A stretch of 64,000 bases of DNA from a virus: positions 26,209 through 90,208 of the IMG/VR virus record IMGVR_UViG_3300043823_000114; one strand, 5' to 3'. The notes under the pieces are model-generated. The model was not told the DNA's origin, made no database searches, and saw only the letters and a program-made list of their open reading frames with translations. The stretch's first letter is position 1. Each line of letters begins with the position of its first letter. Of this stretch, positions 1 through 64,000 are shown piece after piece. The translations under genes were made by a program, and so were the position numbers.

Positions 1-665
1 TTGCCCAACTGCTGAGCATTGACTGCTGTGCCATATAATAAGTTGTTAGCTTCTGTGGATAGTGTGATACCCGGACTGATAACACTGAATCCAGCAACAG
101 CACTACCAGCACTTAATGTGAATGGTTGATCGTAACTCACAATACAACTAACATTGTTATTTGTATAAAACTTAATAACTGTATGTGTAACGCTATTAGT
201 ATCAATAACATCTTCAACAATTGCGCCGCTCTTGCCGTCAGGAGCTTTGTATGCTGGGCCTATTAAGCTCCAGCCACTACCGTTATACATGTTGAGTTGA
301 TAGTTTGTACTATCCCACCACTGAGCACCAACTTGTGTTGTCACTGGAGCGCTGGGAGAAACCCACACTGGTGTCACTGGTAACCAACTTGTTCCGTTGT
401 AAATTCTTAGAATATAATTGCCAGCTGTACTAATATCATACCACAACTCACCCTGCAATGGGGTGGATGGGGCAGTAATATTGGCGAAATTCTGTAATAA
501 CTTGATAAAGTTTTCATCAAGATATTGACCATAGAATGGATAATTCTTACCAAATAAATCTAAGTCACTGGAATTTAAACCAGGATTAATATCTGGGCCA
601 TCCGCAGTACCATCCAGTAATGTGATTAAAACTTGACCAGTTGTTGTATTAATTGTATAAGACAT
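1..665 (-). CDS. Tail fibre-like structural protein, partial (C-terminus beyond left edge)
   Basis: An open minus-strand frame runs from an ATG at 663-665 to the window edge without a stop, giving at least 221 residues. It starts MSYTINTTTGQVLITLLDGT and continues with repeated small motifs of the type GELWYD, NGTSWLPV, GAQWWDS and NGSGWSLIGP, which are common in fibre and short-tail proteins of T4-like aquatic phages. A GGA-type ribosome site (AGGA) lies about 10 nt upstream, and the start is only a few bases after the stop of the preceding gene, so the two are probably translationally coupled. No enzymatic motif is seen. The role as a virion fibre component is inferred from composition and from its place at the end of the baseplate block. 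Confidence 0.7.
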   Translation of the reverse strand, partial: MSYTINTTTGQVLITLLDGTADGPDINPGLNSSDLDLFGKNYPFYGQYLDENFIKLLQNFANITAPSTPLQGELWYDISTAGNYILRIYNGTSWLPVTPVWVSPSAPVTTQVGAQWWDSTNYQLNMYNGSGWSLIGPAYKAPDGKSGAIVEDVIDTNSVTHTVIKFYTNNNVSCIVSYDQPFTLSAGSAVAGFSVISPGITLSTEANNLLYGTAVNAQQLG

Positions 666-670
666 TTATA

Positions 671-1327
671 TTATCCTTGTGCGGTCAAGTTTGTTAGAGT
701 CTGGATACGCACAGTGTAATCAACTTGAATCAATCTGTTTAGAGATTTCTGAACTGGGTGGAAGATAACATGAGTTAACATTGGGCCAGTTGAAGTTAAT
801 CCGCTTGTACCATCAGTACTACGACCAAATAAACCCAATTCATCGAAAGTATAAGTGTCTGTGAGTGTTTGACTGTTATCAAATGCGCTTTGCCCTGCAG
901 GCTCACCGTAGTCAAGCAAACAACTAACAAGAATATCTGTATAAACTTGTCCAGGAATATGACGAACTTGAATGTAGTTTTGTGCAGGATTTGTGTTTGC
1001 AGCCGCTGTATCGTCTACCACTTTACTATAAGTTGCATTATATAGATTACTACTTTGTCCAGTAGTATTTGGTGGAAGATATGTGATAACGCCAGTGGGG
1101 TCTACGCTAGTTCCGCCATTACCAAAATGCATCTCATAGATGTAGTTTTGATCTTTGTTTGCCAGCATATATGCTAAAGCAACGCTGATATTTTCGTAGT
1201 GAATGGCATTGCTTTTGTCTTGAAGGACAACGATGTTTTTTGGGTCTGTAACGTCACTGATCTTGATATGACCACGGACATAGATACCACTCATTTCATC
1301 TGGCTGACGGATTGTGTTTTTACTCAT
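671..1327 (-). CDS. Baseplate/tail-associated structural protein, 218 aa
   Basis: This is a complete frame with an ATG start and its own late-type octamer 22 nt upstream. The sequence has an N-terminal stretch MSGIYVRGHIKISDV, a central MHFGNGGTSVDPTGVI and a C-terminal LNRLIQVDYTVRIQT, with mixed beta character. I recognise this as a type of protein often found beside baseplate wedge genes in marine T4-like phages, but I cannot tie it to a specific T4 gene (gp8 and gp10 are possible by position). It sits between a protein with an autocleaving-type C-terminal domain and the partial fibre gene. It is probably a virion protein linking baseplate and fibres. That function is inference from location. 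Confidence 0.65.
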   Translation of the reverse strand: MSKNTIRQPDEMSGIYVRGHIKISDVTDPKNIVVLQDKSNAIHYENISVALAYMLANKDQNYIYEMHFGNGGTSVDPTGVITYLPPNTTGQSSNLYNATYSKVVDDTAAANTNPAQNYIQVRHIPGQVYTDILVSCLLDYGEPAGQSAFDNSQTLTDTYTFDELGLFGRSTDGTSGLTSTGPMLTHVIFHPVQKSLNRLIQVDYTVRIQTLTNLTAQG

Positions 1328-1348
1328 ATATTTCTCTGATTATCTGTA

Positions 1349-1356
1349 TATTTATT
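1349..1356 (-). promoter_or_regulatory. Late promoter octamer AATAAATA
   Basis: Read on the minus strand the sequence is AATAAATA, one base from the T4 late consensus TATAAATA, and 21 nt upstream of the ATG of the 218-aa gene. It overlaps the intergenic gap directly after the stop of the preceding gene. Confidence 0.6.
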
Positions 1357-1359
1357 GTA

Positions 1360-2394
1360 TCAAACTCTGCCTACAACGACTTCTATTATACCAATACCGT
1401 CGCCTGAATATGTTCCTAGTGCTTTACCAATTACGGTGCCAATGCTAGGATTATTATTTGTCATTGCTACCCCAGAGATACTGCTAGTAACCATTCTGTC
1501 ACCACGATTAACTGTGCCAGTGACTTTACATGGAACACGCCCCTGTAACGCAATGCTTACCCCATCTATGCCTTCGTTCATCAAATATGCAGGATTGGTA
1601 GAAACTACCCCTGCTACTCTGGCATCATTTGCTTCAGTACTAATTGTAACTTCAGTAGAATCCCCGAATACAACAACTGTTCCTGGTTCGTAATCTTGAT
1701 CGCTAGTGTATCGTTCTGCCAAGTCAGCGTATAATGCGTGAATTGCTGTACCATAGATATTATTCCACCAAGCACTTGCACTACCAATATTGTAAGTAAG
1801 ATTGGCAGATGGAATTATATTCCCACTGAAACTTGCAAGATTCAACGAGTTAAGGATAGACTGCCCGTTAGCATAAAAATACCCATTGGCAAAAACAGAA
1901 TTAAATGGGGTGATAGTTGACCCAACATTTGATGAAGTACCAGAGGCAGAAAGCACATTTCCAAAAGTTACACTGGATAATGTAGATATAAAAGGTTGAC
2001 TACTTGTTTTAACTATAGCAAGTACGTTACCAGCAGTGATGTTTCCACTCGCAATGATATTACCTGCACTGATATCCCCAGTAAATGTAGATACTCCCGT
2101 AATACTATCAAACCCCGTTACTGTTAAATTGCCACCCACCCTAACATCAGCGGTTGTAGTCAATGCGGTAGCGGCAATCGTCCCAGTAGACAGCGAGCCC
2201 GCTGTAACCAGTCCCGTAAATACCCCTGTTCCAGAATCTATCGTGGATACTGTTCCAGATGCCAAATATCCACCGATATAAGTTTTGATTGCCGAAGCGG
2301 CGATGTGTCCAGTTACGCTAGACGTTTCGACGGGAATCAACGTATTGTCGTAGACAGTAGCTTGTGACGGTAAACCAGTAATTGTAATTGTCAT
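1360..2394 (-). CDS. Fibre protein with C-terminal Peptidase_G2-type (autoproteolytic) domain, 344 aa
   Basis: Residues 1 to about 190 are low-complexity beta repeats (STGTIAATALTTT, GNITAGN) typical of trimeric fibres. The last 130 or so residues (from ASAWWNNIYGTAIHALYADL through VAGVVSTNPAYLMN, ALQGRVPCKV and GIIEVVVGRV at the C-terminus) form a domain that I recognise from many T4-like fibre proteins and that resembles the Peptidase_G2 IMC autoproteolytic domain of phage appendages. The same domain ends the 498-aa gene near 55.6 kb, with close DNA similarity. A late octamer lies 25 nt upstream of the start. The gene is probably a virion fibre whose tail domain assists trimer folding and may cleave itself off. 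The cleavage is family knowledge and is not shown here. Confidence 0.7.
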   Translation of the reverse strand: MTITITGLPSQATVYDNTLIPVETSSVTGHIAASAIKTYIGGYLASGTVSTIDSGTGVFTGLVTAGSLSTGTIAATALTTTADVRVGGNLTVTGFDSITGVSTFTGDISAGNIIASGNITAGNVLAIVKTSSQPFISTLSSVTFGNVLSASGTSSNVGSTITPFNSVFANGYFYANGQSILNSLNLASFSGNIIPSANLTYNIGSASAWWNNIYGTAIHALYADLAERYTSDQDYEPGTVVVFGDSTEVTISTEANDARVAGVVSTNPAYLMNEGIDGVSIALQGRVPCKVTGTVNRGDRMVTSSISGVAMTNNNPSIGTVIGKALGTYSGDGIGIIEVVVGRV

Positions 2395-2418
2395 TTTTTA
2401 ATCTCTAGGCCTTTTCTA

Positions 2419-2426
2419 TATTTATT
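2419..2426 (-). promoter_or_regulatory. Late promoter octamer AATAAATA
   Basis: AATAAATA on the minus strand lies directly after the stop codon of the 4,158-aa gene and about 25 nt before the ATG of the 344-aa fibre gene. It matches the T4 late promoter consensus in seven of eight bases. Confidence 0.65.
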
Positions 2427-5400
2427 TTAACTGAGCCCCTTAATATACTGTGCTTCCACAGTATTAGAACCTTCTAATCCAAGACCATCAGTAACAGCAC
2501 CAACATTTGCCCCAGTAGTAGCCAGTATATTACCAAAGTTATCTGTGACTAAGTCGCTCAAGTTATCTACAAAGTCTTGTGGAGCCCCAGATGATTGATT
2601 CAACCAAGTAGTGGTATGTACTAAATTTCCACCTGGAATCAAGAAATTGATGTTTGTATCAACTACCTGTGTTCCCACAGTATAAACATTGGCTGCACCA
2701 GTACCATCAACAGCACGACGAATGTTAGTTAAAACATTGTTTACCATGTCGATGCCCCAGAATACGATCTTTTCACCGTTGATAAACACTACCCCCGGGA
2801 TAAGTTTGCTCACATTTGGTGAACTGATTGCTTGTGCATTGGCGATATGAATATTACTATCTGTGATATTCAAGTTTGCTGTCAAAGTAGTAATGTGACT
2901 TTCACTGATACCATAGTATTGTGGCCAAATTGCTGTATTTGTACCGGAAGCATTACCGTTCATGTTCTGAACAATTCTGTATCCAATGTTGGCAGTAAAA
3001 CCTTGTGCTATCAAATTGGCGCTCAGTGGCAATCCAACATTTGCAGCCAATCCATTCATACCAGTATAAACAGTCATATTGAGATTGTCATAAGTTACCC
3101 CTGGAACGAATTCTTCAGGCGCATGACTACTTGCAGTATCATAATATGCACCACCATCTATAATGCTATAAACATTAGAGTTGGTGTAAGTATTCTGAAT
3201 TGTAGTATCTAGATATGTTGGATTATTAAAATCATAATACTTTAGGACCAGATTAGCACCGATACTTGTGGTTGGTAGAGAACCGCTTACAATAATCTGC
3301 CATGGGTCAACTTCTGTAATATTCAACTCATAACTTTGACTCGTATCTGTATCAACTAATACAATGGGTTGTCCACTAGCATAGTTATATTGAGTAAAGT
3401 CTACTAAATTCTCTGTGGTAATTTGATTAAACGAAGAAGAACTTGCTACTGTAACACCCAAGTTGGCAGTGTTTGCAGATATCCAGTGAGTTGCATTGTT
3501 ATCAAATGTCCCAACAACATCAACTAGAGTAACTAGATTACCCACTGATGTATTATAAACAACACCAGATGCACCACTAACTGCTTGTGTAATAACATTA
3601 CCTGTATATACTACCGCAGAGTTTGTTAAGTCCAATGTAACTGTTGGAATTTGTACATTGGCGCTATAAATCGCCCGTGTATTTGCCCAAGTATAGATGA
3701 GATTGCTACTAAACACTGAAGTATTTGCTTCGTAAGTAACACCAGTTACATTAACTCCTGGATACTCTATTCCAGTCATTAGCTGTGCAAGATCGTTTCC
3801 TGGCATACCCGCAGTTGGTTGATAATATGCAGTGATACGGTCACTGGCATTACTAAACGAATTGGCATTGAGTAAGTTATACTTCGTATAGTCAAACACA
3901 TTGCTTATTGCGATAGGATTAACGTTACTATCTGTACCATTTACTAATATATTGCCGTCTCTACGGACAAAGTTAGTCGTTAAGTTACCAACAGTGATCG
4001 TTTGCTTAGTAGAATTTACAGACAGTACTCTCGCATTGGCAGTAGTATTTTTCTGAGTAATGTAATCTCCAATGTTAGCTTGTATATTACCACTAGTTGT
4101 CAAAATCGCACTACTATAAACATTTGCTGTAGCTTGATATGCTTGCCCGTTATAACTTACAATACTGCTATTTGCCACAGTGATGTTTGGCATCCAAGCA
4201 ATAATATTACTATTGTATGTAATTCTGTCAAACGCAATAGTTGTAGCAAAGTTACGAACAGTGTTGTAGCTATTGTTGATAAACTGAGTGAAACTTGAAA
4301 TGCTTGTTACATTCGAATGCAAGTTGGCTGCATCACTGAAGATGTAATCCGTTGTATTGAATGATCCAACCGTATCAACTAGTGTCACAACATTACTATT
4401 TGTAATAGTAGTATACACTGTACCATAAGCACCTGTATTTTGCTGAGTAATAATGTTACCAACATAAACTGTGACATTGCTGTATGTAGCAAGTTGTGTT
4501 GTGGGTAAGCTATCTACTTGATAATGATTTACTAATTTAGCATACCCGAACGCACCAGAACCAGTTCCGTTAATAAAGATAGTTGGCTGACTTGTGTAGC
4601 CCGACCCTGGATTGATAACTTCGAAAGATTCAATTCCGCCAGTAGAGAAGTTAACAATGGCCTGTATGTTTGCACCAGTACCACCGCCACCAACAACAGT
4701 AACAGAGGGCGTTACTACATACCCAGATCCTGCATTAGAAACGAATACACTACCGATACCATAAGTGTGATTGTTATACCATTGACTATACTGAGGTAAT
4801 GTGCTTAATAAAGTGCTGTCTCTTGGATCAGACCCATTGGGACTACGGTAAGCACCAAACGCATCAATGTATGTACTTGGGATATCAAAGTCTGTAGTAT
4901 CACCGTAATATTCGTCGTTACCTTGATAATCAAGTTTATATTCACGGATACTTGTTCTATAAGGTTTGACTTCGTTGATGTAATCTTCGTAATATGTTTG
5001 ATTGTCTGGGCTATAACTTGCAGGTTGTCCCAGAGTCTTGAACTTATGTAAGATACTGATGAAACTTGTCTTGAATACCCAATCAACTGCTGGCTGTTCT
5101 GTTAGAACATAGTTTATCAATGTAAAGAACATTTGATTAAAATATACAGCCAAAGTGTCAATGAAAATATTATTCTGAATAGCATTGAAAATAATGCGGA
5201 TTTCATTACCAGTCACATTTGATGTATACAGTGTACTACTCAACTGTATTGTGCCGTTTTGAATACCAACAACATTTGTAGTAAGATCAGAATTTACACG
5301 GTATACTGCAAACTCACCGTTACCATTGTTTAGGACTTTCACGGTGTCCCCTGCAACTAGAGTTAGAGTTGAGATGTCTGCGGCAGTTGCCACAACATAA

Positions 5401-8400
5401 GTTGCTAGCACTGTACTGTCGTAAGTACTATCATACCAATCTGTCTTACTCCAATAGAACGGAGTATAGTAGCTTTGTTCGCTAGTCAATACCCAAGTAG
5501 TACCAGACCATTCATAAGTCGTCCATATGCCAGATTTAGTTTCGTCTGCCAACACTAGTACAGTATAACCAGCAGCCAATACACCAGTGTCGATATACCC
5601 AAGTTCCTCGTATGTCGCAACTTGAATATCGTATGTTGTATAGTCTGGTAATGGAGCAGATGCATACAATGGATTGATATTGAATTCTTCTACCACTGGA
5701 TACTGTATTAATATGCCGTTAACAAATTCTACCCAGTTTTGTAAAGCAGTTGTACGATTTACAAATAGAGTTTGATTTGGGGCATTGTTAAGACCAATAC
5801 TTTCTTGTACAGATAAACTTGCATCAGGAACTGCAAATCCGTTAGCATCAATACCACTCAAACTGTCAATGATTTTTTCAACAATGCGTGTTGGGATTGT
5901 ACTGCTCGGATTACCTTCTTGAACTAGTTGATATTCACTGTGAATGACATGACTATTACGGATAGTATCGTAATCAACGTGTAGAACGGTACTGTTACCA
6001 GACAAATAGTTACTGATACCATGCAAACTTACTGTATCATCTTGAATAACTGTTGCATAAGGAATCGATTGTGATTGTGGATTTTCGATAATGTCTTGAA
6101 TCGTGCTCACAGTATTTCTATGAACACTAGATTGTTCAAGACTATTCTTACCATATACCCAATAATAGTATGTGCTCTTTGGCAACTTAGTAGTTGGGTT
6201 AATAGTTGTTTCCACAACATAAGCACTGTTATCTGCGTACAATGGAGTTCCTAGTCCGTCGTAAGCACTCGGGGGCAGATCGCTAGACACCCACTCACAA
6301 ACTTGAACTTGACTTCCAGGGAACATCATACCCCAGTTGTTTGCACGGTAAGTCAGATTACCTTGTTCATAATCGATATAACGAAGAACACCAGTATTCC
6401 ACCAAGTTTTAGTAGTTTGATCTGGACCCCAATGATAGTCTAAACTATATGCTAGATTTGGAATACTATCTACGCTACCAACGCTGTTATAAACTGCTGG
6501 ATCGTATGCTGTGATGAAATCTAAATCTTCTTGTGCCGCACCAAGAACTTTACCCTTAGCAGGATCAATGTAGTCTAAGTTAGTAGAGATAACGCTATTA
6601 TTAACGTTATACAAATACATTCTGCTGATACTATCAATATCAACTTTTTCAGTTTCTTGATTGACAATATCCCAACCAATATTACCATTGAAGTTGTTGT
6701 AAGTGTAAAATGTTCCAGCATTACTGATTGGCATAGGAGCGCCAGTAGTAGCATTGTAAACTATCCAAGTATTGCTTGGATCAAACGCTGTAGAGTTGCT
6801 ATCACCAGGAGCACCAACGATCATAGTATTGCCATTCATAGCAACACTGTATCCGAATTGATCATGTGGGCTTAGACTATTGTTTTGTAGTCGTTGAACG
6901 AGAACATATTGGTCTTGTACATTACCAGATAGACTGCTGTTTACTAATCCATAAATGTATACAACACCTGAACCCTCAATAGTGTCAATAAAGATACTAT
7001 TGTTAAGATCAAAAGTCGTTGTGTCTGTATCAAATGAAGTTGTATTCTCTGTGCTACCACCATTTGCAGAAACTACAAGAGTTTCGCTGTTGGGACTAGA
7101 AAGAATCTGTGATCCGTATTGTGCGACATCTTCCGTTCCAGGATGTTTCAATGTTTGTGCAATACTGAATACGCTTAGCCCCAAGTTAGCCATAGCGTTA
7201 CCATTACCAGGACCAATGATCAGTTTCTGATATGGAGTTGTTACATTGCTCGTAATAGTCAGAGCACCATAGCCCTGAGCAATAGCAGTAACACCGGCGA
7301 TGTTTGCGCTGTTAATATTCTGTGCCGCTGTAATAGTATTACCAGCAGTAAATGCTACATTAATACCATTAATGCGAATACTATCACCTAGACTGACATT
7401 ACCATTGTAAGTTGTTCCTGTGATTGAGCCATAGCTTGCGCCTTGATTTACATAACGATAAACGATACCGCTGAAATATCCTGGTGCACTGTATCCTGGG
7501 CTTGCAATATAAACATCTGCGTCATTACCAGAGATGCTTGTAGTAGTACCAAAAGCACCACCGCTAGTTGGATTTGGACTTGTGATCGTTTCTAATAGAT
7601 TGAACTTGTTAGTCTCAACATTGATCAAGCTACCGATTACGGGAGCAGTAGTAAATGTTAGAGTTGTTCCAGTAAATGTATATCCGCTAGTAGCAAGATT
7701 ACCATTGACTGTTACACGACTTTGGCTGTTTACATTAGAATAAGTTGTTGTATAAGTTGTACCGTTGGCAACAAATGATTCGATACTACGATCAAATACA
7801 TACACAGTTCCAGCGGCTGTAACGCCGTTGACTGCTTGATATGGGGCACTGATTGCTACTTGATTACCTGTACTAGTTGTTTTAACATTGTACCCAAACT
7901 GTGACGATGAACTACTACCAACGCTGATAGTATTAGCGTATGAATAAGATGTGTAGAAACCAACAGTATTTGCTTGATACACATAAACATTTCCAGCATT
8001 TGGTGCCGATACATACAACCATAGACCGTCAGCGCTTGCGCTGATACTTGATCCAAACAAATCCCCCACGTTACTCAAACTTGGGCTAGTCAATGTTTGT
8101 TGCCATAGGAAACTTGCATTGCCATTGAATTCATAGATATGAACTCGTCCATATTGCGTAGATCCGTTGCCCGGATTACCGATATATAAAAAGTTTCCAG
8201 AAGTATCTAAACTCGCGCCGAATTTAGTGCCACCACTGTATTGTCCAATATTTGCAACCAATGTAAGTGTGTTGTTATTTGTGACATTAGAAACGAATGC
8301 ATAGACATTACCATTGTTTAATAATGAACTACTTGCCGCCGCAAATGCACCACTTGCGCTGATAGTTGATACCGTACCAAAACCAACATTACTAATGTAG

Positions 8401-11400
8401 CTGTTAGCATCTAGCTTCATGCTTGGGTTGAAGATGCTAGTGTTACCAGACCATGGGGTTGATTTGTTATAAACTACCCATCCGCCAGTTTCTGCATCTG
8501 TATCAACCCAAAGTTTATCATTGTCCAACCAATCATGTAGCGGAGCAATGCTGTTCAAATCTGTTGGACTATCAAGACGAACACTTTGTAGTCTGTATAA
8601 AGAACCAGTACCAGCTATCTTGATTGCTTGTTTAATCTGATCTGCGGCCTGTGCTTGGAATACTACGCTGAAGTTATAAGCATCAACAACCCCGTATACA
8701 CGGTAGAACGCATTAACTCTAACATCAAAGTTTGACAACACAACGATATCGCCATAAGCCACATTATGTGGGCTACTTGTTGTTATAACACCGATGTTAT
8801 CAACGCTATATGAAACTTGAGTTACATTAACATCTGTTTCATTAATACGGAATACATTCCAGTTACCTGTCAAATCTCTCGCTGTCCATACAGTTGAAGC
8901 AATACCGTATTGATCTATGTTAGCACTTAAATCATTGAGATTTGCATTGATATCAAATACTGTAGTTGTAATATCATTGATATTGACATATCCAGCTGTT
9001 TGTACATCGTTTTTGTAGTTGCTAGATGCATCACGGTTCACATAGATTGAAGGAGTATAACTTCCTTCAGTTTTGTATAATTGACTAGGTTGTACACCAA
9101 TGATTCCACTGATACTTGAACCATTATTAGGTAGAAGTTGTAATGTTACTGGATCACCGTTGAATGTGCCTTCAGTTAAAATCAAGTCAACACTACGATT
9201 ATTGTCTAAAGCACCGTATTCACCGACACGCATAGCCCATTCTTCATAGACATCAATTTCACTTGTCGTACCATTGACACCGGTTGCAGTAAATGCAGTG
9301 ATAGCATTCATTGTACCCTTTTGACGAATATAACCCTGATAGAATTTTGCTTGGGTAACTTCGTCTAGGCCGAAGTTTGTCAAATAATCTCGTGGTTGGA
9401 ATCCGATAGCACTATCACTATATAAGTGGAAGTCACCCAATACTTCTGGGTTATCGACATCATTAAATCTATTGAACTTCTCAGCATTGTAGCTGAAGTT
9501 TGGTAGTAGACCGGTCTTGAGTTCATCACTAGACAAACGAGCCCACAGCGTATTATCAAATGTTGTTGCGGCAGGAATGTCTTGTAGCGCAGTGTAATTA
9601 AAACTCTTGTAACTTACGATAGCACCCAATAGATAATCTTTGCCCTGTTGCCAAGCATCCACTGTTGTGTTATTGAACACAAATCCAGGAGGATTCATAG
9701 CACCAGTCCAAGAACCTGTTTTCTTACCAACAAGTTTTAAACGGTATTGTCTATTGCCAAGTTCTGGAACATAGATGATGTCATTAAAAATATCTTTATT
9801 GTCAAATAACATTACGTGTTCGTATTCGACAACATCTAGTTTTATCAGAGCAATAGTTTGTCCACCATTGACTGTTATATCACAAGTATTACCAGTAGCA
9901 CTATTTTGTCTATTGACACTCATCTGGCTATATTTGACAAAATTATAACTAGTATCTAGAACACAGCTAGAACCCGGTTGATTGTCAATCTTATCAACAA
10001 CACCCAGCGGAGTGAATAACGTTGTATGATTCAGTATTGGGCTCAATACCAATATGCTACTTGCATTCCATCCTTGTTGTGCCCAAGTTAAAAATTCTTT
10101 AGCACTGAGTAAGAAGTCTCGTTGAACTCCCAAATCAGGGTCAGAATCAATAAACTTAAACCCAACACCCTGTAGATATCTTTGATAACTCACTAAGAAA
10201 TCAACAACTTGTTGTCTTGTAGTGAACTCATATCCGTAAGGAATAGTTATCTTGTATTTCTGATAATCTTGGTAAACTACAGCGGCGTCTTGTAATACAG
10301 GAATAGAATAACTTCTACCATTTACTAGACTGGGGATAATAGTGAAGTACGGAGTGGTTGTATCATATCCGCTTACTGTGAATCCAGATGCTGTCTTTTC
10401 GACAATAACTGCACTGTAAGTTACAGAGTTAGTCGGTGTAGAAGATTGTAATAGAATTCTATAACTCTCATTGGGGATTACTACACCGTTATTAGTACTA
10501 GTCGGACTACTCTGTTCTGCAATTACTTGTATGAAACTTGAATCCGTGAATCCAGCCATCTTGTAAGAAAGTATTACATTAATAATACTTAAATTGATGT
10601 ACGAGTTAGGGTTAATCCCCAAGTATCTCAAGTTATCTGCCATCCAGTTTAGATAGCTAGCACTACGCTGAATAGTATTTGTATCACTAATATTACCGTT
10701 AATAGCAGTAGATGCAGGAGTAATGCGTTGTAGTGTAGACGCACAAATAAACTGATTTAGTTCAGTATTTTTGTAATAGTCATTTACATTAACTAGTGTT
10801 CCAAAATAGAAAGCAGGTTTTGCCATAGCCATAGCTCGTTGGAAAGCATATGGGAAATCACTGCTACGACGCCATGCTGTTTCTACGGGGCCTTGATCAC
10901 CGATTCTCCAGTCTGCACTAGCATCTCTACTGTTGAAACTCTTGACGATAAAATCTGCTGGAGCTAACAATACCCCAGTTGCGTCTACTGGAATAATTGT
11001 TTGTAATCCTGTACGGACGAATCTGCTATCAACATATGGGTTGCCGTTGTTCCAAACAATACCAGCAGCCATGTCGTCCCAAAGAACCATGTTGCCACCA
11101 GTATATGGAGCAGGACCATATCGTGTTTCCCACCAGCTTGGCATTGTTGTGAAGCCAATCATTTCCCAAGGATTAGTATGGGGACGATCTGTATCAAAGT
11201 AGTATTTGAAAATAGCGCGCCAGTTTCCTGGAAGTGGTGCACCGTTGATTACATCAACAAATCTATCGTAGTTGTAAGTAAATTCGTTGCTGGCAACAAA
11301 AGTTGTATTAGTAATATAATCTATGCGATTATCACCCGCCCATTTTAAGAAGCTAGTTGTAAGCAGTTGTGTAAATTCACTGTTGCTGTAATCTGTTGTT

Positions 11401-14400
11401 CTAAACTTTCCTGGCAAGAAATCATAGACGCTAAAGACTTGATTTGTGGGATTTACTTTAATATTGTTATAGATGCGTTTTTCAAACTCTAACAACAAAT
11501 CATCACGGTAATCACCAAACGCAGGAGTGATGCTGCCATCGTGCCCTTGTATCACATTCGTTGGAGTAATGTAAGTTGTATCGTAATATTTTTCAGGAGC
11601 AAACTTTGGATACAATCCCAACTTAGTTGGAGTTTCTGGAATATAGCACCCATCAGTACTACTATATTCATTGATAGTGATAGTATCACCAATAGTTAAT
11701 GGTGTGGTAATAGTTATACCAGCAACATTAGCATCAAAAGTATAATCTTGATCCTTGACCAACTGCGCATTATTCAAATACACCAACACAGCTTGATTAC
11801 TTAAAGTTGTGTCGCTGAAAATATTACTGATTTCATATCCAGTAATCTCTGCGCTTTCTACTGTGTATGTGATAGTATTCTTAATATCGCCGTATGGCAC
11901 CATATCACTATAGTACCATGGGAAGCTACTACTTTTTACAGCATTGATAGTTTTAAGTAGCGTATCAAGTAGTACTGGGATGTTTGTGAAATCAAGCCCA
12001 GCTGTTCTAGCGCTTAGTTCTAAAATTTTATTTTTAAACTTGCTGTATTCTCTACGGGCTAAATCTAAACCATCAACAAAGTTGAAGTATGGATCTACTA
12101 ACGCAATAGGAACTGCTAATGCAGGACTTGCGTGTTGAAGAATACTACCACCCTGCGGTTTGATATTCAAGTCTCGAAGATTGCTACTACCAGGGAAACT
12201 ACCAACAACTTGATTGCTGTTTGCAACCATAGTAGATAAGTGATTACGCAATTGCCCAAGAGTTAATGTTGTAAAGTTGGCATTCTTACTATTGAAGTCT
12301 AGATTCTTTGGAACTTCGTAATACCCAAGTTGACTCACAGCACTGCTGTTGTAAATCAAAATATCAATTTGATCACCAGTAGTCAAATCAGGATCAGTAA
12401 TGTGTACATAGTTCAAAACGCCCACAGTAATCGTTTCCCAATCAGTTGTCTGAATCGAGTTACGGTATACTCTGAAATAAGGAACTGTGGCTTCTGTACT
12501 ATTAGTAATATCTATTTGGAAATAACTATTATTTCCATCATAGACTCCACTAATAATTTGAAACTGCTTTTCTTGTTCAGTATTTGTTGTCCAACTATTT
12601 CTAATAGTAGAATTTGTTAAATCAGAGTTTTGTTGTAGCCAACCAACAGAGTTGATGTTTACGTCAGATTGTGCTGTACCAGCACCATCAGTAAAGTTGA
12701 ATGTGTCTGAATCAAAATTGTTGGTGAACTGAATGTCCCCAATTTGATTAAAATTACGGTAGCTTAGTGGGAATCCCAATACTGGATCATTTACTCCAGT
12801 ACCAATAGCGTAGCTGAAAATTTGAGTTCCAGCAAATGTGCTATTAGTGTATGTGCTGATACTTGTACCTGTATCATCGAAAATGTCAAATAAAGGTGAT
12901 TGATTAATGCCATTCTTCTGTTGTCCCTGAACCCAAGAACTACCAGTATAGTAGTATTGTAATCCCTTGTATGGACCAGACATTATAACAAGATTGTTAT
13001 TAGCATAAATGTTTTCGTCTGTTGCTGGTGCAAGATTTATTACTAAGTTACTGGAAATATCCACAACATTCACAACAAAGACTTTATCACGCACAGTAGG
13101 ATCAAAGTCGTTGGCGAAAATAACTCGCATACCTTGCTCTAATGTCACACCGTCAAGTGTTGTACCGTAGGGTTGTAATTCTACTGTACTTCTACTATCA
13201 GAGTTTGTAAAGTCAATCAAATCAACTGGAGCCACACCTACATGCCCATAGTTAAAGAGTTGGATATCAGCTTCAAACTCAATGATAGGACGATTAGCAC
13301 GAGTTGATTGGTCTAGAACAGGGGTAACACCGTTGTAAGCGGCACTAGCATTGATAATGTCAATGTGAAACCAACGGTTACTACGAGTCCATGGATTCAA
13401 GTCAATGCTAGCTCTATTGATTGTAATATAATCAGCAGTACCCAGACCATTCACTGCAAATGGTTCTGGATTGATAAATTTAGAAACATCGATAAGTTTT
13501 ATACCAGTACCCACACCCTCAACATAATAAGTATTACCTTGATATGCCGCAGGAGTTGCAGTTGCATCAAAAGTGACTGCAAGACCGTTAGTGAATACAA
13601 CCCCATTTGGGCTTTTATATCCAGTTGATCCCAAAATAGTATTTTCAACATCTACGACCCCTTGATCGGCAAAAAGCATACTGAACTGCCCAACCATACC
13701 AGAAACAGCGGCGTCTTGATAATACAGCGCAGTCAACGGGGCTGTAATATCTGGCATTAGATTAAACAAGTTTAAACTTAAATAATCATTGGCTAGAAAA
13801 TAAGAATATTCTGCTCGTGTTAACCCACTTCGAACAAATACCCGTTGTTGTGCACCGATAGTAAATGCTTGCAACAATGGATTTAAAGTGACTATTGGAT
13901 CTGCATCACTACTTAAACTGATTTGCCATGCATTACGACGAGATGCTACTGGTACTGTTTGACTGTTAACAGTCCATTTACTATCATCCAAATCTGTATT
14001 AATAAAAATCAATGATTTTAAATTCAGTTGATTGATTGCGTTGACACCATCGAATCCATTTTCGCCGGCAGCAACAATTGCGCTTAGTCTTTGACCTTGA
14101 ACTTGAGTATAACTCAATGCTGTACTCAAATCTGCTGTTCCAGCAAGAGTTAGCCGAACATAAAAGTCTTGTGCAGTTGGTTGTGGTACATTGAATGTGA
14201 TAGTACCAACATCTGCACCGTTATTTGTTACTCCCAATACATCACGACTAGACAAGCTAGTTTGATTATTTTTTGTTCCGCTAGTTCCAGGATTTGTTTG
14301 AATCCAGAATGAGTATCCGGGTTGATTTACTATGAATTGATATGTACCACCGTAGGCAAGTTGAATATTTGGATTTTCAACCCCTGATGCAGTACTAAAT

Positions 14401-14903
14401 GTATAACTGCCAGTAGCAGGGTTTCTAGTAACTGTAAACGTCTCTAGAATCGGCACTGTGCTAGCGAACACTGAAACTGCTTGTGGGCCGTTCTCTAACC
14501 AATAATACTGATTAAAGTTTACAAATTTATCAAAGTCAAAAAGACCATCATAGCTGTAACTTTCCCCACTGTACAGCCTACTTTGATTATCAGTCAAACC
14601 ACCGTAGTGGTTAATCTGATTCAATGTATCAATGTAACTAGCGTAAAACTGATTTTCCCCAGTTACTGGATTATCTATAACAACACTAGGCTCAAGCTGA
14701 TAGTTTTGTCGTTGCGCAGTGGGTTCAGGTACATAGTTGTCAGTACTCTTGAACGTTGGTGCAAATTTTCTACCCACATAGCCGTTGATATTACGCAAAT
14801 CCGGTTGCGTAACTAATTGATCTAAGGTTGCATTTAAGAACTTTTTATTTGCGTCGGTTCTATATGTTTCTGGTAAAAAGTTTGTTGTTTTAATTTGTGC
14901 CAT
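2427..14903 (-). CDS. Giant baseplate/tail structural protein, 4,158 aa (gp7 position)
   Basis: This single uninterrupted frame encodes a product of roughly 450 kDa. The start ATG follows the gp6 stop by one base, so it is coupled to gp6. In T4 the gene after gp6 is gp7, the wedge component, but that is about 1,030 aa. The N-terminus (MAQIKTTNFLPETYRTD; FDFDKFVNFNQYYWLENG) and residues near 3,290 (YYEDYINEVKPYRTSIREYK) are the most protein-like, conserved-looking parts. Residues about 2,190-2,700 hold FG-GAP/beta-propeller-like repeats (KFGASLDTSGNFLYIGNPG, QFGYSVAMNGNTMIVGAPGD). A glycine-rich repeat (GGGGTGANIQAIV, NPGSGYTSQPTIFINGTG) lies near 3,400. The rest is beta-rich N/T/S-rich sequence. 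It is probably a virion baseplate or peripheral tail protein combining a wedge-like start with adhesive modules. Equivalence to gp7 rests on position only. Confidence 0.7.
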   Translation of the reverse strand: MAQIKTTNFLPETYRTDANKKFLNATLDQLVTQPDLRNINGYVGRKFAPTFKSTDNYVPEPTAQRQNYQLEPSVVIDNPVTGENQFYASYIDTLNQINHYGGLTDNQSRLYSGESYSYDGLFDFDKFVNFNQYYWLENGPQAVSVFASTVPILETFTVTRNPATGSYTFSTASGVENPNIQLAYGGTYQFIVNQPGYSFWIQTNPGTSGTKNNQTSLSSRDVLGVTNNGADVGTITFNVPQPTAQDFYVRLTLAGTADLSTALSYTQVQGQRLSAIVAAGENGFDGVNAINQLNLKSLIFINTDLDDSKWTVNSQTVPVASRRNAWQISLSSDADPIVTLNPLLQAFTIGAQQRVFVRSGLTRAEYSYFLANDYLSLNLFNLMPDITAPLTALYYQDAAVSGMVGQFSMLFADQGVVDVENTILGSTGYKSPNGVVFTNGLAVTFDATATPAAYQGNTYYVEGVGTGIKLIDVSKFINPEPFAVNGLGTADYITINRASIDLNPWTRSNRWFHIDIINASAAYNGVTPVLDQSTRANRPIIEFEADIQLFNYGHVGVAPVDLIDFTNSDSRSTVELQPYGTTLDGVTLEQGMRVIFANDFDPTVRDKVFVVNVVDISSNLVINLAPATDENIYANNNLVIMSGPYKGLQYYYTGSSWVQGQQKNGINQSPLFDIFDDTGTSISTYTNSTFAGTQIFSYAIGTGVNDPVLGFPLSYRNFNQIGDIQFTNNFDSDTFNFTDGAGTAQSDVNINSVGWLQQNSDLTNSTIRNSWTTNTEQEKQFQIISGVYDGNNSYFQIDITNSTEATVPYFRVYRNSIQTTDWETITVGVLNYVHITDPDLTTGDQIDILIYNSSAVSQLGYYEVPKNLDFNSKNANFTTLTLGQLRNHLSTMVANSNQVVGSFPGSSNLRDLNIKPQGGSILQHASPALAVPIALVDPYFNFVDGLDLARREYSKFKNKILELSARTAGLDFTNIPVLLDTLLKTINAVKSSSFPWYYSDMVPYGDIKNTITYTVESAEITGYEISNIFSDTTLSNQAVLVYLNNAQLVKDQDYTFDANVAGITITTPLTIGDTITINEYSSTDGCYIPETPTKLGLYPKFAPEKYYDTTYITPTNVIQGHDGSITPAFGDYRDDLLLEFEKRIYNNIKVNPTNQVFSVYDFLPGKFRTTDYSNSEFTQLLTTSFLKWAGDNRIDYITNTTFVASNEFTYNYDRFVDVINGAPLPGNWRAIFKYYFDTDRPHTNPWEMIGFTTMPSWWETRYGPAPYTGGNMVLWDDMAAGIVWNNGNPYVDSRFVRTGLQTIIPVDATGVLLAPADFIVKSFNSRDASADWRIGDQGPVETAWRRSSDFPYAFQRAMAMAKPAFYFGTLVNVNDYYKNTELNQFICASTLQRITPASTAINGNISDTNTIQRSASYLNWMADNLRYLGINPNSYINLSIINVILSYKMAGFTDSSFIQVIAEQSSPTSTNNGVVIPNESYRILLQSSTPTNSVTYSAVIVEKTASGFTVSGYDTTTPYFTIIPSLVNGRSYSIPVLQDAAVVYQDYQKYKITIPYGYEFTTRQQVVDFLVSYQRYLQGVGFKFIDSDPDLGVQRDFLLSAKEFLTWAQQGWNASSILVLSPILNHTTLFTPLGVVDKIDNQPGSSCVLDTSYNFVKYSQMSVNRQNSATGNTCDITVNGGQTIALIKLDVVEYEHVMLFDNKDIFNDIIYVPELGNRQYRLKLVGKKTGSWTGAMNPPGFVFNNTTVDAWQQGKDYLLGAIVSYKSFNYTALQDIPAATTFDNTLWARLSSDELKTGLLPNFSYNAEKFNRFNDVDNPEVLGDFHLYSDSAIGFQPRDYLTNFGLDEVTQAKFYQGYIRQKGTMNAITAFTATGVNGTTSEIDVYEEWAMRVGEYGALDNNRSVDLILTEGTFNGDPVTLQLLPNNGSSISGIIGVQPSQLYKTEGSYTPSIYVNRDASSNYKNDVQTAGYVNINDITTTVFDINANLNDLSANIDQYGIASTVWTARDLTGNWNVFRINETDVNVTQVSYSVDNIGVITTSSPHNVAYGDIVVLSNFDVRVNAFYRVYGVVDAYNFSVVFQAQAADQIKQAIKIAGTGSLYRLQSVRLDSPTDLNSIAPLHDWLDNDKLWVDTDAETGGWVVYNKSTPWSGNTSIFNPSMKLDANSYISNVGFGTVSTISASGAFAAASSSLLNNGNVYAFVSNVTNNNTLTLVANIGQYSGGTKFGASLDTSGNFLYIGNPGNGSTQYGRVHIYEFNGNASFLWQQTLTSPSLSNVGDLFGSSISASADGLWLYVSAPNAGNVYVYQANTVGFYTSYSYANTISVGSSSSSQFGYNVKTTSTGNQVAISAPYQAVNGVTAAGTVYVFDRSIESFVANGTTYTTTYSNVNSQSRVTVNGNLATSGYTFTGTTLTFTTAPVIGSLINVETNKFNLLETITSPNPTSGGAFGTTTSISGNDADVYIASPGYSAPGYFSGIVYRYVNQGASYGSITGTTYNGNVSLGDSIRINGINVAFTAGNTITAAQNINSANIAGVTAIAQGYGALTITSNVTTPYQKLIIGPGNGNAMANLGLSVFSIAQTLKHPGTEDVAQYGSQILSSPNSETLVVSANGGSTENTTSFDTDTTTFDLNNSIFIDTIEGSGVVYIYGLVNSSLSGNVQDQYVLVQRLQNNSLSPHDQFGYSVAMNGNTMIVGAPGDSNSTAFDPSNTWIVYNATTGAPMPISNAGTFYTYNNFNGNIGWDIVNQETEKVDIDSISRMYLYNVNNSVISTNLDYIDPAKGKVLGAAQEDLDFITAYDPAVYNSVGSVDSIPNLAYSLDYHWGPDQTTKTWWNTGVLRYIDYEQGNLTYRANNWGMMFPGSQVQVCEWVSSDLPPSAYDGLGTPLYADNSAYVVETTINPTTKLPKSTYYYWVYGKNSLEQSSVHRNTVSTIQDIIENPQSQSIPYATVIQDDTVSLHGISNYLSGNSTVLHVDYDTIRNSHVIHSEYQLVQEGNPSSTIPTRIVEKIIDSLSGIDANGFAVPDASLSVQESIGLNNAPNQTLFVNRTTALQNWVEFVNGILIQYPVVEEFNINPLYASAPLPDYTTYDIQVATYEELGYIDTGVLAAGYTVLVLADETKSGIWTTYEWSGTTWVLTSEQSYYTPFYWSKTDWYDSTYDSTVLATYVVATAADISTLTLVAGDTVKVLNNGNGEFAVYRVNSDLTTNVVGIQNGTIQLSSTLYTSNVTGNEIRIIFNAIQNNIFIDTLAVYFNQMFFTLINYVLTEQPAVDWVFKTSFISILHKFKTLGQPASYSPDNQTYYEDYINEVKPYRTSIREYKLDYQGNDEYYGDTTDFDIPSTYIDAFGAYRSPNGSDPRDSTLLSTLPQYSQWYNNHTYGIGSVFVSNAGSGYVVTPSVTVVGGGGTGANIQAIVNFSTGGIESFEVINPGSGYTSQPTIFINGTGSGAFGYAKLVNHYQVDSLPTTQLATYSNVTVYVGNIITQQNTGAYGTVYTTITNSNVVTLVDTVGSFNTTDYIFSDAANLHSNVTSISSFTQFINNSYNTVRNFATTIAFDRITYNSNIIAWMPNITVANSSIVSYNGQAYQATANVYSSAILTTSGNIQANIGDYITQKNTTANARVLSVNSTKQTITVGNLTTNFVRRDGNILVNGTDSNVNPIAISNVFDYTKYNLLNANSFSNASDRITAYYQPTAGMPGNDLAQLMTGIEYPGVNVTGVTYEANTSVFSSNLIYTWANTRAIYSANVQIPTVTLDLTNSAVVYTGNVITQAVSGASGVVYNTSVGNLVTLVDVVGTFDNNATHWISANTANLGVTVASSSSFNQITTENLVDFTQYNYASGQPIVLVDTDTSQSYELNITEVDPWQIIVSGSLPTTSIGANLVLKYYDFNNPTYLDTTIQNTYTNSNVYSIIDGGAYYDTASSHAPEEFVPGVTYDNLNMTVYTGMNGLAANVGLPLSANLIAQGFTANIGYRIVQNMNGNASGTNTAIWPQYYGISESHITTLTANLNITDSNIHIANAQAISSPNVSKLIPGVVFINGEKIVFWGIDMVNNVLTNIRRAVDGTGAANVYTVGTQVVDTNINFLIPGGNLVHTTTWLNQSSGAPQDFVDNLSDLVTDNFGNILATTGANVGAVTDGLGLEGSNTVEAQYIKGLS

Positions 14904-14904
14904 A

Positions 14905-17900
14905 TTAAACTACTATTCCCAATCCTGCTAGTGTTTGGTTAATTTGTGCCGCTGTGATTGCGCTGATGATTTGCACATTGTCTGCTGTTGCCGCGCTGAC
15001 CATGATTTCGTCTGGATTGCTATTGATTTGCAATAGTCCCCCGAAAGCAACATCTGTGCTTGTTGGTACAATAATAATACTTGCTACATTAGGAGCCAAA
15101 GCATTGTGTAGATACGTGCTTAGTTCACTAAAATAGAAAGTATCACCAAAGTCCCAGTTAGCTGTATCAAAATAAGTATTGATGGCAGCAATAGTGCTAC
15201 TGATAACATCATTGTCGCTGACATTCACATTTGGATTCTTAACGATCTTAAATGTTGCTTGCAAGTTTGTGTCAGCTTTTGCCCCGAACAATGGTTTATA
15301 TTTACCAGCATTGTATACTAGTGTGTCACTGATAGCTTTGTAGTTTTCTAAACTACTTGTACCAGTACCATACTCTGTCTTTAAATCATCGTTTGTGGGC
15401 AGAGTTGGTTGAGTAACGACTCCCGAAGTGTCTTGTATCCATGCAAGATAATCGGCACTATAAGCTGTCGTTAGGATATACAAATCAATCATGTTATTTG
15501 GAGCAGGATCGATACGACGATCATTTGGACTACTATGGCGATATTGGAATTGTAAGTTTTGACGACCCACTTCTGCTACATAATTTGTCAATAGTGATAA
15601 GCTACGAACATTTGTGCTACTGATAGATAACTGATAGAAGTTATTTTCGCTAGTAGCATAGAATACCTGCCCACTCAAATATAAATTCCAGTTTGCAGTT
15701 ATTGCACTCTGTGTAGCATAGACGCTAACAACTGTTGAGTTATCTACTGGGGCACTTGTTAAGAAGTTATCAGTTCCAAGAATTTCTTGGAAGAACACAT
15801 ACTTGTATTGTGGATTCACTGTTGGATTTACTGTATTTGTAAATAAATCTGGATCATCTGGAACGCCATCGTTATTAGTTTGTGGGAATGTAACTTTAAT
15901 CTGTGTGTTGTCTACATATCCGTCTTGATCTATCACTTGATCATATATGTACCACAGTTGATCTTGTCCAATCGGACTAGAATTGTCTGGTTGTGTATTT
16001 GTTTTTAATACTGTGATTTGATCATTGATTGTTAAACCAGTTGTACTATCAAATGTTTTAACATCTGGATCGAAATAAAATCGTGTCTCTCTGGCACTTT
16101 GAAAAACATATTCAAGTCCACGTTGAGCGATATCGTAAATTACCCCGTTATAAGTAAATGCTAATAGCCAACTACTATCTAGACCCATACCAGTAGTATC
16201 ACCTTGATTTGTTAAACTAAACGAACCTAAATTTAAGTTCTGTGGCAAAATAATTTGCCAAGACTGAGTTGCATTGTTATAACTTAAGCCAATATTTTGA
16301 TAGCTCTGTAATAATCTAACCAAAGTAGCAATAAATGATCCAGTGGGTAGAGAATTATTGAATACTGGTATAACACTAGAAACTACCGCCCCTGATGGGA
16401 TATTTTGACTCAATTGTACTTGGAATCCAGTATTGGCACTAACTACACTGGCCCACAAATAAGTGTGTTGATTTGGATATTGTGGTGTGCCCACTTGAAT
16501 ATTATTTTGTGCATCGAAATAATTTCCTGCACCAGCAGTGAACTTAATCAATGAACCAGTAGTGATGTATTGTAGACTACTGCTTACTCCCATGCCAATT
16601 TGTTGTACTACATTACTACCATTTACAAAATATCCAGTACTGCTATTGCCAGTGGCACTGCTTTGTGACCATACTGTATTAGTGGGAGCAGTGTATCTTG
16701 GGAAGTTAGCGTAATAGTATTGCAACATAGGGGTGCCAGCTACTATCGGAGCAACTGTATTGTAGATTGCTTGATACACATCCTGTGCTGTTGTGAAACT
16801 AAATGCTGTAGTTTCTGTTGGAGTTTGTTCGTATAATATTCCATCAGCACAGAAGATATTTGTACTAGAATATTTACCAGTTACATCTAGAACATCCAAG
16901 AAACGACTAGTCCCACTACTTGTGCGATTGACTGCTTTAGCTTTTAGAATACTACTGAAATTAGTATATGGCAGAAGATTATAATCTTCACCAGTAATCA
17001 TACGATTTTGTGTGTAGTATTGTGCGGGCGCCTTAGCACGGATATCATCAATACTTTCACGGGTCTGTGCATTAGCAACTGTATATTGCAAACTTGCAGT
17101 AATAGTTACAGTTTCTATAGAATTATTTCTACTTACGTATGGGAAACTAAATGAAATGCTTTGCATCTCATCTGGGGTAATCTTATATTGCAGACCATTA
17201 CTAGTTCTGTAATAGAGTCTGAATATACCCTGTGGAATGTTGGCAAAACTACCGTCACCGAATACTAAATCAACTTGATCGTTGGTTCTACTATTAACTT
17301 GGTAAAGATTTCTATCAGTACTTTGATTGTAAATGACATTAATACCAGCGACAGCGGGAACTTGTGCCCAAGCAGTCGCAGGATTACCGTTAACATCCAA
17401 TTGATATAACCACACATCGTCATTGTTAATATTGTTGAAATTAACATTGACTACACGATTTGGTAAGCTCTGCGTTAAGTTAAAATCTTGTGTGCTTAAT
17501 GTACCCTGTTTAAAATATAAGAAATATCCAGTGTTTACACTATTATTACCCAAGTTATCATTTCGATAAAGAAAGTTAAACTTACCAGTAGGAATTGGAT
17601 CTGGTTCATAAACATATGTTTGATTTGCAGATGATGCACCAACAGCTTCAAAAGCCATGTTTGTATTTTCTACAATAGCATTGAAACTCTGTCTAGGCAA
17701 TGTGCCGGGAGTTAAGTTTATACTATATTCGTCAGTCTGTATCCCAGCAATGCTTTGACTATTGGCTGGTTTACCGATAACTTGATTGTTGATTAAGGCT
17801 GCATTTAATACTGTAATAAACTGCTCTTGCCAGTCTTGATTAGCAGTATCGTTCCAGTTAATCTGAATATTGCTTAGATTTAACCCGTTGCTGTCAAATA

Positions 17901-18285
17901 CATTTTCTGTTGTGCTAACGCTGTCGAACTTCAAATAACCGCTGGCTTCGATATTACGCTTTGGATTATAGCTAATCAAACGAGCAAGTTTAAGAATACT
18001 GTCTCTGCGTTCTGCTGTGTCAAAGAAGTTTTCACGGGCATTCATGTCCGTTCTGAACGCTAAACTTTGACCCAAGAATGCGATTAAATCAATAAGTGCG
18101 ATATATTCACTTGATTCTGTAAAGTCGTTGAAATCTTCTGGATAATAATTACGCAAGTAATCAATCATGGTCTTGCGTAGTGTCTCAAAGTCGTAACTTT
18201 GGAAGTCAGCTTGTTTAAATGTTTGGTAAACCGTTGTCCAGTCTTGGTTTACTAATAAGTTGGTCTGACGAGTTGTGATTGACAT
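14905..18285 (-). CDS. 6: Baseplate wedge protein gp6, 1,126 aa
   Basis: The N-terminal 100 residues (DFETLRKTMIDYLRNYYPED, then FTESSEYIALIDLIAFLGQS, ARENFFDTAERRDSILKLAR and SYNPKRN) are the clear signature of T4 gp6, the wedge protein that forms the inner ring of the baseplate iris and belongs to the Baseplate_J group. T4 gp6 is about 660 aa, so this protein carries several hundred extra residues, mainly beta-rich sequence in the middle. The C-terminal part (NPNVNVSDNDVISSTIAAIN, FGDTFYFSELSTYLHNAL) looks like the conserved end of gp6. The gene starts at an ATG 23 nt after a late octamer and is followed by the 4,158-aa gene with a one-base gap. It works with gp25 and gp53, encoded just upstream. 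Confidence 0.93.
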   Translation of the reverse strand: MSITTRQTNLLVNQDWTTVYQTFKQADFQSYDFETLRKTMIDYLRNYYPEDFNDFTESSEYIALIDLIAFLGQSLAFRTDMNARENFFDTAERRDSILKLARLISYNPKRNIEASGYLKFDSVSTTENVFDSNGLNLSNIQINWNDTANQDWQEQFITVLNAALINNQVIGKPANSQSIAGIQTDEYSINLTPGTLPRQSFNAIVENTNMAFEAVGASSANQTYVYEPDPIPTGKFNFLYRNDNLGNNSVNTGYFLYFKQGTLSTQDFNLTQSLPNRVVNVNFNNINNDDVWLYQLDVNGNPATAWAQVPAVAGINVIYNQSTDRNLYQVNSRTNDQVDLVFGDGSFANIPQGIFRLYYRTSNGLQYKITPDEMQSISFSFPYVSRNNSIETVTITASLQYTVANAQTRESIDDIRAKAPAQYYTQNRMITGEDYNLLPYTNFSSILKAKAVNRTSSGTSRFLDVLDVTGKYSSTNIFCADGILYEQTPTETTAFSFTTAQDVYQAIYNTVAPIVAGTPMLQYYYANFPRYTAPTNTVWSQSSATGNSSTGYFVNGSNVVQQIGMGVSSSLQYITTGSLIKFTAGAGNYFDAQNNIQVGTPQYPNQHTYLWASVVSANTGFQVQLSQNIPSGAVVSSVIPVFNNSLPTGSFIATLVRLLQSYQNIGLSYNNATQSWQIILPQNLNLGSFSLTNQGDTTGMGLDSSWLLAFTYNGVIYDIAQRGLEYVFQSARETRFYFDPDVKTFDSTTGLTINDQITVLKTNTQPDNSSPIGQDQLWYIYDQVIDQDGYVDNTQIKVTFPQTNNDGVPDDPDLFTNTVNPTVNPQYKYVFFQEILGTDNFLTSAPVDNSTVVSVYATQSAITANWNLYLSGQVFYATSENNFYQLSISSTNVRSLSLLTNYVAEVGRQNLQFQYRHSSPNDRRIDPAPNNMIDLYILTTAYSADYLAWIQDTSGVVTQPTLPTNDDLKTEYGTGTSSLENYKAISDTLVYNAGKYKPLFGAKADTNLQATFKIVKNPNVNVSDNDVISSTIAAINTYFDTANWDFGDTFYFSELSTYLHNALAPNVASIIIVPTSTDVAFGGLLQINSNPDEIMVSAATADNVQIISAITAAQINQTLAGLGIVV

Positions 18286-18307
18286 TTAAAATACATCCGT
18301 TATCGTG

Positions 18308-18315
18308 TATTTATT
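18308..18315 (-). promoter_or_regulatory. Late promoter octamer AATAAATA (gp6 unit)
   Basis: AATAAATA on the minus strand lies in the short gap between gp25 and gp6, about 23 nt before the gp6 ATG. The spacing leaves room for a normal leader. Confidence 0.65.
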
Positions 18316-18335
18316 ACTTGTCAATATGTGCGTAG

Positions 18336-18722
18336 TTAATATGGACCGTTTGTAGTCAGCGTTTGTGAGTTAGAATCGAACTGTAAACTCATGGAAGTCG
18401 CTTGATTTGTGGGTATATAAGTCAAATCTAGTTCGATTTGCATACCATAATCTTGCTCTGTTATCGTGATATTAGTAAGTGTGACTCTTGGGTCATAGTT
18501 AACAATAGTAGTAACGTCATCTATCACAAACTGTCTAGTCTGATCATCAAACGGTTCAAATAACAAACCCCAAATGATAGACCCGTAGTTTGGGTTCATC
18601 AATCTCTCACCTTTACGGGTACTAAAATGATTTAATAAATCTTGTTTAACCAAGTCAATGTCCGTAACACGAAATTTCTTGCTACGGTTGATTGTACTGA
18701 ATCCACGATATAGTATTGGCAT
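18336..18722 (-). CDS. 25: Baseplate wedge protein gp25, 128 aa
   Basis: Length matches T4 gp25 (132 aa). The motif run KGERLMNPNYGSIIWGLLFE followed by PFDDQTRQFVIDD is the conserved gp25/GPW family core, including the E-R-x-x-x-x-P segment that contacts the sheath and wedge. gp25 joins the baseplate wedge to the first sheath ring and is conserved across contractile machines. The late octamer lies only 7 nt before the ATG, so the transcript is probably leaderless or nearly so, and no ribosome-binding site is visible between octamer and start. The gene lies between gp5 and gp6 in the minus-strand baseplate block. Confidence 0.95.
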   Translation of the reverse strand: MPILYRGFSTINRSKKFRVTDIDLVKQDLLNHFSTRKGERLMNPNYGSIIWGLLFEPFDDQTRQFVIDDVTTIVNYDPRVTLTNITITEQDYGMQIELDLTYIPTNQATSMSLQFDSNSQTLTTNGPY

Positions 18723-18729
18723 AGTCTAG

Positions 18730-18737
18730 TATTTATT
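18730..18737 (-). promoter_or_regulatory. Late promoter octamer AATAAATA abutting gp25
   Basis: AATAAATA on the minus strand overlaps the gp5 stop codon and ends 7 nt before the gp25 ATG. With T4 late spacing (octamer at about -13 to -6) transcription would begin within about 2 nt of the start codon. Confidence 0.6.
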
Positions 18738-21700
18738 GCGATGCATTTGCTAGTTGGATGTGTACTGCATCAGGTTTACTGAATGTTCCACCCCAGCGTA
18801 ACCCATAACTTGGAAGATCAACAGTTCTAGCAATTAATGGACATTGACTGCTATCAATGGCGACACCACTGTTGTGTGGACTACCTTTACCACCCTGACT
18901 TAACGGTACCGCAGGGGTAGTGATACCACCAGCAGTAGGATTGTTTGGTCCACCACCTGCGGCTAGCCATTTTGAATAGATTGCATCTTGATCTGCTGGA
19001 CTGCGATAAGCACTAGTAATAGTAATCTTGCTACCAGCTTTTGATTTGAAATCTTGTGCCATCTTCAGAATCGCATCTTTAAATGTGCCATTTAGTTGAT
19101 CAAAGTTTGCTCTTGTTCCGCTTGCCCCGCTGAATATAAACACATCATCGGGGTTGATACCTGTAGTATTATCACCACTTAGTCCAGAAGTCTGAGCAAC
19201 ACTTGCTACGGCGCCCCCAGCAGCCAGAATATCAACTGAGTATCTACCTTGATTATACATGGTAGCACCAGTTAGTGATGAATCCATTTGATTGCTTGCG
19301 CTCATACCATCAGAACGCCATTGTTTTGCGGCATCTGCTGTTCTATATTCGTGAACAACAAACATCATACCAGCAGCCGTACAAACATCATCATCTGACT
19401 TGATGCCACCATTGGCTATCAATGCTGAATAACTTGCAGTAAACTCATTAAACTGAATAGTTTCTTGAATACTTGGGCTATTGAAGAAATCATCTTGACT
19501 CTGAATATTGTCACGACCAGTCCAGCTGTTGCTATTAGACAATGCACTGCTACCGTACTGAGTGATAGCGTCGGGCTTGATATAACCCGCAGTGGCTAAG
19601 TATTGAGCATCCACTGCGTATTTACCGATACGCTGACTATCACTAGAAACAAAACTATAGTTAAACTGACTCAAGAAATAACCCAACTCTGCCATCATGG
19701 CTTTAGCTTGAATTTGACTCAAGTTAGGAGTCGTTGCTCCGAAATTGTTTGCTGGACTGTATGTGGTAGTCTTGGCTAAGTATTCTGCCGGGCAAGTTGG
19801 TTCAGCAACTGGCTGACCACTGGCTTGTGTTATTCCAGCATCTGCTGAACTACTACCAGTGAGTACTGGATTGCCACTGCTATCTGTAACTGCTGAGCCT
19901 GACCCAGAAGCTAGAGCACCAGAAGGTGCCGCAGGACTCTGAGCACCCGCATTTGCAAGTGCTTGCTGAACTGTCGGTAACCACTTGGCCGCAGCCGCAC
20001 CAACACTGGCTGCTGTAATGCTACCATCTGCGGCGTTCAATGATTTATTTTGTATTGCAACTTTACTGCCAGCAGGGGCAATGATATAGCTACCTGGCTT
20101 ACCAACAGCGGCTGGCCAGAAGATACAGTTGTATAAGTCTTGCAATGCCGGAGTAGGAGCTTTAGTATTAAGCCTAGTATATTGGAAGAATTTCAATACC
20201 CAGTCCATTTGATCTACACGACTCAATGATTTTAGTGTAGAAGTGCTTGTACCGATACCCGTTGCAGTTGTTGGCATAAACTGAATAAGACCAGTTGCAC
20301 CGATACTATTCACTAATCCAGGATCAAATGTCGCCCCAGTTTCATTGGCCATACAAGCAAGAAGATCGATATAGTTACAGTTTAATGAGCTTGCAACGCT
20401 TTGAACTTTTGCGATAAATGCGCTATCAGTACTCCATGGAGTAGGAACTCCATTGACTTTACCGTTATCTGATTTGTTACCATTAGCCGCAGGCAGTGTA
20501 TAGCTACCAGGTTGTCCCGCTGTTTTCGGAGCACAAATACTACTACTCACTGATTTTGTCAGAGGAGCTGGGGTACCTGTTCTTGTCCATGGTTCGTGAC
20601 TTGGTAAAATCGTTACTATACTGTCAACGCTTTGTGGAACGCTGTACCACAACTTTGTCTTTTGATCGTCGAATGTAGTATCTGCAAGTTTATTCTTTTG
20701 TAGAGTTGGCATGCTAATAGAATTGCCACCACTGCCACCATTGATATCAATAGTTGACCCTGATATGGTCATTGCACCACCGGAACTAACATTTAATGTA
20801 CCGTCTGCGCTCATTGTGAGTTGTCCAGCACCGATGTTAGTTTTTGCCCCGTAGATCAAGAAACTTTCACTGCCACCTAGATTTACTTGTGCTGAGTTCA
20901 CAGTAAAACTAGTATCACTGACCATGTTTATATTTCCACCGCTTTGAAAATTGATGTCTTCGTCTGCATGAAAGTTAAATGTACCTTCACTACGCACACT
21001 AAAATCACCCGCTGTGTATATTTTTATACCCGTTGCATCAATCTCTACCCAACTCGTCCCATCCATATGACTGACATACATTGTTTTTTGTTCGTCATTT
21101 AGCAATATTTGATGCCCAAATGCTGTGCGCAATCGAATCAGTTGATCTCTACCATTCACATCACCGTCATCCATAACGAATGTGTGACCACCTTTGCGAG
21201 TGGGAACGCTGTATTGATCTTCTGGGACTGTACCAGAGTTTACTTTGGCTGCGTAATCTGGATCATCTGCTGGATCTTTTGTCAGTGGACGACCAGGAGT
21301 AGATATACCAAATACATGACTAGGAGTTTCTCTTTGTGCACTACTGCTAATAGCTCCACGAGTAGCATCACGATCTAGACCTTGTTTGAATAAGATGTTT
21401 GCCTGAAACTCATGCACTGGCTTTTTGTTAGTGTAAAAGGTCCCGTTGATATTGCTTTCTATATTTTCATTAAACTCTGCTACTGGCAATACTTGCGGAG
21501 GCACATTGCTTTCGGGCAATATGCTTACCTTTATGTCATCACTAACAGTCGAAGTATCGACATTAGTACTGCTACCAACAGCGGGCAACATCCAGTTACT
21601 CAGATTTCCAGGAACACAAGCAAACCAGAACCCTTTGTCTGGATCACCGTTAACAAATGTACATAGAACTTGACTCCCGATATCAGGAGTAACCATCCAC

Positions 21701-21987
21701 ATACCATAAGTGTGTTGCACTCCAGTAAAGCTATTGTTCTTACTGCTTTGTGGTTGATATGTAGTGCCTAAATATGGGCTAGCATAACTCACTGTACGCC
21801 AGAATACTGGGTTCTGCTGATCGCCACCGAACTCTGGAATCCACACACGCAAACGCCCGTCTCGTGCTGGACTTAGATTGTCCATGACGAGGCCAAGCTG
21901 TGAGGCTGTTTCATATCTATAACCTGGAACAGCGTCTCTGTTATAGAATTTCGATGTCCGTCTACCTTGCGTTTTATCTTGTGCCAT
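18733..21987 (-). CDS. 5: Baseplate central spike gp5 with C-terminal muralytic domains, 1,084 aa
   Basis: Residues about 25-145 form the gp5/VgrG OB-fold (GLVMDNLSPARDGRLRVWIP, SQVLCTFVNGDPDKGFWFAC). Residues about 260-425 are the short-repeat beta-helix spike (GHQILLNDEQKTMYVSH, DFSVRSEGTFNFHADEDINF). About residues 520-640 comes a lytic-transglycosylase-like domain (ANETGATFDPGLVNSIGATG followed by LIQFMP; the Glu in NETGA fits the catalytic Glu). Residues about 735-925 are a further domain (RIGKYAVDAQYLATAGYIKP) that resembles lysozyme-like parts of other phage gp5 proteins. The last 120 residues look like a D,D-peptidase of family M15 (ITSAYRSPADQ, SPHNSGVAID, DAVHIQL). T4 gp5 (575 aa) instead carries one lysozyme domain between OB-fold and helix. 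The protein should pierce the outer membrane and cut peptidoglycan at infection. It is coupled to the upstream 931-aa gene. Confidence 0.9.
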   Translation of the reverse strand: MAQDKTQGRRTSKFYNRDAVPGYRYETASQLGLVMDNLSPARDGRLRVWIPEFGGDQQNPVFWRTVSYASPYLGTTYQPQSSKNNSFTGVQHTYGMWMVTPDIGSQVLCTFVNGDPDKGFWFACVPGNLSNWMLPAVGSSTNVDTSTVSDDIKVSILPESNVPPQVLPVAEFNENIESNINGTFYTNKKPVHEFQANILFKQGLDRDATRGAISSSAQRETPSHVFGISTPGRPLTKDPADDPDYAAKVNSGTVPEDQYSVPTRKGGHTFVMDDGDVNGRDQLIRLRTAFGHQILLNDEQKTMYVSHMDGTSWVEIDATGIKIYTAGDFSVRSEGTFNFHADEDINFQSGGNINMVSDTSFTVNSAQVNLGGSESFLIYGAKTNIGAGQLTMSADGTLNVSSGGAMTISGSTIDINGGSGGNSISMPTLQKNKLADTTFDDQKTKLWYSVPQSVDSIVTILPSHEPWTRTGTPAPLTKSVSSSICAPKTAGQPGSYTLPAANGNKSDNGKVNGVPTPWSTDSAFIAKVQSVASSLNCNYIDLLACMANETGATFDPGLVNSIGATGLIQFMPTTATGIGTSTSTLKSLSRVDQMDWVLKFFQYTRLNTKAPTPALQDLYNCIFWPAAVGKPGSYIIAPAGSKVAIQNKSLNAADGSITAASVGAAAAKWLPTVQQALANAGAQSPAAPSGALASGSGSAVTDSSGNPVLTGSSSADAGITQASGQPVAEPTCPAEYLAKTTTYSPANNFGATTPNLSQIQAKAMMAELGYFLSQFNYSFVSSDSQRIGKYAVDAQYLATAGYIKPDAITQYGSSALSNSNSWTGRDNIQSQDDFFNSPSIQETIQFNEFTASYSALIANGGIKSDDDVCTAAGMMFVVHEYRTADAAKQWRSDGMSASNQMDSSLTGATMYNQGRYSVDILAAGGAVASVAQTSGLSGDNTTGINPDDVFIFSGASGTRANFDQLNGTFKDAILKMAQDFKSKAGSKITITSAYRSPADQDAIYSKWLAAGGGPNNPTAGGITTPAVPLSQGGKGSPHNSGVAIDSSQCPLIARTVDLPSYGLRWGGTFSKPDAVHIQLANASQ

Positions 21988-21990
21988 ATA

Positions 21991-24786
21991 TTATGCTATT
22001 AAACTTTGTGGGTAATTTGTTTCTGCCAATGCTTGACTGCTAGCCAAATCTGCGATATCAACGGTAGGGGCATTATTTGCCACATTAGCCAAAGCATCTT
22101 CAGCTGGAGTTGGTTGGCTATCAGTCTGTGTTACTGCGTTTTGATCCGGGGCTTGCTCTGTACTAGATGCGGCGTCGTTGTCTGCCCCAGCATTAGCATT
22201 GGGAGCTGCCTGAGCAGGGGTGTCAGCATTAGTTGTGGCGTTTGCAGAGTTATCACTCGGGGTTGTCGGGGCAGTTGCTTTATCGTTCCTATTAGCATCA
22301 AGTCCCACTGGATTTTGCGCAGGGTTTGTGTTTGGACTGTCTTGCATGGGATAACGGATCATATTAAGAGTTTGAGTAAATTTGCCACCCTTAAATTCAC
22401 TATCAACTTGTATTACCCTATAATATCCACTAAATTCACTTGTATGAAACTTGTTTGCACCGTTTAAATTGTACATGCCTGTAGTGTCATTAAAATCTGT
22501 CGGAGTTTTAAATGTTACATAACAATAAATCTCACCATCATCCATGTTTAAACTTTGAACATTGCTTGCAACAAATACACTGCTGGCATCTGAAGCAAGG
22601 GGAGGGGTAACATCTGGAACTATGAACAAGTCGTCTTGCTTTATAAAATGTGGATCACCTATGATCTGCATTTTCAAATTAAGCATATCACCTGCCGCAC
22701 TAGTATAAATGCTTTCTAGCGCACTTTTGGCATTCTGTGTGGCACTACGGTTATTTGAGCCACCAGTACCAGTTTGCATCTGTGATCCTGTATTGACTTT
22801 TTGTTCTGCGGCGTTGAGTCCAGATTTGCCACCTACTGTAGTTGTTCCATCCTTGTTTGTATCTTCAGGTTTGGCTGTTGTTCCAGCAGTCGATTCAGTA
22901 TTACTACGATCAATTTGTACTGCTGTAAAATACAATGCATTAAAGTCGATATCAAAATTTATTACGGCACTATTATGCCCAGTATAAAAATAATCGTATC
23001 GTTTAACTGGCTTCGGTGGGGGACTTTTTGGGAGTCTAGGGTCCCGTTGTTGATATGCTTTGTATTTTTTAATGTTGAATTCGATAGTTTTACCCCAAAC
23101 ATTCCGTTCTGTATCAAACTCTGTTAGTTTTATTTTTGGAATCACCTTCCACATGTACACAGGTGTTGCCTGTGCTTGTACTGTAGCATCATCTGCGGCG
23201 TTTGCATTTACTGGGGTTTTGCTATCTGTATTGGAATCTTTTATTTGACTTAAAAAGAATTGACTATTTGGAATAATAGCATTGATGATTTCATTCACTG
23301 ATGTACCAGCTTCGAAACTATGAACAACAGACCCAAGATCCAATGTATTTGAATCTTGTCCTTGCTGTGCCTGCGATTCTTTTTTAACAGATGTTTCCCC
23401 TGTTCGTTTGGCTGTATTTGTTTTGGGATCTACTATTTTAGAACCACCTATGTCTGGATCTATATTAAAAGAAATTTGATCTGCAAATTTTACATCATTG
23501 GTGTTTTTAGATGATTTGTTCCAAGCATTGTATGCTGATGTAAAACTTTGCAGTTTAAGAGACACCTGTGCAGAATCTGATGCCGCAACTTGACCCAATA
23601 TTCGTGGGTCACGAGCCTGCCCACGAAGACTTCCGCCACCAGCTTGCCCAGAACTATATGCTTGGCTTTCTGCTTGTGTGTCCCTAAAACTGTCTACATC
23701 TTGTTGTACAGATGGTTCAGATGCTGGAGCAAAAAAATCACTCACTGTTGACGCTGTGATTTCCATTCGTGTTTTTATAGCCTGTACACTTTCGAGATTT
23801 GCGGTGTGATTGAATGGTACGGCTTGCACAGTATATTCGCTTCCCTTAACACTGGCCTTGATTTTAAAATTTATTAGCTTGATAGGGAAGTTTTTTGTTT
23901 GATTTTGAATTTTTACAGCTTTTCCACTATCATCATACCCAAAGAACTCTAGTCTCAGCAAATAAGGAATATCTAGATAGTTTTTTGCTGCCAGATTATT
24001 CAAAGACACATTCATGATACGGTCCAGTAGCGTCATACCATAAGGTTCAATGATTGTAAAATCCAGTGCAATAGCGTTTGACCCACGAGCATTGGCATTC
24101 ATGCCGATAATTGTACTGACTTTAAAACTATCAAAGTAAAAATCTTCAGTGAAGTTTGGATCACGAATATCTTTATATCTACCTGCACTACTGATCAATG
24201 CCACATTCGGTGTAAATGATGTTGGTGTATCTACTAGAGTATTGTAATCTGTCTTAGATAATGCAAATAGCGTTAACCCGTAAGTATAGCTTGTATAAGC
24301 GTCTAGCGGGTTAGACGACACCCCCGCAGTATTAGAAGACTGATTTCCACCAACGCTGACATTTGCCGCAGGAGTCGCATTATCTGCTGCCGAAGGAGTG
24401 TAGGTATTTGTTACTGTTGTCGTTGCAACAGCATCACCAGTCGATGATGCATTGGCGATGTTTTGTTGTTCTTGATCTGTTGTAGCTTCTGGTTCATCAC
24501 CTGTGGGAGTTGTCGCAGGATCTGGTGCTGGCGGAACTGGAAGTGGTGCTGTTGTCAATTCACCAGTTTGAATATCATAGTATGAATTGTCAGGATCGGA
24601 TCCAGGATGCACAGACTCCCACAGAGATGTTTGTGCTTCTGTAGGCTCATTCGGGCTCTTTAGTAATTCTTTATTGCCGTTGGCATCGTATCCGGTTATA
24701 TATACATTGAGACCAGTCACTGAGTCTTTACCCACATAACCATAGCTAGATGTATTGGCAGTAGAGATTTTTACACTATCAGCCAT
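21991..24786 (-). CDS. Large baseplate structural protein, probable hub component, 931 aa
   Basis: The gene lies between gp53 and gp5, with intergenic gaps of about 3 nt on both sides. Two globular parts can be seen. One spans residues about 195-340 (FYFDSFKVSTIIGMNANARG, LDFTIIEPYGMTLLDRIMNV, YLLRLEFFGYDDSGKAV), the other about 500-790 (INAIIPNSQFFLSQI, VWGKTIEFNIKKYKAYQQRD, YDYFYTGHNSAVINFDIDFN, and IIGDPHFIKQDDLFIVPD). They are separated and flanked by low-complexity stretches: a P/T/E/D-rich N-terminal 60-160 and an N/A/T/D-rich C-terminal 100. Similar proteins sit beside gp5 in other T4-like aquatic phages. By position it may take the role of the gp27 hub that holds the gp5 spike, but I see no direct gp27 signature. 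Virion baseplate location is likely; the exact role is inference. Confidence 0.65.
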   Translation of the reverse strand: MADSVKISTANTSSYGYVGKDSVTGLNVYITGYDANGNKELLKSPNEPTEAQTSLWESVHPGSDPDNSYYDIQTGELTTAPLPVPPAPDPATTPTGDEPEATTDQEQQNIANASSTGDAVATTTVTNTYTPSAADNATPAANVSVGGNQSSNTAGVSSNPLDAYTSYTYGLTLFALSKTDYNTLVDTPTSFTPNVALISSAGRYKDIRDPNFTEDFYFDSFKVSTIIGMNANARGSNAIALDFTIIEPYGMTLLDRIMNVSLNNLAAKNYLDIPYLLRLEFFGYDDSGKAVKIQNQTKNFPIKLINFKIKASVKGSEYTVQAVPFNHTANLESVQAIKTRMEITASTVSDFFAPASEPSVQQDVDSFRDTQAESQAYSSGQAGGGSLRGQARDPRILGQVAASDSAQVSLKLQSFTSAYNAWNKSSKNTNDVKFADQISFNIDPDIGGSKIVDPKTNTAKRTGETSVKKESQAQQGQDSNTLDLGSVVHSFEAGTSVNEIINAIIPNSQFFLSQIKDSNTDSKTPVNANAADDATVQAQATPVYMWKVIPKIKLTEFDTERNVWGKTIEFNIKKYKAYQQRDPRLPKSPPPKPVKRYDYFYTGHNSAVINFDIDFNALYFTAVQIDRSNTESTAGTTAKPEDTNKDGTTTVGGKSGLNAAEQKVNTGSQMQTGTGGSNNRSATQNAKSALESIYTSAAGDMLNLKMQIIGDPHFIKQDDLFIVPDVTPPLASDASSVFVASNVQSLNMDDGEIYCYVTFKTPTDFNDTTGMYNLNGANKFHTSEFSGYYRVIQVDSEFKGGKFTQTLNMIRYPMQDSPNTNPAQNPVGLDANRNDKATAPTTPSDNSANATTNADTPAQAAPNANAGADNDAASSTEQAPDQNAVTQTDSQPTPAEDALANVANNAPTVDIADLASSQALAETNYPQSLIA

Positions 24787-24789
24787 AGA

Positions 24790-25095
24790 TTATAGTCCCA
24801 AGTTGCTGGCCAAAGTAGTTTTCTTTGGTATCATAATAGTGACTCCAGATTGAAAATCAAAAATAGGATCATCAATGACATTTGGATTTCTGGCACGGAA
24901 TACCCACCACAAAGCACTATCACCGTATAAGTCAAACGCCAGTAAATCTGGGCGAAGACTATAAGTGTTGTTTATAGTGAAACTAACATCATCCACTTGC
25001 TTGTCTATAGGGGTATAAACTAACACATCCAAAAACTTATTACCAAATAATGGAGTATTGAAATACGGGCTAGTTTTGCTGTATTGTACTGTCAT
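24790..25095 (-). CDS. 53: Baseplate wedge protein gp53, 101 aa
   Basis: The segment TYSLRPDLLAFDLYGDSALW, WVFRARNPNVIDDPIFDFQS, GVTIMIP has the LysM-like fold pattern of gp53, which closes the wedge interface around gp6 and gp25 in the baseplate. T4 gp53 is 196 aa; this is the short form common in marine relatives and consists of little more than the LysM-like core. The start codon overlaps the stop of the upstream gp48-like gene (ATGA), so translation is coupled. Confidence 0.85.
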   Translation of the reverse strand: MTVQYSKTSPYFNTPLFGNKFLDVLVYTPIDKQVDDVSFTINNTYSLRPDLLAFDLYGDSALWWVFRARNPNVIDDPIFDFQSGVTIMIPKKTTLASNLGL

Positions 25096-25982
25096 AGGAA
25101 TCCACCTTTATTTGCCAGCAACTGCCCTTGACTAAACTGCGTAAGTGACATATTCGTGGCAATATTCTGTCTGCTGTATACAGGTTGTAATGTTACATTG
25201 AACGAACTTGTTGTTGGTACTCTGGCAGTTTGTTTACCGCTGTTAGCATAATAACTAGTCGCAACGGCTTTTGAATCATTGCCCTGTGAATATGCAATTT
25301 CCATATAGTCCACTTCTGCTGGCATAGTATGCTGAAAACTCGTCACAACACAAGTAACATTTGGGAAATAGTAATCCCCGTAGCCATTTAAGTAAACGAT
25401 CGGCGGAGGATTACCTGCATCTGCATCACTACCAAAGAACATTTTTGTACAGCTTCGGAAGAAATACACTGCCGCTAGTACATAAAGAGCTTCGTCTTTG
25501 TTCTGAACTGTGAAATCACCAACAATGTTGATAGCGGCAACATCACTGCCTTCATAGAAATAATTTTTATAGTTATTATGAGTTAATGCTTGTTCTTGAT
25601 ATCTTGCATTATGTGTAACTGTGATACTGGGGGTATATGGAAATACTACCCCATTTGTTCTAGACAAGATGTTCAAGAATGGGTTCGATGTGTCATAATG
25701 TAAGCTACTTTTTGTGGGCAAGCTAATCTTTACTCGCCAATCTTTTATCTGTGACGCCCCAGCCCCACCATTACTATTTCCGCCCAATGGGTTGATGTTA
25801 ACTGTGGGTGCTTTGCCAGTTATAAAACTAGATATACCACCAGACATTAATCCTGATAGTTGAGTTCGTATTTTTCCCGGGTCAAGCAAACTTGCGGCAG
25901 TGTCTAACACTCCACCCGTAGTGTCACCGGCAGATGGACCTTGCTGTGATGAACTTCCTAAAATATTGTCAAAAATCGACAT
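25092..25982 (-). CDS. 48: Baseplate tail-tube cap protein, gp48/gp54 family, 296 aa
   Basis: This is the first gene of the minus-strand baseplate operon. After a low-complexity glycine/serine-rich N-terminal 75 residues comes a compact domain: DWRVKISLPTKSSLHYD, NGVVFPYTPSITVTHNARYQ, NIVGDFTVQNKDEALYVLAA, VYFFRSCTKMFFGSD, and FPNVTCVVTSFQHTMPAEVD. This has the pattern of the tube-like proteins that sit on the hub and seed tail tube growth (gp48 and gp54 in T4). I favour gp48 from its place next to gp53, but gp54 cannot be excluded, and no second family member is visible in the window. A late octamer lies about 22 nt upstream. Confidence 0.72.
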   Translation of the reverse strand: MSIFDNILGSSSQQGPSAGDTTGGVLDTAASLLDPGKIRTQLSGLMSGGISSFITGKAPTVNINPLGGNSNGGAGASQIKDWRVKISLPTKSSLHYDTSNPFLNILSRTNGVVFPYTPSITVTHNARYQEQALTHNNYKNYFYEGSDVAAINIVGDFTVQNKDEALYVLAAVYFFRSCTKMFFGSDADAGNPPPIVYLNGYGDYYFPNVTCVVTSFQHTMPAEVDYMEIAYSQGNDSKAVATSYYANSGKQTARVPTTSSFNVTLQPVYSRQNIATNMSLTQFSQGQLLANKGGFL

Positions 25983-26003
25983 AAGTAACTATACCCTTTC
26001 ATA

Positions 26004-26011
26004 TATTTATT
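26004..26011 (-). promoter_or_regulatory. Late promoter octamer AATAAATA (baseplate operon)
   Basis: AATAAATA on the minus strand, about 22 nt before the gp48-like ATG, drives the gp48-53-931 aa-gp5 unit. It lies back to back with the sigma70-type promoter of gp55, so this 115-bp gap is a divergent early/late control region. A small palindrome (AGCA-ttaag-TGCT, 26016-26028) sits between them. Confidence 0.65.
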
Positions 26012-26044
26012 ATTAAGCATTAAGTGCTAATATAATAAAAAGCC

Positions 26045-26073
26045 TTGACAAATATGTAATACTTTGCTATTAT
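26045..26073 (+). promoter_or_regulatory. Sigma70-type promoter of gp55
   Basis: TTGACA (26045-26050) and TATTAT (26068-26073) are separated by exactly 17 bases. The -35 box is a perfect match to the bacterial housekeeping consensus and the -10 box matches five of six bases of TATAAT. It would allow unmodified host RNA polymerase to transcribe the late sigma gene 24 nt downstream. Confidence 0.75.
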
Positions 26074-26096
26074 TGTCACAGTTTTAGGAAACTACA

Positions 26097-26978
26097 TTGA
26101 AAACAAATTACTTAAACAACAAGGATATTCTCAAAGAAATCCACAAAAGCAAAACAACCTACTGCAAATACACAGACCAAGTTTATGCTGATTACGATAT
26201 GATTTTACCCGATTTTAGTAAAATCAACAAGAAAAATACATTGGAAGCTAGAAAACTTCGAGCAGAACGATTGGCAAAAGTCGCACACGAAGCGGCAACT
26301 GCTGATGGAACTAAACGAAAACTAGACGAATTTGAAGTGAAACTCAAAGATGTCAAAGATACCGATGTAGTATTTCGAGTTATGACTTGGGAACATATAC
26401 CGTTAGACGATGTAAAAACCCGTAAAGCGAGAATGGCTGCTCTTGATATTGAGGACGAAAACGATCCATTATTGGACGGATTCGATGAAAATGATACAGA
26501 GCACAACAAATATGTCAAAGTCAACTTTCCCCCGTTTCAACATTATAAACTAGATGAAAATGGGGAACCTTATTGCGTGGGTAAAAGTCATTGGAAAGGA
26601 TCTTTGGAAGATGGTGAGTTCAACAAAGATCACGGGAAGATGACCAATAAGCTCGCTAATATGTATATCAAGTTATGCGAGCGTTATGCTACCCGTAGTA
26701 ACTGGCGTGGATACACTTACAACGATGAAATGAGAGCACAGGCATTGCTTCAACTAACTTACATTGGTCTACGATTTGATGAAGCCAAATCACAGAATCC
26801 ATTTGCTTATTACACTGCCGCTGTTACTAATAGCTTTACCCGTGTTCTAAACATTGAGAAGCGTAACCAGAATATCCGTGATGACATTTTAGAGATGAAT
26901 GGTCTGAACCCAAGTTATACTCGTCAGGGTATGAGTGGCGGATATGTTCATTACGAGGGTGGTAACCATGATGATTGA
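26097..26978 (+). CDS. 55: Late-transcription sigma factor gp55, 293 aa
   Basis: The C-terminal half (KMTNKLANMYIKLCERYATR, NWRGYTYNDEMRAQALLQLT, GLRFDEAKSQNPFAYYTAAV, TNSFTRVLNIEKRNQNIRDD, ILEMNGLNPSYTRQ) is clearly T4 gp55, the small sigma-70-family factor that directs host polymerase to TATAAATA late promoters with gp33 and the gp45 clamp. T4 gp55 is 185 aa; this protein carries about 100 extra N-terminal residues rich in charged amino acids. The most upstream start is a TTG at 26097 with a well-placed AGGA 8 nt before it; no suitable ATG lies near. Its consensus host-type promoter, unlike the late octamers around it, fits expression before the genes it controls. Confidence 0.93.
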   Translation: MKTNYLNNKDILKEIHKSKTTYCKYTDQVYADYDMILPDFSKINKKNTLEARKLRAERLAKVAHEAATADGTKRKLDEFEVKLKDVKDTDVVFRVMTWEHIPLDDVKTRKARMAALDIEDENDPLLDGFDENDTEHNKYVKVNFPPFQHYKLDENGEPYCVGKSHWKGSLEDGEFNKDHGKMTNKLANMYIKLCERYATRSNWRGYTYNDEMRAQALLQLTYIGLRFDEAKSQNPFAYYTAAVTNSFTRVLNIEKRNQNIRDDILEMNGLNPSYTRQGMSGGYVHYEGGNHDD

Positions 26979-27004
26979 CTTTAGTCTATCATTTTTGTTA
27001 CACT
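26975..27004 (+). promoter_or_regulatory. Possible sigma70-type promoter before gp47
   Basis: TTGACT (26975-26980, overlapping the gp55 stop) and TACACT (26999-27004) are 18 bases apart. If used, transcription would start at or next to the gp47 ATG at 27011, and no ribosome-binding site is seen in the short gap. Weaker than the gp55 promoter; read-through from it may suffice. Confidence 0.35.
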
Positions 27005-27010
27005 CATTGA

Positions 27011-28027
27011 ATGAGTAATCTATTTAAAAAAGCCGCCCTGATAACGGACATACATTTTGGCCTAAAGTCAAACAGTTCTCTACACAATGAGGATTGTTTG
27101 GCTTTTGTCAAATGGGCCACTGCCAAAGCACGAGAAGAAGGTTGCGAAACTTGTTTCTTTTTGGGTGATTGGCACAATAACCGTGCTAGTATCAACATCT
27201 TAACACTACAGTATAGTTTACAAGCACTAGAGCATTTGAATGATAATTTTTCAAATGTTTATTTTATTCCTGGCAATCACGATCTCTATTATCGGGATAA
27301 GCGTGATGTGCAAAGTGTCGAATGGGCAAAGCATCTCTCTAATATACAGATTTGCAACGATTGGTTTGACAGCGGCGATGTTGTTATTGCTCCTTGGCTA
27401 TGTGGTGATGATCATAAACATCTACGCAAGTTAAAGGGCAAGTATCTATTTGGGCATCTTGAACTTCCAGGTTACTTGATGAACGCAATGGTAGCGATGC
27501 CAGAGCATGGGGAATTCAGAACCGATGACTTGAATCATTTCGAGCATTGTTTCACTGGACATTTTCACAAGAGACAGACTAGAAAGAATGTTACTTACAT
27601 TGGTAACTGTTTCCCACACAACTACGCAGATGCAGGGGATGATGACAGAGGATTATCTATATTAGAATGGGGCAAAGATCCAGAATACCATGCTTGGCCC
27701 GATCAACCCCGGTATCGTGTATTTCAGTTAAGCGATGTTCTAAAGAATACAGAATCTATGCTTCTGCCCAATATGCATGTCAGAGTAAATCTTGACATAG
27801 ATATCAGCTATGAAGAAGCCGCATTTATCAAAGAAACATTCATTGATACATATAAGCTCCGTGAGATTACCTTAATTCCAGCTAAAGTCACCGATTTAAC
27901 TGACTATGAGTTGCAGGGTAATATAGAATTTGAGAGTGTTGATCAGATTGTTACTGGTCAACTCACAAATATCGAAAGCGACAAGTTTAACAAAACTCTA
28001 CTACTAGACATCTACAGAAATCTTTAA
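27011..28027 (+). CDS. 47: Recombination endonuclease subunit gp47 (Mre11/SbcD-like), 338 aa
   Basis: This is almost the same length as T4 gp47 (339 aa). The calcineurin-like phosphoesterase motifs are all present: DIHFG (about residues 14-18), GDWHNNR (about 51), GNHD (about 88) and GHFHKR (about 183). With gp46 it forms the nuclease that resects DNA ends for phage recombination-dependent replication and degrades host DNA. The stop codon overlaps the gp46 start by one base (TAATG), as expected for a two-subunit complex made in fixed ratio. The start ATG has no evident Shine-Dalgarno sequence. Confidence 0.95.
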   Translation: MSNLFKKAALITDIHFGLKSNSSLHNEDCLAFVKWATAKAREEGCETCFFLGDWHNNRASINILTLQYSLQALEHLNDNFSNVYFIPGNHDLYYRDKRDVQSVEWAKHLSNIQICNDWFDSGDVVIAPWLCGDDHKHLRKLKGKYLFGHLELPGYLMNAMVAMPEHGEFRTDDLNHFEHCFTGHFHKRQTRKNVTYIGNCFPHNYADAGDDDRGLSILEWGKDPEYHAWPDQPRYRVFQLSDVLKNTESMLLPNMHVRVNLDIDISYEEAAFIKETFIDTYKLREITLIPAKVTDLTDYELQGNIEFESVDQIVTGQLTNIESDKFNKTLLLDIYRNL

Positions 28028-29799
28028 TGACATTTAAAATACGAGACCTCGCAGTTAAAAACTTTATGAGTGTGGGTAATGCCACACAAGCAATCAACTT
28101 TGATCGTCGTGACCTAACACTTGTTCTGGGTGAGAACTTAGACTTGGGTGGGGACGATAGTGGTGCAAGAAATGGTACAGGTAAGACTACTATCATCAAT
28201 GCACTGAGTTATGCGTTATACGGTAATGCTCTAACAAACATCAAGAAAGACAATCTTATCAACAAGACCAATGGTAAGAATATGATTGTGACTATTGATT
28301 TTGAGTGCAATGGTATTGACTATCGCATCGAGCGTGGTCGTAAACCTGGCATTATGAAGTTCTTTGTCTCTGGTACAGAGCGAGAAATTACAGACGAAGC
28401 GCAAGGTGATAGCAGAGAAACACAAGCAGAAATAGAGCGTATGTTGGGCATGAGTCACGAAATGTTTAAACACATCGTTGCTCTAAACACATACACAGAA
28501 CCATTTTTAAGTTTAAAAGCTAACGATCAACGACAGATGATCGAACAGTTATTGGGTATTACTTTGCTCAGTGAAAAAGCAGATAAGCTAAAAGAACAGA
28601 TTAAAGAAACCAAAGACTTGATTACTAAAGAAGAATTTAGAATCAAGGCTGTGGGTGATGCAAACAAACGAATACAGGATCAAATCGATGCTTTACTTAG
28701 ACGCCAGAATTTATGGACCACTAAGATACATGACGATGTTACAGCGTTGCAGTCTGCTTATGATCAACTTGCTAAACTTGATATCGAGTCCGAACTCAGG
28801 GCACATCAGAGTCTGGCAATATTCAATGCTAAGTCAAAGCGCATCAACGAACTCAACAACTGGATTAGGCGTTGTGAACTTGATGAACAGCGTGAGCAGA
28901 AAAATATTGACAAACTCAAGAAGGATATTGAAAGTCTAGAGAATCATACTTGCCACAGTTGTGGGCAAGCATTTCACGATGACAAGCAAGAAAAGCTATT
29001 AGAAGAAAAACGCACTGCACTACAGGAAGCCGCATTACAAGCATTGTCAACAAACACTCAGTGGATGGAACACACTGATGCCCTTAAAGAACTGGGTGAG
29101 TTGGGTACAGTTCCAAAAGTATATTACGATAGTGAAAGTGATGCGTTTGAACATCGAAGTAGTATGGGTGCATTGTTGGCTCAAATGAGTGCTAAACAAG
29201 CAGAACAAGATCCATATACTGATCAAATTGCAGAGATGAGAGAACAGGCTCTAGAAGAAATCAGTTTTGATACAATGAACGCACTGGATGACTTAAAGAA
29301 TCACCAAGAGTTCTTGCATAAGTTATTGACTAACAAAGATAGCTTTATCCGTAAACGAATCATTGATCAAAACTTGAGCTACTTAAATGGTCGTTTAGGT
29401 CAGTATCTTGATCGCATTGGATTACCGCACACAGTTAAGTTTAACAATGACTTGACTGTAAGTATCACTGAACTAGGTAGAGATTTAGACTTTGACAACT
29501 TGAGTAGGGGCGAGCGTAATCGTTTGATTCTTAGCTTGAGTTGGGCATTCCGTGATGTATGGGAATCATTATATCAACCCATCAACTTGTTGTTTATTGA
29601 TGAGCTTGTTGACAGTGGTATGGATAGTTCGGGCGTTGAAAATGCTCTTGCTATTCTCAAGAAGATGAGCAGAGATCACAATAAGAGTATTTGGCTAGTC
29701 AGTCACAAAGACGAACTAGCAGGACGGGTAAATAACACCTTAAAAGTTGTTAAGGAAAACGGCTACACAAGTTATAATACAGATGTAGAAATAGTTTAA
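28027..29799 (+). CDS. 46: Recombination endonuclease subunit gp46 (Rad50/SbcC-like ATPase), 590 aa
   Basis: The Walker A motif NGTGKTTIINALSYALYG lies at about residues 48-66. Two coiled-coil arms flank a zinc-hook CHSCG at about 309-313. The ABC signature LSRGERNRLILSLSW is at about 493, followed by Walker B INLLFIDELVDSG at about 519 and a switch-type SHKDE near 558. T4 gp46 is 560 aa. The protein is the ATPase partner of gp47, joins DNA ends through the zinc hook and controls access to the nuclease. Start and frame are fixed by the TAATG overlap with gp47. No oddities in the catalytic motifs. Confidence 0.95.
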   Translation: MTFKIRDLAVKNFMSVGNATQAINFDRRDLTLVLGENLDLGGDDSGARNGTGKTTIINALSYALYGNALTNIKKDNLINKTNGKNMIVTIDFECNGIDYRIERGRKPGIMKFFVSGTEREITDEAQGDSRETQAEIERMLGMSHEMFKHIVALNTYTEPFLSLKANDQRQMIEQLLGITLLSEKADKLKEQIKETKDLITKEEFRIKAVGDANKRIQDQIDALLRRQNLWTTKIHDDVTALQSAYDQLAKLDIESELRAHQSLAIFNAKSKRINELNNWIRRCELDEQREQKNIDKLKKDIESLENHTCHSCGQAFHDDKQEKLLEEKRTALQEAALQALSTNTQWMEHTDALKELGELGTVPKVYYDSESDAFEHRSSMGALLAQMSAKQAEQDPYTDQIAEMREQALEEISFDTMNALDDLKNHQEFLHKLLTNKDSFIRKRIIDQNLSYLNGRLGQYLDRIGLPHTVKFNNDLTVSITELGRDLDFDNLSRGERNRLILSLSWAFRDVWESLYQPINLLFIDELVDSGMDSSGVENALAILKKMSRDHNKSIWLVSHKDELAGRVNNTLKVVKENGYTSYNTDVEIV

Positions 29800-29840
29800 T
29801 ATATTTTTAATCAGGGCACATTTAGGCATAACTATAGTTG

Positions 29841-30281
29841 ATGACATGGATATTTCAAGGAAACCCTGTAGAAGTTTTACCCGATGACTGCGTGGGCTTC
29901 GTATATCTCATCACCAATTGTATATCAGGGCGCAAATACATAGGCAAAAAACTCTCAAAATTTTCTAAAACAACATATAAAACAGTCAAACTCAAAAACG
30001 GCAATAAGAAACGCAAGAAAATTAAATCAAAGATAGATAGCGACTGGCTCACATATTATGGCTCAAATCTCGAACTCAGTAAAGATGTAATAGCATTGGG
30101 TGCTGAAAATTTTACAAGGGAAATACTATACCTTTGTAAAAGTAAAGCAGAATGTAGTTATATTGAGGCACGAGAACAATTCACAAACAAAGTTTTAGAA
30201 AGCTCAGACTGGTACAATGGACAGATATCAGTCAGAGTACATGGCTCCCACATTCTCAATAAAATTCAGTTAAACGGTTAA
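29841..30281 (+). CDS. GIY-YIG family nuclease, 146 aa
   Basis: The N-terminal module GFVYLITNCISGRKYIGKKL carries the GIY-YIG signature (VYL...YIG), followed by a basic stretch (KLKNGNKKRKKIKSK), W-L-T-Y-Y-G-S, and an acidic helix CSYIEAREQF that could supply the metal-binding Glu. This is the size of stand-alone Seg-like or similar phage endonucleases, without a visible separate DNA-binding domain. An upstream TTG in frame is ignored in favour of the ATG at 29841. It follows gp46 by about 40 nt and is directly followed by the structured non-coding region. It may be a free-standing homing nuclease or a DNA-processing nuclease; which cannot be decided here. Confidence 0.78.
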   Translation: MTWIFQGNPVEVLPDDCVGFVYLITNCISGRKYIGKKLSKFSKTTYKTVKLKNGNKKRKKIKSKIDSDWLTYYGSNLELSKDVIALGAENFTREILYLCKSKAECSYIEAREQFTNKVLESSDWYNGQISVRVHGSHILNKIQLNG

Positions 30282-30282
30282 G

Positions 30283-30719
30283 GCTCACACAGGCCAATTT
30301 CTTGTGTATATGATAAGAGGACCCAGGGTCGCTCGGACATAAATCTCTGCCGTTAAGAGTGCTCAACCACTACCCATTTGGATGAAGACAGCTAATGCCG
30401 CTGTTTGGTTGCTTGAATAGGAATAATTATGGCTAAAAAGACGACACAGCGATGTGTCACGGTTATTATGTAAGTTAGCGTTTATATAATAACTCGCCGT
30501 TGAAAAAGACGGGGATGGAGGTACCGGTCAACCGCCTCTGCTAAACACCCCAACGCTAAGTGATGTGCTACTCGGATGAAGGCAACTTCAAACTTTTTGC
30601 CCGGGAAACCGGGCAAAGTGTGACGATTAATCTGGATGAATAGCCCATCGCTCCGCGAGAATACCGATGATAAATGTTGTTGAGCGATAGCGAAAACAAC
30701 AGATGTGCTTTGCACATCT
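30283..30719 (+). ncRNA. Candidate large structured non-coding RNA
   Basis: This is the only gene-free stretch over 300 bases. It lies between convergent genes, looks richer in G+C than its surroundings, and has no convincing long frame. Hairpins readable on the plus strand: CAACCA/TGGTTG (30364-30369 with 30406-30411) around ACAGC/GCTGT; GACACA-GCGA-TGTGTC (30443-30458); GTTATTAT/ATAATAAC (30462-30469 with 30486-30493); GGGG/CCCC around GGAGG/CCTCT (30511-30551); TGAAG-GCAA-CTTCA (30577-30590); a 9-bp stem capped by GAAA (30596-30617); CATCG/CGATG (30646-30650 with 30665-30669); GTTGTT/AACAAC (30676-30700); and AGATGTGC/GCACATCT (30701-30719). Three loops are GNRA tetraloops only on the plus strand, which sets the orientation. 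Two loop-to-single-strand matches suggest pseudoknots. I cannot place it in a known class; GOLLD- or ROOL-like phage RNAs are candidates to test. The ends are approximate. Confidence 0.6.
30701..30719 (-). terminator. Possible terminator of the gp26 unit / last hairpin of the RNA
   Basis: A perfect 8-bp stem (AGATGTGC/GCACATCT) with a 3-nt loop touches the stop codon of the small minus-strand gene. On the minus strand it is followed by GTTGTTTT, a weak U-tract, so it may end gp26-unit transcription. On the plus strand no U-tract follows. Confidence 0.4.
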
Positions 30720-30931
30720 CAAAAGAATGGAAGCCCAGACTTCTTAGTTGTTTCTAAATGACCCTTGACGATATCTGAAATAATAGTTCTTTCTTCAAGA
30801 CTTAGTATCATTGCTTCGTCATAGGTGATACTTCCCCGCATATACCAACACAGTGATAAGATTTCATGTTTGAGGGCTTTTGCTGATTCCTCAATCTTAT
30901 TAATCTCCTCTAAGATTTCGGAGTCAGACAT
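30719..30931 (-). CDS. Small conserved phage protein beside gp26, 70 aa
   Basis: The ATG at 30931 is preferred over a TTG two codons earlier. The sequence is helical and charged (SDSEILEEINKIEESAKALK, LCWYMRGSITYDEAMILS, ISDIVKGHLETTKKSGLPFF). The pattern CWYMRG-x-x-x-YDEA followed by a helix and a C-terminal K-x-G-L-P-F/L-F is one I associate with small proteins next to gp26 in marine T4-like phages, sometimes annotated as hub assembly catalyst gp51 or as tail assembly chaperones. It follows the gp26 stop by about 12 nt in the same direction. The assembly role is inference; no structural motif proves it. Confidence 0.6.
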   Translation of the reverse strand: MSDSEILEEINKIEESAKALKHEILSLCWYMRGSITYDEAMILSLEERTIISDIVKGHLETTKKSGLPFF

Positions 30932-30942
30932 CCGCAAAAGCC

Positions 30943-31785
30943 TTATCCGAAAAAACTGCTCTGATCAAATGTGAGATTAGTTTTGAACTCTTTCTGGCAT
31001 TCTTCATTTGCACAGGTCAATGTCAGTGGTGGAATTTTATAGAAATTCGTTAGTTCTTCCATAGAGTCTTTGACACTAGAGTATACAGCACGACTACAGC
31101 TTTCTAGAAACTCTGCAATCATTTCTCTATCTTTTACTTCAATACCATCTTCGGTAGTAACGCTATAAATCCCATCAATAACTAGATTTAGATTCAACTC
31201 ACGGATCTTGTTAAAACTAAAATTGAAGTTTGCCAGTTTCTGCTCTTCGGTTAGTTCTTCATTTTTAATAATGTTTTGAATCAGCTTCTCTTGTTCAAAG
31301 TTAATCATATTGGCATTGTTCATATTCTTATACATTTGTGGTCTGAACTTAAAAGTTAGTCCGTCAAAGTTGTATGATTTAGAATAATCTGCTTTACCAA
31401 CACTGTCTAGTACAGCATTTAAGTCTACGCTGTATTCGTCGGACTGATTGCAATGTGGGCAAGTACTATTGAAATCCATCGCTTTACCATAACTTGCCAA
31501 TCTCATTGCAATGAATATTGGGTCTAGGTCCACTGCTGGGATTTCCCATGGATCTTTGATTGCTGGACAGCAACTCTTAATCACATCTGCAATAGCTTGC
31601 CCACTGAGTAATGCGTCTGGAGTTTTTAGTGATAGTTCATCTCGGACTGTCATTGGGTACACTGGAATAGTACCGTTTGCAGCCAGTTCTAATCCGTTTT
31701 CGCTGTAAAAGCGCCCTTTACTGGGTAAGCTGAGATAAAGTGCAGGCTGTCTGAAATGTTTTGCCAATGGATTAGCGGTAACCAT
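30943..31785 (-). CDS. 26: Baseplate hub protein gp26-like, 280 aa
   Basis: The start NPLAKHFRQPALYLSLPSKG, RFYSENG and the following VYPMTVRDELSLKTPDALLS are typical of T4-like gp26, a baseplate hub subunit (208 aa in T4, longer here). Two Cys pairs, CPHC (about residue 108) and CANEEC (about 259), could bind a metal; such pairs are common in this family in aquatic phages. The gene forms a two-gene minus-strand island, with its own late promoter, inside an otherwise plus-strand region and away from the other baseplate genes. Confidence 0.78.
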   Translation of the reverse strand: MVTANPLAKHFRQPALYLSLPSKGRFYSENGLELAANGTIPVYPMTVRDELSLKTPDALLSGQAIADVIKSCCPAIKDPWEIPAVDLDPIFIAMRLASYGKAMDFNSTCPHCNQSDEYSVDLNAVLDSVGKADYSKSYNFDGLTFKFRPQMYKNMNNANMINFEQEKLIQNIIKNEELTEEQKLANFNFSFNKIRELNLNLVIDGIYSVTTEDGIEVKDREMIAEFLESCSRAVYSSVKDSMEELTNFYKIPPLTLTCANEECQKEFKTNLTFDQSSFFG

Positions 31786-31797
31786 AGTTTGAACTCC

Positions 31798-31805
31798 AAT
31801 AAATA
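31798..31805 (+). promoter_or_regulatory. Late promoter octamer AATAAATA (tape-measure unit)
   Basis: AATAAATA on the plus strand, 28 nt before the ATG at 31834. It faces the TATAAATA octamer of the gp26 unit, which lies 11 bp further right on the opposite strand. Confidence 0.6.
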
Positions 31806-31816
31806 TATGTATTGAA

Positions 31817-31824
31817 TATTTATA
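31817..31824 (-). promoter_or_regulatory. Late promoter octamer TATAAATA (gp26 unit)
   Basis: A perfect T4 late consensus on the minus strand, about 31 nt before the gp26 ATG. It overlaps the transcript region of the plus-strand promoter at 31798. Confidence 0.65.
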
Positions 31825-31833
31825 GGGTAGAAT

Positions 31834-34149
31834 ATGGCCAGTCCAGTAAAAATTAACATCCCCGGTGTGGGTCTCATAGAAGCTACTAATGCTGCCTCGG
31901 AAGACACTCTACTCAAAATTCTTGAAGCTACTAAGAAAAGCGAATCTACTAAGAAAAAAGAAGAAAAAGAAGCCGAGAAACAGCGCAAGCAGATTGATGA
32001 AACTACTGATAGTTTAAAAGGTTGGCAAAAAGGTCTAATAGGGAATTCTTCCAAAGCTAGCAAATTGATGGACGAGCATGTGGCCAGTGGCAATGCCGCA
32101 AATGCCAGTGTCAATAAACTTGCCGCCGGAGCATCAATGGCCGCCGGTGCGATTGGTCAAGAACTATTGCAAATGATTGGTTCTTTGGCTCAGAGTGCCG
32201 CTAGTCTGACATCTGCATTCATGACCAGTTATGATCAAATGGCTGAAAACCCAATCAGCGCTGGGCTAACAGTGTTACAAACAGAAGTTGATGCAACTGC
32301 CACAATGTACAAAACTGCCGCTACAGCATTGCTAACTGGTATAGGTGCAATTTTTGGTCCAATTGGTATGTTAGTGGGGGCTGGCATTGGGGAATTGGTC
32401 GGCACTCTGATTGGTGGTGCCGCAGAAATACAAAAGCAGTATAATCAGAAAATGGCTGACGAGATGCAGAAATCAGTCAAAGTGCAAGGCGAATACACCA
32501 AGATGGGTGCAAGTTTTGCTGGTGGTATGATGGAGATGCGAAATGTAGCCAATGACGCTGGCATAAGCATGTCCTTACTCAGCAAAGCCGCATCTAAGTC
32601 TGCCGCAGATTTAACTGCTACTGGCCTGTCACACGGTGAAGCCATTAAAGTCATGGCAGACGGTATGAAAGGTCTTGCTAAGACAACTGGTAAGAGTGGT
32701 GCATCACTACGAGATGAAATGTTATCATTGGGCTATAGTTACGAAGAACAGGGCGAAGTCATGGCTTCGTATATGGCTCAGCAACGCAGTGCGGGTATAA
32801 ATTTAAAAAATCTTGCCCCAGAAGAACTTGCTCGTGGTGCCCGTGAATACGCCACAAACTTAAAAGTCATCAGTGACATCACCGGGGAAGATGCTAAAAA
32901 GCTAATGGAAAAAGCCAAAGCTGAGTCGTTGCAGGCTGGAGTATTTTCCGAAGTTATGAGAAAAGGTGGTCCAGAAGCTGTTAAGAAACTACAGAATCAA
33001 CTAGCCACAATGCCAGAAGGTTTGAAGAAAGCATACATAGAGAAATTAAGTCTAGGCAAAGTAGTCGATGCCGCGTCAAACATCTACATGAATGCTAATG
33101 AAAAAGCCGCAGATCAATTAACTAACATGAGTGATGACTTGTACAATGCTGGTGTTAGTGCCGCAGACGCAACAAGAAGGACTGGCGAGTATAGTGAACA
33201 AACTGGTAAGTATGCATTAGAACATGCAGATAAAATGGCTGAAATTGGTAAAGCAAGTATTGCGGGTGTGGTTGGTCCAGCAAAAGATACTTCCGATCTT
33301 GCTAACAAGATAACCATGGATGCTATAAAGCGACAAGAAGGTGCGACAGACGCCAGTGTTGACGCCGCTAAAAAGCAAGCCGAACTTGCAGGTAAAGCTG
33401 AAAGTGTGGAAGCAGGATTTGCAAAAGTAACCAGTGCAACGCAAGACTTTGCCAAAAATATGGAGCAATTGACTGGTAAAGAGCTTGGTACATACGCTAA
33501 GAATTTAGCAGATGGATTCAGCACTGCCAAAGATGCGATACAAGATTTTGCTAAAACAATAGATAGTGTGCATAGCAGTATTGCCAGTAAAGCACCAAAT
33601 GCCAGAGAAATAGGTTCAGCAGTTAAATCTGGTGGTTCTTCTTTTCTAGACTTTTTAGGGAAAGTTGGGTCTGCCTACTCTGAGTCTCCTGGGCTTGCTG
33701 AAGGTGGTTGGGCTAACGGAGATCCAGCTGGATTTTTGCAAAAACTTCATGGGACAGAGCTAGTTATCCCCACTAGTGGGGGGATGCTAGACACTAGCAG
33801 TAAGGGATTCTCAGAGTTAATAAAAGCTATGACTGGTACTGATTTGCCCAGTGGTAATATATCAGATACTATTAGTAAAGGTTTTTCAGAGCTAGCTAAA
33901 TCTGGGGATGATCTAGCTTCTTCTACTTTAAATAATGATCAATTACTGAAAAAAATAGACGATCTAATATCAGTTATTGGTGAAAAGTTTAATAGTACAA
34001 GCACTAACAGTGCTGGTGATATTATTACTAATGCTTTCAATGGTATGACTGATATCCTAACTAAACAATTGGGGTTCCACGAAGAAATTGCAGATCATGC
34101 CAAAGACAACAAAGATTTACTAGACAAACTTCTTAAAGTGTCCATGTAA
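31834..34149 (+). CDS. Tape-measure-like tail protein (gp29-type role), 771 aa
   Basis: The protein begins with a short globular segment (VKINIPGVGLIEATNAASED), then a highly charged helix (residues about 30-60), long hydrophobic alanine/glycine-rich helices (about 90-195, including LLTGIGAIFGPIGMLVGAGI), and long helical, coiled-coil-like sequence to about 600. Near residue 622 a motif LAEGGWANGDPAGFLQKLHG, TELVIPTSGG resembles the C-terminal EGG...GTE-VIP element of many tape-measure proteins. The final 100 residues are helical again. In T4 tail length is set by gp29 (590 aa), and this is the best candidate for that role here. If fully helical in the tail, 771 residues would span roughly 115 nm. 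The start ATG follows a late octamer. Confidence 0.68.
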   Translation: MASPVKINIPGVGLIEATNAASEDTLLKILEATKKSESTKKKEEKEAEKQRKQIDETTDSLKGWQKGLIGNSSKASKLMDEHVASGNAANASVNKLAAGASMAAGAIGQELLQMIGSLAQSAASLTSAFMTSYDQMAENPISAGLTVLQTEVDATATMYKTAATALLTGIGAIFGPIGMLVGAGIGELVGTLIGGAAEIQKQYNQKMADEMQKSVKVQGEYTKMGASFAGGMMEMRNVANDAGISMSLLSKAASKSAADLTATGLSHGEAIKVMADGMKGLAKTTGKSGASLRDEMLSLGYSYEEQGEVMASYMAQQRSAGINLKNLAPEELARGAREYATNLKVISDITGEDAKKLMEKAKAESLQAGVFSEVMRKGGPEAVKKLQNQLATMPEGLKKAYIEKLSLGKVVDAASNIYMNANEKAADQLTNMSDDLYNAGVSAADATRRTGEYSEQTGKYALEHADKMAEIGKASIAGVVGPAKDTSDLANKITMDAIKRQEGATDASVDAAKKQAELAGKAESVEAGFAKVTSATQDFAKNMEQLTGKELGTYAKNLADGFSTAKDAIQDFAKTIDSVHSSIASKAPNAREIGSAVKSGGSSFLDFLGKVGSAYSESPGLAEGGWANGDPAGFLQKLHGTELVIPTSGGMLDTSSKGFSELIKAMTGTDLPSGNISDTISKGFSELAKSGDDLASSTLNNDQLLKKIDDLISVIGEKFNSTSTNSAGDIITNAFNGMTDILTKQLGFHEEIADHAKDNKDLLDKLLKVSM

Positions 34150-34155
34150 TAGTCT

Positions 34156-34163
34156 AATAAATA
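34156..34163 (+). promoter_or_regulatory. Late promoter octamer AATAAATA (gp20)
   Basis: AATAAATA lies just after the stop of the tape-measure-like gene and 19 nt before the gp20 ATG, leaving room for an AGGA ribosome site (about 34173). Confidence 0.65.
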
Positions 34164-34182
34164 TAGCATTACAGGAACAAAT

Positions 34183-35901
34183 ATGGCTGGGTGGAAAAAA
34201 TATTTTAAGACCGGAAACTTTCAGGGTTCAGTGAGTCCAATTGGTAGCGCTACCGGCTCGCAATCAGTAAATCCCGCATACCGTGCTACAGCAAGCACAT
34301 TACCAGAAGTCTATATCGGTCATCCAAATCGTATTGAGCGTTATAATCAATACGAGCAAATGGACATGGACAGTGAAGTTAATGCCGCTCTAGATATTCT
34401 TGCTGAGTTCAGCACACAAAAGAACACAGAGAATCTAAGCCCATTTGATTTACATTTTCACGAAAAACCAACAGATAACGAAGTTAAAATCATTAAAGAG
34501 CAACTGCAACAATGGGTGCAGATGAATGAATTAAACAAACGTATCTTCAAGATTTTTCGAAACACTATCAAGTATGGTGATCAAGTTTTCATCCGTGATC
34601 CAGAAACATTCAAATTATTCTGGGTTGAGATGTCCAAAGTTGTTAAAGTTATTGTTAACGAAAGTGATGGTAAAAAGCCAGAACAATACGTTGTCAAAGA
34701 CATTAACCCAAACTTTCAAAATCTTACAGTCACAGCAGTAAGTACAAGCGATACATTCACTAATCACCCCCAAGTTGGTGGCGCAAGCGGTGCTTATGTT
34801 CAGCCACGAAGCCCATATAGTGGTGGAAGTCGTTTCAGTCATGCACAAAACGAAGCAGTTGTTAATGCTGAACACGTTGTTCATTTGAGTTTAACTGAGG
34901 GTCTAGATATATTCTGGCCTTTTGGTAATAGTGTATTAGAGAATGTTTTCAAAGTATTCAAACAAAAAGAACTACTTGAAGACAGTATCATTATCTACCG
35001 TGTTCAGCGTGCCCCAGAGCGTAGAATGTTCAAAATCGATGTGGGTAACATGCCAACACACATGGCTATGGCCTTTATTGAGCGTGTTAAAAATGAGATT
35101 AATCAACGAAGAATTCCAACACAAAGTGCCAGTGGTCAGAATATGATGGATGCCACATACAATCCATTGCAGACTAACGAAGACTTTTTCTTCCCACAAA
35201 CTGCTGATGGTCGTGGTAGTAGCGTTGAAATTCTTCCTGGTGGACAGAATTTGGGTGAAATCACTGACTTGAAGTTCTTTACTAATAAGCTATTCCGTGG
35301 TCTACGAATTCCAGCAAGTTATTTGCCAACAGGTATTGATGACGGTACTCAAGCAATCAGTGATGGCAAAGTGGGCACTGCCCTGATTCAAGAATGGCGT
35401 TTCAATCAATATTGTAAGCGTCTACAAGGTATGGTTATCGATAAACTCGATCAAGAGTTCAAGATGTTCATGCGTTGGAGAGGTATTAATATTGATGGGC
35501 AAATCTTTGATTTAACTTTCAATGAACCACAAAACTTTGCTCAATACCGTCAAGCAGATATTGATAGCGCAAAGATTGCTACATTCACACAGCTAGAAGC
35601 ATTTCCTTACTTTAGTAAGCGTTTCTTAATGAAGCGTTATCTGGGTCTGAGCGAGATGGAGATGGCAGAAAACGAAATTCAATGGGCAGAAGAAAAAGGC
35701 AAAGGCGAAAGTTCTGAAGCTGGTCAAGCCAATCTGCGTAATGTTGGTATCACTCCTGGTGGTCTTGCCAGCGATCTTGAGAATGTCACTCCTCCTGCTG
35801 GTCCAGCAGGTGGTGGCGGTGCACTTGATGGTATGGGTGGTGCAGAAGCTGGAGCCCCAGCAGCCGGTGCTGCCCCAGCAAGTCCTCCAGGTGTAATGTA
35901 A
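34183..35901 (+). CDS. 20: Portal vertex protein gp20, 572 aa
   Basis: The protein shows the T4 gp20 landmarks: YIGHPNRIERYNQYEQMDMD and SEVNAALDILAEFSTQ near the start, IIYRVQRAPERRMFKIDVGN and MPTHMAMAFIERVKNEINQR in the middle, then LPGGQNLGEITDLKFF-like and PASYLPTGIDDGTQAISDGK segments. T4 gp20 is 524 aa. The extra residues are mainly a Gly/Ala/Pro-rich tail of about 50 residues (TPPAGPAGGGGALDGMGGAE). The dodecameric portal initiates head assembly and serves as the DNA channel. It opens the classical T4 head order gp20, core proteins, gp21, gp22, gp23. Confidence 0.95.
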   Translation: MAGWKKYFKTGNFQGSVSPIGSATGSQSVNPAYRATASTLPEVYIGHPNRIERYNQYEQMDMDSEVNAALDILAEFSTQKNTENLSPFDLHFHEKPTDNEVKIIKEQLQQWVQMNELNKRIFKIFRNTIKYGDQVFIRDPETFKLFWVEMSKVVKVIVNESDGKKPEQYVVKDINPNFQNLTVTAVSTSDTFTNHPQVGGASGAYVQPRSPYSGGSRFSHAQNEAVVNAEHVVHLSLTEGLDIFWPFGNSVLENVFKVFKQKELLEDSIIIYRVQRAPERRMFKIDVGNMPTHMAMAFIERVKNEINQRRIPTQSASGQNMMDATYNPLQTNEDFFFPQTADGRGSSVEILPGGQNLGEITDLKFFTNKLFRGLRIPASYLPTGIDDGTQAISDGKVGTALIQEWRFNQYCKRLQGMVIDKLDQEFKMFMRWRGINIDGQIFDLTFNEPQNFAQYRQADIDSAKIATFTQLEAFPYFSKRFLMKRYLGLSEMEMAENEIQWAEEKGKGESSEAGQANLRNVGITPGGLASDLENVTPPAGPAGGGGALDGMGGAEAGAPAAGAAPASPPGVM

Positions 35902-35909
35902 CCAAATAA

Positions 35910-35917
35910 TATAAATA
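35910..35917 (+). promoter_or_regulatory. Late promoter octamer TATAAATA abutting the 80-aa core gene
   Basis: A perfect T4 late consensus that ends 5 nt before the ATG at 35923. With T4 spacing the first transcribed base would be the A of the start codon. Confidence 0.65.
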
Positions 35918-35922
35918 ACACT

Positions 35923-36165
35923 ATGTTTGTATTAGATTTATTTGAATCACCTGAATCTGCTAAGCCAGGTTATCAGAGTGAACAAGATGACAACTCAGTC
36001 ATGAAGTTAAGCGACCTACGCAAAACTCGTTTAACACTAGCACATCTAAATCGTCTACGGATGGCGAATGATGTGCGTAAATTTGAATTCGAAACCAAGA
36101 TGAAAGATATCCAAAGTCAGTACGGTGCAAGTGCTGAAGCTGCCGCGGGGCCAGGTGGAATCTAA
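35923..36165 (+). CDS. Small prohead core-type protein, 80 aa
   Basis: A short helical protein (SVMKLSDLRKTRLTLAHLNR, MANDVRKFEFETKMKDIQSQ) with a flexible end (SAEAAAGPGGI). It lies between gp20 and gp21 where T4 carries gp67 and gp68, small components of the prohead core. Its length equals that of T4 gp67, but the acidic character of gp67 is found in the next gene instead, so I leave the symbol blank. It is probably a core or scaffold protein cleaved by gp21 during maturation. The start is fixed by the TATAAATA octamer, which leaves no room for a leader. Confidence 0.65.
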   Translation: MFVLDLFESPESAKPGYQSEQDDNSVMKLSDLRKTRLTLAHLNRLRMANDVRKFEFETKMKDIQSQYGASAEAAAGPGGI

Positions 36166-36206
36166 TTATTCTGAAAAAACATCAAAAAAACACGCATAAA
36201 ACCCCC

Positions 36207-36222
36207 AAAACTGCGTAGTTTT
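36207..36222 (+). terminator. Weak hairpin between prohead core genes
   Basis: AAAACT-GCGT-AGTTTT is a 6-bp stem with a U-rich 3' arm, directly followed by a late octamer. It could be a weak terminator before the next promoter. Confidence 0.35.
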
Positions 36223-36229
36223 CTAAATA
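36222..36229 (+). promoter_or_regulatory. Late promoter octamer TCTAAATA
   Basis: TCTAAATA, a variant of the late consensus, lies 41 nt before the ATG at 36271, in an A-rich gap of about 105 bp between the two prohead core genes. Confidence 0.5.
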
Positions 36230-36270
36230 ATAATACAAAGCTACAAACAAATTTTACAGGAGTTCCTTAA

Positions 36271-37545
36271 ATGAACAAATATGAACAACTTATTGAGAGC
36301 ATTCTCAATGAAGACGAAGCAACAGCGAAATCTTTGTTCCACGACATCGTGGTAGCAAAATCTCGTGAAATTTATGAAAGTCTAATGGACGAAGAAATGG
36401 GTGGTAATCCTGCTCAAGGTTTCGTTTCTGACATCACTAATCAAGATCAATCTGCTCAAGACATGGGTCTTGGTGAAGACGACATGGAAGGTGGCGATAT
36501 TGAATTAGGTGGTGACGACATGGATGACGGCTTCGGTGACGAAGAAACATTCGGTGGTGACGACGAAATGGGTATGGGCGGTGAAGAAGGCGATCACGCT
36601 GAAATCATCGGCAAAATGGATGACCTAGAAGCACAACTAGCTGAACTAAAAGCTATGTTGGGCGATGAGGGTGGCGAAGACTTTGGTGGTGAAGAACCAG
36701 CTGGCGACATGGGCGGTGACGACTTCGGTGGTGAAGAAGGCGAAAACGACTTTGACATGGACGGTGGCGAAGAAGGTTCTGGTACATCTGGTAGCGGTAA
36801 ATCTAGCTCTGGATTTGGTACAAGCGGTTCTGGCAAATCAGGATCAGGTTCTTCTGACTTCGGTGGCGAAGAACTAGAAGAAGCATTCGGTATGAGTGGT
36901 TCTGGTGCATCTGGATCAGGTAAGTCTGGTTCTGGTAAATCAGGTTCTGGTAAAATGGAAAGCGCTAACCCATTCGCTAAGAGTGGTTCTGGCAAGTCAG
37001 GCAGCGGTGCTTCTGGATCAGGTAAGTCTGGTTCTGGCAAATCAGGTTCTGGCAAGACAGAAAGCTATGTTCGTAAGACAGAAGCTGAAATCATGAAAGA
37101 ATACGTTGACAAGATCGGCGAAATCTACAAAGTAAATAGTCCAAACAACGAAACTGGTAAAACAGTTGGTACTGGTGGTGATGAGCCTAGCGTAAATCAC
37201 AATTCTATAAGTCTAGACAAAGGTCCTGACTTCGGTGGAACAAACGAAAACATTCTAAGCGGTAAAGGTAACGAAGTTGCTGCCGATGGTAAGCAATTCA
37301 AAGCTCCGAAGAATGAATATAGCAAAGGTCAAACAGAACAACCTTTAGCTAATAAAAACGGCGGTTATAAAAACAAAGTTGGTGGTAACACTCCTTGGAA
37401 TCAGAAAGCTCCTAGCGAAGGTCACGGAGCAGAGAAGAAATCTAGTCGTGAAGGTGGTAACGTAGGTGCTAAAGACACTATCGGTACTAACATCAACAAA
37501 AAAGGTGAGTTGGGCGGCGCAGGTCAACCAACAGGTAAGAAGTAA
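36271..37545 (+). CDS. Acidic, GSGK-repeat prohead core protein (gp67-like N-terminus), 424 aa
   Basis: The first 45 residues (QLIESILNEDEATAKSLFHD, VVAKSREIYESLMDEE) have the helical pattern of the N-terminus of T4 gp67, the acidic prohead internal protein. Residues about 55-165 are extremely rich in Asp, Glu and Gly (DDMEGGDIELGGDDMDDGFG). Residues about 170-265 are a serine/glycine/lysine repeat built from GSGKS and GSGAS units. The last 150 residues are polar and disordered-looking with several Lys-Gly-rich segments. T4 gp67 is only 80 aa, so this form is greatly enlarged. It probably fills the prohead core and is cut by gp21. A ribosome site AGGAG precedes the ATG by about 9 nt. Confidence 0.72.
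   Translation: MNKYEQLIESILNEDEATAKSLFHDIVVAKSREIYESLMDEEMGGNPAQGFVSDITNQDQSAQDMGLGEDDMEGGDIELGGDDMDDGFGDEETFGGDDEMGMGGEEGDHAEIIGKMDDLEAQLAELKAMLGDEGGEDFGGEEPAGDMGGDDFGGEEGENDFDMDGGEEGSGTSGSGKSSSGFGTSGSGKSGSGSSDFGGEELEEAFGMSGSGASGSGKSGSGKSGSGKMESANPFAKSGSGKSGSGASGSGKSGSGKSGSGKTESYVRKTEAEIMKEYVDKIGEIYKVNSPNNETGKTVGTGGDEPSVNHNSISLDKGPDFGGTNENILSGKGNEVAADGKQFKAPKNEYSKGQTEQPLANKNGGYKNKVGGNTPWNQKAPSEGHGAEKKSSREGGNVGAKDTIGTNINKKGELGGAGQPTGKK
36780..37065 (+). repeat. GSGKS/GSGAS-coding short tandem repeat
   Basis: Degenerate in-frame repeats of a 12-15 bp unit (TCTGGTTCTGGTAAA type) encode GSGK/GSGA runs in the prohead core protein. The array is interrupted by SSDFGGEELEEAFGM and by MESANPFAK. Confidence 0.85.
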
Positions 37546-37558
37546 TTAGGGACGTAAA

Positions 37559-38200
37559 ATGGCTTTGTACCTAAAAGAGACGCTTACTTTTAATCATGCA
37601 GGGATTCAAATTCTCGAAGAGGATTCCCACGATGGTAAAGGTAAGAGTCTTAAAATGAAAGGGATATTCATCGAGGGAGGTGTGAAGAACGCTAACCAAC
37701 GTGTTTATCCTGTTCAGGAAATCTCAAAGGCCGTTAATACAATCAATGAACAGATCAAGAGTGGTTATTCAGTTCTTGGTGAGTTAGATCACCCGGATGA
37801 TTTAAAAATCAATCTTGATCGTGTCACACACATGATTGAAAACATGTGGATGGACGGTCCCTGTGGTTACGGACAACTAAAGATTTTACCAACTCCGAGT
37901 GGCAAGATTGTGGAAGCAATGTTGACAAGCGGGGTTAAGTTAGGCGTTAGCAGTCGTGGAAGCGGCAATGTTAACGAAAGCAGTGGTCATGTTAGTGATT
38001 TTGAAATCATTACTGTGGACATTGTGGCACAACCAAGCGCACCTCATGCTTATCCTAAAGCAATTTATGAGAGCTTGATGAATATGCGTGGTGGTGCACA
38101 GTTATTTGAGATGGCCCGTGAAGCATCTCAAGATCAAAAAGTACAGAAGTACGTTGAACAAGGCGTGTTGCGCCTTATCAAAGACCTGAAAATAAAATAA
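37559..38200 (+). CDS. 21: Prohead core protease gp21, 213 aa
   Basis: Length matches T4 gp21 (212 aa). The protein has the U9/herpes-assemblin-like serine protease layout: catalytic His in VLGELDHPDD (about residue 79), catalytic Ser in GVKLGVSSRGSG (about 131) and a third-residue region in DIVAQPSAP (about 155). It cleaves scaffold, core and capsid proteins after prohead assembly, which commits the head to DNA packaging. It is placed between the core proteins and gp22 as in T4 and has an AGGGA ribosome site 8 nt before the ATG. Confidence 0.95.
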   Translation: MALYLKETLTFNHAGIQILEEDSHDGKGKSLKMKGIFIEGGVKNANQRVYPVQEISKAVNTINEQIKSGYSVLGELDHPDDLKINLDRVTHMIENMWMDGPCGYGQLKILPTPSGKIVEAMLTSGVKLGVSSRGSGNVNESSGHVSDFEIITVDIVAQPSAPHAYPKAIYESLMNMRGGAQLFEMAREASQDQKVQKYVEQGVLRLIKDLKIK

Positions 38201-38213
38201 GGAGTAGGATCCA

Positions 38214-39323
38214 ATGTTAGACGCTATCAAACCATTGTTGGAGTCCGGTATCATTAACGAAGGTACTCAGCAAGCAATCAGCGAAGCATTCGAGGCTCGT
38301 ATCAACGAAGCCAAAGAAACTGTTCGTGCTGAATTGCGTGAGGAATTCGCACAACGCTACCAACACGACAAGAAAGTTATGGTTGAAGCTCTAGACAAAA
38401 TGGTGACTGAATCTTTAACAGCAGAAATCTCTGAATTCCAAACTGAGACACAAAAGCTAGCTGAAGACCGTGCAAAATTCAATGTTCGTATGGTTGAAGC
38501 TACAAACAAGTTCGACAATTTCTTAGTTACTAAACTAGCTGAAGAAATCCAAGAACTTCGTGCTGATCGCCAACAATATCAAAATAGCATTGCTAAACTT
38601 GAGAAGTTTGTGGTTAAGGCTCTTGCAGAAGAAATTCAAGAATTCGAAGCAGACAAGAAAGCCGTTGTTGAGACAAAGGTTCAACTTGTTGCTGGTGCTA
38701 AAGCAAAACTTGCAGAACTTCAATCTGCATTTGTTGCTCGTAGCGCAGAAATGGTTAAAGAATCTGTTACTGCTAAACTAGAGTCTGAGATGACTCAACT
38801 TAAAGAAGACATCCAACTTGCTCGTGAGAACATGTTTGGTCGTCGCTTATTCGAAGCATTTGCTAGTGAATTCGCTGTTACTCACTTAAATGAGAACAAA
38901 GAAATTGCTAAGATGCGTGAAATCATCAATACACAATCTAGTGTTATCGCTGAAGCACGCAAAGTAGCTACAGAAAAAGCAACTTTAGTTGAATCTAAAG
39001 AGAGAGAAATTCGTATTATCAAGGAATCTACAGATCGTAAGGTAAAACTTGCTGAAATGTTGAAACCTCTAAACAAAGAGAAAGGCGCTGTTATGAGCGA
39101 ACTTCTCGAATCAGTGCAGACCGACAAGTTACAGTCCGCATTTGATAAGTATCTTCCTGCTGTATTGGGCGGAACTACTGCTAAAGCACCCGCAAAGGTA
39201 GCTTTGACAGAAAGTAAAGTCGAAGTAACAGGAGATAAATCTGCTAAACCAACTCAAGTGCAAGAAGTTGCTGAAACAGCAACAAATGTATTTGATCTAA
39301 AGCGTCTAGCAGGGCTAAAGTGA
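38214..39323 (+). CDS. 22: Prohead scaffold protein gp22, 369 aa
   Basis: Almost wholly helical and rich in Glu, Lys, Ala and Leu, with heptad-like coiled-coil sequence from about residue 25 to 290 and many segments such as LAEEIQELRADRQQYQNSIA. The C-terminal part ends EVAETATNVFDLKRLAGLK. T4 gp22 is 269 aa and forms the main scaffold core, degraded by gp21. The gene lies directly between gp21 and gp23, with AAGGAG 10 nt before the start. The identification rests on context and composition, both strong. Confidence 0.9.
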   Translation: MLDAIKPLLESGIINEGTQQAISEAFEARINEAKETVRAELREEFAQRYQHDKKVMVEALDKMVTESLTAEISEFQTETQKLAEDRAKFNVRMVEATNKFDNFLVTKLAEEIQELRADRQQYQNSIAKLEKFVVKALAEEIQEFEADKKAVVETKVQLVAGAKAKLAELQSAFVARSAEMVKESVTAKLESEMTQLKEDIQLARENMFGRRLFEAFASEFAVTHLNENKEIAKMREIINTQSSVIAEARKVATEKATLVESKEREIRIIKESTDRKVKLAEMLKPLNKEKGAVMSELLESVQTDKLQSAFDKYLPAVLGGTTAKAPAKVALTESKVEVTGDKSAKPTQVQEVAETATNVFDLKRLAGLK

Positions 39324-39352
39324 CTTAACCCTAAAAGGAAAAAGGAAATAAA

Positions 39353-40525
39353 ATGACACAAGCATTATTAGAAAGCCGTTGGGGCGAGACAAAAGACGCC
39401 CTGTTGGAGGGCTTACAAGGTTCTAAGCGTACATCAATGGGTGTAATCTTAGAAAACACTAAAAAGTATCTTGCAGAAAATGCAACAGCTGGCGCAACTA
39501 CAGCAGGTAACGTAGCAACACTTAACCGTGTTATTCTACCAGTTATCCGTCGTGTTATGCCAACAGTTATCGCTAACGAAATCATTGGTGTTCAACCAAT
39601 GACTGGTCCTGTTAGTCAGATTCACACTCTACGTGTTCGTTACACAGACGGTGTTACTGGTACTAACGGTGCTACTGGTACTGTTCCAGGCGACGAGGCA
39701 TTGTCTCCATTCAAAATTGCTACTGCATATTCTGGTACTAGTTCTGGATATGCTACAAGTACAGCAACACTTGAAGGTGTACCTGGAAATCGTATCAACG
39801 TTCAAATCTTGAAACAAGTTGTTGAAGCTAAAACTCGCAAGTTGTCAGCAAGATGGACATTCGAAGCCGCTCAAGATGCACAATCTATGCACGGTTTGGA
39901 TATCGAAGCAGAAATCATGGCTGCTCTAGCACAAGAGATCACAGTTGAGATCGATCAAGAAATTATCGGTTCTTTATCTGCTCTAGCCGCTACAGACTAC
40001 GCATATGACCAATCTGCTGTATCTGGTACAGCTACATTCGTTGGTGACGAACACGCCGCATTGGCAGTTCTTATCAATCGTTCAGCTAACTTGATCGCAC
40101 AACGTACTCGTCGTGGCGCAGGTAACTGGGCTATTGTTTCTCCGGCTGCATTGACAGTTCTACAATCTGCTACTACTTCAGCTTTTGCTCGTACTACAGA
40201 AGGAACTTTCGAAGCTCCTACAAACACAAAGTATGTTGGTACATTGAACGGCGCAATGCGCATTTATGTAAACTCATACGCAAACGATTCAACTCCAGTT
40301 CTAGTTGGATATAAAGGTACTTCAGAAGCTGATGCTCCAGCATTCTATTGCCCATATATTCCATTGATGTCTTCTGGTGTTGTTCTTGACCCTAACACAT
40401 TCGAACCAGTCGTGGGCTTCATGACTCGTTACGGATATGTTGAGTTAACAAACACAGCGTCTTCTCTAGGTAACGCAGGCGACTACGTTTCTGAGATCAG
40501 CATCGCTAATCTTTCATTCCAGTAA
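39353..40525 (+). CDS. 23: Major capsid protein gp23, 390 aa
   Basis: The segment TLNRVILPVIRRVMPTVIAN, EIIGVQPMTGPVSQIHTLRV is the hallmark of T4-type major capsid proteins (HK97 fold), and the A-domain end (GFMTRYGYVELTNTASSLGN, YVSEISI) also fits. T4 gp23 is 521 aa and typical marine versions are around 470; this one is clearly shorter, apparently lacking most of the surface insertion between the conserved parts. The N-terminal region (about 60 residues, ending near AENAT) is expected to be removed by gp21. A strong AAGGAAAAAGGAA region precedes the ATG and a perfect terminator follows, in line with very high late expression. Confidence 0.95.
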   Translation: MTQALLESRWGETKDALLEGLQGSKRTSMGVILENTKKYLAENATAGATTAGNVATLNRVILPVIRRVMPTVIANEIIGVQPMTGPVSQIHTLRVRYTDGVTGTNGATGTVPGDEALSPFKIATAYSGTSSGYATSTATLEGVPGNRINVQILKQVVEAKTRKLSARWTFEAAQDAQSMHGLDIEAEIMAALAQEITVEIDQEIIGSLSALAATDYAYDQSAVSGTATFVGDEHAALAVLINRSANLIAQRTRRGAGNWAIVSPAALTVLQSATTSAFARTTEGTFEAPTNTKYVGTLNGAMRIYVNSYANDSTPVLVGYKGTSEADAPAFYCPYIPLMSSGVVLDPNTFEPVVGFMTRYGYVELTNTASSLGNAGDYVSEISIANLSFQ

Positions 40526-40573
40526 TCTTCTGTTCGGTAGATGCGACTTCGGTCTCATTATGGAAGGAGCAAG

Positions 40574-40598
40574 AAAGCACTCGCAAGAGTGCTTTTTT
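40574..40598 (+). terminator. Strong factor-independent terminator after gp23
   Basis: A 9-bp stem (AAAGCACTC/GAGTGCTTT) with a GCAA tetraloop is followed by further T residues, six in total. It ends the head operon. Confidence 0.92.
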
Positions 40599-40617
40599 GT
40601 TGGGTGCATTAACTTCA

Positions 40618-40625
40618 AATAAATA
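40618..40625 (+). promoter_or_regulatory. Late promoter octamer AATAAATA abutting the desaturase gene
   Basis: AATAAATA ends 7 nt before the desaturase ATG at 40633, right after the gp23 terminator. No ribosome site lies between. The predicted transcript is leaderless or has a leader of about 2 nt. Confidence 0.6.
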
Positions 40626-40632
40626 TTTGATC

Positions 40633-41487
40633 ATGAAGATTTTTGCATATTCTAAAAAAGACGCATATTTGATTTTGTACACTATTGTTATGTGTGTATT
40701 CCCATATTATATGGCTTTATATACTGACCCTAGTATTTGGTGGTTGTTGATAGTACCATTTCATGCGTATTCTATTGCGAACTTGATGAATACTAGTCTT
40801 CATCATCAAAGTCACTGGCCAATGTTTGTTAATAGAACATTCAACAAATATTACGAATTATTCATGAGTATGCACTGTGGATTTACGCATGCCGGGTGGA
40901 AATACGCTCACTTATTACATCACAAGTACGTGAATGACAAACCTATTGATGGACAAACTAGAGACCCAGTATCAGTGTTCAAAGGGGGGAAAAATGGCGA
41001 ACCGATGAATTTCTGGATTTACAGTGTTGGTAAAGCCGTGAATGATCTTTTGGTTATTTTTAAAAATATACCATTCGCAAAACCCAATTTAAAGAAGTAT
41101 GCAGATCGGTATAAGCATGAACAGTGGGCTAGAAAGCTGTTCTTCATCACAATATTTTTAATAAACCCATTATACTGTCTCTCGCTATTTTTTGTATATT
41201 TTGTTGCGTTTGTTATGAATCGTGCAATCAGTTACGGTGAACATTGGACTGTGCTTGATCGTCGTGGGGACACTACTCAAGATAGTATCGGGTGCTATGA
41301 CTACTGGGTCAATCTCATAGGATTTGGTGCAGGACATCATCAAGAACATCATCATAGTCCCGGGACACATTGGACAAACTATGGTCGCGTAACAAAGGAC
41401 TTGCATCCTGACAGGAAAATCGTTCACGAATTACACATTATGAACAATCCTTTTTGGGAACACTTCAAGCTCTTATTCAAGCGATAA
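40633..41487 (+). CDS. Membrane fatty-acid desaturase-like protein, 284 aa
   Basis: All three histidine boxes of membrane di-iron desaturases are present: HHQSH (about residues 57-61), HLLHH (about 93-97) and HQEHH within GAGHHQEHHH (about 234-241), plus an extra GEHW (about 202). Hydrophobic segments at about 12-30, 32-50 and 165-195 fit a four-helix membrane protein. The family inserts double bonds into acyl chains (or hydroxylates related substrates) using oxygen and an electron donor; the substrate cannot be told here. An upstream TTG start lies within the terminator and is rejected; the ATG at 40633 is used. It is a stand-alone gene with its own late-type promoter between the capsid and the next virion gene, so it is a likely auxiliary metabolic gene expressed late. 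Confidence 0.85.
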   Translation: MKIFAYSKKDAYLILYTIVMCVFPYYMALYTDPSIWWLLIVPFHAYSIANLMNTSLHHQSHWPMFVNRTFNKYYELFMSMHCGFTHAGWKYAHLLHHKYVNDKPIDGQTRDPVSVFKGGKNGEPMNFWIYSVGKAVNDLLVIFKNIPFAKPNLKKYADRYKHEQWARKLFFITIFLINPLYCLSLFFVYFVAFVMNRAISYGEHWTVLDRRGDTTQDSIGCYDYWVNLIGFGAGHHQEHHHSPGTHWTNYGRVTKDLHPDRKIVHELHIMNNPFWEHFKLLFKR

Positions 41488-41506
41488 GCTAAATTTCCTT
41501 ATTCGA

Positions 41507-41514
41507 AATAAATA
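41507..41514 (+). promoter_or_regulatory. Late promoter octamer AATAAATA with hairpin leader
   Basis: AATAAATA lies 66 nt before the ATG at 41581. The leader could fold: CTAGAC/GTCTAG (41515-41520 with 41550-41555) around CCACA/TGTGG (41532-41536 with 41543-41547), ahead of a strong AAGGAG ribosome site at about 41567. Confidence 0.6.
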
Positions 41515-41580
41515 CTAGACTCGTCAGAGTTCCACAAAGTCATGTGGCGGTCTAGAACACCGTACTAAGGAGAAACAAAA

Positions 41581-42318
41581 ATGGCAAAACTAAAAATTAC
41601 TGCTCAAAGCAGTATCACAAATGTAAACTATCCCGGTCCAATCATTGACGCTTATGTTCAACCGCAATTAGTCGGTGGCTCTCACACTGGTGGTACTGGC
41701 GGATTGACAAGTTTGACAGGTCTACAAATTCAACCACAAGTATACATTAAAACTGGTAGTTCATTACCAGGTAGCATTACTGCACAAAAAGGTGCTCACA
41801 AATTCCGCGTTACTGACGGTACATTAACTGGTGACTGTGTTTTAACAAACAGCCCAAATTTGACTGCTGGTCAAATGAATATTTTAATCAACTTGAATAC
41901 TGCGGCAGGGAATGTTGCGGCAGCTAACGTAGTTGGTGGTGCAACAAGTACTACAGTTACATATGACACTCGCACAGCAGTAACTGGTCCTCTAGCAAAT
42001 GCCCGTGTTGGTGATTACTTAATTTGGACTAGCCCAAGTGCTAACATTAGTGGTGTAGCACAAGTGACAGGTTCAAGTGGTGGAACATTTACTATTTCTA
42101 CTTCTGGTAACATTGCCGCGGCAACTGGTGTTACATTGACTACAAGCACATACGCAAGTCGTATTGACAACAAGTATGTTCGTGACTTTTACAGTGACGG
42201 TCAACAAGACAGTACATATGGTACAGTAACTTATTACACAAGTGGTTATAACCCAACAAAATGGCGTTATCACTTGGCTGCTCCAACAAGCACATTTGTT
42301 CAAGTACAATCAGCATAA
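41581..42318 (+). CDS. Probable abundant virion protein of unknown function, 245 aa
   Basis: A single-gene unit with a late promoter, structured leader, strong ribosome site (AAGGAGAAACAAAAATG) and its own terminator, the layout of a highly expressed structural gene. The sequence is beta-rich and contains VYIKTGSSLPGSITAQKGAH, KFRVTDGTLTGDCVLTN, a central Ala/Gly/Thr-rich part, and a conserved-looking end RIDNKYVRDFYSDG, TPTKWRYHL-like. I associate KTGSSLPGSITAQKGAHKFR with virion proteins of T4-like aquatic phages but do not know its function. Head decoration or a neck/tail component are both possible. A direct enzyme role is unlikely. Confidence 0.7.
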   Translation: MAKLKITAQSSITNVNYPGPIIDAYVQPQLVGGSHTGGTGGLTSLTGLQIQPQVYIKTGSSLPGSITAQKGAHKFRVTDGTLTGDCVLTNSPNLTAGQMNILINLNTAAGNVAAANVVGGATSTTVTYDTRTAVTGPLANARVGDYLIWTSPSANISGVAQVTGSSGGTFTISTSGNIAAATGVTLTTSTYASRIDNKYVRDFYSDGQQDSTYGTVTYYTSGYNPTKWRYHLAAPTSTFVQVQSA

Positions 42319-42356
42319 TAACAACTATGCTATAGTGAGATAGCAACGAAAAAATT

Positions 42357-42379
42357 TGGCCCCTAGTGGGCCATTTTTT
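42357..42379 (+). terminator. Factor-independent terminator
   Basis: TGGCCC-CTAGT-GGGCCA stem followed by six T residues, about 40 nt after the stop of the 245-aa gene. Confidence 0.9.
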
Positions 42380-42402
42380 ATGGTTTTGTATTATCTAGAC
42401 AA

Positions 42403-42410
42403 GCTAAATA
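42403..42410 (+). promoter_or_regulatory. Late promoter octamer GCTAAATA
   Basis: GCTAAATA, 25 nt before the ATG at 42436, directly after the preceding terminator. The same CTAAATA variant is found before the 2,343-aa fibre gene. Confidence 0.55.
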
Positions 42411-42435
42411 GTATATAAACAGGGTATAAAGTAGA

Positions 42436-43005
42436 ATGTCTACCTACAAACGAATAAGCGGTGATTATACAATTCAGAGTGTAAACACTGGCGATAGAAT
42501 TATTTTGAATAGTGGTAATGTGTATATTGAAGGAAACTTAAATGTTTCTGGAAATACGCAAACTTTCACTTCCAATAATAGCTCTATTACAAATAACATC
42601 ATTACTCTTAATGCCGGGGCAACGAGTCCTAACCCGTTTGGTGCACAGATTATCGTTAATCGTGGGACTGGGCAATCAAACGCCGCTATTACATGGAATG
42701 AAACAGTTGGTGCTTGGCAAGTCAGTGAAGTTGTAAATGGCAGTTATTACACTGCTAACATTGCTACATCTATTGGGACTCAAAACTTCATTTCCAATGT
42801 GTCACAAGATACAACCCCTATGCTAGGTGGTAACTTAAACATTGGTAGCTACTCAATCTATAGTAATGTCAGCGGATCACAAATGTATAGTACAACTGCT
42901 CCTGGTGGCGGTGGTACTGGAATAACAGTAACAAATTCTCGATATGCAAACGTCGAACTTATGAGTAAGACTAAGAGCATTGTTTATAGTATTATTTTTG
43001 GATAA
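42436..43005 (+). CDS. Fibre/collar-type structural protein, 189 aa
   Basis: First gene of the fibre cluster. The beginning (YKRISGDYTIQSVNTGDRII, NVYIEGNLNVSGNTQTFTSN) has the beta-strand pattern of fibre shafts. The middle INNIITLNAG-like run and IIVNRGTGQSNAAITWNETV, GAWQVSEV match a motif seen again near the start of the 2,343-aa protein (GILVNRNLSPL...WVWSEADQAFEA), where a fibre sequence is compared with an expected display state. No enzyme motif is seen. Probable small virion fibre or attachment protein; function inferred from the cluster. Confidence 0.65.
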   Translation: MSTYKRISGDYTIQSVNTGDRIILNSGNVYIEGNLNVSGNTQTFTSNNSSITNNIITLNAGATSPNPFGAQIIVNRGTGQSNAAITWNETVGAWQVSEVVNGSYYTANIATSIGTQNFISNVSQDTTPMLGGNLNIGSYSIYSNVSGSQMYSTTAPGGGGTGITVTNSRYANVELMSKTKSIVYSIIFG

Positions 43006-43014
43006 GGATATAAG

Positions 43015-43326
43015 ATGGCGATTCTAAACGCAAACGTAACAACAGTAGCAAGTCCGATCTATGTTAGTTCGGGTAACAATGCTATTACTACAGTTCATTT
43101 ATGTAACTACAGCGGCAGTAGTGTGCAAGCCAATATATATCTTGCTCCTAGCACTGGCAACGTTGCTAATGGCACAACGGTTATATATGGTAATGTGACT
43201 ATCAGCGCATACAATACATTGATTATCTATCAAGAGAAGTTTGTATTGGCTAACGGTGACACAATCTACGCTAACGTAAGTGCAAACAATAGTGTGACTG
43301 GTACAATAAGTTCGATTGGATTCTAA
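43015..43326 (+). CDS. Small beta-sandwich-type virion protein, 103 aa
   Basis: Composed of alternating hydrophobic strands (NAITTVHLCNYSGSSVQANI, NVTISAYNTLIIYQEKFVLA, DTIYANVSANNSVTGTI). It is similar in length and layout to the 109-aa protein at 57,992, which also has an I-C/V-N-x(n)-A pattern followed by a strand pair and ends in a short V-x-V/I strand. Both may be the same small fold used as fibre adaptor or tip. It starts 9 nt after the previous stop with AAGGA upstream, in an operon with the next gene. Confidence 0.6.
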   Translation: MAILNANVTTVASPIYVSSGNNAITTVHLCNYSGSSVQANIYLAPSTGNVANGTTVIYGNVTISAYNTLIIYQEKFVLANGDTIYANVSANNSVTGTISSIGF

Positions 43327-43328
43327 AC

Positions 43329-43757
43329 ATGGCAAGATTTCTTAAAAATCCTGACATAGCAAACGGAGCACAAGCGGCAAGATTGCCAATTGTTCCTAGT
43401 AGCGCATACGGTGATGTCCCAACCAATGGCCTGATTAGATTTAATCAAGCCACTAGTAGAATTGAATTCTTCTATAACAATGCTTGGAGTCAGATTGCTA
43501 AGATCGGTAGTGTTCAACTTGTGGTTGATACTCTTGGTCCTGGTGATGGCATCACAGTTAACTTTACTATGAGTCAGCAAGAAACAGACCCAACAGCTAT
43601 CGCGGTGTTTGTTGGCGGTGTTTATCAACAACCAACAACTCATTACGGTGTCAGTGGTTACGGCTTAAGTTTCACTACTGCTCCTCCATTGGGTACAATC
43701 ACTCCGACTACTATTATTGTGATACACAATATTAACAGCACTAACGTGCCAGCATAA
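43329..43757 (+). CDS. Fibre-associated protein with shared IRFN/GVYQQP module, 142 aa
   Basis: Residues about 33-55 (NGLIRFNQATSRIEFFYNNA, W) and 70-125 (GDGITVNFTMSQQE, VFVGGVYQQPTTHYGVSGYG, LSFTTAPP) form a module that also occurs at the C-terminal parts of the 519-aa and 2,343-aa proteins, where it reads FRYNS...IEYCNGSSW...VSINGTMQTP and IRYST...LEFYNGTAW...VSINGVMQIP. Here the module stands nearly alone. It is probably a virion fibre domain that mediates trimerisation or attachment. It begins 3 nt after the stop of the 103-aa gene. Confidence 0.62.
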   Translation: MARFLKNPDIANGAQAARLPIVPSSAYGDVPTNGLIRFNQATSRIEFFYNNAWSQIAKIGSVQLVVDTLGPGDGITVNFTMSQQETDPTAIAVFVGGVYQQPTTHYGVSGYGLSFTTAPPLGTITPTTIIVIHNINSTNVPA

Positions 43758-43765
43758 GGAACAGT

Positions 43766-45757
43766 ATGTCACTGGGACGCATCAACGGGCCAATGCTAAC
43801 ACCCAACTTGGAGCGCCAAGGTATCAACATCGCCTTGGATGCAAACTTGACATATTGGGATGTTAATAACCGTTATGTTGGTATAAGAACAACTACTCCG
43901 AACTATCCACTACAAGTTTCTGGTAATGCTTACATAGGTAATGTGTATCTTTTAGGTAACACTATTACAACTGATTCTGGTGTGCTGGGGCTGGGTGCTA
44001 CTAGTAATATTAGCATCACTGGTGGTAGTAAAGATTATGTTTTAACTACCGATGGTAGTGGTAATATTTCTTGGGCTAATGTTTCTAGTATTGTAAGCGT
44101 TACTGGTTTGACTGGTAATATTATTACGCTGGGTTCAAATACATCACAGGCATTGATTAGTAATGCTGTTTCACTTACATCTAGCACAGATATCACAGAC
44201 GCAATCGCACAGTTAAACTATGTTCTTGGTAAGCTAGTACCGCAAAGTCCTCCGAATTTTCCGAACAGTACAACTATCTCAATCAGTACTGGTACTACGA
44301 CCGGACTTATGACTAATTTTACTCAGACTGATAATTCGGGTTGGGGTAACCTAAGTGTCACCGCTGGCACAAGTGTCAGTGCAGTTCGTACAGCAGTATT
44401 CCAAACTTCCGCAGTCACAAATGTAGGTCCAGGCAGTACAGGCACTGTGACTGCATATGTCAACGGAGTTCCAAACGGTAACGTCACATTGACTGGTAGC
44501 AATGCTAACACAACTAATGGCAACATTTATGTCTATAATGTAGAAGATTATCATAATGTGGTTAGCAGTGTAACGGCAGGATTCTGGACAGTGTTCTCAA
44601 CTTATGCTGTGGCTACGGCAGGTGTGCCGGCAGGTTGGAACAGAGTACATATCTATGACAGTGGTGCGGGCACACAGACAAACGATGCCACTTGGTACTA
44701 TGACTCTAGTAGTACAGGAGCTCCTGTATTCAGTAATACCAGTGTGACATTAACCAGTAACAGTACAACTTATTCTAGCACTATACCACATTTTAACAGC
44801 AGTACAGTGTTTAGATTAAAAGGTAATGTGTCTAATTTGAGCGGAGACTTATATGCAAGTTCACCATTCAGTACCAGTGCAGGTGGTGCGTTCGCTGCAC
44901 CAACAACACCCTCATACTCAAGTTTTGTACCCACTGTGTCAACCCCGTTGAGTCGTAACCTAACAGCCACTCAGTATTTTGAGACTAACACTGGCATTAC
45001 ATCTGGATTTGGTTCTAGTGCGACTGGCCCGTCAGTATCATTCACTAGCCCATATTCAGTTGGATCTTCTGGCTCAATCAATCCAGGAGTAACAGTCTTG
45101 TACAAAACTGGCACAGGCAATCAAATTGAAGAAACTGCTATCACTAATAGCTACAGTGGTGCCAGTGCCGCTTATAGAATAGTCAATCCAGATGCGGGCA
45201 CGGCTGCTGATAATCCTGCCTATACTGGCAGCGAAGCTACATTTAATAGTCAAACTAGTACGCTATATGCCACAGATGCCACAGTGGTTGCCGCAGTATT
45301 AAAGTATGATGTAACGAATTATTCAACTGGATATTTACCAGTTGGTCCTAACTTAAGTAGTGGTAGAAGCTCAAGTCAATACTTCACATTCAAGTGGACT
45401 AAGGCTGCTGTAAGTAAGTTTAATATCATTTATAGTGGAACAATAGCTGGTCTATGGGTAGCATTGCCCGGAGTCACAGATGCTAGCTATGCTAGTCCCA
45501 CAAACGGTTGGTTGAATATGGCAACAGCTTATGCGGGTTCAGGGGTTCCTGGAACTGGTACTGGGGGCAATGGTAGTACTGGGTGTAGTACAGGTGGAGC
45601 CGCAGTATTGAATTCAGTAGTAAGTGGTGGAAGTTATACTTGTACTTTTGGAACAGTGAGTTCAACATCATCGACGAACAATGAAATTTATATCCGTGTT
45701 AAACTAACAAGTGGTCAAAGTTTAACAGCATTAAGCATAGGGGCTCCGACTAACTAA
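43766..45757 (+). CDS. Tail fibre/appendage protein, 663 aa
   Basis: The N-terminus (MSLGRINGPMLTPNLERQGI, NIALDANLTYWDVNNRYVGI) and the following GIRTTTPNYPLQVSGNAYIG motif are typical of phage fibre shaft beginnings. Residues about 115-160 include a predicted helix (DITDAIAQLNYVLGKLVP). The middle and C-terminal parts are beta-rich, with a conserved-looking block PSVSFTSPYSVGSSGSINPG, TVLYKTGTGNQIEETAI and a C-terminal Gly/Ser/Cys segment (GTGTGGNGSTGCSTGGAA). It is preceded by AGGAACAG and coupled to the next gene by TAATG. Role in host binding or collar is inferred from context. Confidence 0.68.
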   Translation: MSLGRINGPMLTPNLERQGINIALDANLTYWDVNNRYVGIRTTTPNYPLQVSGNAYIGNVYLLGNTITTDSGVLGLGATSNISITGGSKDYVLTTDGSGNISWANVSSIVSVTGLTGNIITLGSNTSQALISNAVSLTSSTDITDAIAQLNYVLGKLVPQSPPNFPNSTTISISTGTTTGLMTNFTQTDNSGWGNLSVTAGTSVSAVRTAVFQTSAVTNVGPGSTGTVTAYVNGVPNGNVTLTGSNANTTNGNIYVYNVEDYHNVVSSVTAGFWTVFSTYAVATAGVPAGWNRVHIYDSGAGTQTNDATWYYDSSSTGAPVFSNTSVTLTSNSTTYSSTIPHFNSSTVFRLKGNVSNLSGDLYASSPFSTSAGGAFAAPTTPSYSSFVPTVSTPLSRNLTATQYFETNTGITSGFGSSATGPSVSFTSPYSVGSSGSINPGVTVLYKTGTGNQIEETAITNSYSGASAAYRIVNPDAGTAADNPAYTGSEATFNSQTSTLYATDATVVAAVLKYDVTNYSTGYLPVGPNLSSGRSSSQYFTFKWTKAAVSKFNIIYSGTIAGLWVALPGVTDASYASPTNGWLNMATAYAGSGVPGTGTGGNGSTGCSTGGAAVLNSVVSGGSYTCTFGTVSSTSSTNNEIYIRVKLTSGQSLTALSIGAPTN

Positions 45758-47316
45758 TGACAATATCACAAACACAGCTAGTTGATATTTTATACAAGAA
45801 ACTTAGCGGAGTTTCTAAAACAGACACCTCTACGGCAAAAGCTCCAGCAAACGAAAGTAATGCTAGCCCACAATTAAGTCCTGGCACAACTATATGGTCA
45901 CAAGACTACTATATTCCTAATGTTAGCACGCTTCCGTCAAGTAATACTACAGTCAATGGGAGTTCTGTTGTCAGTGTATATACAGGAAGTTTGGGCAGTA
46001 TTGTTCAACTATCTAGCTTGAGTGAAAGTGTAACAAATGAAACTTGGGCCACTGGTTTAACTAACTGGATTAGTCCACAGTACGGAGCAGGATACCAACT
46101 TAAGCTATATGCTGGTCCACCTGGCGCGACTGGTACAACTCCGGCAAACTACACAAACTTGCCAGTGGGTGGTTCAGGTAATAGTGATAGTTGGTACTTT
46201 GATTATATAGCGGGTATCGTTAACTTTGCTGATACAAATGTCCCAACAGCGGCGGCAAATGTGTCTAATGTAGTTTATGCTGTTGGTGCACGATATACGG
46301 GTACTCTTGGTATCAGCGTACTACCCAATGTAACAGTCACTGGTACTATAGTTGCTAACGTAGTCAATGCTAACACATATATCGGTAATATTGGTGGAAA
46401 TCTTACAGGTAATGTGAGCGGTAATGTAAGTGGAAATATTACTGGTAATACTGGTACATTCGGTAATATCTCTGGTAATGTAACTACACCATATCAGCCA
46501 TTAATTACTGGTCTTGGCACTTTGACTAACTTAACAGTCAGTGGCAATACTATCGCAAGTAATATAACTGTATCTGGTAGCTATTACGGAAATATTGTAG
46601 CAGATACGATCACTCCATATTTGACAAACGTAGTAGCATTTACAAATACCACAGCAGTCAAACTGCCCTATGGTAGTTCGAGTGCAAGACCAGCGAATAT
46701 TGCGGGTTATTTTAGATACAACAGCGATATCGCAACCATCGAATACTGTAACGGTTCAAGCTGGGTTCCATTTAATAATCAAATTACTGATCAACAGATT
46801 ACCCCTGATGGGACGCATAACAGCTTTGCGTTGTCACAGGCGGCAACAGCGGCTGGACTTATCGTAAGTATTAACGGTACAATGCAAACCCCTGGGGTAG
46901 CTTATACTGTTACTGGAACAACGATTACTTTTGCTGAAGTTCCACAAGTAACAGACTATGTTGATGTCCGTTTCATTGCTAGTGCTGGTACGACTACGCT
47001 TGACTATAACATAGTTGACGTAGCAAATGTTACTGTTGGTACTTCTAATGTTATTGTGGACAGCTTCAGCCCAGCTATCTATAGAAGCGCAAAATACATT
47101 GTTTCCAGCAGTAACGGTACAGATGCTAGTATGGCAGAAGTCATGTTGTTACAAAACGGTGCCACAACAGCTATTAGTACTATTGGAAACGTAAATACTG
47201 GGGCAAATAATCTCACATTTTACGCTAATGTCTCTGGGGGCTTAGTCAACTTCATAGCTCAGGGCACTACAACTTCTAATCAACTTAGAATTCAACGCAC
47301 TTACTTTAACGTCTAA
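45757..47316 (+). CDS. Fibre protein sharing its C-terminal module with the 2,343-aa fibre, 519 aa
   Basis: The start codon overlaps the previous stop (TAATG). After an N-terminal helix (QLVDILYKKLSGVSKTD) and beta-rich middle with GNLTGNVSGNVSGNITGN repeats, residues about 310-519 form a module. It has an IEYCNGSSW motif, a VSINGTMQTPGVAYTVTG motif with a downstream DYVDVRFIAS, then KYIVSSSNGTDASMAEVMLL and a C-terminal NQLRIQRTYFNV. The same order recurs in the 2,343-aa fibre (RFRIKRDYMAI-like end). The module may be the fibre tip or trimerisation end. No enzymatic motif. Confidence 0.68.
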   Translation: MTISQTQLVDILYKKLSGVSKTDTSTAKAPANESNASPQLSPGTTIWSQDYYIPNVSTLPSSNTTVNGSSVVSVYTGSLGSIVQLSSLSESVTNETWATGLTNWISPQYGAGYQLKLYAGPPGATGTTPANYTNLPVGGSGNSDSWYFDYIAGIVNFADTNVPTAAANVSNVVYAVGARYTGTLGISVLPNVTVTGTIVANVVNANTYIGNIGGNLTGNVSGNVSGNITGNTGTFGNISGNVTTPYQPLITGLGTLTNLTVSGNTIASNITVSGSYYGNIVADTITPYLTNVVAFTNTTAVKLPYGSSSARPANIAGYFRYNSDIATIEYCNGSSWVPFNNQITDQQITPDGTHNSFALSQAATAAGLIVSINGTMQTPGVAYTVTGTTITFAEVPQVTDYVDVRFIASAGTTTLDYNIVDVANVTVGTSNVIVDSFSPAIYRSAKYIVSSSNGTDASMAEVMLLQNGATTAISTIGNVNTGANNLTFYANVSGGLVNFIAQGTTTSNQLRIQRTYFNV

Positions 47317-47356
47317 CATCAAAAATATGACGCTAGGCACCAAAACCACGGGGTAA

Positions 47357-47364
47357 GCTAAATA
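47357..47364 (+). promoter_or_regulatory. Late promoter octamer GCTAAATA
   Basis: GCTAAATA, 30 nt before the ATG at 47395. It opens the giant fibre gene. Confidence 0.55.
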
Positions 47365-47394
47365 CGATATCAGACGGATTTTTAAGGAATATTC

Positions 47395-50300
47395 ATGTCT
47401 ATTACTCGTATTCAGAATAACCAGATTACCGACGGAACCATTGTTTCTTATGCAAAATTGCAAGCAGGTTCTTTAACAGGTAACTTATTTGCTCCCACAG
47501 TTACACTTAATAGTAACGTTACTATCAATGGTAATTTGTTTTTGGCAAACTCTGGTAACACAGCGACAATCAACGCTACAAATACTTTTGTTAATGACCC
47601 ATTAGTTGTTTTCAACAACGGATATACTGGATCGCTGACTGGTTATGATATTGGTATTCTTGTTAATCGTAACTTAAGTCCACTTGCGAGCTATGGCTCT
47701 GTGAACACAGCATGGGTATGGAGCGAAGCTGACCAGGCTTTTGAAGCTATTGCTACTACAGATACTGGTACGGGTATTGCAAGTATCAACAATAGTGGTT
47801 GGACAAATACTAAAGTTGGTAACAGCACAGTTGTTTATACACAAACTGTTGGTAACTTGGTTGTTGGCGGTAGTATTACATTAAGTGGGTCTGCTTCATT
47901 AGGCCCAATCACAGCGTCAAGTTTTCAAGGTGTTATTGGTAATGTAACACCAGCCACAGGTACATTCACTACAATAGTAACTGGTGGCCTACAAGCAGTA
48001 GCGATAGGTAACGTTACTCCAGGTACAGCAGTCTTCACTACAGCGACAACAGGTGGATTACAAGCAGTAGCGATTGGTAATGTCACGGCAGGTACTGGAT
48101 TCTTTACTCAGATTGGTTCAACAACTACAGCTAACTTAAACACTATCACTGGTGCTAGTTTTCAAGGTGTTATCGGTAATGTGACGCCCGCGGCTGGAAC
48201 ATTTACAAGCATTACTGCACAAACTGAAATAGTTGGTGGTTTACAAGCAGTTGCAATCGGTAACGTAACTCCAGGTACAGCAGTCTTCACAACACAAACA
48301 ACTGGTGGTTTACAAGCAGTGGCGATTGGTAATGTGACTCCTGGAACTGCGGCATTTACTACATTGAGTGCTACTGGTGCAAGCACATTGAACACAATAG
48401 TAGGGGCTAGCTTCCAAGGTGTTATTGGTAATGTGACTCCTAGTACAGCAACATTTACTACTGCAACTACTGGTGGATTACAAGCAGTGGCGATTGGTAA
48501 TGTGACTCCTGGAACTGGTGCATTTACAACTGGTACATTCAATACTGCAACAACTGGTGGTTTACAAGCAGTTGCAATCGGTAACGTAACTCCAGGTACA
48601 GCAGTCTTCACAACACAAACAACTGGTGGTTTACAAGCAGTGGCGATTGGTAATGTGACTCCTGGAACTGCGGCATTTACTACATTGAGTGCTACTGGTG
48701 CAACTACACTGAATACAGCAACGGGTGCAAGTTATCAAGGTGTTATTGGTAACGTTACTCCAACAACAGCATTCTTTACAACAGCGAATGCGACTACTGT
48801 TCAGGCAGCAACAATTGGTAACAGTGGTGCAGTCTTATATGGTACTTTGAATAGTGCCAGCGCAAGTCAAACAAACATCACAGCAGTTGGTACATTAAAT
48901 GGCTTAACTGTGGCAAGTGGCTATACAGCAGTAGTAAACGGTACTGCAAATAATAACGGCACTGTGTTTAGTAGTGGTGCGTTACAAGTTGCAGGTGGTG
49001 CTGGATTTGCAAGCAATGTATATGTTGGCGGCAACTTAGTGGTTGTTGGTAATATTCTGGCTAACTTGGGAAATATCAGTACTGTCACAGTGACTGGTAA
49101 CAGCGCTCAGTTCTTGGGTAATGCGGCTGGTTTTGGTGCGTTGTACGCTGGTATCACGAGTGGTTATGTATATCAGCCACAGACAGTTATCCAAGCAAGT
49201 ACAAACTTCAACGGTTACGCTCAAGTTAACCATCAAAACATTAACGGTGGTTCTTCTGCATCTACTGACTTTGTTGCAACAATGGATACTGGTACTGCTG
49301 GTGCAGGCTATATCGACATGGGTATCAACAGCAGTGGCTATGCTAGTGCTAGTGCAACATTAAGCTATGCTGGTGACGGTTATGTATATGTACAAGCTCC
49401 TGCAAGTGGTTCGCTAGGTAACTTGATGCTTGGTACTGCGGCTGCTACGGGTAACATCTTCTTTGTAACTGGTGGTCAAAACATCAATAACCAAGTGATG
49501 ACTATTACTACAAGTAATACAGTCGTAGTCACAAGTACAGTTGCGGCAACTAGCACATCAACGGGAGCTTTACAAGTTCAGGGTGGTTTGGGCGTTACTG
49601 GTGCAACATATGCTGGTTCAGTATATGATGCTGGTAATCGTGTACTAACAAGTTTGTCAAGTTCTGGTGCTGGTAATTTAACAGTTACAATCAGCGCACC
49701 ATCAAGTTCTACGATAGCTCTACCATCAACTGGTCCTGGCACTGCTCAATGGGGCGGACAGACTCAATTGCCAGTTGTAGCATTTGATGCTTATGGTCGT
49801 GCAAGCACTGCAAGCAACATTGCACTCAATACTATAGCGGTAACACAAGCTGGAAATACAGCAAATATTACAGCTAATGCAACTACTGGTTTGGTAGGAT
49901 TTGATTTAACAAACACTACAGTAACAGCGGGGGTATACGGAGATACATCTCATGTACCACAAGTAACAGTAGACAGCAAAGGTCGTGTAACAAGTTTAAG
50001 TAATGTGGCGTTCTCGTCTAGCTTTACAATTGCAGGTACTACTGGATCACAATCAGTGGCAACAGGTAGTACGCTAAGTCTTGCTGGAACATATGGTGTA
50101 ACAGTCGCAGTTGGTGCAGAGTATGCAAACATTAGTACTCCACAAGATTTAAGAACAACAGCAAGTCCTACTTTTGCCGCACTAACAAGCACTGGTGTAT
50201 TGATTTCTAGTGGTAATATTGTTGCGGCAAGTGGAACAGCGAGTACAAATACAACAACTGGCGCGTTGGTAGTTAAAGGCGGTGCTGGTGTTAGTGGTGA

Positions 50301-53300
50301 TGTTAATATAGGTGGCAATTTATCAGTTAGTGGTACACTAACTTATATTAATACAACGCAAGAAATTGTGTCTGGAGTTGAGATAGTTGCAGGCAACTTA
50401 GTAGCAAACAGTGGTACAGCAAGTTCTAACACTACTACTGGTGCGTTAGTAGTAATCGGCGGTGCAGGTATTAGTGGCGCAATTAACACAGGTGGGACTA
50501 TAAATGCAGGTGGCAATATTGTAGCTGCCGCTACTACAGTCAGCACTAGCACTACAACGGGTGCATTGATTGTGGCAGGTGGTGTGGGTATTGCAGGTGA
50601 TACTTATCATGGAGGTAATATTACTCTTGGTGGTAATATAGCATTTACTTCTAGCGGCAACGTAACACTGAATGGCGGTAATATAAATCTTGGCACTGCT
50701 GGGACCCCATCGTCAATAATGGCACCTGTTCAGACATCTCTTTACCCCTATTCATTCCAAGGTTATCCCAATACTGGAATACACGCAATTACTGGTGGAC
50801 TGATGAGATTCACGCAGAACGGTACAGATTATTTTGCCTTTAATACTTACGGCCCATACAGTCTTGTATCACACCAGTTTATTCAAGGTTCTAGTAATAC
50901 ACCTGCCATTCGTAATGGTGGATTTAATACAGGATTTTACTTTCCTTCTGCGGGAAATATTGGTGTATCAATGGGCACTGGTATAGATACGGCATATTTT
51001 ACAACTGCTGGTACTAGTAGCGCCAATATTATAAGTGGTGCTTTTACAGTCAACGGTGGCGTTGGTATAAACGGAAATGTCTTTGCTAACGCTGTCTACG
51101 ATGCTGGCAGTAGAACAGTCAGCACTAGTTCTGGCAGTGGTAATTTAACTATCTCTGCTAATTCAATATCACTGGCACTGACTGGTCCTGGTAGTACTAC
51201 TGTCGGTAGCTCAACAAGTATTCCAGTTATCACAACTGATCAATATGGTCGAGTATCAAGTCTAGGCACTGCATCTGTATCAACTTCTTTTTCAGTTGGT
51301 AACTCTACAGGCTCTACAACTACAGTGTCAAGTGGAAGTACATTGACAATTGCAGGTACATATGGTGTAACAGTTGCAGTTGGTGCAGAATATGCAAACA
51401 TTGGTACACCACAAGATCTAAGATCAACTGCTAGTCCAACATTTACTGGATTGACTGCACAAACAATCAGTACTGGTGGATTACAAGCAGTAGCGATTGG
51501 TAATGTAACCCCAGGAACTGGTGCATTTACTACAGCAACTACGAGCAGTACATTCATTGCTAGTGGTAACATTGTTGCGGCAGCATCAACAACAAGTACT
51601 TCAGCTACAACTGGTGCGTTGATTGTTCCGAACGGTGGTGTTGGTATCAGTGGTAACTTGAATGCTGGAACAGCAGGCACAAGTATCCATCAACTACTTG
51701 GTAATGTGGTCATCGGTACTGGTAATGGTCCAGCGGGTGCTTTAACTTCATTGGAAGTTAATCAAAACAATACCACTCCGTTCAACAGTACATCAACAGT
51801 TCACATATTTGGTCAACAAAGTGCTCCAACCAAACTAACTTTAGACAGCGTGGGTACTAGCGTAACATCTATGTTCATCGCTAGAACGGCGGCTGGAACA
51901 GCGACAAGCCCCAGCGCAGTACAAAGTGGTCAAGCATTAGGTGCGTTCATTGGTAGGGGTTATGGTGCAACTGGTTTCTTACTAGCCAACGTAAATCAAT
52001 CTGCGGGTATGTTGGTTAAATCCACACAAAACTTTACTGATACTGCTCAAGGAACAAGTCTATTATTCAATGTTACTCCGAACAATAGTAACTTGGCAGT
52101 AACTGCGGTAACTATCGGTAATGATGGTAACGTATTATTGGCTAACTCATTGAGTGTTGGTGGATATACATCTTTGAACGGTGTGACTGTTAATAATACT
52201 GCATTTATCTATGGTAACTTGACAGCCAACACATATACTACTTCATATGGTATACTACATGTGGCAAACACTACTGTTACTAGTAGTGCGGTTACTGGTG
52301 CTGTAGTAATCGATGGTGGTATCGGTATCAGTGGGAATATTAATAGTGCGGGGCAATTATTTGTTGGTGCCCAGGCACAATCAACGGTATTGACAAGTCC
52401 ATTGGCTGTATATCGAGGATCAAGCGCTACTGGACCTGGTGTACAGTACACTCAAGATGCATTAATCAATGCCACAAATACTGGTTCTAGCGACTTTATC
52501 GCTTATGCCAACAACTATCCTGGTCCAAGTAGTGATCATGGCTGGATGGATATGGGCTTCACTAGTGATGCATTTAATGATCCAGTCTACACTATCACGA
52601 AAACCAACGATGGTTATATATTTGCATCAGGTGCTAACAGCACAGTTGGTGGTAATTTAGTAATCTCTACGGACTATTCTGGCAGTTACAACGACATTGT
52701 TATTGGTGTTGGTAGCTTCTACGCTAATTCTGAAGTTGCTAGATTCCATGGTAATACAAGCAACAGTGGATATCTAAACTTAGAATACACAACAACAGCA
52801 TCTAGTACAAGTACTGGTGCATTGCGTGTACAAGGTGGGGTTGGCGTAGCTGGTAACATTTATGCAGGTGGTATACAAAATACTCCGATAGGTTCAGCAA
52901 CTGCAAGTACTGGTGCTTTCACAACATTGACTGCAACAAGTTTGTCATTGGCTGCACTCAATGGAACAGTTATTGGTAATGTAACCCCAGCGGCTGCAAC
53001 ATTCACTACAGTTTCTACTGGTGGTTTACAAGCAGTAGCAATAGGTAACGTAACTCCAGGAACTGGTGCATTTACAACTGGTGCATTTAGTAGCACTCTT
53101 GGTGTAACTGGAGCCACAACGCTAACAACAGCCACAACAGGTGGCTTACAAGCAGTGGCTATTGGTAATGTGACTCCTGGTACAGCAGTATTCACAACAT
53201 CTACAACAGGTGGCTTACAAGCAGTAGCCATCGGTAATGTAACTCCTGGTACAGGTGCATTTACGACTGTTACTGCTAGTGTCAGTGCTAACGCAACAGT

Positions 53301-54426
53301 GGCAAACATCACAGGTACAACAGCTACAACAAGTACTACAACTGGTGCTCTAGTAGTAGCAGGTGGTACAGGTATTGCTGGTAACTTGTGGACTGGCGGA
53401 GCCGCAACACTCAATGCGTCACAAACAAGTAACTATGACTTCAAGGTCTATGGTAACAGAACTACAAACTTGTTATGGGCTAGACCAAACAGCACATACG
53501 ATACTGTCATTATTGGTAACACGATTTCTGCGGGCAGTATCGTAAACGGAGCCGCACTACAAATTGCCACAACAGATAGTATTTTATTACCAGCTGGTAC
53601 AAGTGCTCAACGACCATCAGCAAGTGGATTGGGCACTGATACTGTCGGTATGATACGTTATAGTACAACAAGTAACGGTCTTGAATTCTATAATGGTACT
53701 GCGTGGCAAGCTCCGAGTAGCACGATCACAGTTATCACAGACCAACAATTTACTGGAACAGGTAGTACTAATACATTTACACTAAGTAGTGCAACTACTA
53801 CAGCATCAACTATTGTTAGTATCAACGGTGTTATGCAGATTCCAACACTGGCTTACAGCGTAAGTGGAACTACTCTGACATTCACAGAAAATCCATCTAA
53901 CAATGATGTTATCGATGTGCGTGTTCTGACTACTACAAGTTCAGTTAGTGAATTGACTGATATTAGTGGATTTAATAGTGTACAAACATTGGCTGCTGGG
54001 TCAACTAACAGTAACACTGCTATATTGTTTACTACTGGTTTGACAGGCGGAAGTGCTATATCACAGTACAGTATTAATACAGACGGTGGCTTTGTAACAC
54101 TAAGTCCAAACGTAACTGTTGCAAGTGCTGGTACTAGTGTCATTGACAACTTGTTTGCCAATACATATAGCAGTGCAAAATACACTATTACAGCAACACT
54201 AGCAGGTACAAATATCCGTGAAATCAACGAAGTATTAATGGTACACAATGGTGGCGTGAGTGGTGCAGGAACAGCTACAGTTATGAGCTATGGTAAAGTT
54301 AATACGGCAGGTAATACTCTAGTGACATTTGGGGCTACAACTACAGGCAATATAGCACAGTTGCAAGCAACTACAACAAACGCAAATACAATCTTCAGAA
54401 TTAAACGGGATTATATGGCAATCTAA
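47395..54426 (+). CDS. Giant repetitive tail fibre protein, 2,343 aa
   Basis: The N-terminus (MSITRIQNNQITDGTIVSYA, then DPLVVFNNGYTGSLTGYDIG) resembles T4-like long-fibre attachment segments. The shaft holds eleven copies of GGLQAVAIGNVT-P-G-T-x-x-F-T (residues about 196-432, one near 1,360, three near 1,875-1,958) and related SFQGVIGNVTP repeats. It also has several TTTGALVV-x-GGAG-x-SGD and VTVAVGAEYANI blocks, plus an inserted domain with YIDMGINSSGY (about 638) and a second with WMDMGFTSDAF (about 1,715). The last 260 residues match the end of the 519-aa protein. Such long, repeat-built proteins are trimeric fibres that bind the host. A 149-bp exact direct repeat lies within. A strong terminator follows. 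Confidence 0.75.
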   Translation: MSITRIQNNQITDGTIVSYAKLQAGSLTGNLFAPTVTLNSNVTINGNLFLANSGNTATINATNTFVNDPLVVFNNGYTGSLTGYDIGILVNRNLSPLASYGSVNTAWVWSEADQAFEAIATTDTGTGIASINNSGWTNTKVGNSTVVYTQTVGNLVVGGSITLSGSASLGPITASSFQGVIGNVTPATGTFTTIVTGGLQAVAIGNVTPGTAVFTTATTGGLQAVAIGNVTAGTGFFTQIGSTTTANLNTITGASFQGVIGNVTPAAGTFTSITAQTEIVGGLQAVAIGNVTPGTAVFTTQTTGGLQAVAIGNVTPGTAAFTTLSATGASTLNTIVGASFQGVIGNVTPSTATFTTATTGGLQAVAIGNVTPGTGAFTTGTFNTATTGGLQAVAIGNVTPGTAVFTTQTTGGLQAVAIGNVTPGTAAFTTLSATGATTLNTATGASYQGVIGNVTPTTAFFTTANATTVQAATIGNSGAVLYGTLNSASASQTNITAVGTLNGLTVASGYTAVVNGTANNNGTVFSSGALQVAGGAGFASNVYVGGNLVVVGNILANLGNISTVTVTGNSAQFLGNAAGFGALYAGITSGYVYQPQTVIQASTNFNGYAQVNHQNINGGSSASTDFVATMDTGTAGAGYIDMGINSSGYASASATLSYAGDGYVYVQAPASGSLGNLMLGTAAATGNIFFVTGGQNINNQVMTITTSNTVVVTSTVAATSTSTGALQVQGGLGVTGATYAGSVYDAGNRVLTSLSSSGAGNLTVTISAPSSSTIALPSTGPGTAQWGGQTQLPVVAFDAYGRASTASNIALNTIAVTQAGNTANITANATTGLVGFDLTNTTVTAGVYGDTSHVPQVTVDSKGRVTSLSNVAFSSSFTIAGTTGSQSVATGSTLSLAGTYGVTVAVGAEYANISTPQDLRTTASPTFAALTSTGVLISSGNIVAASGTASTNTTTGALVVKGGAGVSGDVNIGGNLSVSGTLTYINTTQEIVSGVEIVAGNLVANSGTASSNTTTGALVVIGGAGISGAINTGGTINAGGNIVAAATTVSTSTTTGALIVAGGVGIAGDTYHGGNITLGGNIAFTSSGNVTLNGGNINLGTAGTPSSIMAPVQTSLYPYSFQGYPNTGIHAITGGLMRFTQNGTDYFAFNTYGPYSLVSHQFIQGSSNTPAIRNGGFNTGFYFPSAGNIGVSMGTGIDTAYFTTAGTSSANIISGAFTVNGGVGINGNVFANAVYDAGSRTVSTSSGSGNLTISANSISLALTGPGSTTVGSSTSIPVITTDQYGRVSSLGTASVSTSFSVGNSTGSTTTVSSGSTLTIAGTYGVTVAVGAEYANIGTPQDLRSTASPTFTGLTAQTISTGGLQAVAIGNVTPGTGAFTTATTSSTFIASGNIVAAASTTSTSATTGALIVPNGGVGISGNLNAGTAGTSIHQLLGNVVIGTGNGPAGALTSLEVNQNNTTPFNSTSTVHIFGQQSAPTKLTLDSVGTSVTSMFIARTAAGTATSPSAVQSGQALGAFIGRGYGATGFLLANVNQSAGMLVKSTQNFTDTAQGTSLLFNVTPNNSNLAVTAVTIGNDGNVLLANSLSVGGYTSLNGVTVNNTAFIYGNLTANTYTTSYGILHVANTTVTSSAVTGAVVIDGGIGISGNINSAGQLFVGAQAQSTVLTSPLAVYRGSSATGPGVQYTQDALINATNTGSSDFIAYANNYPGPSSDHGWMDMGFTSDAFNDPVYTITKTNDGYIFASGANSTVGGNLVISTDYSGSYNDIVIGVGSFYANSEVARFHGNTSNSGYLNLEYTTTASSTSTGALRVQGGVGVAGNIYAGGIQNTPIGSATASTGAFTTLTATSLSLAALNGTVIGNVTPAAATFTTVSTGGLQAVAIGNVTPGTGAFTTGAFSSTLGVTGATTLTTATTGGLQAVAIGNVTPGTAVFTTSTTGGLQAVAIGNVTPGTGAFTTVTASVSANATVANITGTTATTSTTTGALVVAGGTGIAGNLWTGGAATLNASQTSNYDFKVYGNRTTNLLWARPNSTYDTVIIGNTISAGSIVNGAALQIATTDSILLPAGTSAQRPSASGLGTDTVGMIRYSTTSNGLEFYNGTAWQAPSSTITVITDQQFTGTGSTNTFTLSSATTTASTIVSINGVMQIPTLAYSVSGTTLTFTENPSNNDVIDVRVLTTTSSVSELTDISGFNSVQTLAAGSTNSNTAILFTTGLTGGSAISQYSINTDGGFVTLSPNVTVASAGTSVIDNLFANTYSSAKYTITATLAGTNIREINEVLMVHNGGVSGAGTATVMSYGKVNTAGNTLVTFGATTTGNIAQLQATTTNANTIFRIKRDYMAI
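47983..48703 (+). repeat. GGLQAVAIGNVT-coding repeat array with 149-bp exact duplication
   Basis: Seven of the eleven GGLQAVAIGNVT units of the fibre gene are clustered here. Positions 48234-48382 and 48555-48703 are identical over 149 bases, 321 bp (107 codons) apart, so duplication or unequal exchange preserves the reading frame. Confidence 0.9.
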
Positions 54427-54428
54427 TC

Positions 54429-54458
54429 AGTAGGGGTAGATGGGCTACCCCTACTTTT
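54429..54458 (+). terminator. Factor-independent terminator after the giant fibre gene
   Basis: An 11-bp perfect stem (AGTAGGGGTAG/CTACCCCTACT) with a 5-nt loop followed by TTT, directly after the stop codon. Confidence 0.9.
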
Positions 54459-54493
54459 GATCCTTTTCGGGGAATATGGAACCGGGGAAATAA

Positions 54494-55990
54494 ATGGCAA
54501 ATAGTAATTTTATAGTTCAGAATGGTCTTCAAGTAGGCTCTCTGACAATCTTCGCTGGGAACGGCGACATCACAACAACAGGTAATATTGGTGTTACGGG
54601 CAGTGGATCGTTTGGCGGGCTAAACCCACAACAGATTTATAACGGAACGACTAATGTAACAGCTACATCATCACTGGTAAATGTGGCAATCAGTGGTAGT
54701 AACATCGCTAGTATTAATTCTACAGGGTTATCATTGACTCCGCAGTTGACAAGCACAGTAGTTACCGCAAATGCAGGTACACTAAATGTTGGTGGTAATA
54801 TTAACTACGGGCCAGACTATGGGCTGGCAGCAAGTTTTGTCAGTAATATCAACGGCTATAACTATATAGCTGTGCAAAACTTAAACAGCAGTGGTAACGC
54901 CAGCTCAAGTTTCACAGCATATAACAATACTGGCACAAGCTATATCGACGTTGGTGTTAATAGTTCTGGATTCAATGCGTCATCCAGTGGATTTGTTAAT
55001 AACTCACTGAACACACCCAGTGCCAGTTACGCTTATTCCTACGGGGGTGAGATGGTTGTTGGTACTTGGAACAACAACGGTATTCACTTTATTACCAACG
55101 CGGTGACTACTGCTGGTGACAGCATGTTTATTGCTGGTAATGGTAATGTCTATATCAGCGGTAACTTGACAGTTAGTGGCAATACAACACAAATTTACAC
55201 AACTACAACCTTCCTTACTGAATCGGCTAACTTAGTTCAAACAGCATATTTACAAGGTAATGCCGTTACTAATAGCGGAACTATCACACTACAAAATAAC
55301 TTAGTACCGGACGGTAGCGGAAATCGTAACTTAGGTAGCTCAGGTAATCCATATGGTAGCATTTATGGTACTATTGCAACAGCAAGCCAACCAAATATCA
55401 CAACATTGGCTGGTGTAACAAGTGTTGGTGCTAGTGGATCAACAACTTTAACTGGTACATTACAGACTGCAAGCCAAACGAACATTACAGCAGTTGGTAC
55501 ACTATCTGGCTTGACAGTGAGTGCGGCTATTGTGCCAAATGCCAATGCCAGTGTAAACTTAGGATCAACTAGTGCTTGGTGGAATAACATTTATGGTACA
55601 GCAACTCATGCATTATACGCTGACTTGGCAGAGAACTATCTAGCAGACAAAACTTATCCCCCTGGTACAGTTCTTATGTTTGGTGGCTCAGCAGAAGTCA
55701 CTATGGCAGACGCTGATACGACAAAGGTTGCAGGGGTAGTATCTACAAATCCAGCACATCTTATGAATGGCGCATTACAAGGTGCCAGTGTTACTCCTCT
55801 AGCATTGATGGGTCGTGTTCCCTGTATGATCGTTGGCCCAGTTGCAAAAGGCGATATTATGGTCAGCGCAGGTTGGGGATATGCCAAAGTCAACAATACC
55901 CCTGCAGTGGGTACAGTTATTGGTAAAGCACTAGAAGACTTCCCAAGTCAGGCTAAGGGTGTTATCGAAGTGGTTGTCGGTAGAGTCTAA
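54494..55990 (+). CDS. Fibre protein with C-terminal Peptidase_G2-type domain, 498 aa
   Basis: The N-terminus FIVQNGLQVGSLTIFAGNGD is a usual fibre start. Residues about 120-240 contain the YIDVGVNSSGF domain that also occurs in the 2,343-aa and 638-aa proteins. Residues about 355-498 are the same C-terminal domain as in the 344-aa minus-strand gene (SAWWNNIYGTATHALYADLA, VAGVVSTNPAHLMN, LMGRVPCMI, GVIEVVVGRV). A GGGGAA site precedes the ATG, and a terminator follows. No late octamer is evident, so read-through past the weakly placed terminator or a non-canonical promoter must supply the transcript. It is probably a host-recognition fibre. Confidence 0.72.
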   Translation: MANSNFIVQNGLQVGSLTIFAGNGDITTTGNIGVTGSGSFGGLNPQQIYNGTTNVTATSSLVNVAISGSNIASINSTGLSLTPQLTSTVVTANAGTLNVGGNINYGPDYGLAASFVSNINGYNYIAVQNLNSSGNASSSFTAYNNTGTSYIDVGVNSSGFNASSSGFVNNSLNTPSASYAYSYGGEMVVGTWNNNGIHFITNAVTTAGDSMFIAGNGNVYISGNLTVSGNTTQIYTTTTFLTESANLVQTAYLQGNAVTNSGTITLQNNLVPDGSGNRNLGSSGNPYGSIYGTIATASQPNITTLAGVTSVGASGSTTLTGTLQTASQTNITAVGTLSGLTVSAAIVPNANASVNLGSTSAWWNNIYGTATHALYADLAENYLADKTYPPGTVLMFGGSAEVTMADADTTKVAGVVSTNPAHLMNGALQGASVTPLALMGRVPCMIVGPVAKGDIMVSAGWGYAKVNNTPAVGTVIGKALEDFPSQAKGVIEVVVGRV

Positions 55991-56007
55991 CTAACTAAAA
56001 CTCAATA

Positions 56008-56035
56008 TAAAGGGGCATTTAGCCCCTTTATTTTT
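56008..56035 (+). terminator. Factor-independent terminator
   Basis: TAAAGGGGC-ATTTA-GCCCCTTTA stem followed by TTTTT, 18 nt after the stop of the 498-aa gene and directly abutting the next late octamer. Confidence 0.9.
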
Positions 56036-56043
56036 GATAAATA
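56036..56043 (+). promoter_or_regulatory. Late promoter octamer GATAAATA
   Basis: GATAAATA follows the terminator U-tract without a gap and lies 22 nt before the ATG at 56066. Confidence 0.6.
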
Positions 56044-56065
56044 CAACATTGACGGACAAAGCTAA

Positions 56066-57982
56066 ATGGCATTAACAAGAATCAGCCCAGACATGTTGAA
56101 CACTACTACGGAGTTTTTCTCGGCTCCGATGGTAGTACTGCATCAAGGTGCAACTCAAGCAAACGTTGATGTTGGATTCTTATTCAACCGCGCTCAAGGG
56201 TTAGTGCCCAACGTAGCTTTATACTGGAGTGAAAGCACTCAGAGTATCGTTACAGCTTTCACAAATAATACTGGGATAACCAATAGTAACATTTCAGTTA
56301 CTGGCTATGCTAACTTGACTGTTGGCAATGTGCTATTAGTTAATGCTCAAATTTACGCAAATGGCGTACCAGGATTAGCTGGGCAGTTCTTACAATCTAC
56401 AAGTACTGGAATGACATGGAGCAACGGTACCCCTTTCACGGGTGGGTATGTTTCAAACGCAGTCACTGTGGGTTCGACATTATTGGCAAATAGCGGAGTT
56501 GCAAGTACAAGCACGAGTACTGGTGCATTGCAAGTTATTGGTGGTGCAGGTATATCTGGTAATCTTTATATTGGTGGTAATCTATCTGTTGCTGGTAACA
56601 TTAATAATGTAAATTACGAGACAATTTTATACACAGAAGTAGCCAATGTATTAACAGCAAATACACTAACAGTCAGTGGTAATGTCACTGGCGGTAATGT
56701 TATCGGCACAGTTTATAGCCCCACAGTAAACATCAATAGCACCTTAGGTGGTTATAATGTATTGAATATCACTGGGGCGGCACTACCTGCATACGGGTCT
56801 CAGACGTGGTCGTTCTTCACTCAGAATATAAGACTTACTGGTGGTGCAGGTAGTTGGATTCTATTCCCAGATAGTTCAACACAGACAACAGCATATCCTG
56901 GAACACTACTCTCTGGAACATCAACGCTGGCAATATCGACGCTAAATGCAGCCACAATTGGTAATACAAATGCCGCACTAACAGGGTCAAGCGCAGTTAT
57001 AACAGGCACAGCTAACTCAACGGGTACATCAAGTGGTGCTTTACAGGTTGTTGGTGGAGTTGGTGTTGGTGGTAACGTTTATGTTGGTGGCAATGTAGTT
57101 GTTACGGGTAACGTTATCAGCGGAGCGGGTAACATTACAGTCCAATCTTTCACTGGTAATAGCGGCCAGTTCTATGGCAATGCCGCTGGCTTCAGTGCAC
57201 TATATGCAGGTATTCCAAGTGGTTATGCCGCAACCCCTGACACAATTATTCAAAGTGCTGGTAACTTTAACAGTTATGTACAGAATAACAGCCAAAACAT
57301 TAATGCAGGCAGTCAAGCAACAACTGACTGGGTAGCAACAGCAAGCAACGGATCTGATACAATTTATTATATTGACTTGGGCATTGCTGGAGGTGGTTAT
57401 TCTAACGCAAGCCCATACAACAGTCTTGGTACAAGTTTGTGGCCAAACGATGCATATCTATATGCACAAGGTAACGTTGCTGGTGCTCCCGGTGGTAACT
57501 TAGTTGTTGGTACAAGTATTCCTGGCACAGTTACCCGCATTTTAGCAGGTGGTGTAAATTCATCAAATGTAGTTGCTATATTCTCTAACACTGGGTTGAC
57601 GGTTAGTGGCAATGTTATATCAAGTAACGTTTATACAAATGGTTTGTTCTGGGCCGGCAATGGCAATGTGATACAAACTGGTGGCGGTAGTGGAGGTAGC
57701 ATCACTTACACTGCAAACACTGCACCTCCAGCCACTGGAAACACAGTTGGTTCACAGTGGTACAATACATCAACTGACACGCTATATGAATACGAATATG
57801 ATGGTACAACATACCATTGGGTAGATATATCGAGCCCAACATTAGCAACAAACGTAAACCTAATCAGTGGTAACTTAACTGTGACTGGAAACTTATTTGT
57901 TCAGAGTAATACAGCATCTGGAACTGTTACAAGAGTAGAATATAATATACCGCATCCATTCTTATTGATGGGTGCGACATAA
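56066..57982 (+). CDS. Fibre protein, 638 aa
   Basis: The N-terminus MALTRISPDMLNTTTEFFSA and VVLHQGATQANVDVGFLFNR, VALYWSESTQSIVTAF match the attachment-type start seen in the 2,343-aa fibre. Repeat blocks of the STSTGALQVIGGAGISGNLY type lie at about residues 150-175 and 320-345. A domain near 370-510 (NAAGFSALYAGIPSGYAATP, YYIDLGIAGGGY, GNLVVGTSIPG) is shared with the 2,343-aa and 498-aa proteins. The C-terminal 80 residues include a NTVGSQWYNTSTDTLYEYEY element resembling those in the partial gene at the left edge. A probable host-binding fibre, and the first gene of a late unit with the next two genes. Confidence 0.7.
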   Translation: MALTRISPDMLNTTTEFFSAPMVVLHQGATQANVDVGFLFNRAQGLVPNVALYWSESTQSIVTAFTNNTGITNSNISVTGYANLTVGNVLLVNAQIYANGVPGLAGQFLQSTSTGMTWSNGTPFTGGYVSNAVTVGSTLLANSGVASTSTSTGALQVIGGAGISGNLYIGGNLSVAGNINNVNYETILYTEVANVLTANTLTVSGNVTGGNVIGTVYSPTVNINSTLGGYNVLNITGAALPAYGSQTWSFFTQNIRLTGGAGSWILFPDSSTQTTAYPGTLLSGTSTLAISTLNAATIGNTNAALTGSSAVITGTANSTGTSSGALQVVGGVGVGGNVYVGGNVVVTGNVISGAGNITVQSFTGNSGQFYGNAAGFSALYAGIPSGYAATPDTIIQSAGNFNSYVQNNSQNINAGSQATTDWVATASNGSDTIYYIDLGIAGGGYSNASPYNSLGTSLWPNDAYLYAQGNVAGAPGGNLVVGTSIPGTVTRILAGGVNSSNVVAIFSNTGLTVSGNVISSNVYTNGLFWAGNGNVIQTGGGSGGSITYTANTAPPATGNTVGSQWYNTSTDTLYEYEYDGTTYHWVDISSPTLATNVNLISGNLTVTGNLFVQSNTASGTVTRVEYNIPHPFLLMGAT

Positions 57983-57991
57983 GGAAATAGA

Positions 57992-58321
57992 ATGACAATA
58001 GCATATCGAGTATTGGGGCAAGCAAATCCCACAGCAAACACAATGACAACGCTGTACACTGTGCCGGCGGCTACAAGCACCATTGTCAGTACTATCGCAG
58101 TGTGTAATCAAAATGCTAATGCAACTGCATTTAGCATTGCAGTTAGACCACAGGGCGGGGCAACTTTCGCAAACAGTTATGTTAACTTCAACACTCCGAT
58201 TCCAGGTAACGACACGATTACTTTAACTATTGGTATGACGCTAGGCAACACTGATATTATAAGTGCTAACTGTTATAGTAGCAATGTCAGTATTAATGTA
58301 TTTGGAAGTGAGATAAGCTAA
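57992..58321 (+). CDS. Small beta-sandwich-type virion protein, 109 aa
   Basis: Beta-rich small protein (TLYTVPAATSTIVSTIAVCN, FSIAVRPQGG, GNDTITLTIGMTLGNTDIIS, SNVSINVFGSEIS). Similar in size and strand order to the 103-aa protein at 43,015. The pattern of a cytosolic-type I-x-V-C/L-N strand followed by A-x-A/P is shared. It follows AAGGAAATAG and its stop overlaps the start of the giant LamG-like protein (TAATG), so the two are coupled. It may cap or connect the fibre. Confidence 0.6.
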   Translation: MTIAYRVLGQANPTANTMTTLYTVPAATSTIVSTIAVCNQNANATAFSIAVRPQGGATFANSYVNFNTPIPGNDTITLTIGMTLGNTDIISANCYSSNVSINVFGSEIS

Positions 58322-61300
58322 TGGCTATTAGAGCGGCAAGTACTAGAAGATCACAAGCGGCCAGCGCACAAAGCGGCGAAACAGTTGCCATCTACAATGG
58401 CACGGGAGTTACTGTTGCTGGAGCAGTAGTATCTAGTAGCACACAAATCAGTCTTGGCACTACTGTAGTAGGGCAAACTTCTGCACAGTCAACTACTACT
58501 GCCAGTGGTGGCTCATCTGGCCCTATTATCGGAAACGTACAATATCTCAGCGCCAACAACACACCAATCTCGGGCGATGTTGCTGTAAGTACACTAGGCG
58601 GAAATGTTTTAATCAATGGCAGTAACTTTGTTGCCAACAGCAGTGTTTATGTGAATAATGCCTTGGTATCAAACACTTTTGTTAGTAGCACACAGATTAT
58701 TGCCACTGTGCCGGCTAATACCGGAAATGTCTCACTGTTTATTTTTAGTCCAACAAATGTAGGCACAGTGGGTCCAAATATTCGTTATGACGTTGTGCCA
58801 GTTTGGACAACTTCGGCAATAAGTTTAATCAATGGTGTTTCGGCCAATATTACATTGTCGGTTACCAGCGATAGTACGCTGACTTATACATTGTACAGTG
58901 GAAGTTTGCCTACTGGCATGAGTTTGTCAAGTACTGGCTATATATCAGGTACTGCTACAGGTTATAATGTTACTTCAGCAACCACAGCCGTATTAGTTGC
59001 CACAAACCAAGCCGGACAAGCCACACAACAAACTATCAATTTTACTATACTAATAGGTGACACATATTGGTCTTATGATTCTACTTTAATAGGTGCCGGT
59101 ACTAACTTTGGTGCTAATACATTTATTACAGATAATAGCACAAGCAACAATCATTTGACAGTTGTGGGCGCAACAAAAGCGCAAAACTTTAATCCTTATC
59201 AGTTAGGCTATTACAGCGTGGGGTTTGGTGGGTCAGATTATCTTACTATGTCTGCATCTCCCCCACTAATGGGCACGGGATTCGCCGGCAATCAAATCAC
59301 AATAGAGGGTTGGATATACCCTACGGTTTACACCAGTAGCAATAGTTACGGTATGGGCATAATTGGTAATTATGCCGGGGTTGCCGCAAATGGTCGTTGG
59401 GCGATAGTTCTTGTTGGATCTGCGACAAGTTCGGGTACTTTGCAAATCACTTATACTACGGGCACAGGTTCTCAGAATAATGTACTCAGTACAAAATCAT
59501 TTAATTATCTAAATTCTTGGAATCATATCGCAGTCACAATTAACGCTACTACTTCGGCATCAACGACAATCAACTTTTTTGTTAATGGGGTCTTAACTGA
59601 TAATTTTACTGGACAAAACTTATCCACACAAACTAGTTATTATAGTGCTCCTATTATAGGGGGAAATCTATCCAGTTACATCAATAACTACATTGGGTAT
59701 ATGTCAAATTTCCGTATTAGTTCAGGGTTGACCTACACCAGTAATTTTTCTGTGCCCACAACACCACTATTGACAAATAGTAGCACAGCCTTTTTAGGTC
59801 TACAGAGTAATAGATTTATAGACATCAGTCCCGCAAATACTGGATTAACCATAAGCGGTGTTCCAACAGTTCAATCAACAAATCCGTTTGCTACTGCATA
59901 TCAAGCTGGCGCACCATATTATTCAACGTATTTCAATGGAAGTTCAGATTATCTTAGTATTGCTGGATCATCTAGCTTTGCATTCGGTACTGGGGATTTT
60001 ACTGTAGAGTGCTGGATAAATCTTACAGTTTCTTCTGCAACTGACCAAGCGGCTTTTAGTACAGCCGGTGCAAGCACAGTGCAGAATAACGGAGTCAGCT
60101 TGGGGTTATACAACAATATTCCCCGTGCTTTTATTGGCAATGGTACTGGTACAGGAGATATTACACTTAATGGAACAGTTTCGTTATTAAATGCCGGGTG
60201 GACTCACATTGCTTGTGTTCGTCATGGCGGAACGTTTACGTACTATGTAAATGGAATTTCAGTAGCTTCAGCGACTGATTCGCATAACTTAACAGCCACG
60301 AACACAGTTTTAATTGGTTCAGTATACACTGATTTGTCACGTTATTTTGGTGGCGAAATCAGCAATTTGCGAGTTGTTGCAGGCACAGCATTATACACTG
60401 CCAACTTCACTCCATCAACAGCACTATTAACAGCAGTAGCAAATACAGTACTATTGACTTGCCAAAATTCAACATTCGTTGACAATAGCACAAACGCATT
60501 TTCAATAACACCTGCAACTACAACCGTTAAACCTGTAGCAGTAAGTCCATTTACACCAAGCAGTTATACATCAAATCAGATTACAAACTTTGGCAGTGGA
60601 TTACTAAATGGTAGTACAGATTATTTGACTAGTAGCTACCCAATAAACTGGTCAACATATGGTTCATATACGCTTGAATTTTGGGTGTATCATACAGCAG
60701 TATCTGCCACTAATCAAACTTATGCGAGTACGGGTAGTACAGGGTATACGAATTTTTATTCATATGGGTCCGGGGCAACAAACCCAAATTCTATTGCAGT
60801 GGGTATTCAGGGAACAAATGAAATAAGAACTGCCAACAATGTAATTACAGCAAACCAATGGTATCATATAGCATTTACTTACAATGGCACAACAACTGTA
60901 ATATATTTGAACGGAGTGCAGGTTGCATCCGCTACCACAGCAGTATATCCCAATAACTCTGGAAACTTAGTTATTGGTACAGGTTTATCATCGCAACCAG
61001 TTGCTGGCTACATGTCAGATTTTCGTTTGACAAAAAGTGTAGTATATACAAGTAACTTTGTACCACCAATCAACAGTTATAACACAGCATTAGCAAACAC
61101 ACAATTACTGACCTTGCAAAGCAACGGTCCTGCAAACAATAATGGTATAATTGATCAAAGTAATTTTACATCAAACAATGTTATTACCAGAACAGGTACT
61201 CCTACATCTGCATCGTTCTCGCCATATGGGGACAATTGGAGTGTCTTGCAAAGTTACGGTCCTAACGGATATTATAAATTAACAACAAATGCCAACTATG

Positions 61301-63879
61301 ACATAACCGGCGCAAACTTTACTGTTGAATGTTGGGTTAACTTCAAGTCTTGGAGTACGGTGGCTACTTCCCCCCAAGGGATAGTTGGTAATTATGGCGG
61401 CAGTACTGGGTGGATTTTTGGATTTACCAATGCCATTAACAGTCCTCTTCAACAACCGCTAAGTTTTTTAGCATACGGTACCACATCTACAGCAGTGTAT
61501 AGTACCGGCATCGCTACAGGCACAAACATTTCTTTGGGACAATGGAATCATCTTGCGGTTATGCAAAGCAGCGGAACCATTTACTTCTTCCTTAACGGGG
61601 TCATGACCTATTCTACTACTGCTCCTGTGGCTGTTGGTGCTGGTAGTTCTTTATACACAACTTATGCATCAAACTCAACAGCAAACCATAGTATATACAT
61701 TAGTAATCTGAGAATCGTAAAAGGAGTGGCGGTATATTCTACAAGTGGATTTACTCCGCCCACTGCCCCTCTTACTGCAATTCCAGGAACAACATTGTTA
61801 ATTTGTCAAAGTAATAGACATATCGACAATAGCCCAATCAACGGAACAATTGCAGTTCAAAATGGATCTGGTGGGGTTCAACCGCTCATCACAAACTTTT
61901 CACCGTTTAGCAATTACACCTTGCCTAAATACTATTCAACAGCGTTTAACGGTACAACTGATTATTTGAGCATAGCAAACAATTCTGCATTAAATTTTGG
62001 AACCAACGCATACACTATTGAGTGCTGGTTTTATCTAACAAGTTTACCGGCCACGAGCGCACAATATAACTTTTACGCACAGGGTCTACATCAAAGTGGA
62101 ACAGCATTCCATGAATTTTGTGTGTTTAATAACGCTGGCGTTTATCAAATTAATGGAAATTTGTACAATGGTAGTTCTTATGTGTATCAAGCCGCAGTTA
62201 CTGCCACAGGTTTAACAACATACACTTGGTATCATGCGGCCATGATCTACAACGGCACTAGTGCCACAATGTCTTTTAACGGTACACTAGGTACACCAGC
62301 AACAGGTACGGGCACTACTCCTACGACCACAGTGTGGATCGGCTATGGTAATGGTACTGGACTTACCTCGCCCCCGCGTTATTTCCCTGGATATATTTCT
62401 AACTTGAGAATACTTAACGGAACAGCACTGTATACTACCAACTTCACACCACCAACTGCGCCATTGACAGCAATACCAAATACAGTATTGTTAACCTGCC
62501 AAAACTCAACATTTGTTGATAACTCAGTTAATAATTTTACTGTAACGTCAGCCACTGCTACAGTAAAACCCTGGATGGTGAGCCCGTTTACTCCCGCTGT
62601 AAATACTATCGCCAGCTATACTCCTGCACAGTTTGGCTCTAGTGTGTATTTTAACGGTAGCACAGATTACTTGACATTGTCGGCTCCGCCTGCAACAGCA
62701 CTTGGGTCTGGCAATTGGACCATTGATGGTTGGTTTTACAGTCAAAATTGGAACATCACTAGCGGCGCAATACTTTTTGATTTTAGACCTTCGGGTACAA
62801 ATGGATATTATCCTGAGCTGGGATTTACGACATCCGGTGGTCCCGTTGTGTATGTCAATGGAGCTAACCTTATTACAGGGTCAACCAATCTGTATATAAA
62901 TGAATGGTATCATTTTGCCATAGTAAAACTCAATAATGTAACTACTTTATATATCAATGGTGTTTCAAATGGCTCTGCTAGCGATACAAATACTTACGCT
63001 GTCGGGGCAAATGCTCCTGTTATAGGCGGCAGTGGGTTTGGTCGTGGTGGTCAATACTTTACAGGTTATATTGCAGATTTTAGAGTTATTAATGGTGTTG
63101 GGCTATACCAAACATCCTTCTATCCAGGGTCTGCACCCGCACTGCCAAACTTAACAGGCAATGTAACATTGAATGGCAATCTCTTGGCATTGAACAGTAA
63201 CTTAACTGCAAATTCTACAGTAACATCATCATTGATGTTAAACGGCACTGCTGGCGGTATATTTGATTCTACTAGAATCACTGAATTTGTTACTGTTGGC
63301 AATCCCGTAATAACCAGCAATCTAGTGCCATATACCCCTGCCGCAGGATTGAGTAGTGTGTATTTCACTGGTGCAAGTTATTTAACCGCAAACACAACAT
63401 CCGTTTCTACGTTTGCAAACGTAAACTTCACCGTTGAGACTTGGTGGAAAAGTAGCGGTACGCAATCGCAATACGCACCCCTAGTCAGTAACTACTTTAC
63501 ATCAAGTCCAGTAACTGGATCTTGGGCATTTAAGATTTCGGGGTCAACTGCTAATTACTTAGAGTTTACTTATTATAATGGAAGTAGCTTAGTAAACATT
63601 GATGGCACAAGTAATGTCAATGATGGTAACTGGCATCATATTGCGGCTGTTAGAAATAACAATTATATTTTACTATTTGTTGACGGCACTCAACAACAAA
63701 ATACGGCTATCTCTAATACTCAGACAATTGGGGTCACAACAGGAAATCTTCTAATAGGTTACGAACCACGTGATAATGTTTATATCAATGGCTACATCAC
63801 TGATCTTAGAATTACCAATGGCTACGCAAGATATGTTGCTAACTTTACACCATCTATCTATCAATTCCCAACAAAATAA
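58321..63879 (+). CDS. Giant adhesin-like fibre with seven LamG/ConA-like domains, 1,852 aa
   Basis: After an N-terminal 90 residues comes an IPT/TIG-like domain (GGNVLINGSNFVANSSVYVN, STQIIATVPANTGN; about residues 85-165) and a putative Ig-like domain (LTYTLYSGSLPTGMSLSSTG; about 165-245). Seven domains of the concanavalin-like/LamG jelly-roll type follow, starting near residues 297, 533, 758, 973, 1,201, 1,436 and 1,675. Each has an FNG-x-x-DYLT/S start, an E-x-W core such as FTVECWINL, and a W-x-H-x-A-x/V strand followed by F/Y-x-NG. Linkers such as LLTCQNSTFVDNSTNAF recur between domains. LamG-type domains usually bind carbohydrate, so this is likely a host-surface adhesin on the virion. 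Confidence 0.8.
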   Translation: MAIRAASTRRSQAASAQSGETVAIYNGTGVTVAGAVVSSSTQISLGTTVVGQTSAQSTTTASGGSSGPIIGNVQYLSANNTPISGDVAVSTLGGNVLINGSNFVANSSVYVNNALVSNTFVSSTQIIATVPANTGNVSLFIFSPTNVGTVGPNIRYDVVPVWTTSAISLINGVSANITLSVTSDSTLTYTLYSGSLPTGMSLSSTGYISGTATGYNVTSATTAVLVATNQAGQATQQTINFTILIGDTYWSYDSTLIGAGTNFGANTFITDNSTSNNHLTVVGATKAQNFNPYQLGYYSVGFGGSDYLTMSASPPLMGTGFAGNQITIEGWIYPTVYTSSNSYGMGIIGNYAGVAANGRWAIVLVGSATSSGTLQITYTTGTGSQNNVLSTKSFNYLNSWNHIAVTINATTSASTTINFFVNGVLTDNFTGQNLSTQTSYYSAPIIGGNLSSYINNYIGYMSNFRISSGLTYTSNFSVPTTPLLTNSSTAFLGLQSNRFIDISPANTGLTISGVPTVQSTNPFATAYQAGAPYYSTYFNGSSDYLSIAGSSSFAFGTGDFTVECWINLTVSSATDQAAFSTAGASTVQNNGVSLGLYNNIPRAFIGNGTGTGDITLNGTVSLLNAGWTHIACVRHGGTFTYYVNGISVASATDSHNLTATNTVLIGSVYTDLSRYFGGEISNLRVVAGTALYTANFTPSTALLTAVANTVLLTCQNSTFVDNSTNAFSITPATTTVKPVAVSPFTPSSYTSNQITNFGSGLLNGSTDYLTSSYPINWSTYGSYTLEFWVYHTAVSATNQTYASTGSTGYTNFYSYGSGATNPNSIAVGIQGTNEIRTANNVITANQWYHIAFTYNGTTTVIYLNGVQVASATTAVYPNNSGNLVIGTGLSSQPVAGYMSDFRLTKSVVYTSNFVPPINSYNTALANTQLLTLQSNGPANNNGIIDQSNFTSNNVITRTGTPTSASFSPYGDNWSVLQSYGPNGYYKLTTNANYDITGANFTVECWVNFKSWSTVATSPQGIVGNYGGSTGWIFGFTNAINSPLQQPLSFLAYGTTSTAVYSTGIATGTNISLGQWNHLAVMQSSGTIYFFLNGVMTYSTTAPVAVGAGSSLYTTYASNSTANHSIYISNLRIVKGVAVYSTSGFTPPTAPLTAIPGTTLLICQSNRHIDNSPINGTIAVQNGSGGVQPLITNFSPFSNYTLPKYYSTAFNGTTDYLSIANNSALNFGTNAYTIECWFYLTSLPATSAQYNFYAQGLHQSGTAFHEFCVFNNAGVYQINGNLYNGSSYVYQAAVTATGLTTYTWYHAAMIYNGTSATMSFNGTLGTPATGTGTTPTTTVWIGYGNGTGLTSPPRYFPGYISNLRILNGTALYTTNFTPPTAPLTAIPNTVLLTCQNSTFVDNSVNNFTVTSATATVKPWMVSPFTPAVNTIASYTPAQFGSSVYFNGSTDYLTLSAPPATALGSGNWTIDGWFYSQNWNITSGAILFDFRPSGTNGYYPELGFTTSGGPVVYVNGANLITGSTNLYINEWYHFAIVKLNNVTTLYINGVSNGSASDTNTYAVGANAPVIGGSGFGRGGQYFTGYIADFRVINGVGLYQTSFYPGSAPALPNLTGNVTLNGNLLALNSNLTANSTVTSSLMLNGTAGGIFDSTRITEFVTVGNPVITSNLVPYTPAAGLSSVYFTGASYLTANTTSVSTFANVNFTVETWWKSSGTQSQYAPLVSNYFTSSPVTGSWAFKISGSTANYLEFTYYNGSSLVNIDGTSNVNDGNWHHIAAVRNNNYILLFVDGTQQQNTAISNTQTIGVTTGNLLIGYEPRDNVYINGYITDLRITNGYARYVANFTPSIYQFPTK

Positions 63880-63882
63880 ATA
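63875..63882 (+). promoter_or_regulatory. Late promoter octamer AATAAATA
   Basis: AATAAATA overlaps the stop codon of the 1,852-aa gene and lies 18 nt before the ATG at 63901. Confidence 0.6.
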
Positions 63883-63900
63883 CACTAAAGAGAATATAAA

Positions 63901-64000
63901 TGGCATTTCCAAGCGCACCATCAAACGGACAGTTAGCAACAGTAAACGGTATCAGTTATACCTATAACAGTACTAACAATGCCTGGACACGGAATGTCAA
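63901..64000 (+). CDS. Fibre-type protein, partial (continues beyond right edge)
   Basis: An open frame starts at the ATG 18 nt after a late octamer and reads MAFPSAPSNGQLATVNGISY, TYNSTNNAWTRNV before the window ends. The P-S-x-P-x-x-G-x-x-x-T-x-x-G-x-x-Y-x-Y-x-x-x-x-x-x-W pattern is common at the start of small fibre or collar proteins of T4-like aquatic phages. Only about 33 residues are visible. Confidence 0.6.

Follow-up and report, generated by a model that had tools for sequence, protein, structure and literature searches.

The 64,000-nt stretch of viral DNA analysed here (26209-90208 in a virus record of 90,208 bases; hereafter, the window) encodes a membrane enzyme of the fatty-acid desaturase family directly behind the gene for the gp23-like major capsid protein. 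On balance, we lean towards the view that this is a membrane di-iron enzyme, most likely an acyl desaturase, which is expressed late from a practically leaderless mRNA and whose gene is an old resident of an exchangeable cargo slot in the capsid region.

Locus layout and enzyme family

The coordinates of the locus are collected in Table 1. In-frame TTG codons could lengthen the desaturase-family open reading frame (ORF) to 40597; the ATG at 40633 was taken as the start because the N-terminus M-K-I-F-A-x-x-K-x-D is common, in the alignment, to the window enzyme and its relatives, bacterial ones included. The initial annotation of this DNA began its interval at 40574, where the terminator stem, and not the gene, starts. 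With such small coordinate corrections, its description of the gene, the histidine boxes, the octamer 7 nt before the ATG and the place behind the gp23 terminator was borne out. It also set the gene between two structural units. This holds upstream, where gp23 matches PF07068 and phrog_138; downstream, the product of gene 41581-42318 had no match in Pfam or PHROG, so the label "structural" is presumptive there. An Rfam scan of window positions 38000-44000 gave no match.

Table 1. Features of the desaturase-family locus in the window
Feature	Coordinates	Strand	Remarks
gp23-like major capsid protein, 390 aa	39353..40525	+	PF07068 (E = 4.6e-96); phrog_138; upstream neighbour of the desaturase-family gene
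Intrinsic-terminator-like hairpin (40574-40595) with T-run to 40598	40574..40598	+	Fold of 40526-40632, z -4.0; goes with gp23
Late-promoter-type octamer AATAAATA	40618..40625	+	7 nt 5' of the ATG; no Shine-Dalgarno sequence; same layout in homologues
Membrane fatty-acid-desaturase-family (PF00487) di-iron enzyme, 284 aa	40633..41487	+	Pfam, alignments, structure model, fold search
Next late octamer AATAAATA	41507..41514	+	66-nt leader with AAGGAG, then gene 41581-42318
245-aa protein, downstream neighbour	41581..42318	+	tblastn matches in some gp23 relatives; relatives recur behind gp23

Several other features of the record were observed. A CTAGAAC element and hairpin-like repeats recur in the leader 41515-41580 and in the matching region of loci L171, L173, L175, L177 and L190. 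The minus strand of the window holds a single ORF of 4,158 aa (2427-14903), very large for a phage gene. Outside the window, further left on the record (L089, 3287-14932), lies a run of minus-strand genes for SGNH-like proteins, a carbamoyltransferase and several radical-SAM proteins (Pfam matches in 3/3 scanned).

The window enzyme matches PF00487 with an E-value of 1.9e-18 (67.6 bits; cut-off, 29.7). The histidine boxes H57xxxH61, H93xxHH97 and H236xxHH240 make up, together with H204, nine histidines that are invariant in 32 aligned rows, so that the early observation of three intact boxes extends to the complete set. The structure model (pLDDT 90.6, pTM 0.89) is of the helical membrane type. 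The nearest solved fold according to VIA-align is the alkane monooxygenase AlkB (8f6t; Z 17.6, rmsd 3.8, 248 aligned residues), followed by 8sbb (Z 16.9), 8xks_K (16.6), 8xqw_M (14.9) and SCD1 (7.6), while among viral structure models the only good matches were giant-virus desaturase-type proteins. The profile match over the cut-off, the HxxxH/HxxHH/HxxHH pattern and the helical model are shared with the PF00487 superfamily, from which the window enzyme differs in belonging to a phage clade of its own that no PHROG or NCBIfam model matches. The fold is that of membrane di-iron oxidases, and the assignment to the fatty-acid desaturase superfamily is firm.

Within this superfamily, we infer desaturation rather than hydroxylation, with an acyl-lipid substrate. 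In our assessment, it is rather unlikely that the protein is instead a hydroxylase or another oxidase with this membrane di-iron fold, whose substrates would be alkyl chains, acyl chains or a modified lipid of the envelope. Such an enzyme would agree with the AlkB-type fold of the model, the two AlkB alignments (8f6t and 8sbb) covering 246-248 residues at Z-scores far over that of SCD1, with the position of AlkB as the best match of the family profile among PDB sequences (E = 6.7e-4), and with the HxxxH form of the first box; AlkB, which is longer than the window enzyme, also uses nine histidines. However, a common fold does not establish function, identity to AlkB is only 15%, and the annotated relatives are named desaturases, by annotation only. 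The nearest-fold argument carries little weight because few membrane desaturases have solved structures: SCD1 was the sole solved desaturase named in the fold searches, and the absence of others is no evidence. The initial annotation had named clustering with non-desaturase di-iron enzymes as a refuting condition; with AlkB as the nearest solved fold, this condition may apply.

Phage homologues and the slot behind the capsid gene

Neither the window protein (E up to 10) nor the L175 homologue (E up to 1) had a tblastn match in 50,697 phage records, and neither single-sequence scans of viral and genome contigs for the desaturase nor a search of viral contigs with the first alignment (A1) gave a match. 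Relatives surfaced through tblastn in plasmids, an alignment scan of genomes, and the gp23 loci. The latter provided L104, and a profile (A2) built from the window protein and L104 then found phage homologues at 20 loci, which encode 14 distinct proteins with 36-53% identity to the window protein (L104 and L175 are one contig). When the family profile was run over 15 larger whole phage records, 14 had no match, and the matching record, G007, had been picked as a known carrier.

The homologue-bearing loci belong to one uncultured group of T4-like jumbo phages; the window gp23 is closest to those of 121Q/GAP32/PA5oct-type jumbo phages (62-68% identity among the best 40 of 2484 records). In 19 of the 20 loci, gp23 precedes the enzyme gene in the same orientation, and in the remaining one (L184) the contig begins 0.7 kb before the gene. 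The enzyme is encoded by the next gene after gp23 in 12 loci and lies 1.2-2.7 kb off in seven. Among 80 viral contigs selected for the closest gp23 relatives, 63 of which extend at least 1 kb behind gp23, a homologue was present at a single locus (L104), and the other 79 had no tblastn match. The synteny comparison proposed at the outset thus shows that the gene is not present in all relatives.

The terminator follows a different pattern. The segment 40526-40632 folds with a stability equalled by 0 of 200 shuffles, although a simple terminator scan did not list the hairpin at 40574-40598. Seventy-four of the 80 gp23 relatives have at least 120 nt behind gp23, and in 71 of these a hairpin with a T-run is found there, whatever gene follows; the terminator therefore belongs to gp23. 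The proposal that it forms part of an enzyme cassette is contradicted by this distribution, and the simple scan listed no terminator behind the enzyme gene on the plus strand between 41487 and 41581.

Gene content behind gp23 differs among the relatives. A Pfam scan of 20 chosen representatives of the slot (19 from the loci of gp23 relatives and one from L186) matched a SegE-type GIY-YIG protein with NUMOD3, an HNH protein with NUMOD3, a radical-SAM protein with a B12 domain, TPR proteins with glycosyltransferase 9 (twice) and a class I chitinase; a GDSL hydrolase and an MTES_1575 nuclease fell below the cut-off, and 12 of the 20 were without a match. The same place is occupied in PA5oct by a Hef-like endonuclease and in T4 by segD, which sits between genes 23 and 24 (PMC2988022). 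The slot behind the major capsid gene is thus shared, but it holds a homing endonuclease in those phages and a metabolic enzyme in the window phage. Homing endonucleases could have helped to turn this slot into an exchange site.

The phylogenetic comparison with bacteria, also suggested by the initial annotation, set the phage proteins apart: a maximum-likelihood tree of phage and bacterial proteins unites the 15 phage members with 100/100 support, and the stem of their clade measures 1.69 changes per site. The nearest bacterial branch (L010, support 86/50) is not trusted, because the out-group rows have very long branches. Bacterial relatives are about 25-31% identical and, among the matches listed, come from rhizobia, Caulobacter, Pseudomonas, Methylophilus, Bdellovibrionota and Verrucomicrobia. 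Ratios of dN/dS of approximately 0.03, 0.23 and 0.17 in three close phage pairs indicate purifying selection; no ratio was obtained for some more distant pairs, whose dS was saturated. Since the phage clade stands on a long stem, the bacteria are distant and the close pairs are constrained, the idea that the gene was recently captured from a known host is not supported. Judged from these comparisons, the enzyme gene is an old cargo of the variable slot behind the capsid gene, long resident in the phage group.

The gene had been taken for a recently inserted moron on account of its terminator-promoter-gene layout. A recently captured, still host-like gene carried as such a cassette we consider highly improbable. 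The predicted promoter-like octamer of its own and the 79/80 gp23 relatives without a match are features expected of a moron; however, the terminator goes with gp23, a GC3 of 0.38 lies within the range of the window genes, the best bacterial identity is about 31% among the matches listed, and 14 distinct homologues of the phage-only clade occupy the same neighbourhood. A singleton moron, as a separate candidate, was ruled out by the 20 homologue loci, 19 of them with gp23 upstream.

A search for tested functions of the bacterial relatives found none, and their gene context (rhizobial clusters, the Methylophilus tandem pair, Bdellovibrionota) gave no hint of a substrate. Methylophilus has two desaturases of the same family in tandem (L084, 5101-6837). 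The rhizobial plasmid relatives (L002 and L003, ~4.6-12.6 kb) sit in a conserved cluster with genes for arginase, a class III aminotransferase, EamA transporters, a hydrolase, GNAT and cyclopropane-fatty-acid synthase-like proteins, which is perhaps an unknown lipid pathway.

Octamer spacing and a putative leaderless class of late genes

The window holds 13 copies of the heptamer ATAAATA, against a chance expectation of 21. All 12 copies that could be judged lie just upstream of a gene on the same strand, and the remaining one stands 118 nt short of the end of the record; TATAAATA-like octamers, the hallmark of T4-type late promoters, therefore precede same-strand genes in the window. Nine of the 14 distinct homologues have a TAAATA upstream of the enzyme gene with a gap of 4-5 nt to the ATG; in L178 the gap is 21 nt, and the motif was found in none of the other four. 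No Shine-Dalgarno (SD) sequence precedes the gene in any of the 14 homologues or in the window, where the octamer-ATG gap is 7 nt, not 5. The T4 late octamer spans -13 to -6 (PMC1524935), and a gap of 5 nt would therefore place +1 on the A of the ATG. If T4 late spacing applies, transcription of the window gene would begin at the AUG or no more than ~2 nt away from it. Late control of this membrane-lipid enzyme, as originally suggested, thus gains support from the sequences and is plausible.

Three further sites were noted in the window. At 35910-35923, TATAAATA lies 5 nt before an 80-aa gene (35923) that adjoins the portal gene, and at 18722-18737, AATAAATA lies 7 nt before the minus-strand gene 18336-18722, both in the leaderless-type layout seen at the desaturase. 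Between the divergent genes 30943-31785 (minus) and 31834-34149 (plus), two late octamers face each other at 31798-31824, so that the promoters would overlap.

The spacing was examined across the group with gene calls defined as the longest non-overlapping ORFs starting at the first ATG within the first 30%; 952 genes were reduced to 788 by dropping those with less than 45 nt upstream and those with duplicate first 40 residues. SD sequences are present in 397 of the 788 genes overall. A gap of 5 nt was found in 40 genes, 37 of them without an SD sequence and 34 with a T preceding the ATG, and a gap of 4 nt in 11, none with an SD sequence. The resulting 51 genes compare with a mean of 3.2 and a maximum of 8 in 200 simulations, and they are spread over many unrelated families. 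Independently of gene calls, an ATG stands exactly 5 nt after 79 of 678 TAAATA sites, 4 nt after 20 and 6 nt after 6. With one 374-kb relative added, the 5-nt count is 93 of 921 sites, and ORFs of at least 60 aa are opened by 88 of the 93 ATGs at 5 nt and by 28 of the 32 at 4 nt, as against 8 of the 50 at 0-3 nt. Taken by itself, the 374-kb contig has 485 genes, of which 25 show a gap of 4-7 nt, none with an SD sequence, and 41 a gap of 15-30 nt. In T4 and four cultured relatives, by contrast, 0 of 169 genes have a 4-5-nt gap, and the gene-call-free count is 5 of 211 sites at 5 nt with a hump at 25-30 nt.

Among the controls, the heptamer TAAATAA also peaked, being the same motif shifted by one base, and the other five scrambled heptamers did not. 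In the gene-call-free counts, the entries for the 7-base core are shifted by one position. The control core TAATAA had a small excess, with 29 ATGs at 5 nt against approximately 5-26 elsewhere, which can stem from the same motif or from in-frame repeats. Two explanations of the 5-nt class were rejected: an initiator motif that is not a start codon, in view of the high proportion of ATGs at 5 and 4 nt that open ORFs, and chance in an AT-rich genome, in view of the simulated maximum and the 79/678 sites.

These counts also bear on a different account of the enzyme gene, in which transcripts from upstream cross a leaky terminator and cover it, the octamer beside the ATG being a coincidence. Terminators can leak, and 5 of the 14 homologues are without the motif at 4-8 nt. 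However, mRNA from upstream would bring no SD sequence (0/14), and coincidence agrees poorly with both the excess of 4-5-nt gaps over the simulations and the ORFs opened at 5 nt. We regard readthrough as improbable.

The short-gap members, named partly from Pfam and otherwise by eye, include desaturases, HNH and GIY-YIG endonucleases, TPR-glycosyltransferases and the 80-aa gene beside the portal gene; some portal genes have the octamer 7 nt before the ATG, and the window gp23 keeps its SD sequence. The TATAAATA-type octamer upstream of late genes is shared with the T4 late promoter system (gp55; PMC1524935 and PMC2988020), but the sharp 5-nt class was found in the uncultured group and not in T4 and its four cultured jumbo relatives. 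These patterns suggest a leaderless class of late genes in this group. Two classes of late genes can probably be distinguished, one with a leader and an SD sequence and another in which a gp55-type octamer is fused to the AUG (+1 = A), the latter serving SD-free late products of low copy number; the copy-number part is conjecture. The leaderless class would span the desaturase, other cargo of the capsid slot, homing endonucleases and the small gene beside the portal.

Proposed mechanism and implications

We propose that RNA polymerase with the phage late sigma factor would start from the octamer within ~2 nt of the AUG and would produce a practically leaderless enzyme mRNA, separate from the capsid message. 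Made late in infection, the enzyme would become embedded in the inner membrane of the host, where host electron carriers would support it; no Fer2 ferredoxin was found in the six virus records searched, some of them fragments. Most likely, double bonds would be put into acyl chains during virion assembly, presumably to the benefit of the phage.

Phage desaturases have been considered in the context of membrane fluidity. Cyanophage lipid desaturases (Roitman, 2018) are reportedly phage-encoded and proposed to change host membrane fluidity. For desaturases of Arctic cryopeg and sea-ice phages, a change in host membrane fluidity for infection or release has been proposed, and the sea-ice enzymes were described as SCD1-like, probably delta-9 or delta-6 (PMC7300359). 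The window enzyme shares with these proteins the desaturase family and the phage location, but its nearest solved fold is AlkB, and it had no tblastn match in the 50,697 phage records. No relevant paper on a desaturase in a jumbo phage was found in open-licence PMC. In the window clade, the desaturase-family gene is long-lived and stably associated with the capsid neighbourhood, and its expression is probably late.

For the giant phage AR9, UTRs of 26-491 nt were reported in a paper that calls phage transcripts often leaderless (PMC5312081). The review of T4 late transcription does not use the word "leaderless" in the part available (PMC2988020), and no leaderless late mRNA in T4-type phages was recognised in the titles and abstract starts of the open-licence PMC papers listed. 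As far as open-licence PMC shows, no leaderless class has been described for the T4-type late system, well studied as it is, and this layout is the part of the present results most deserving of specialist attention. It predicts where late transcripts would start, and it would predict translation of these mRNAs at a time when phage mRNA crowds the host ribosomes.
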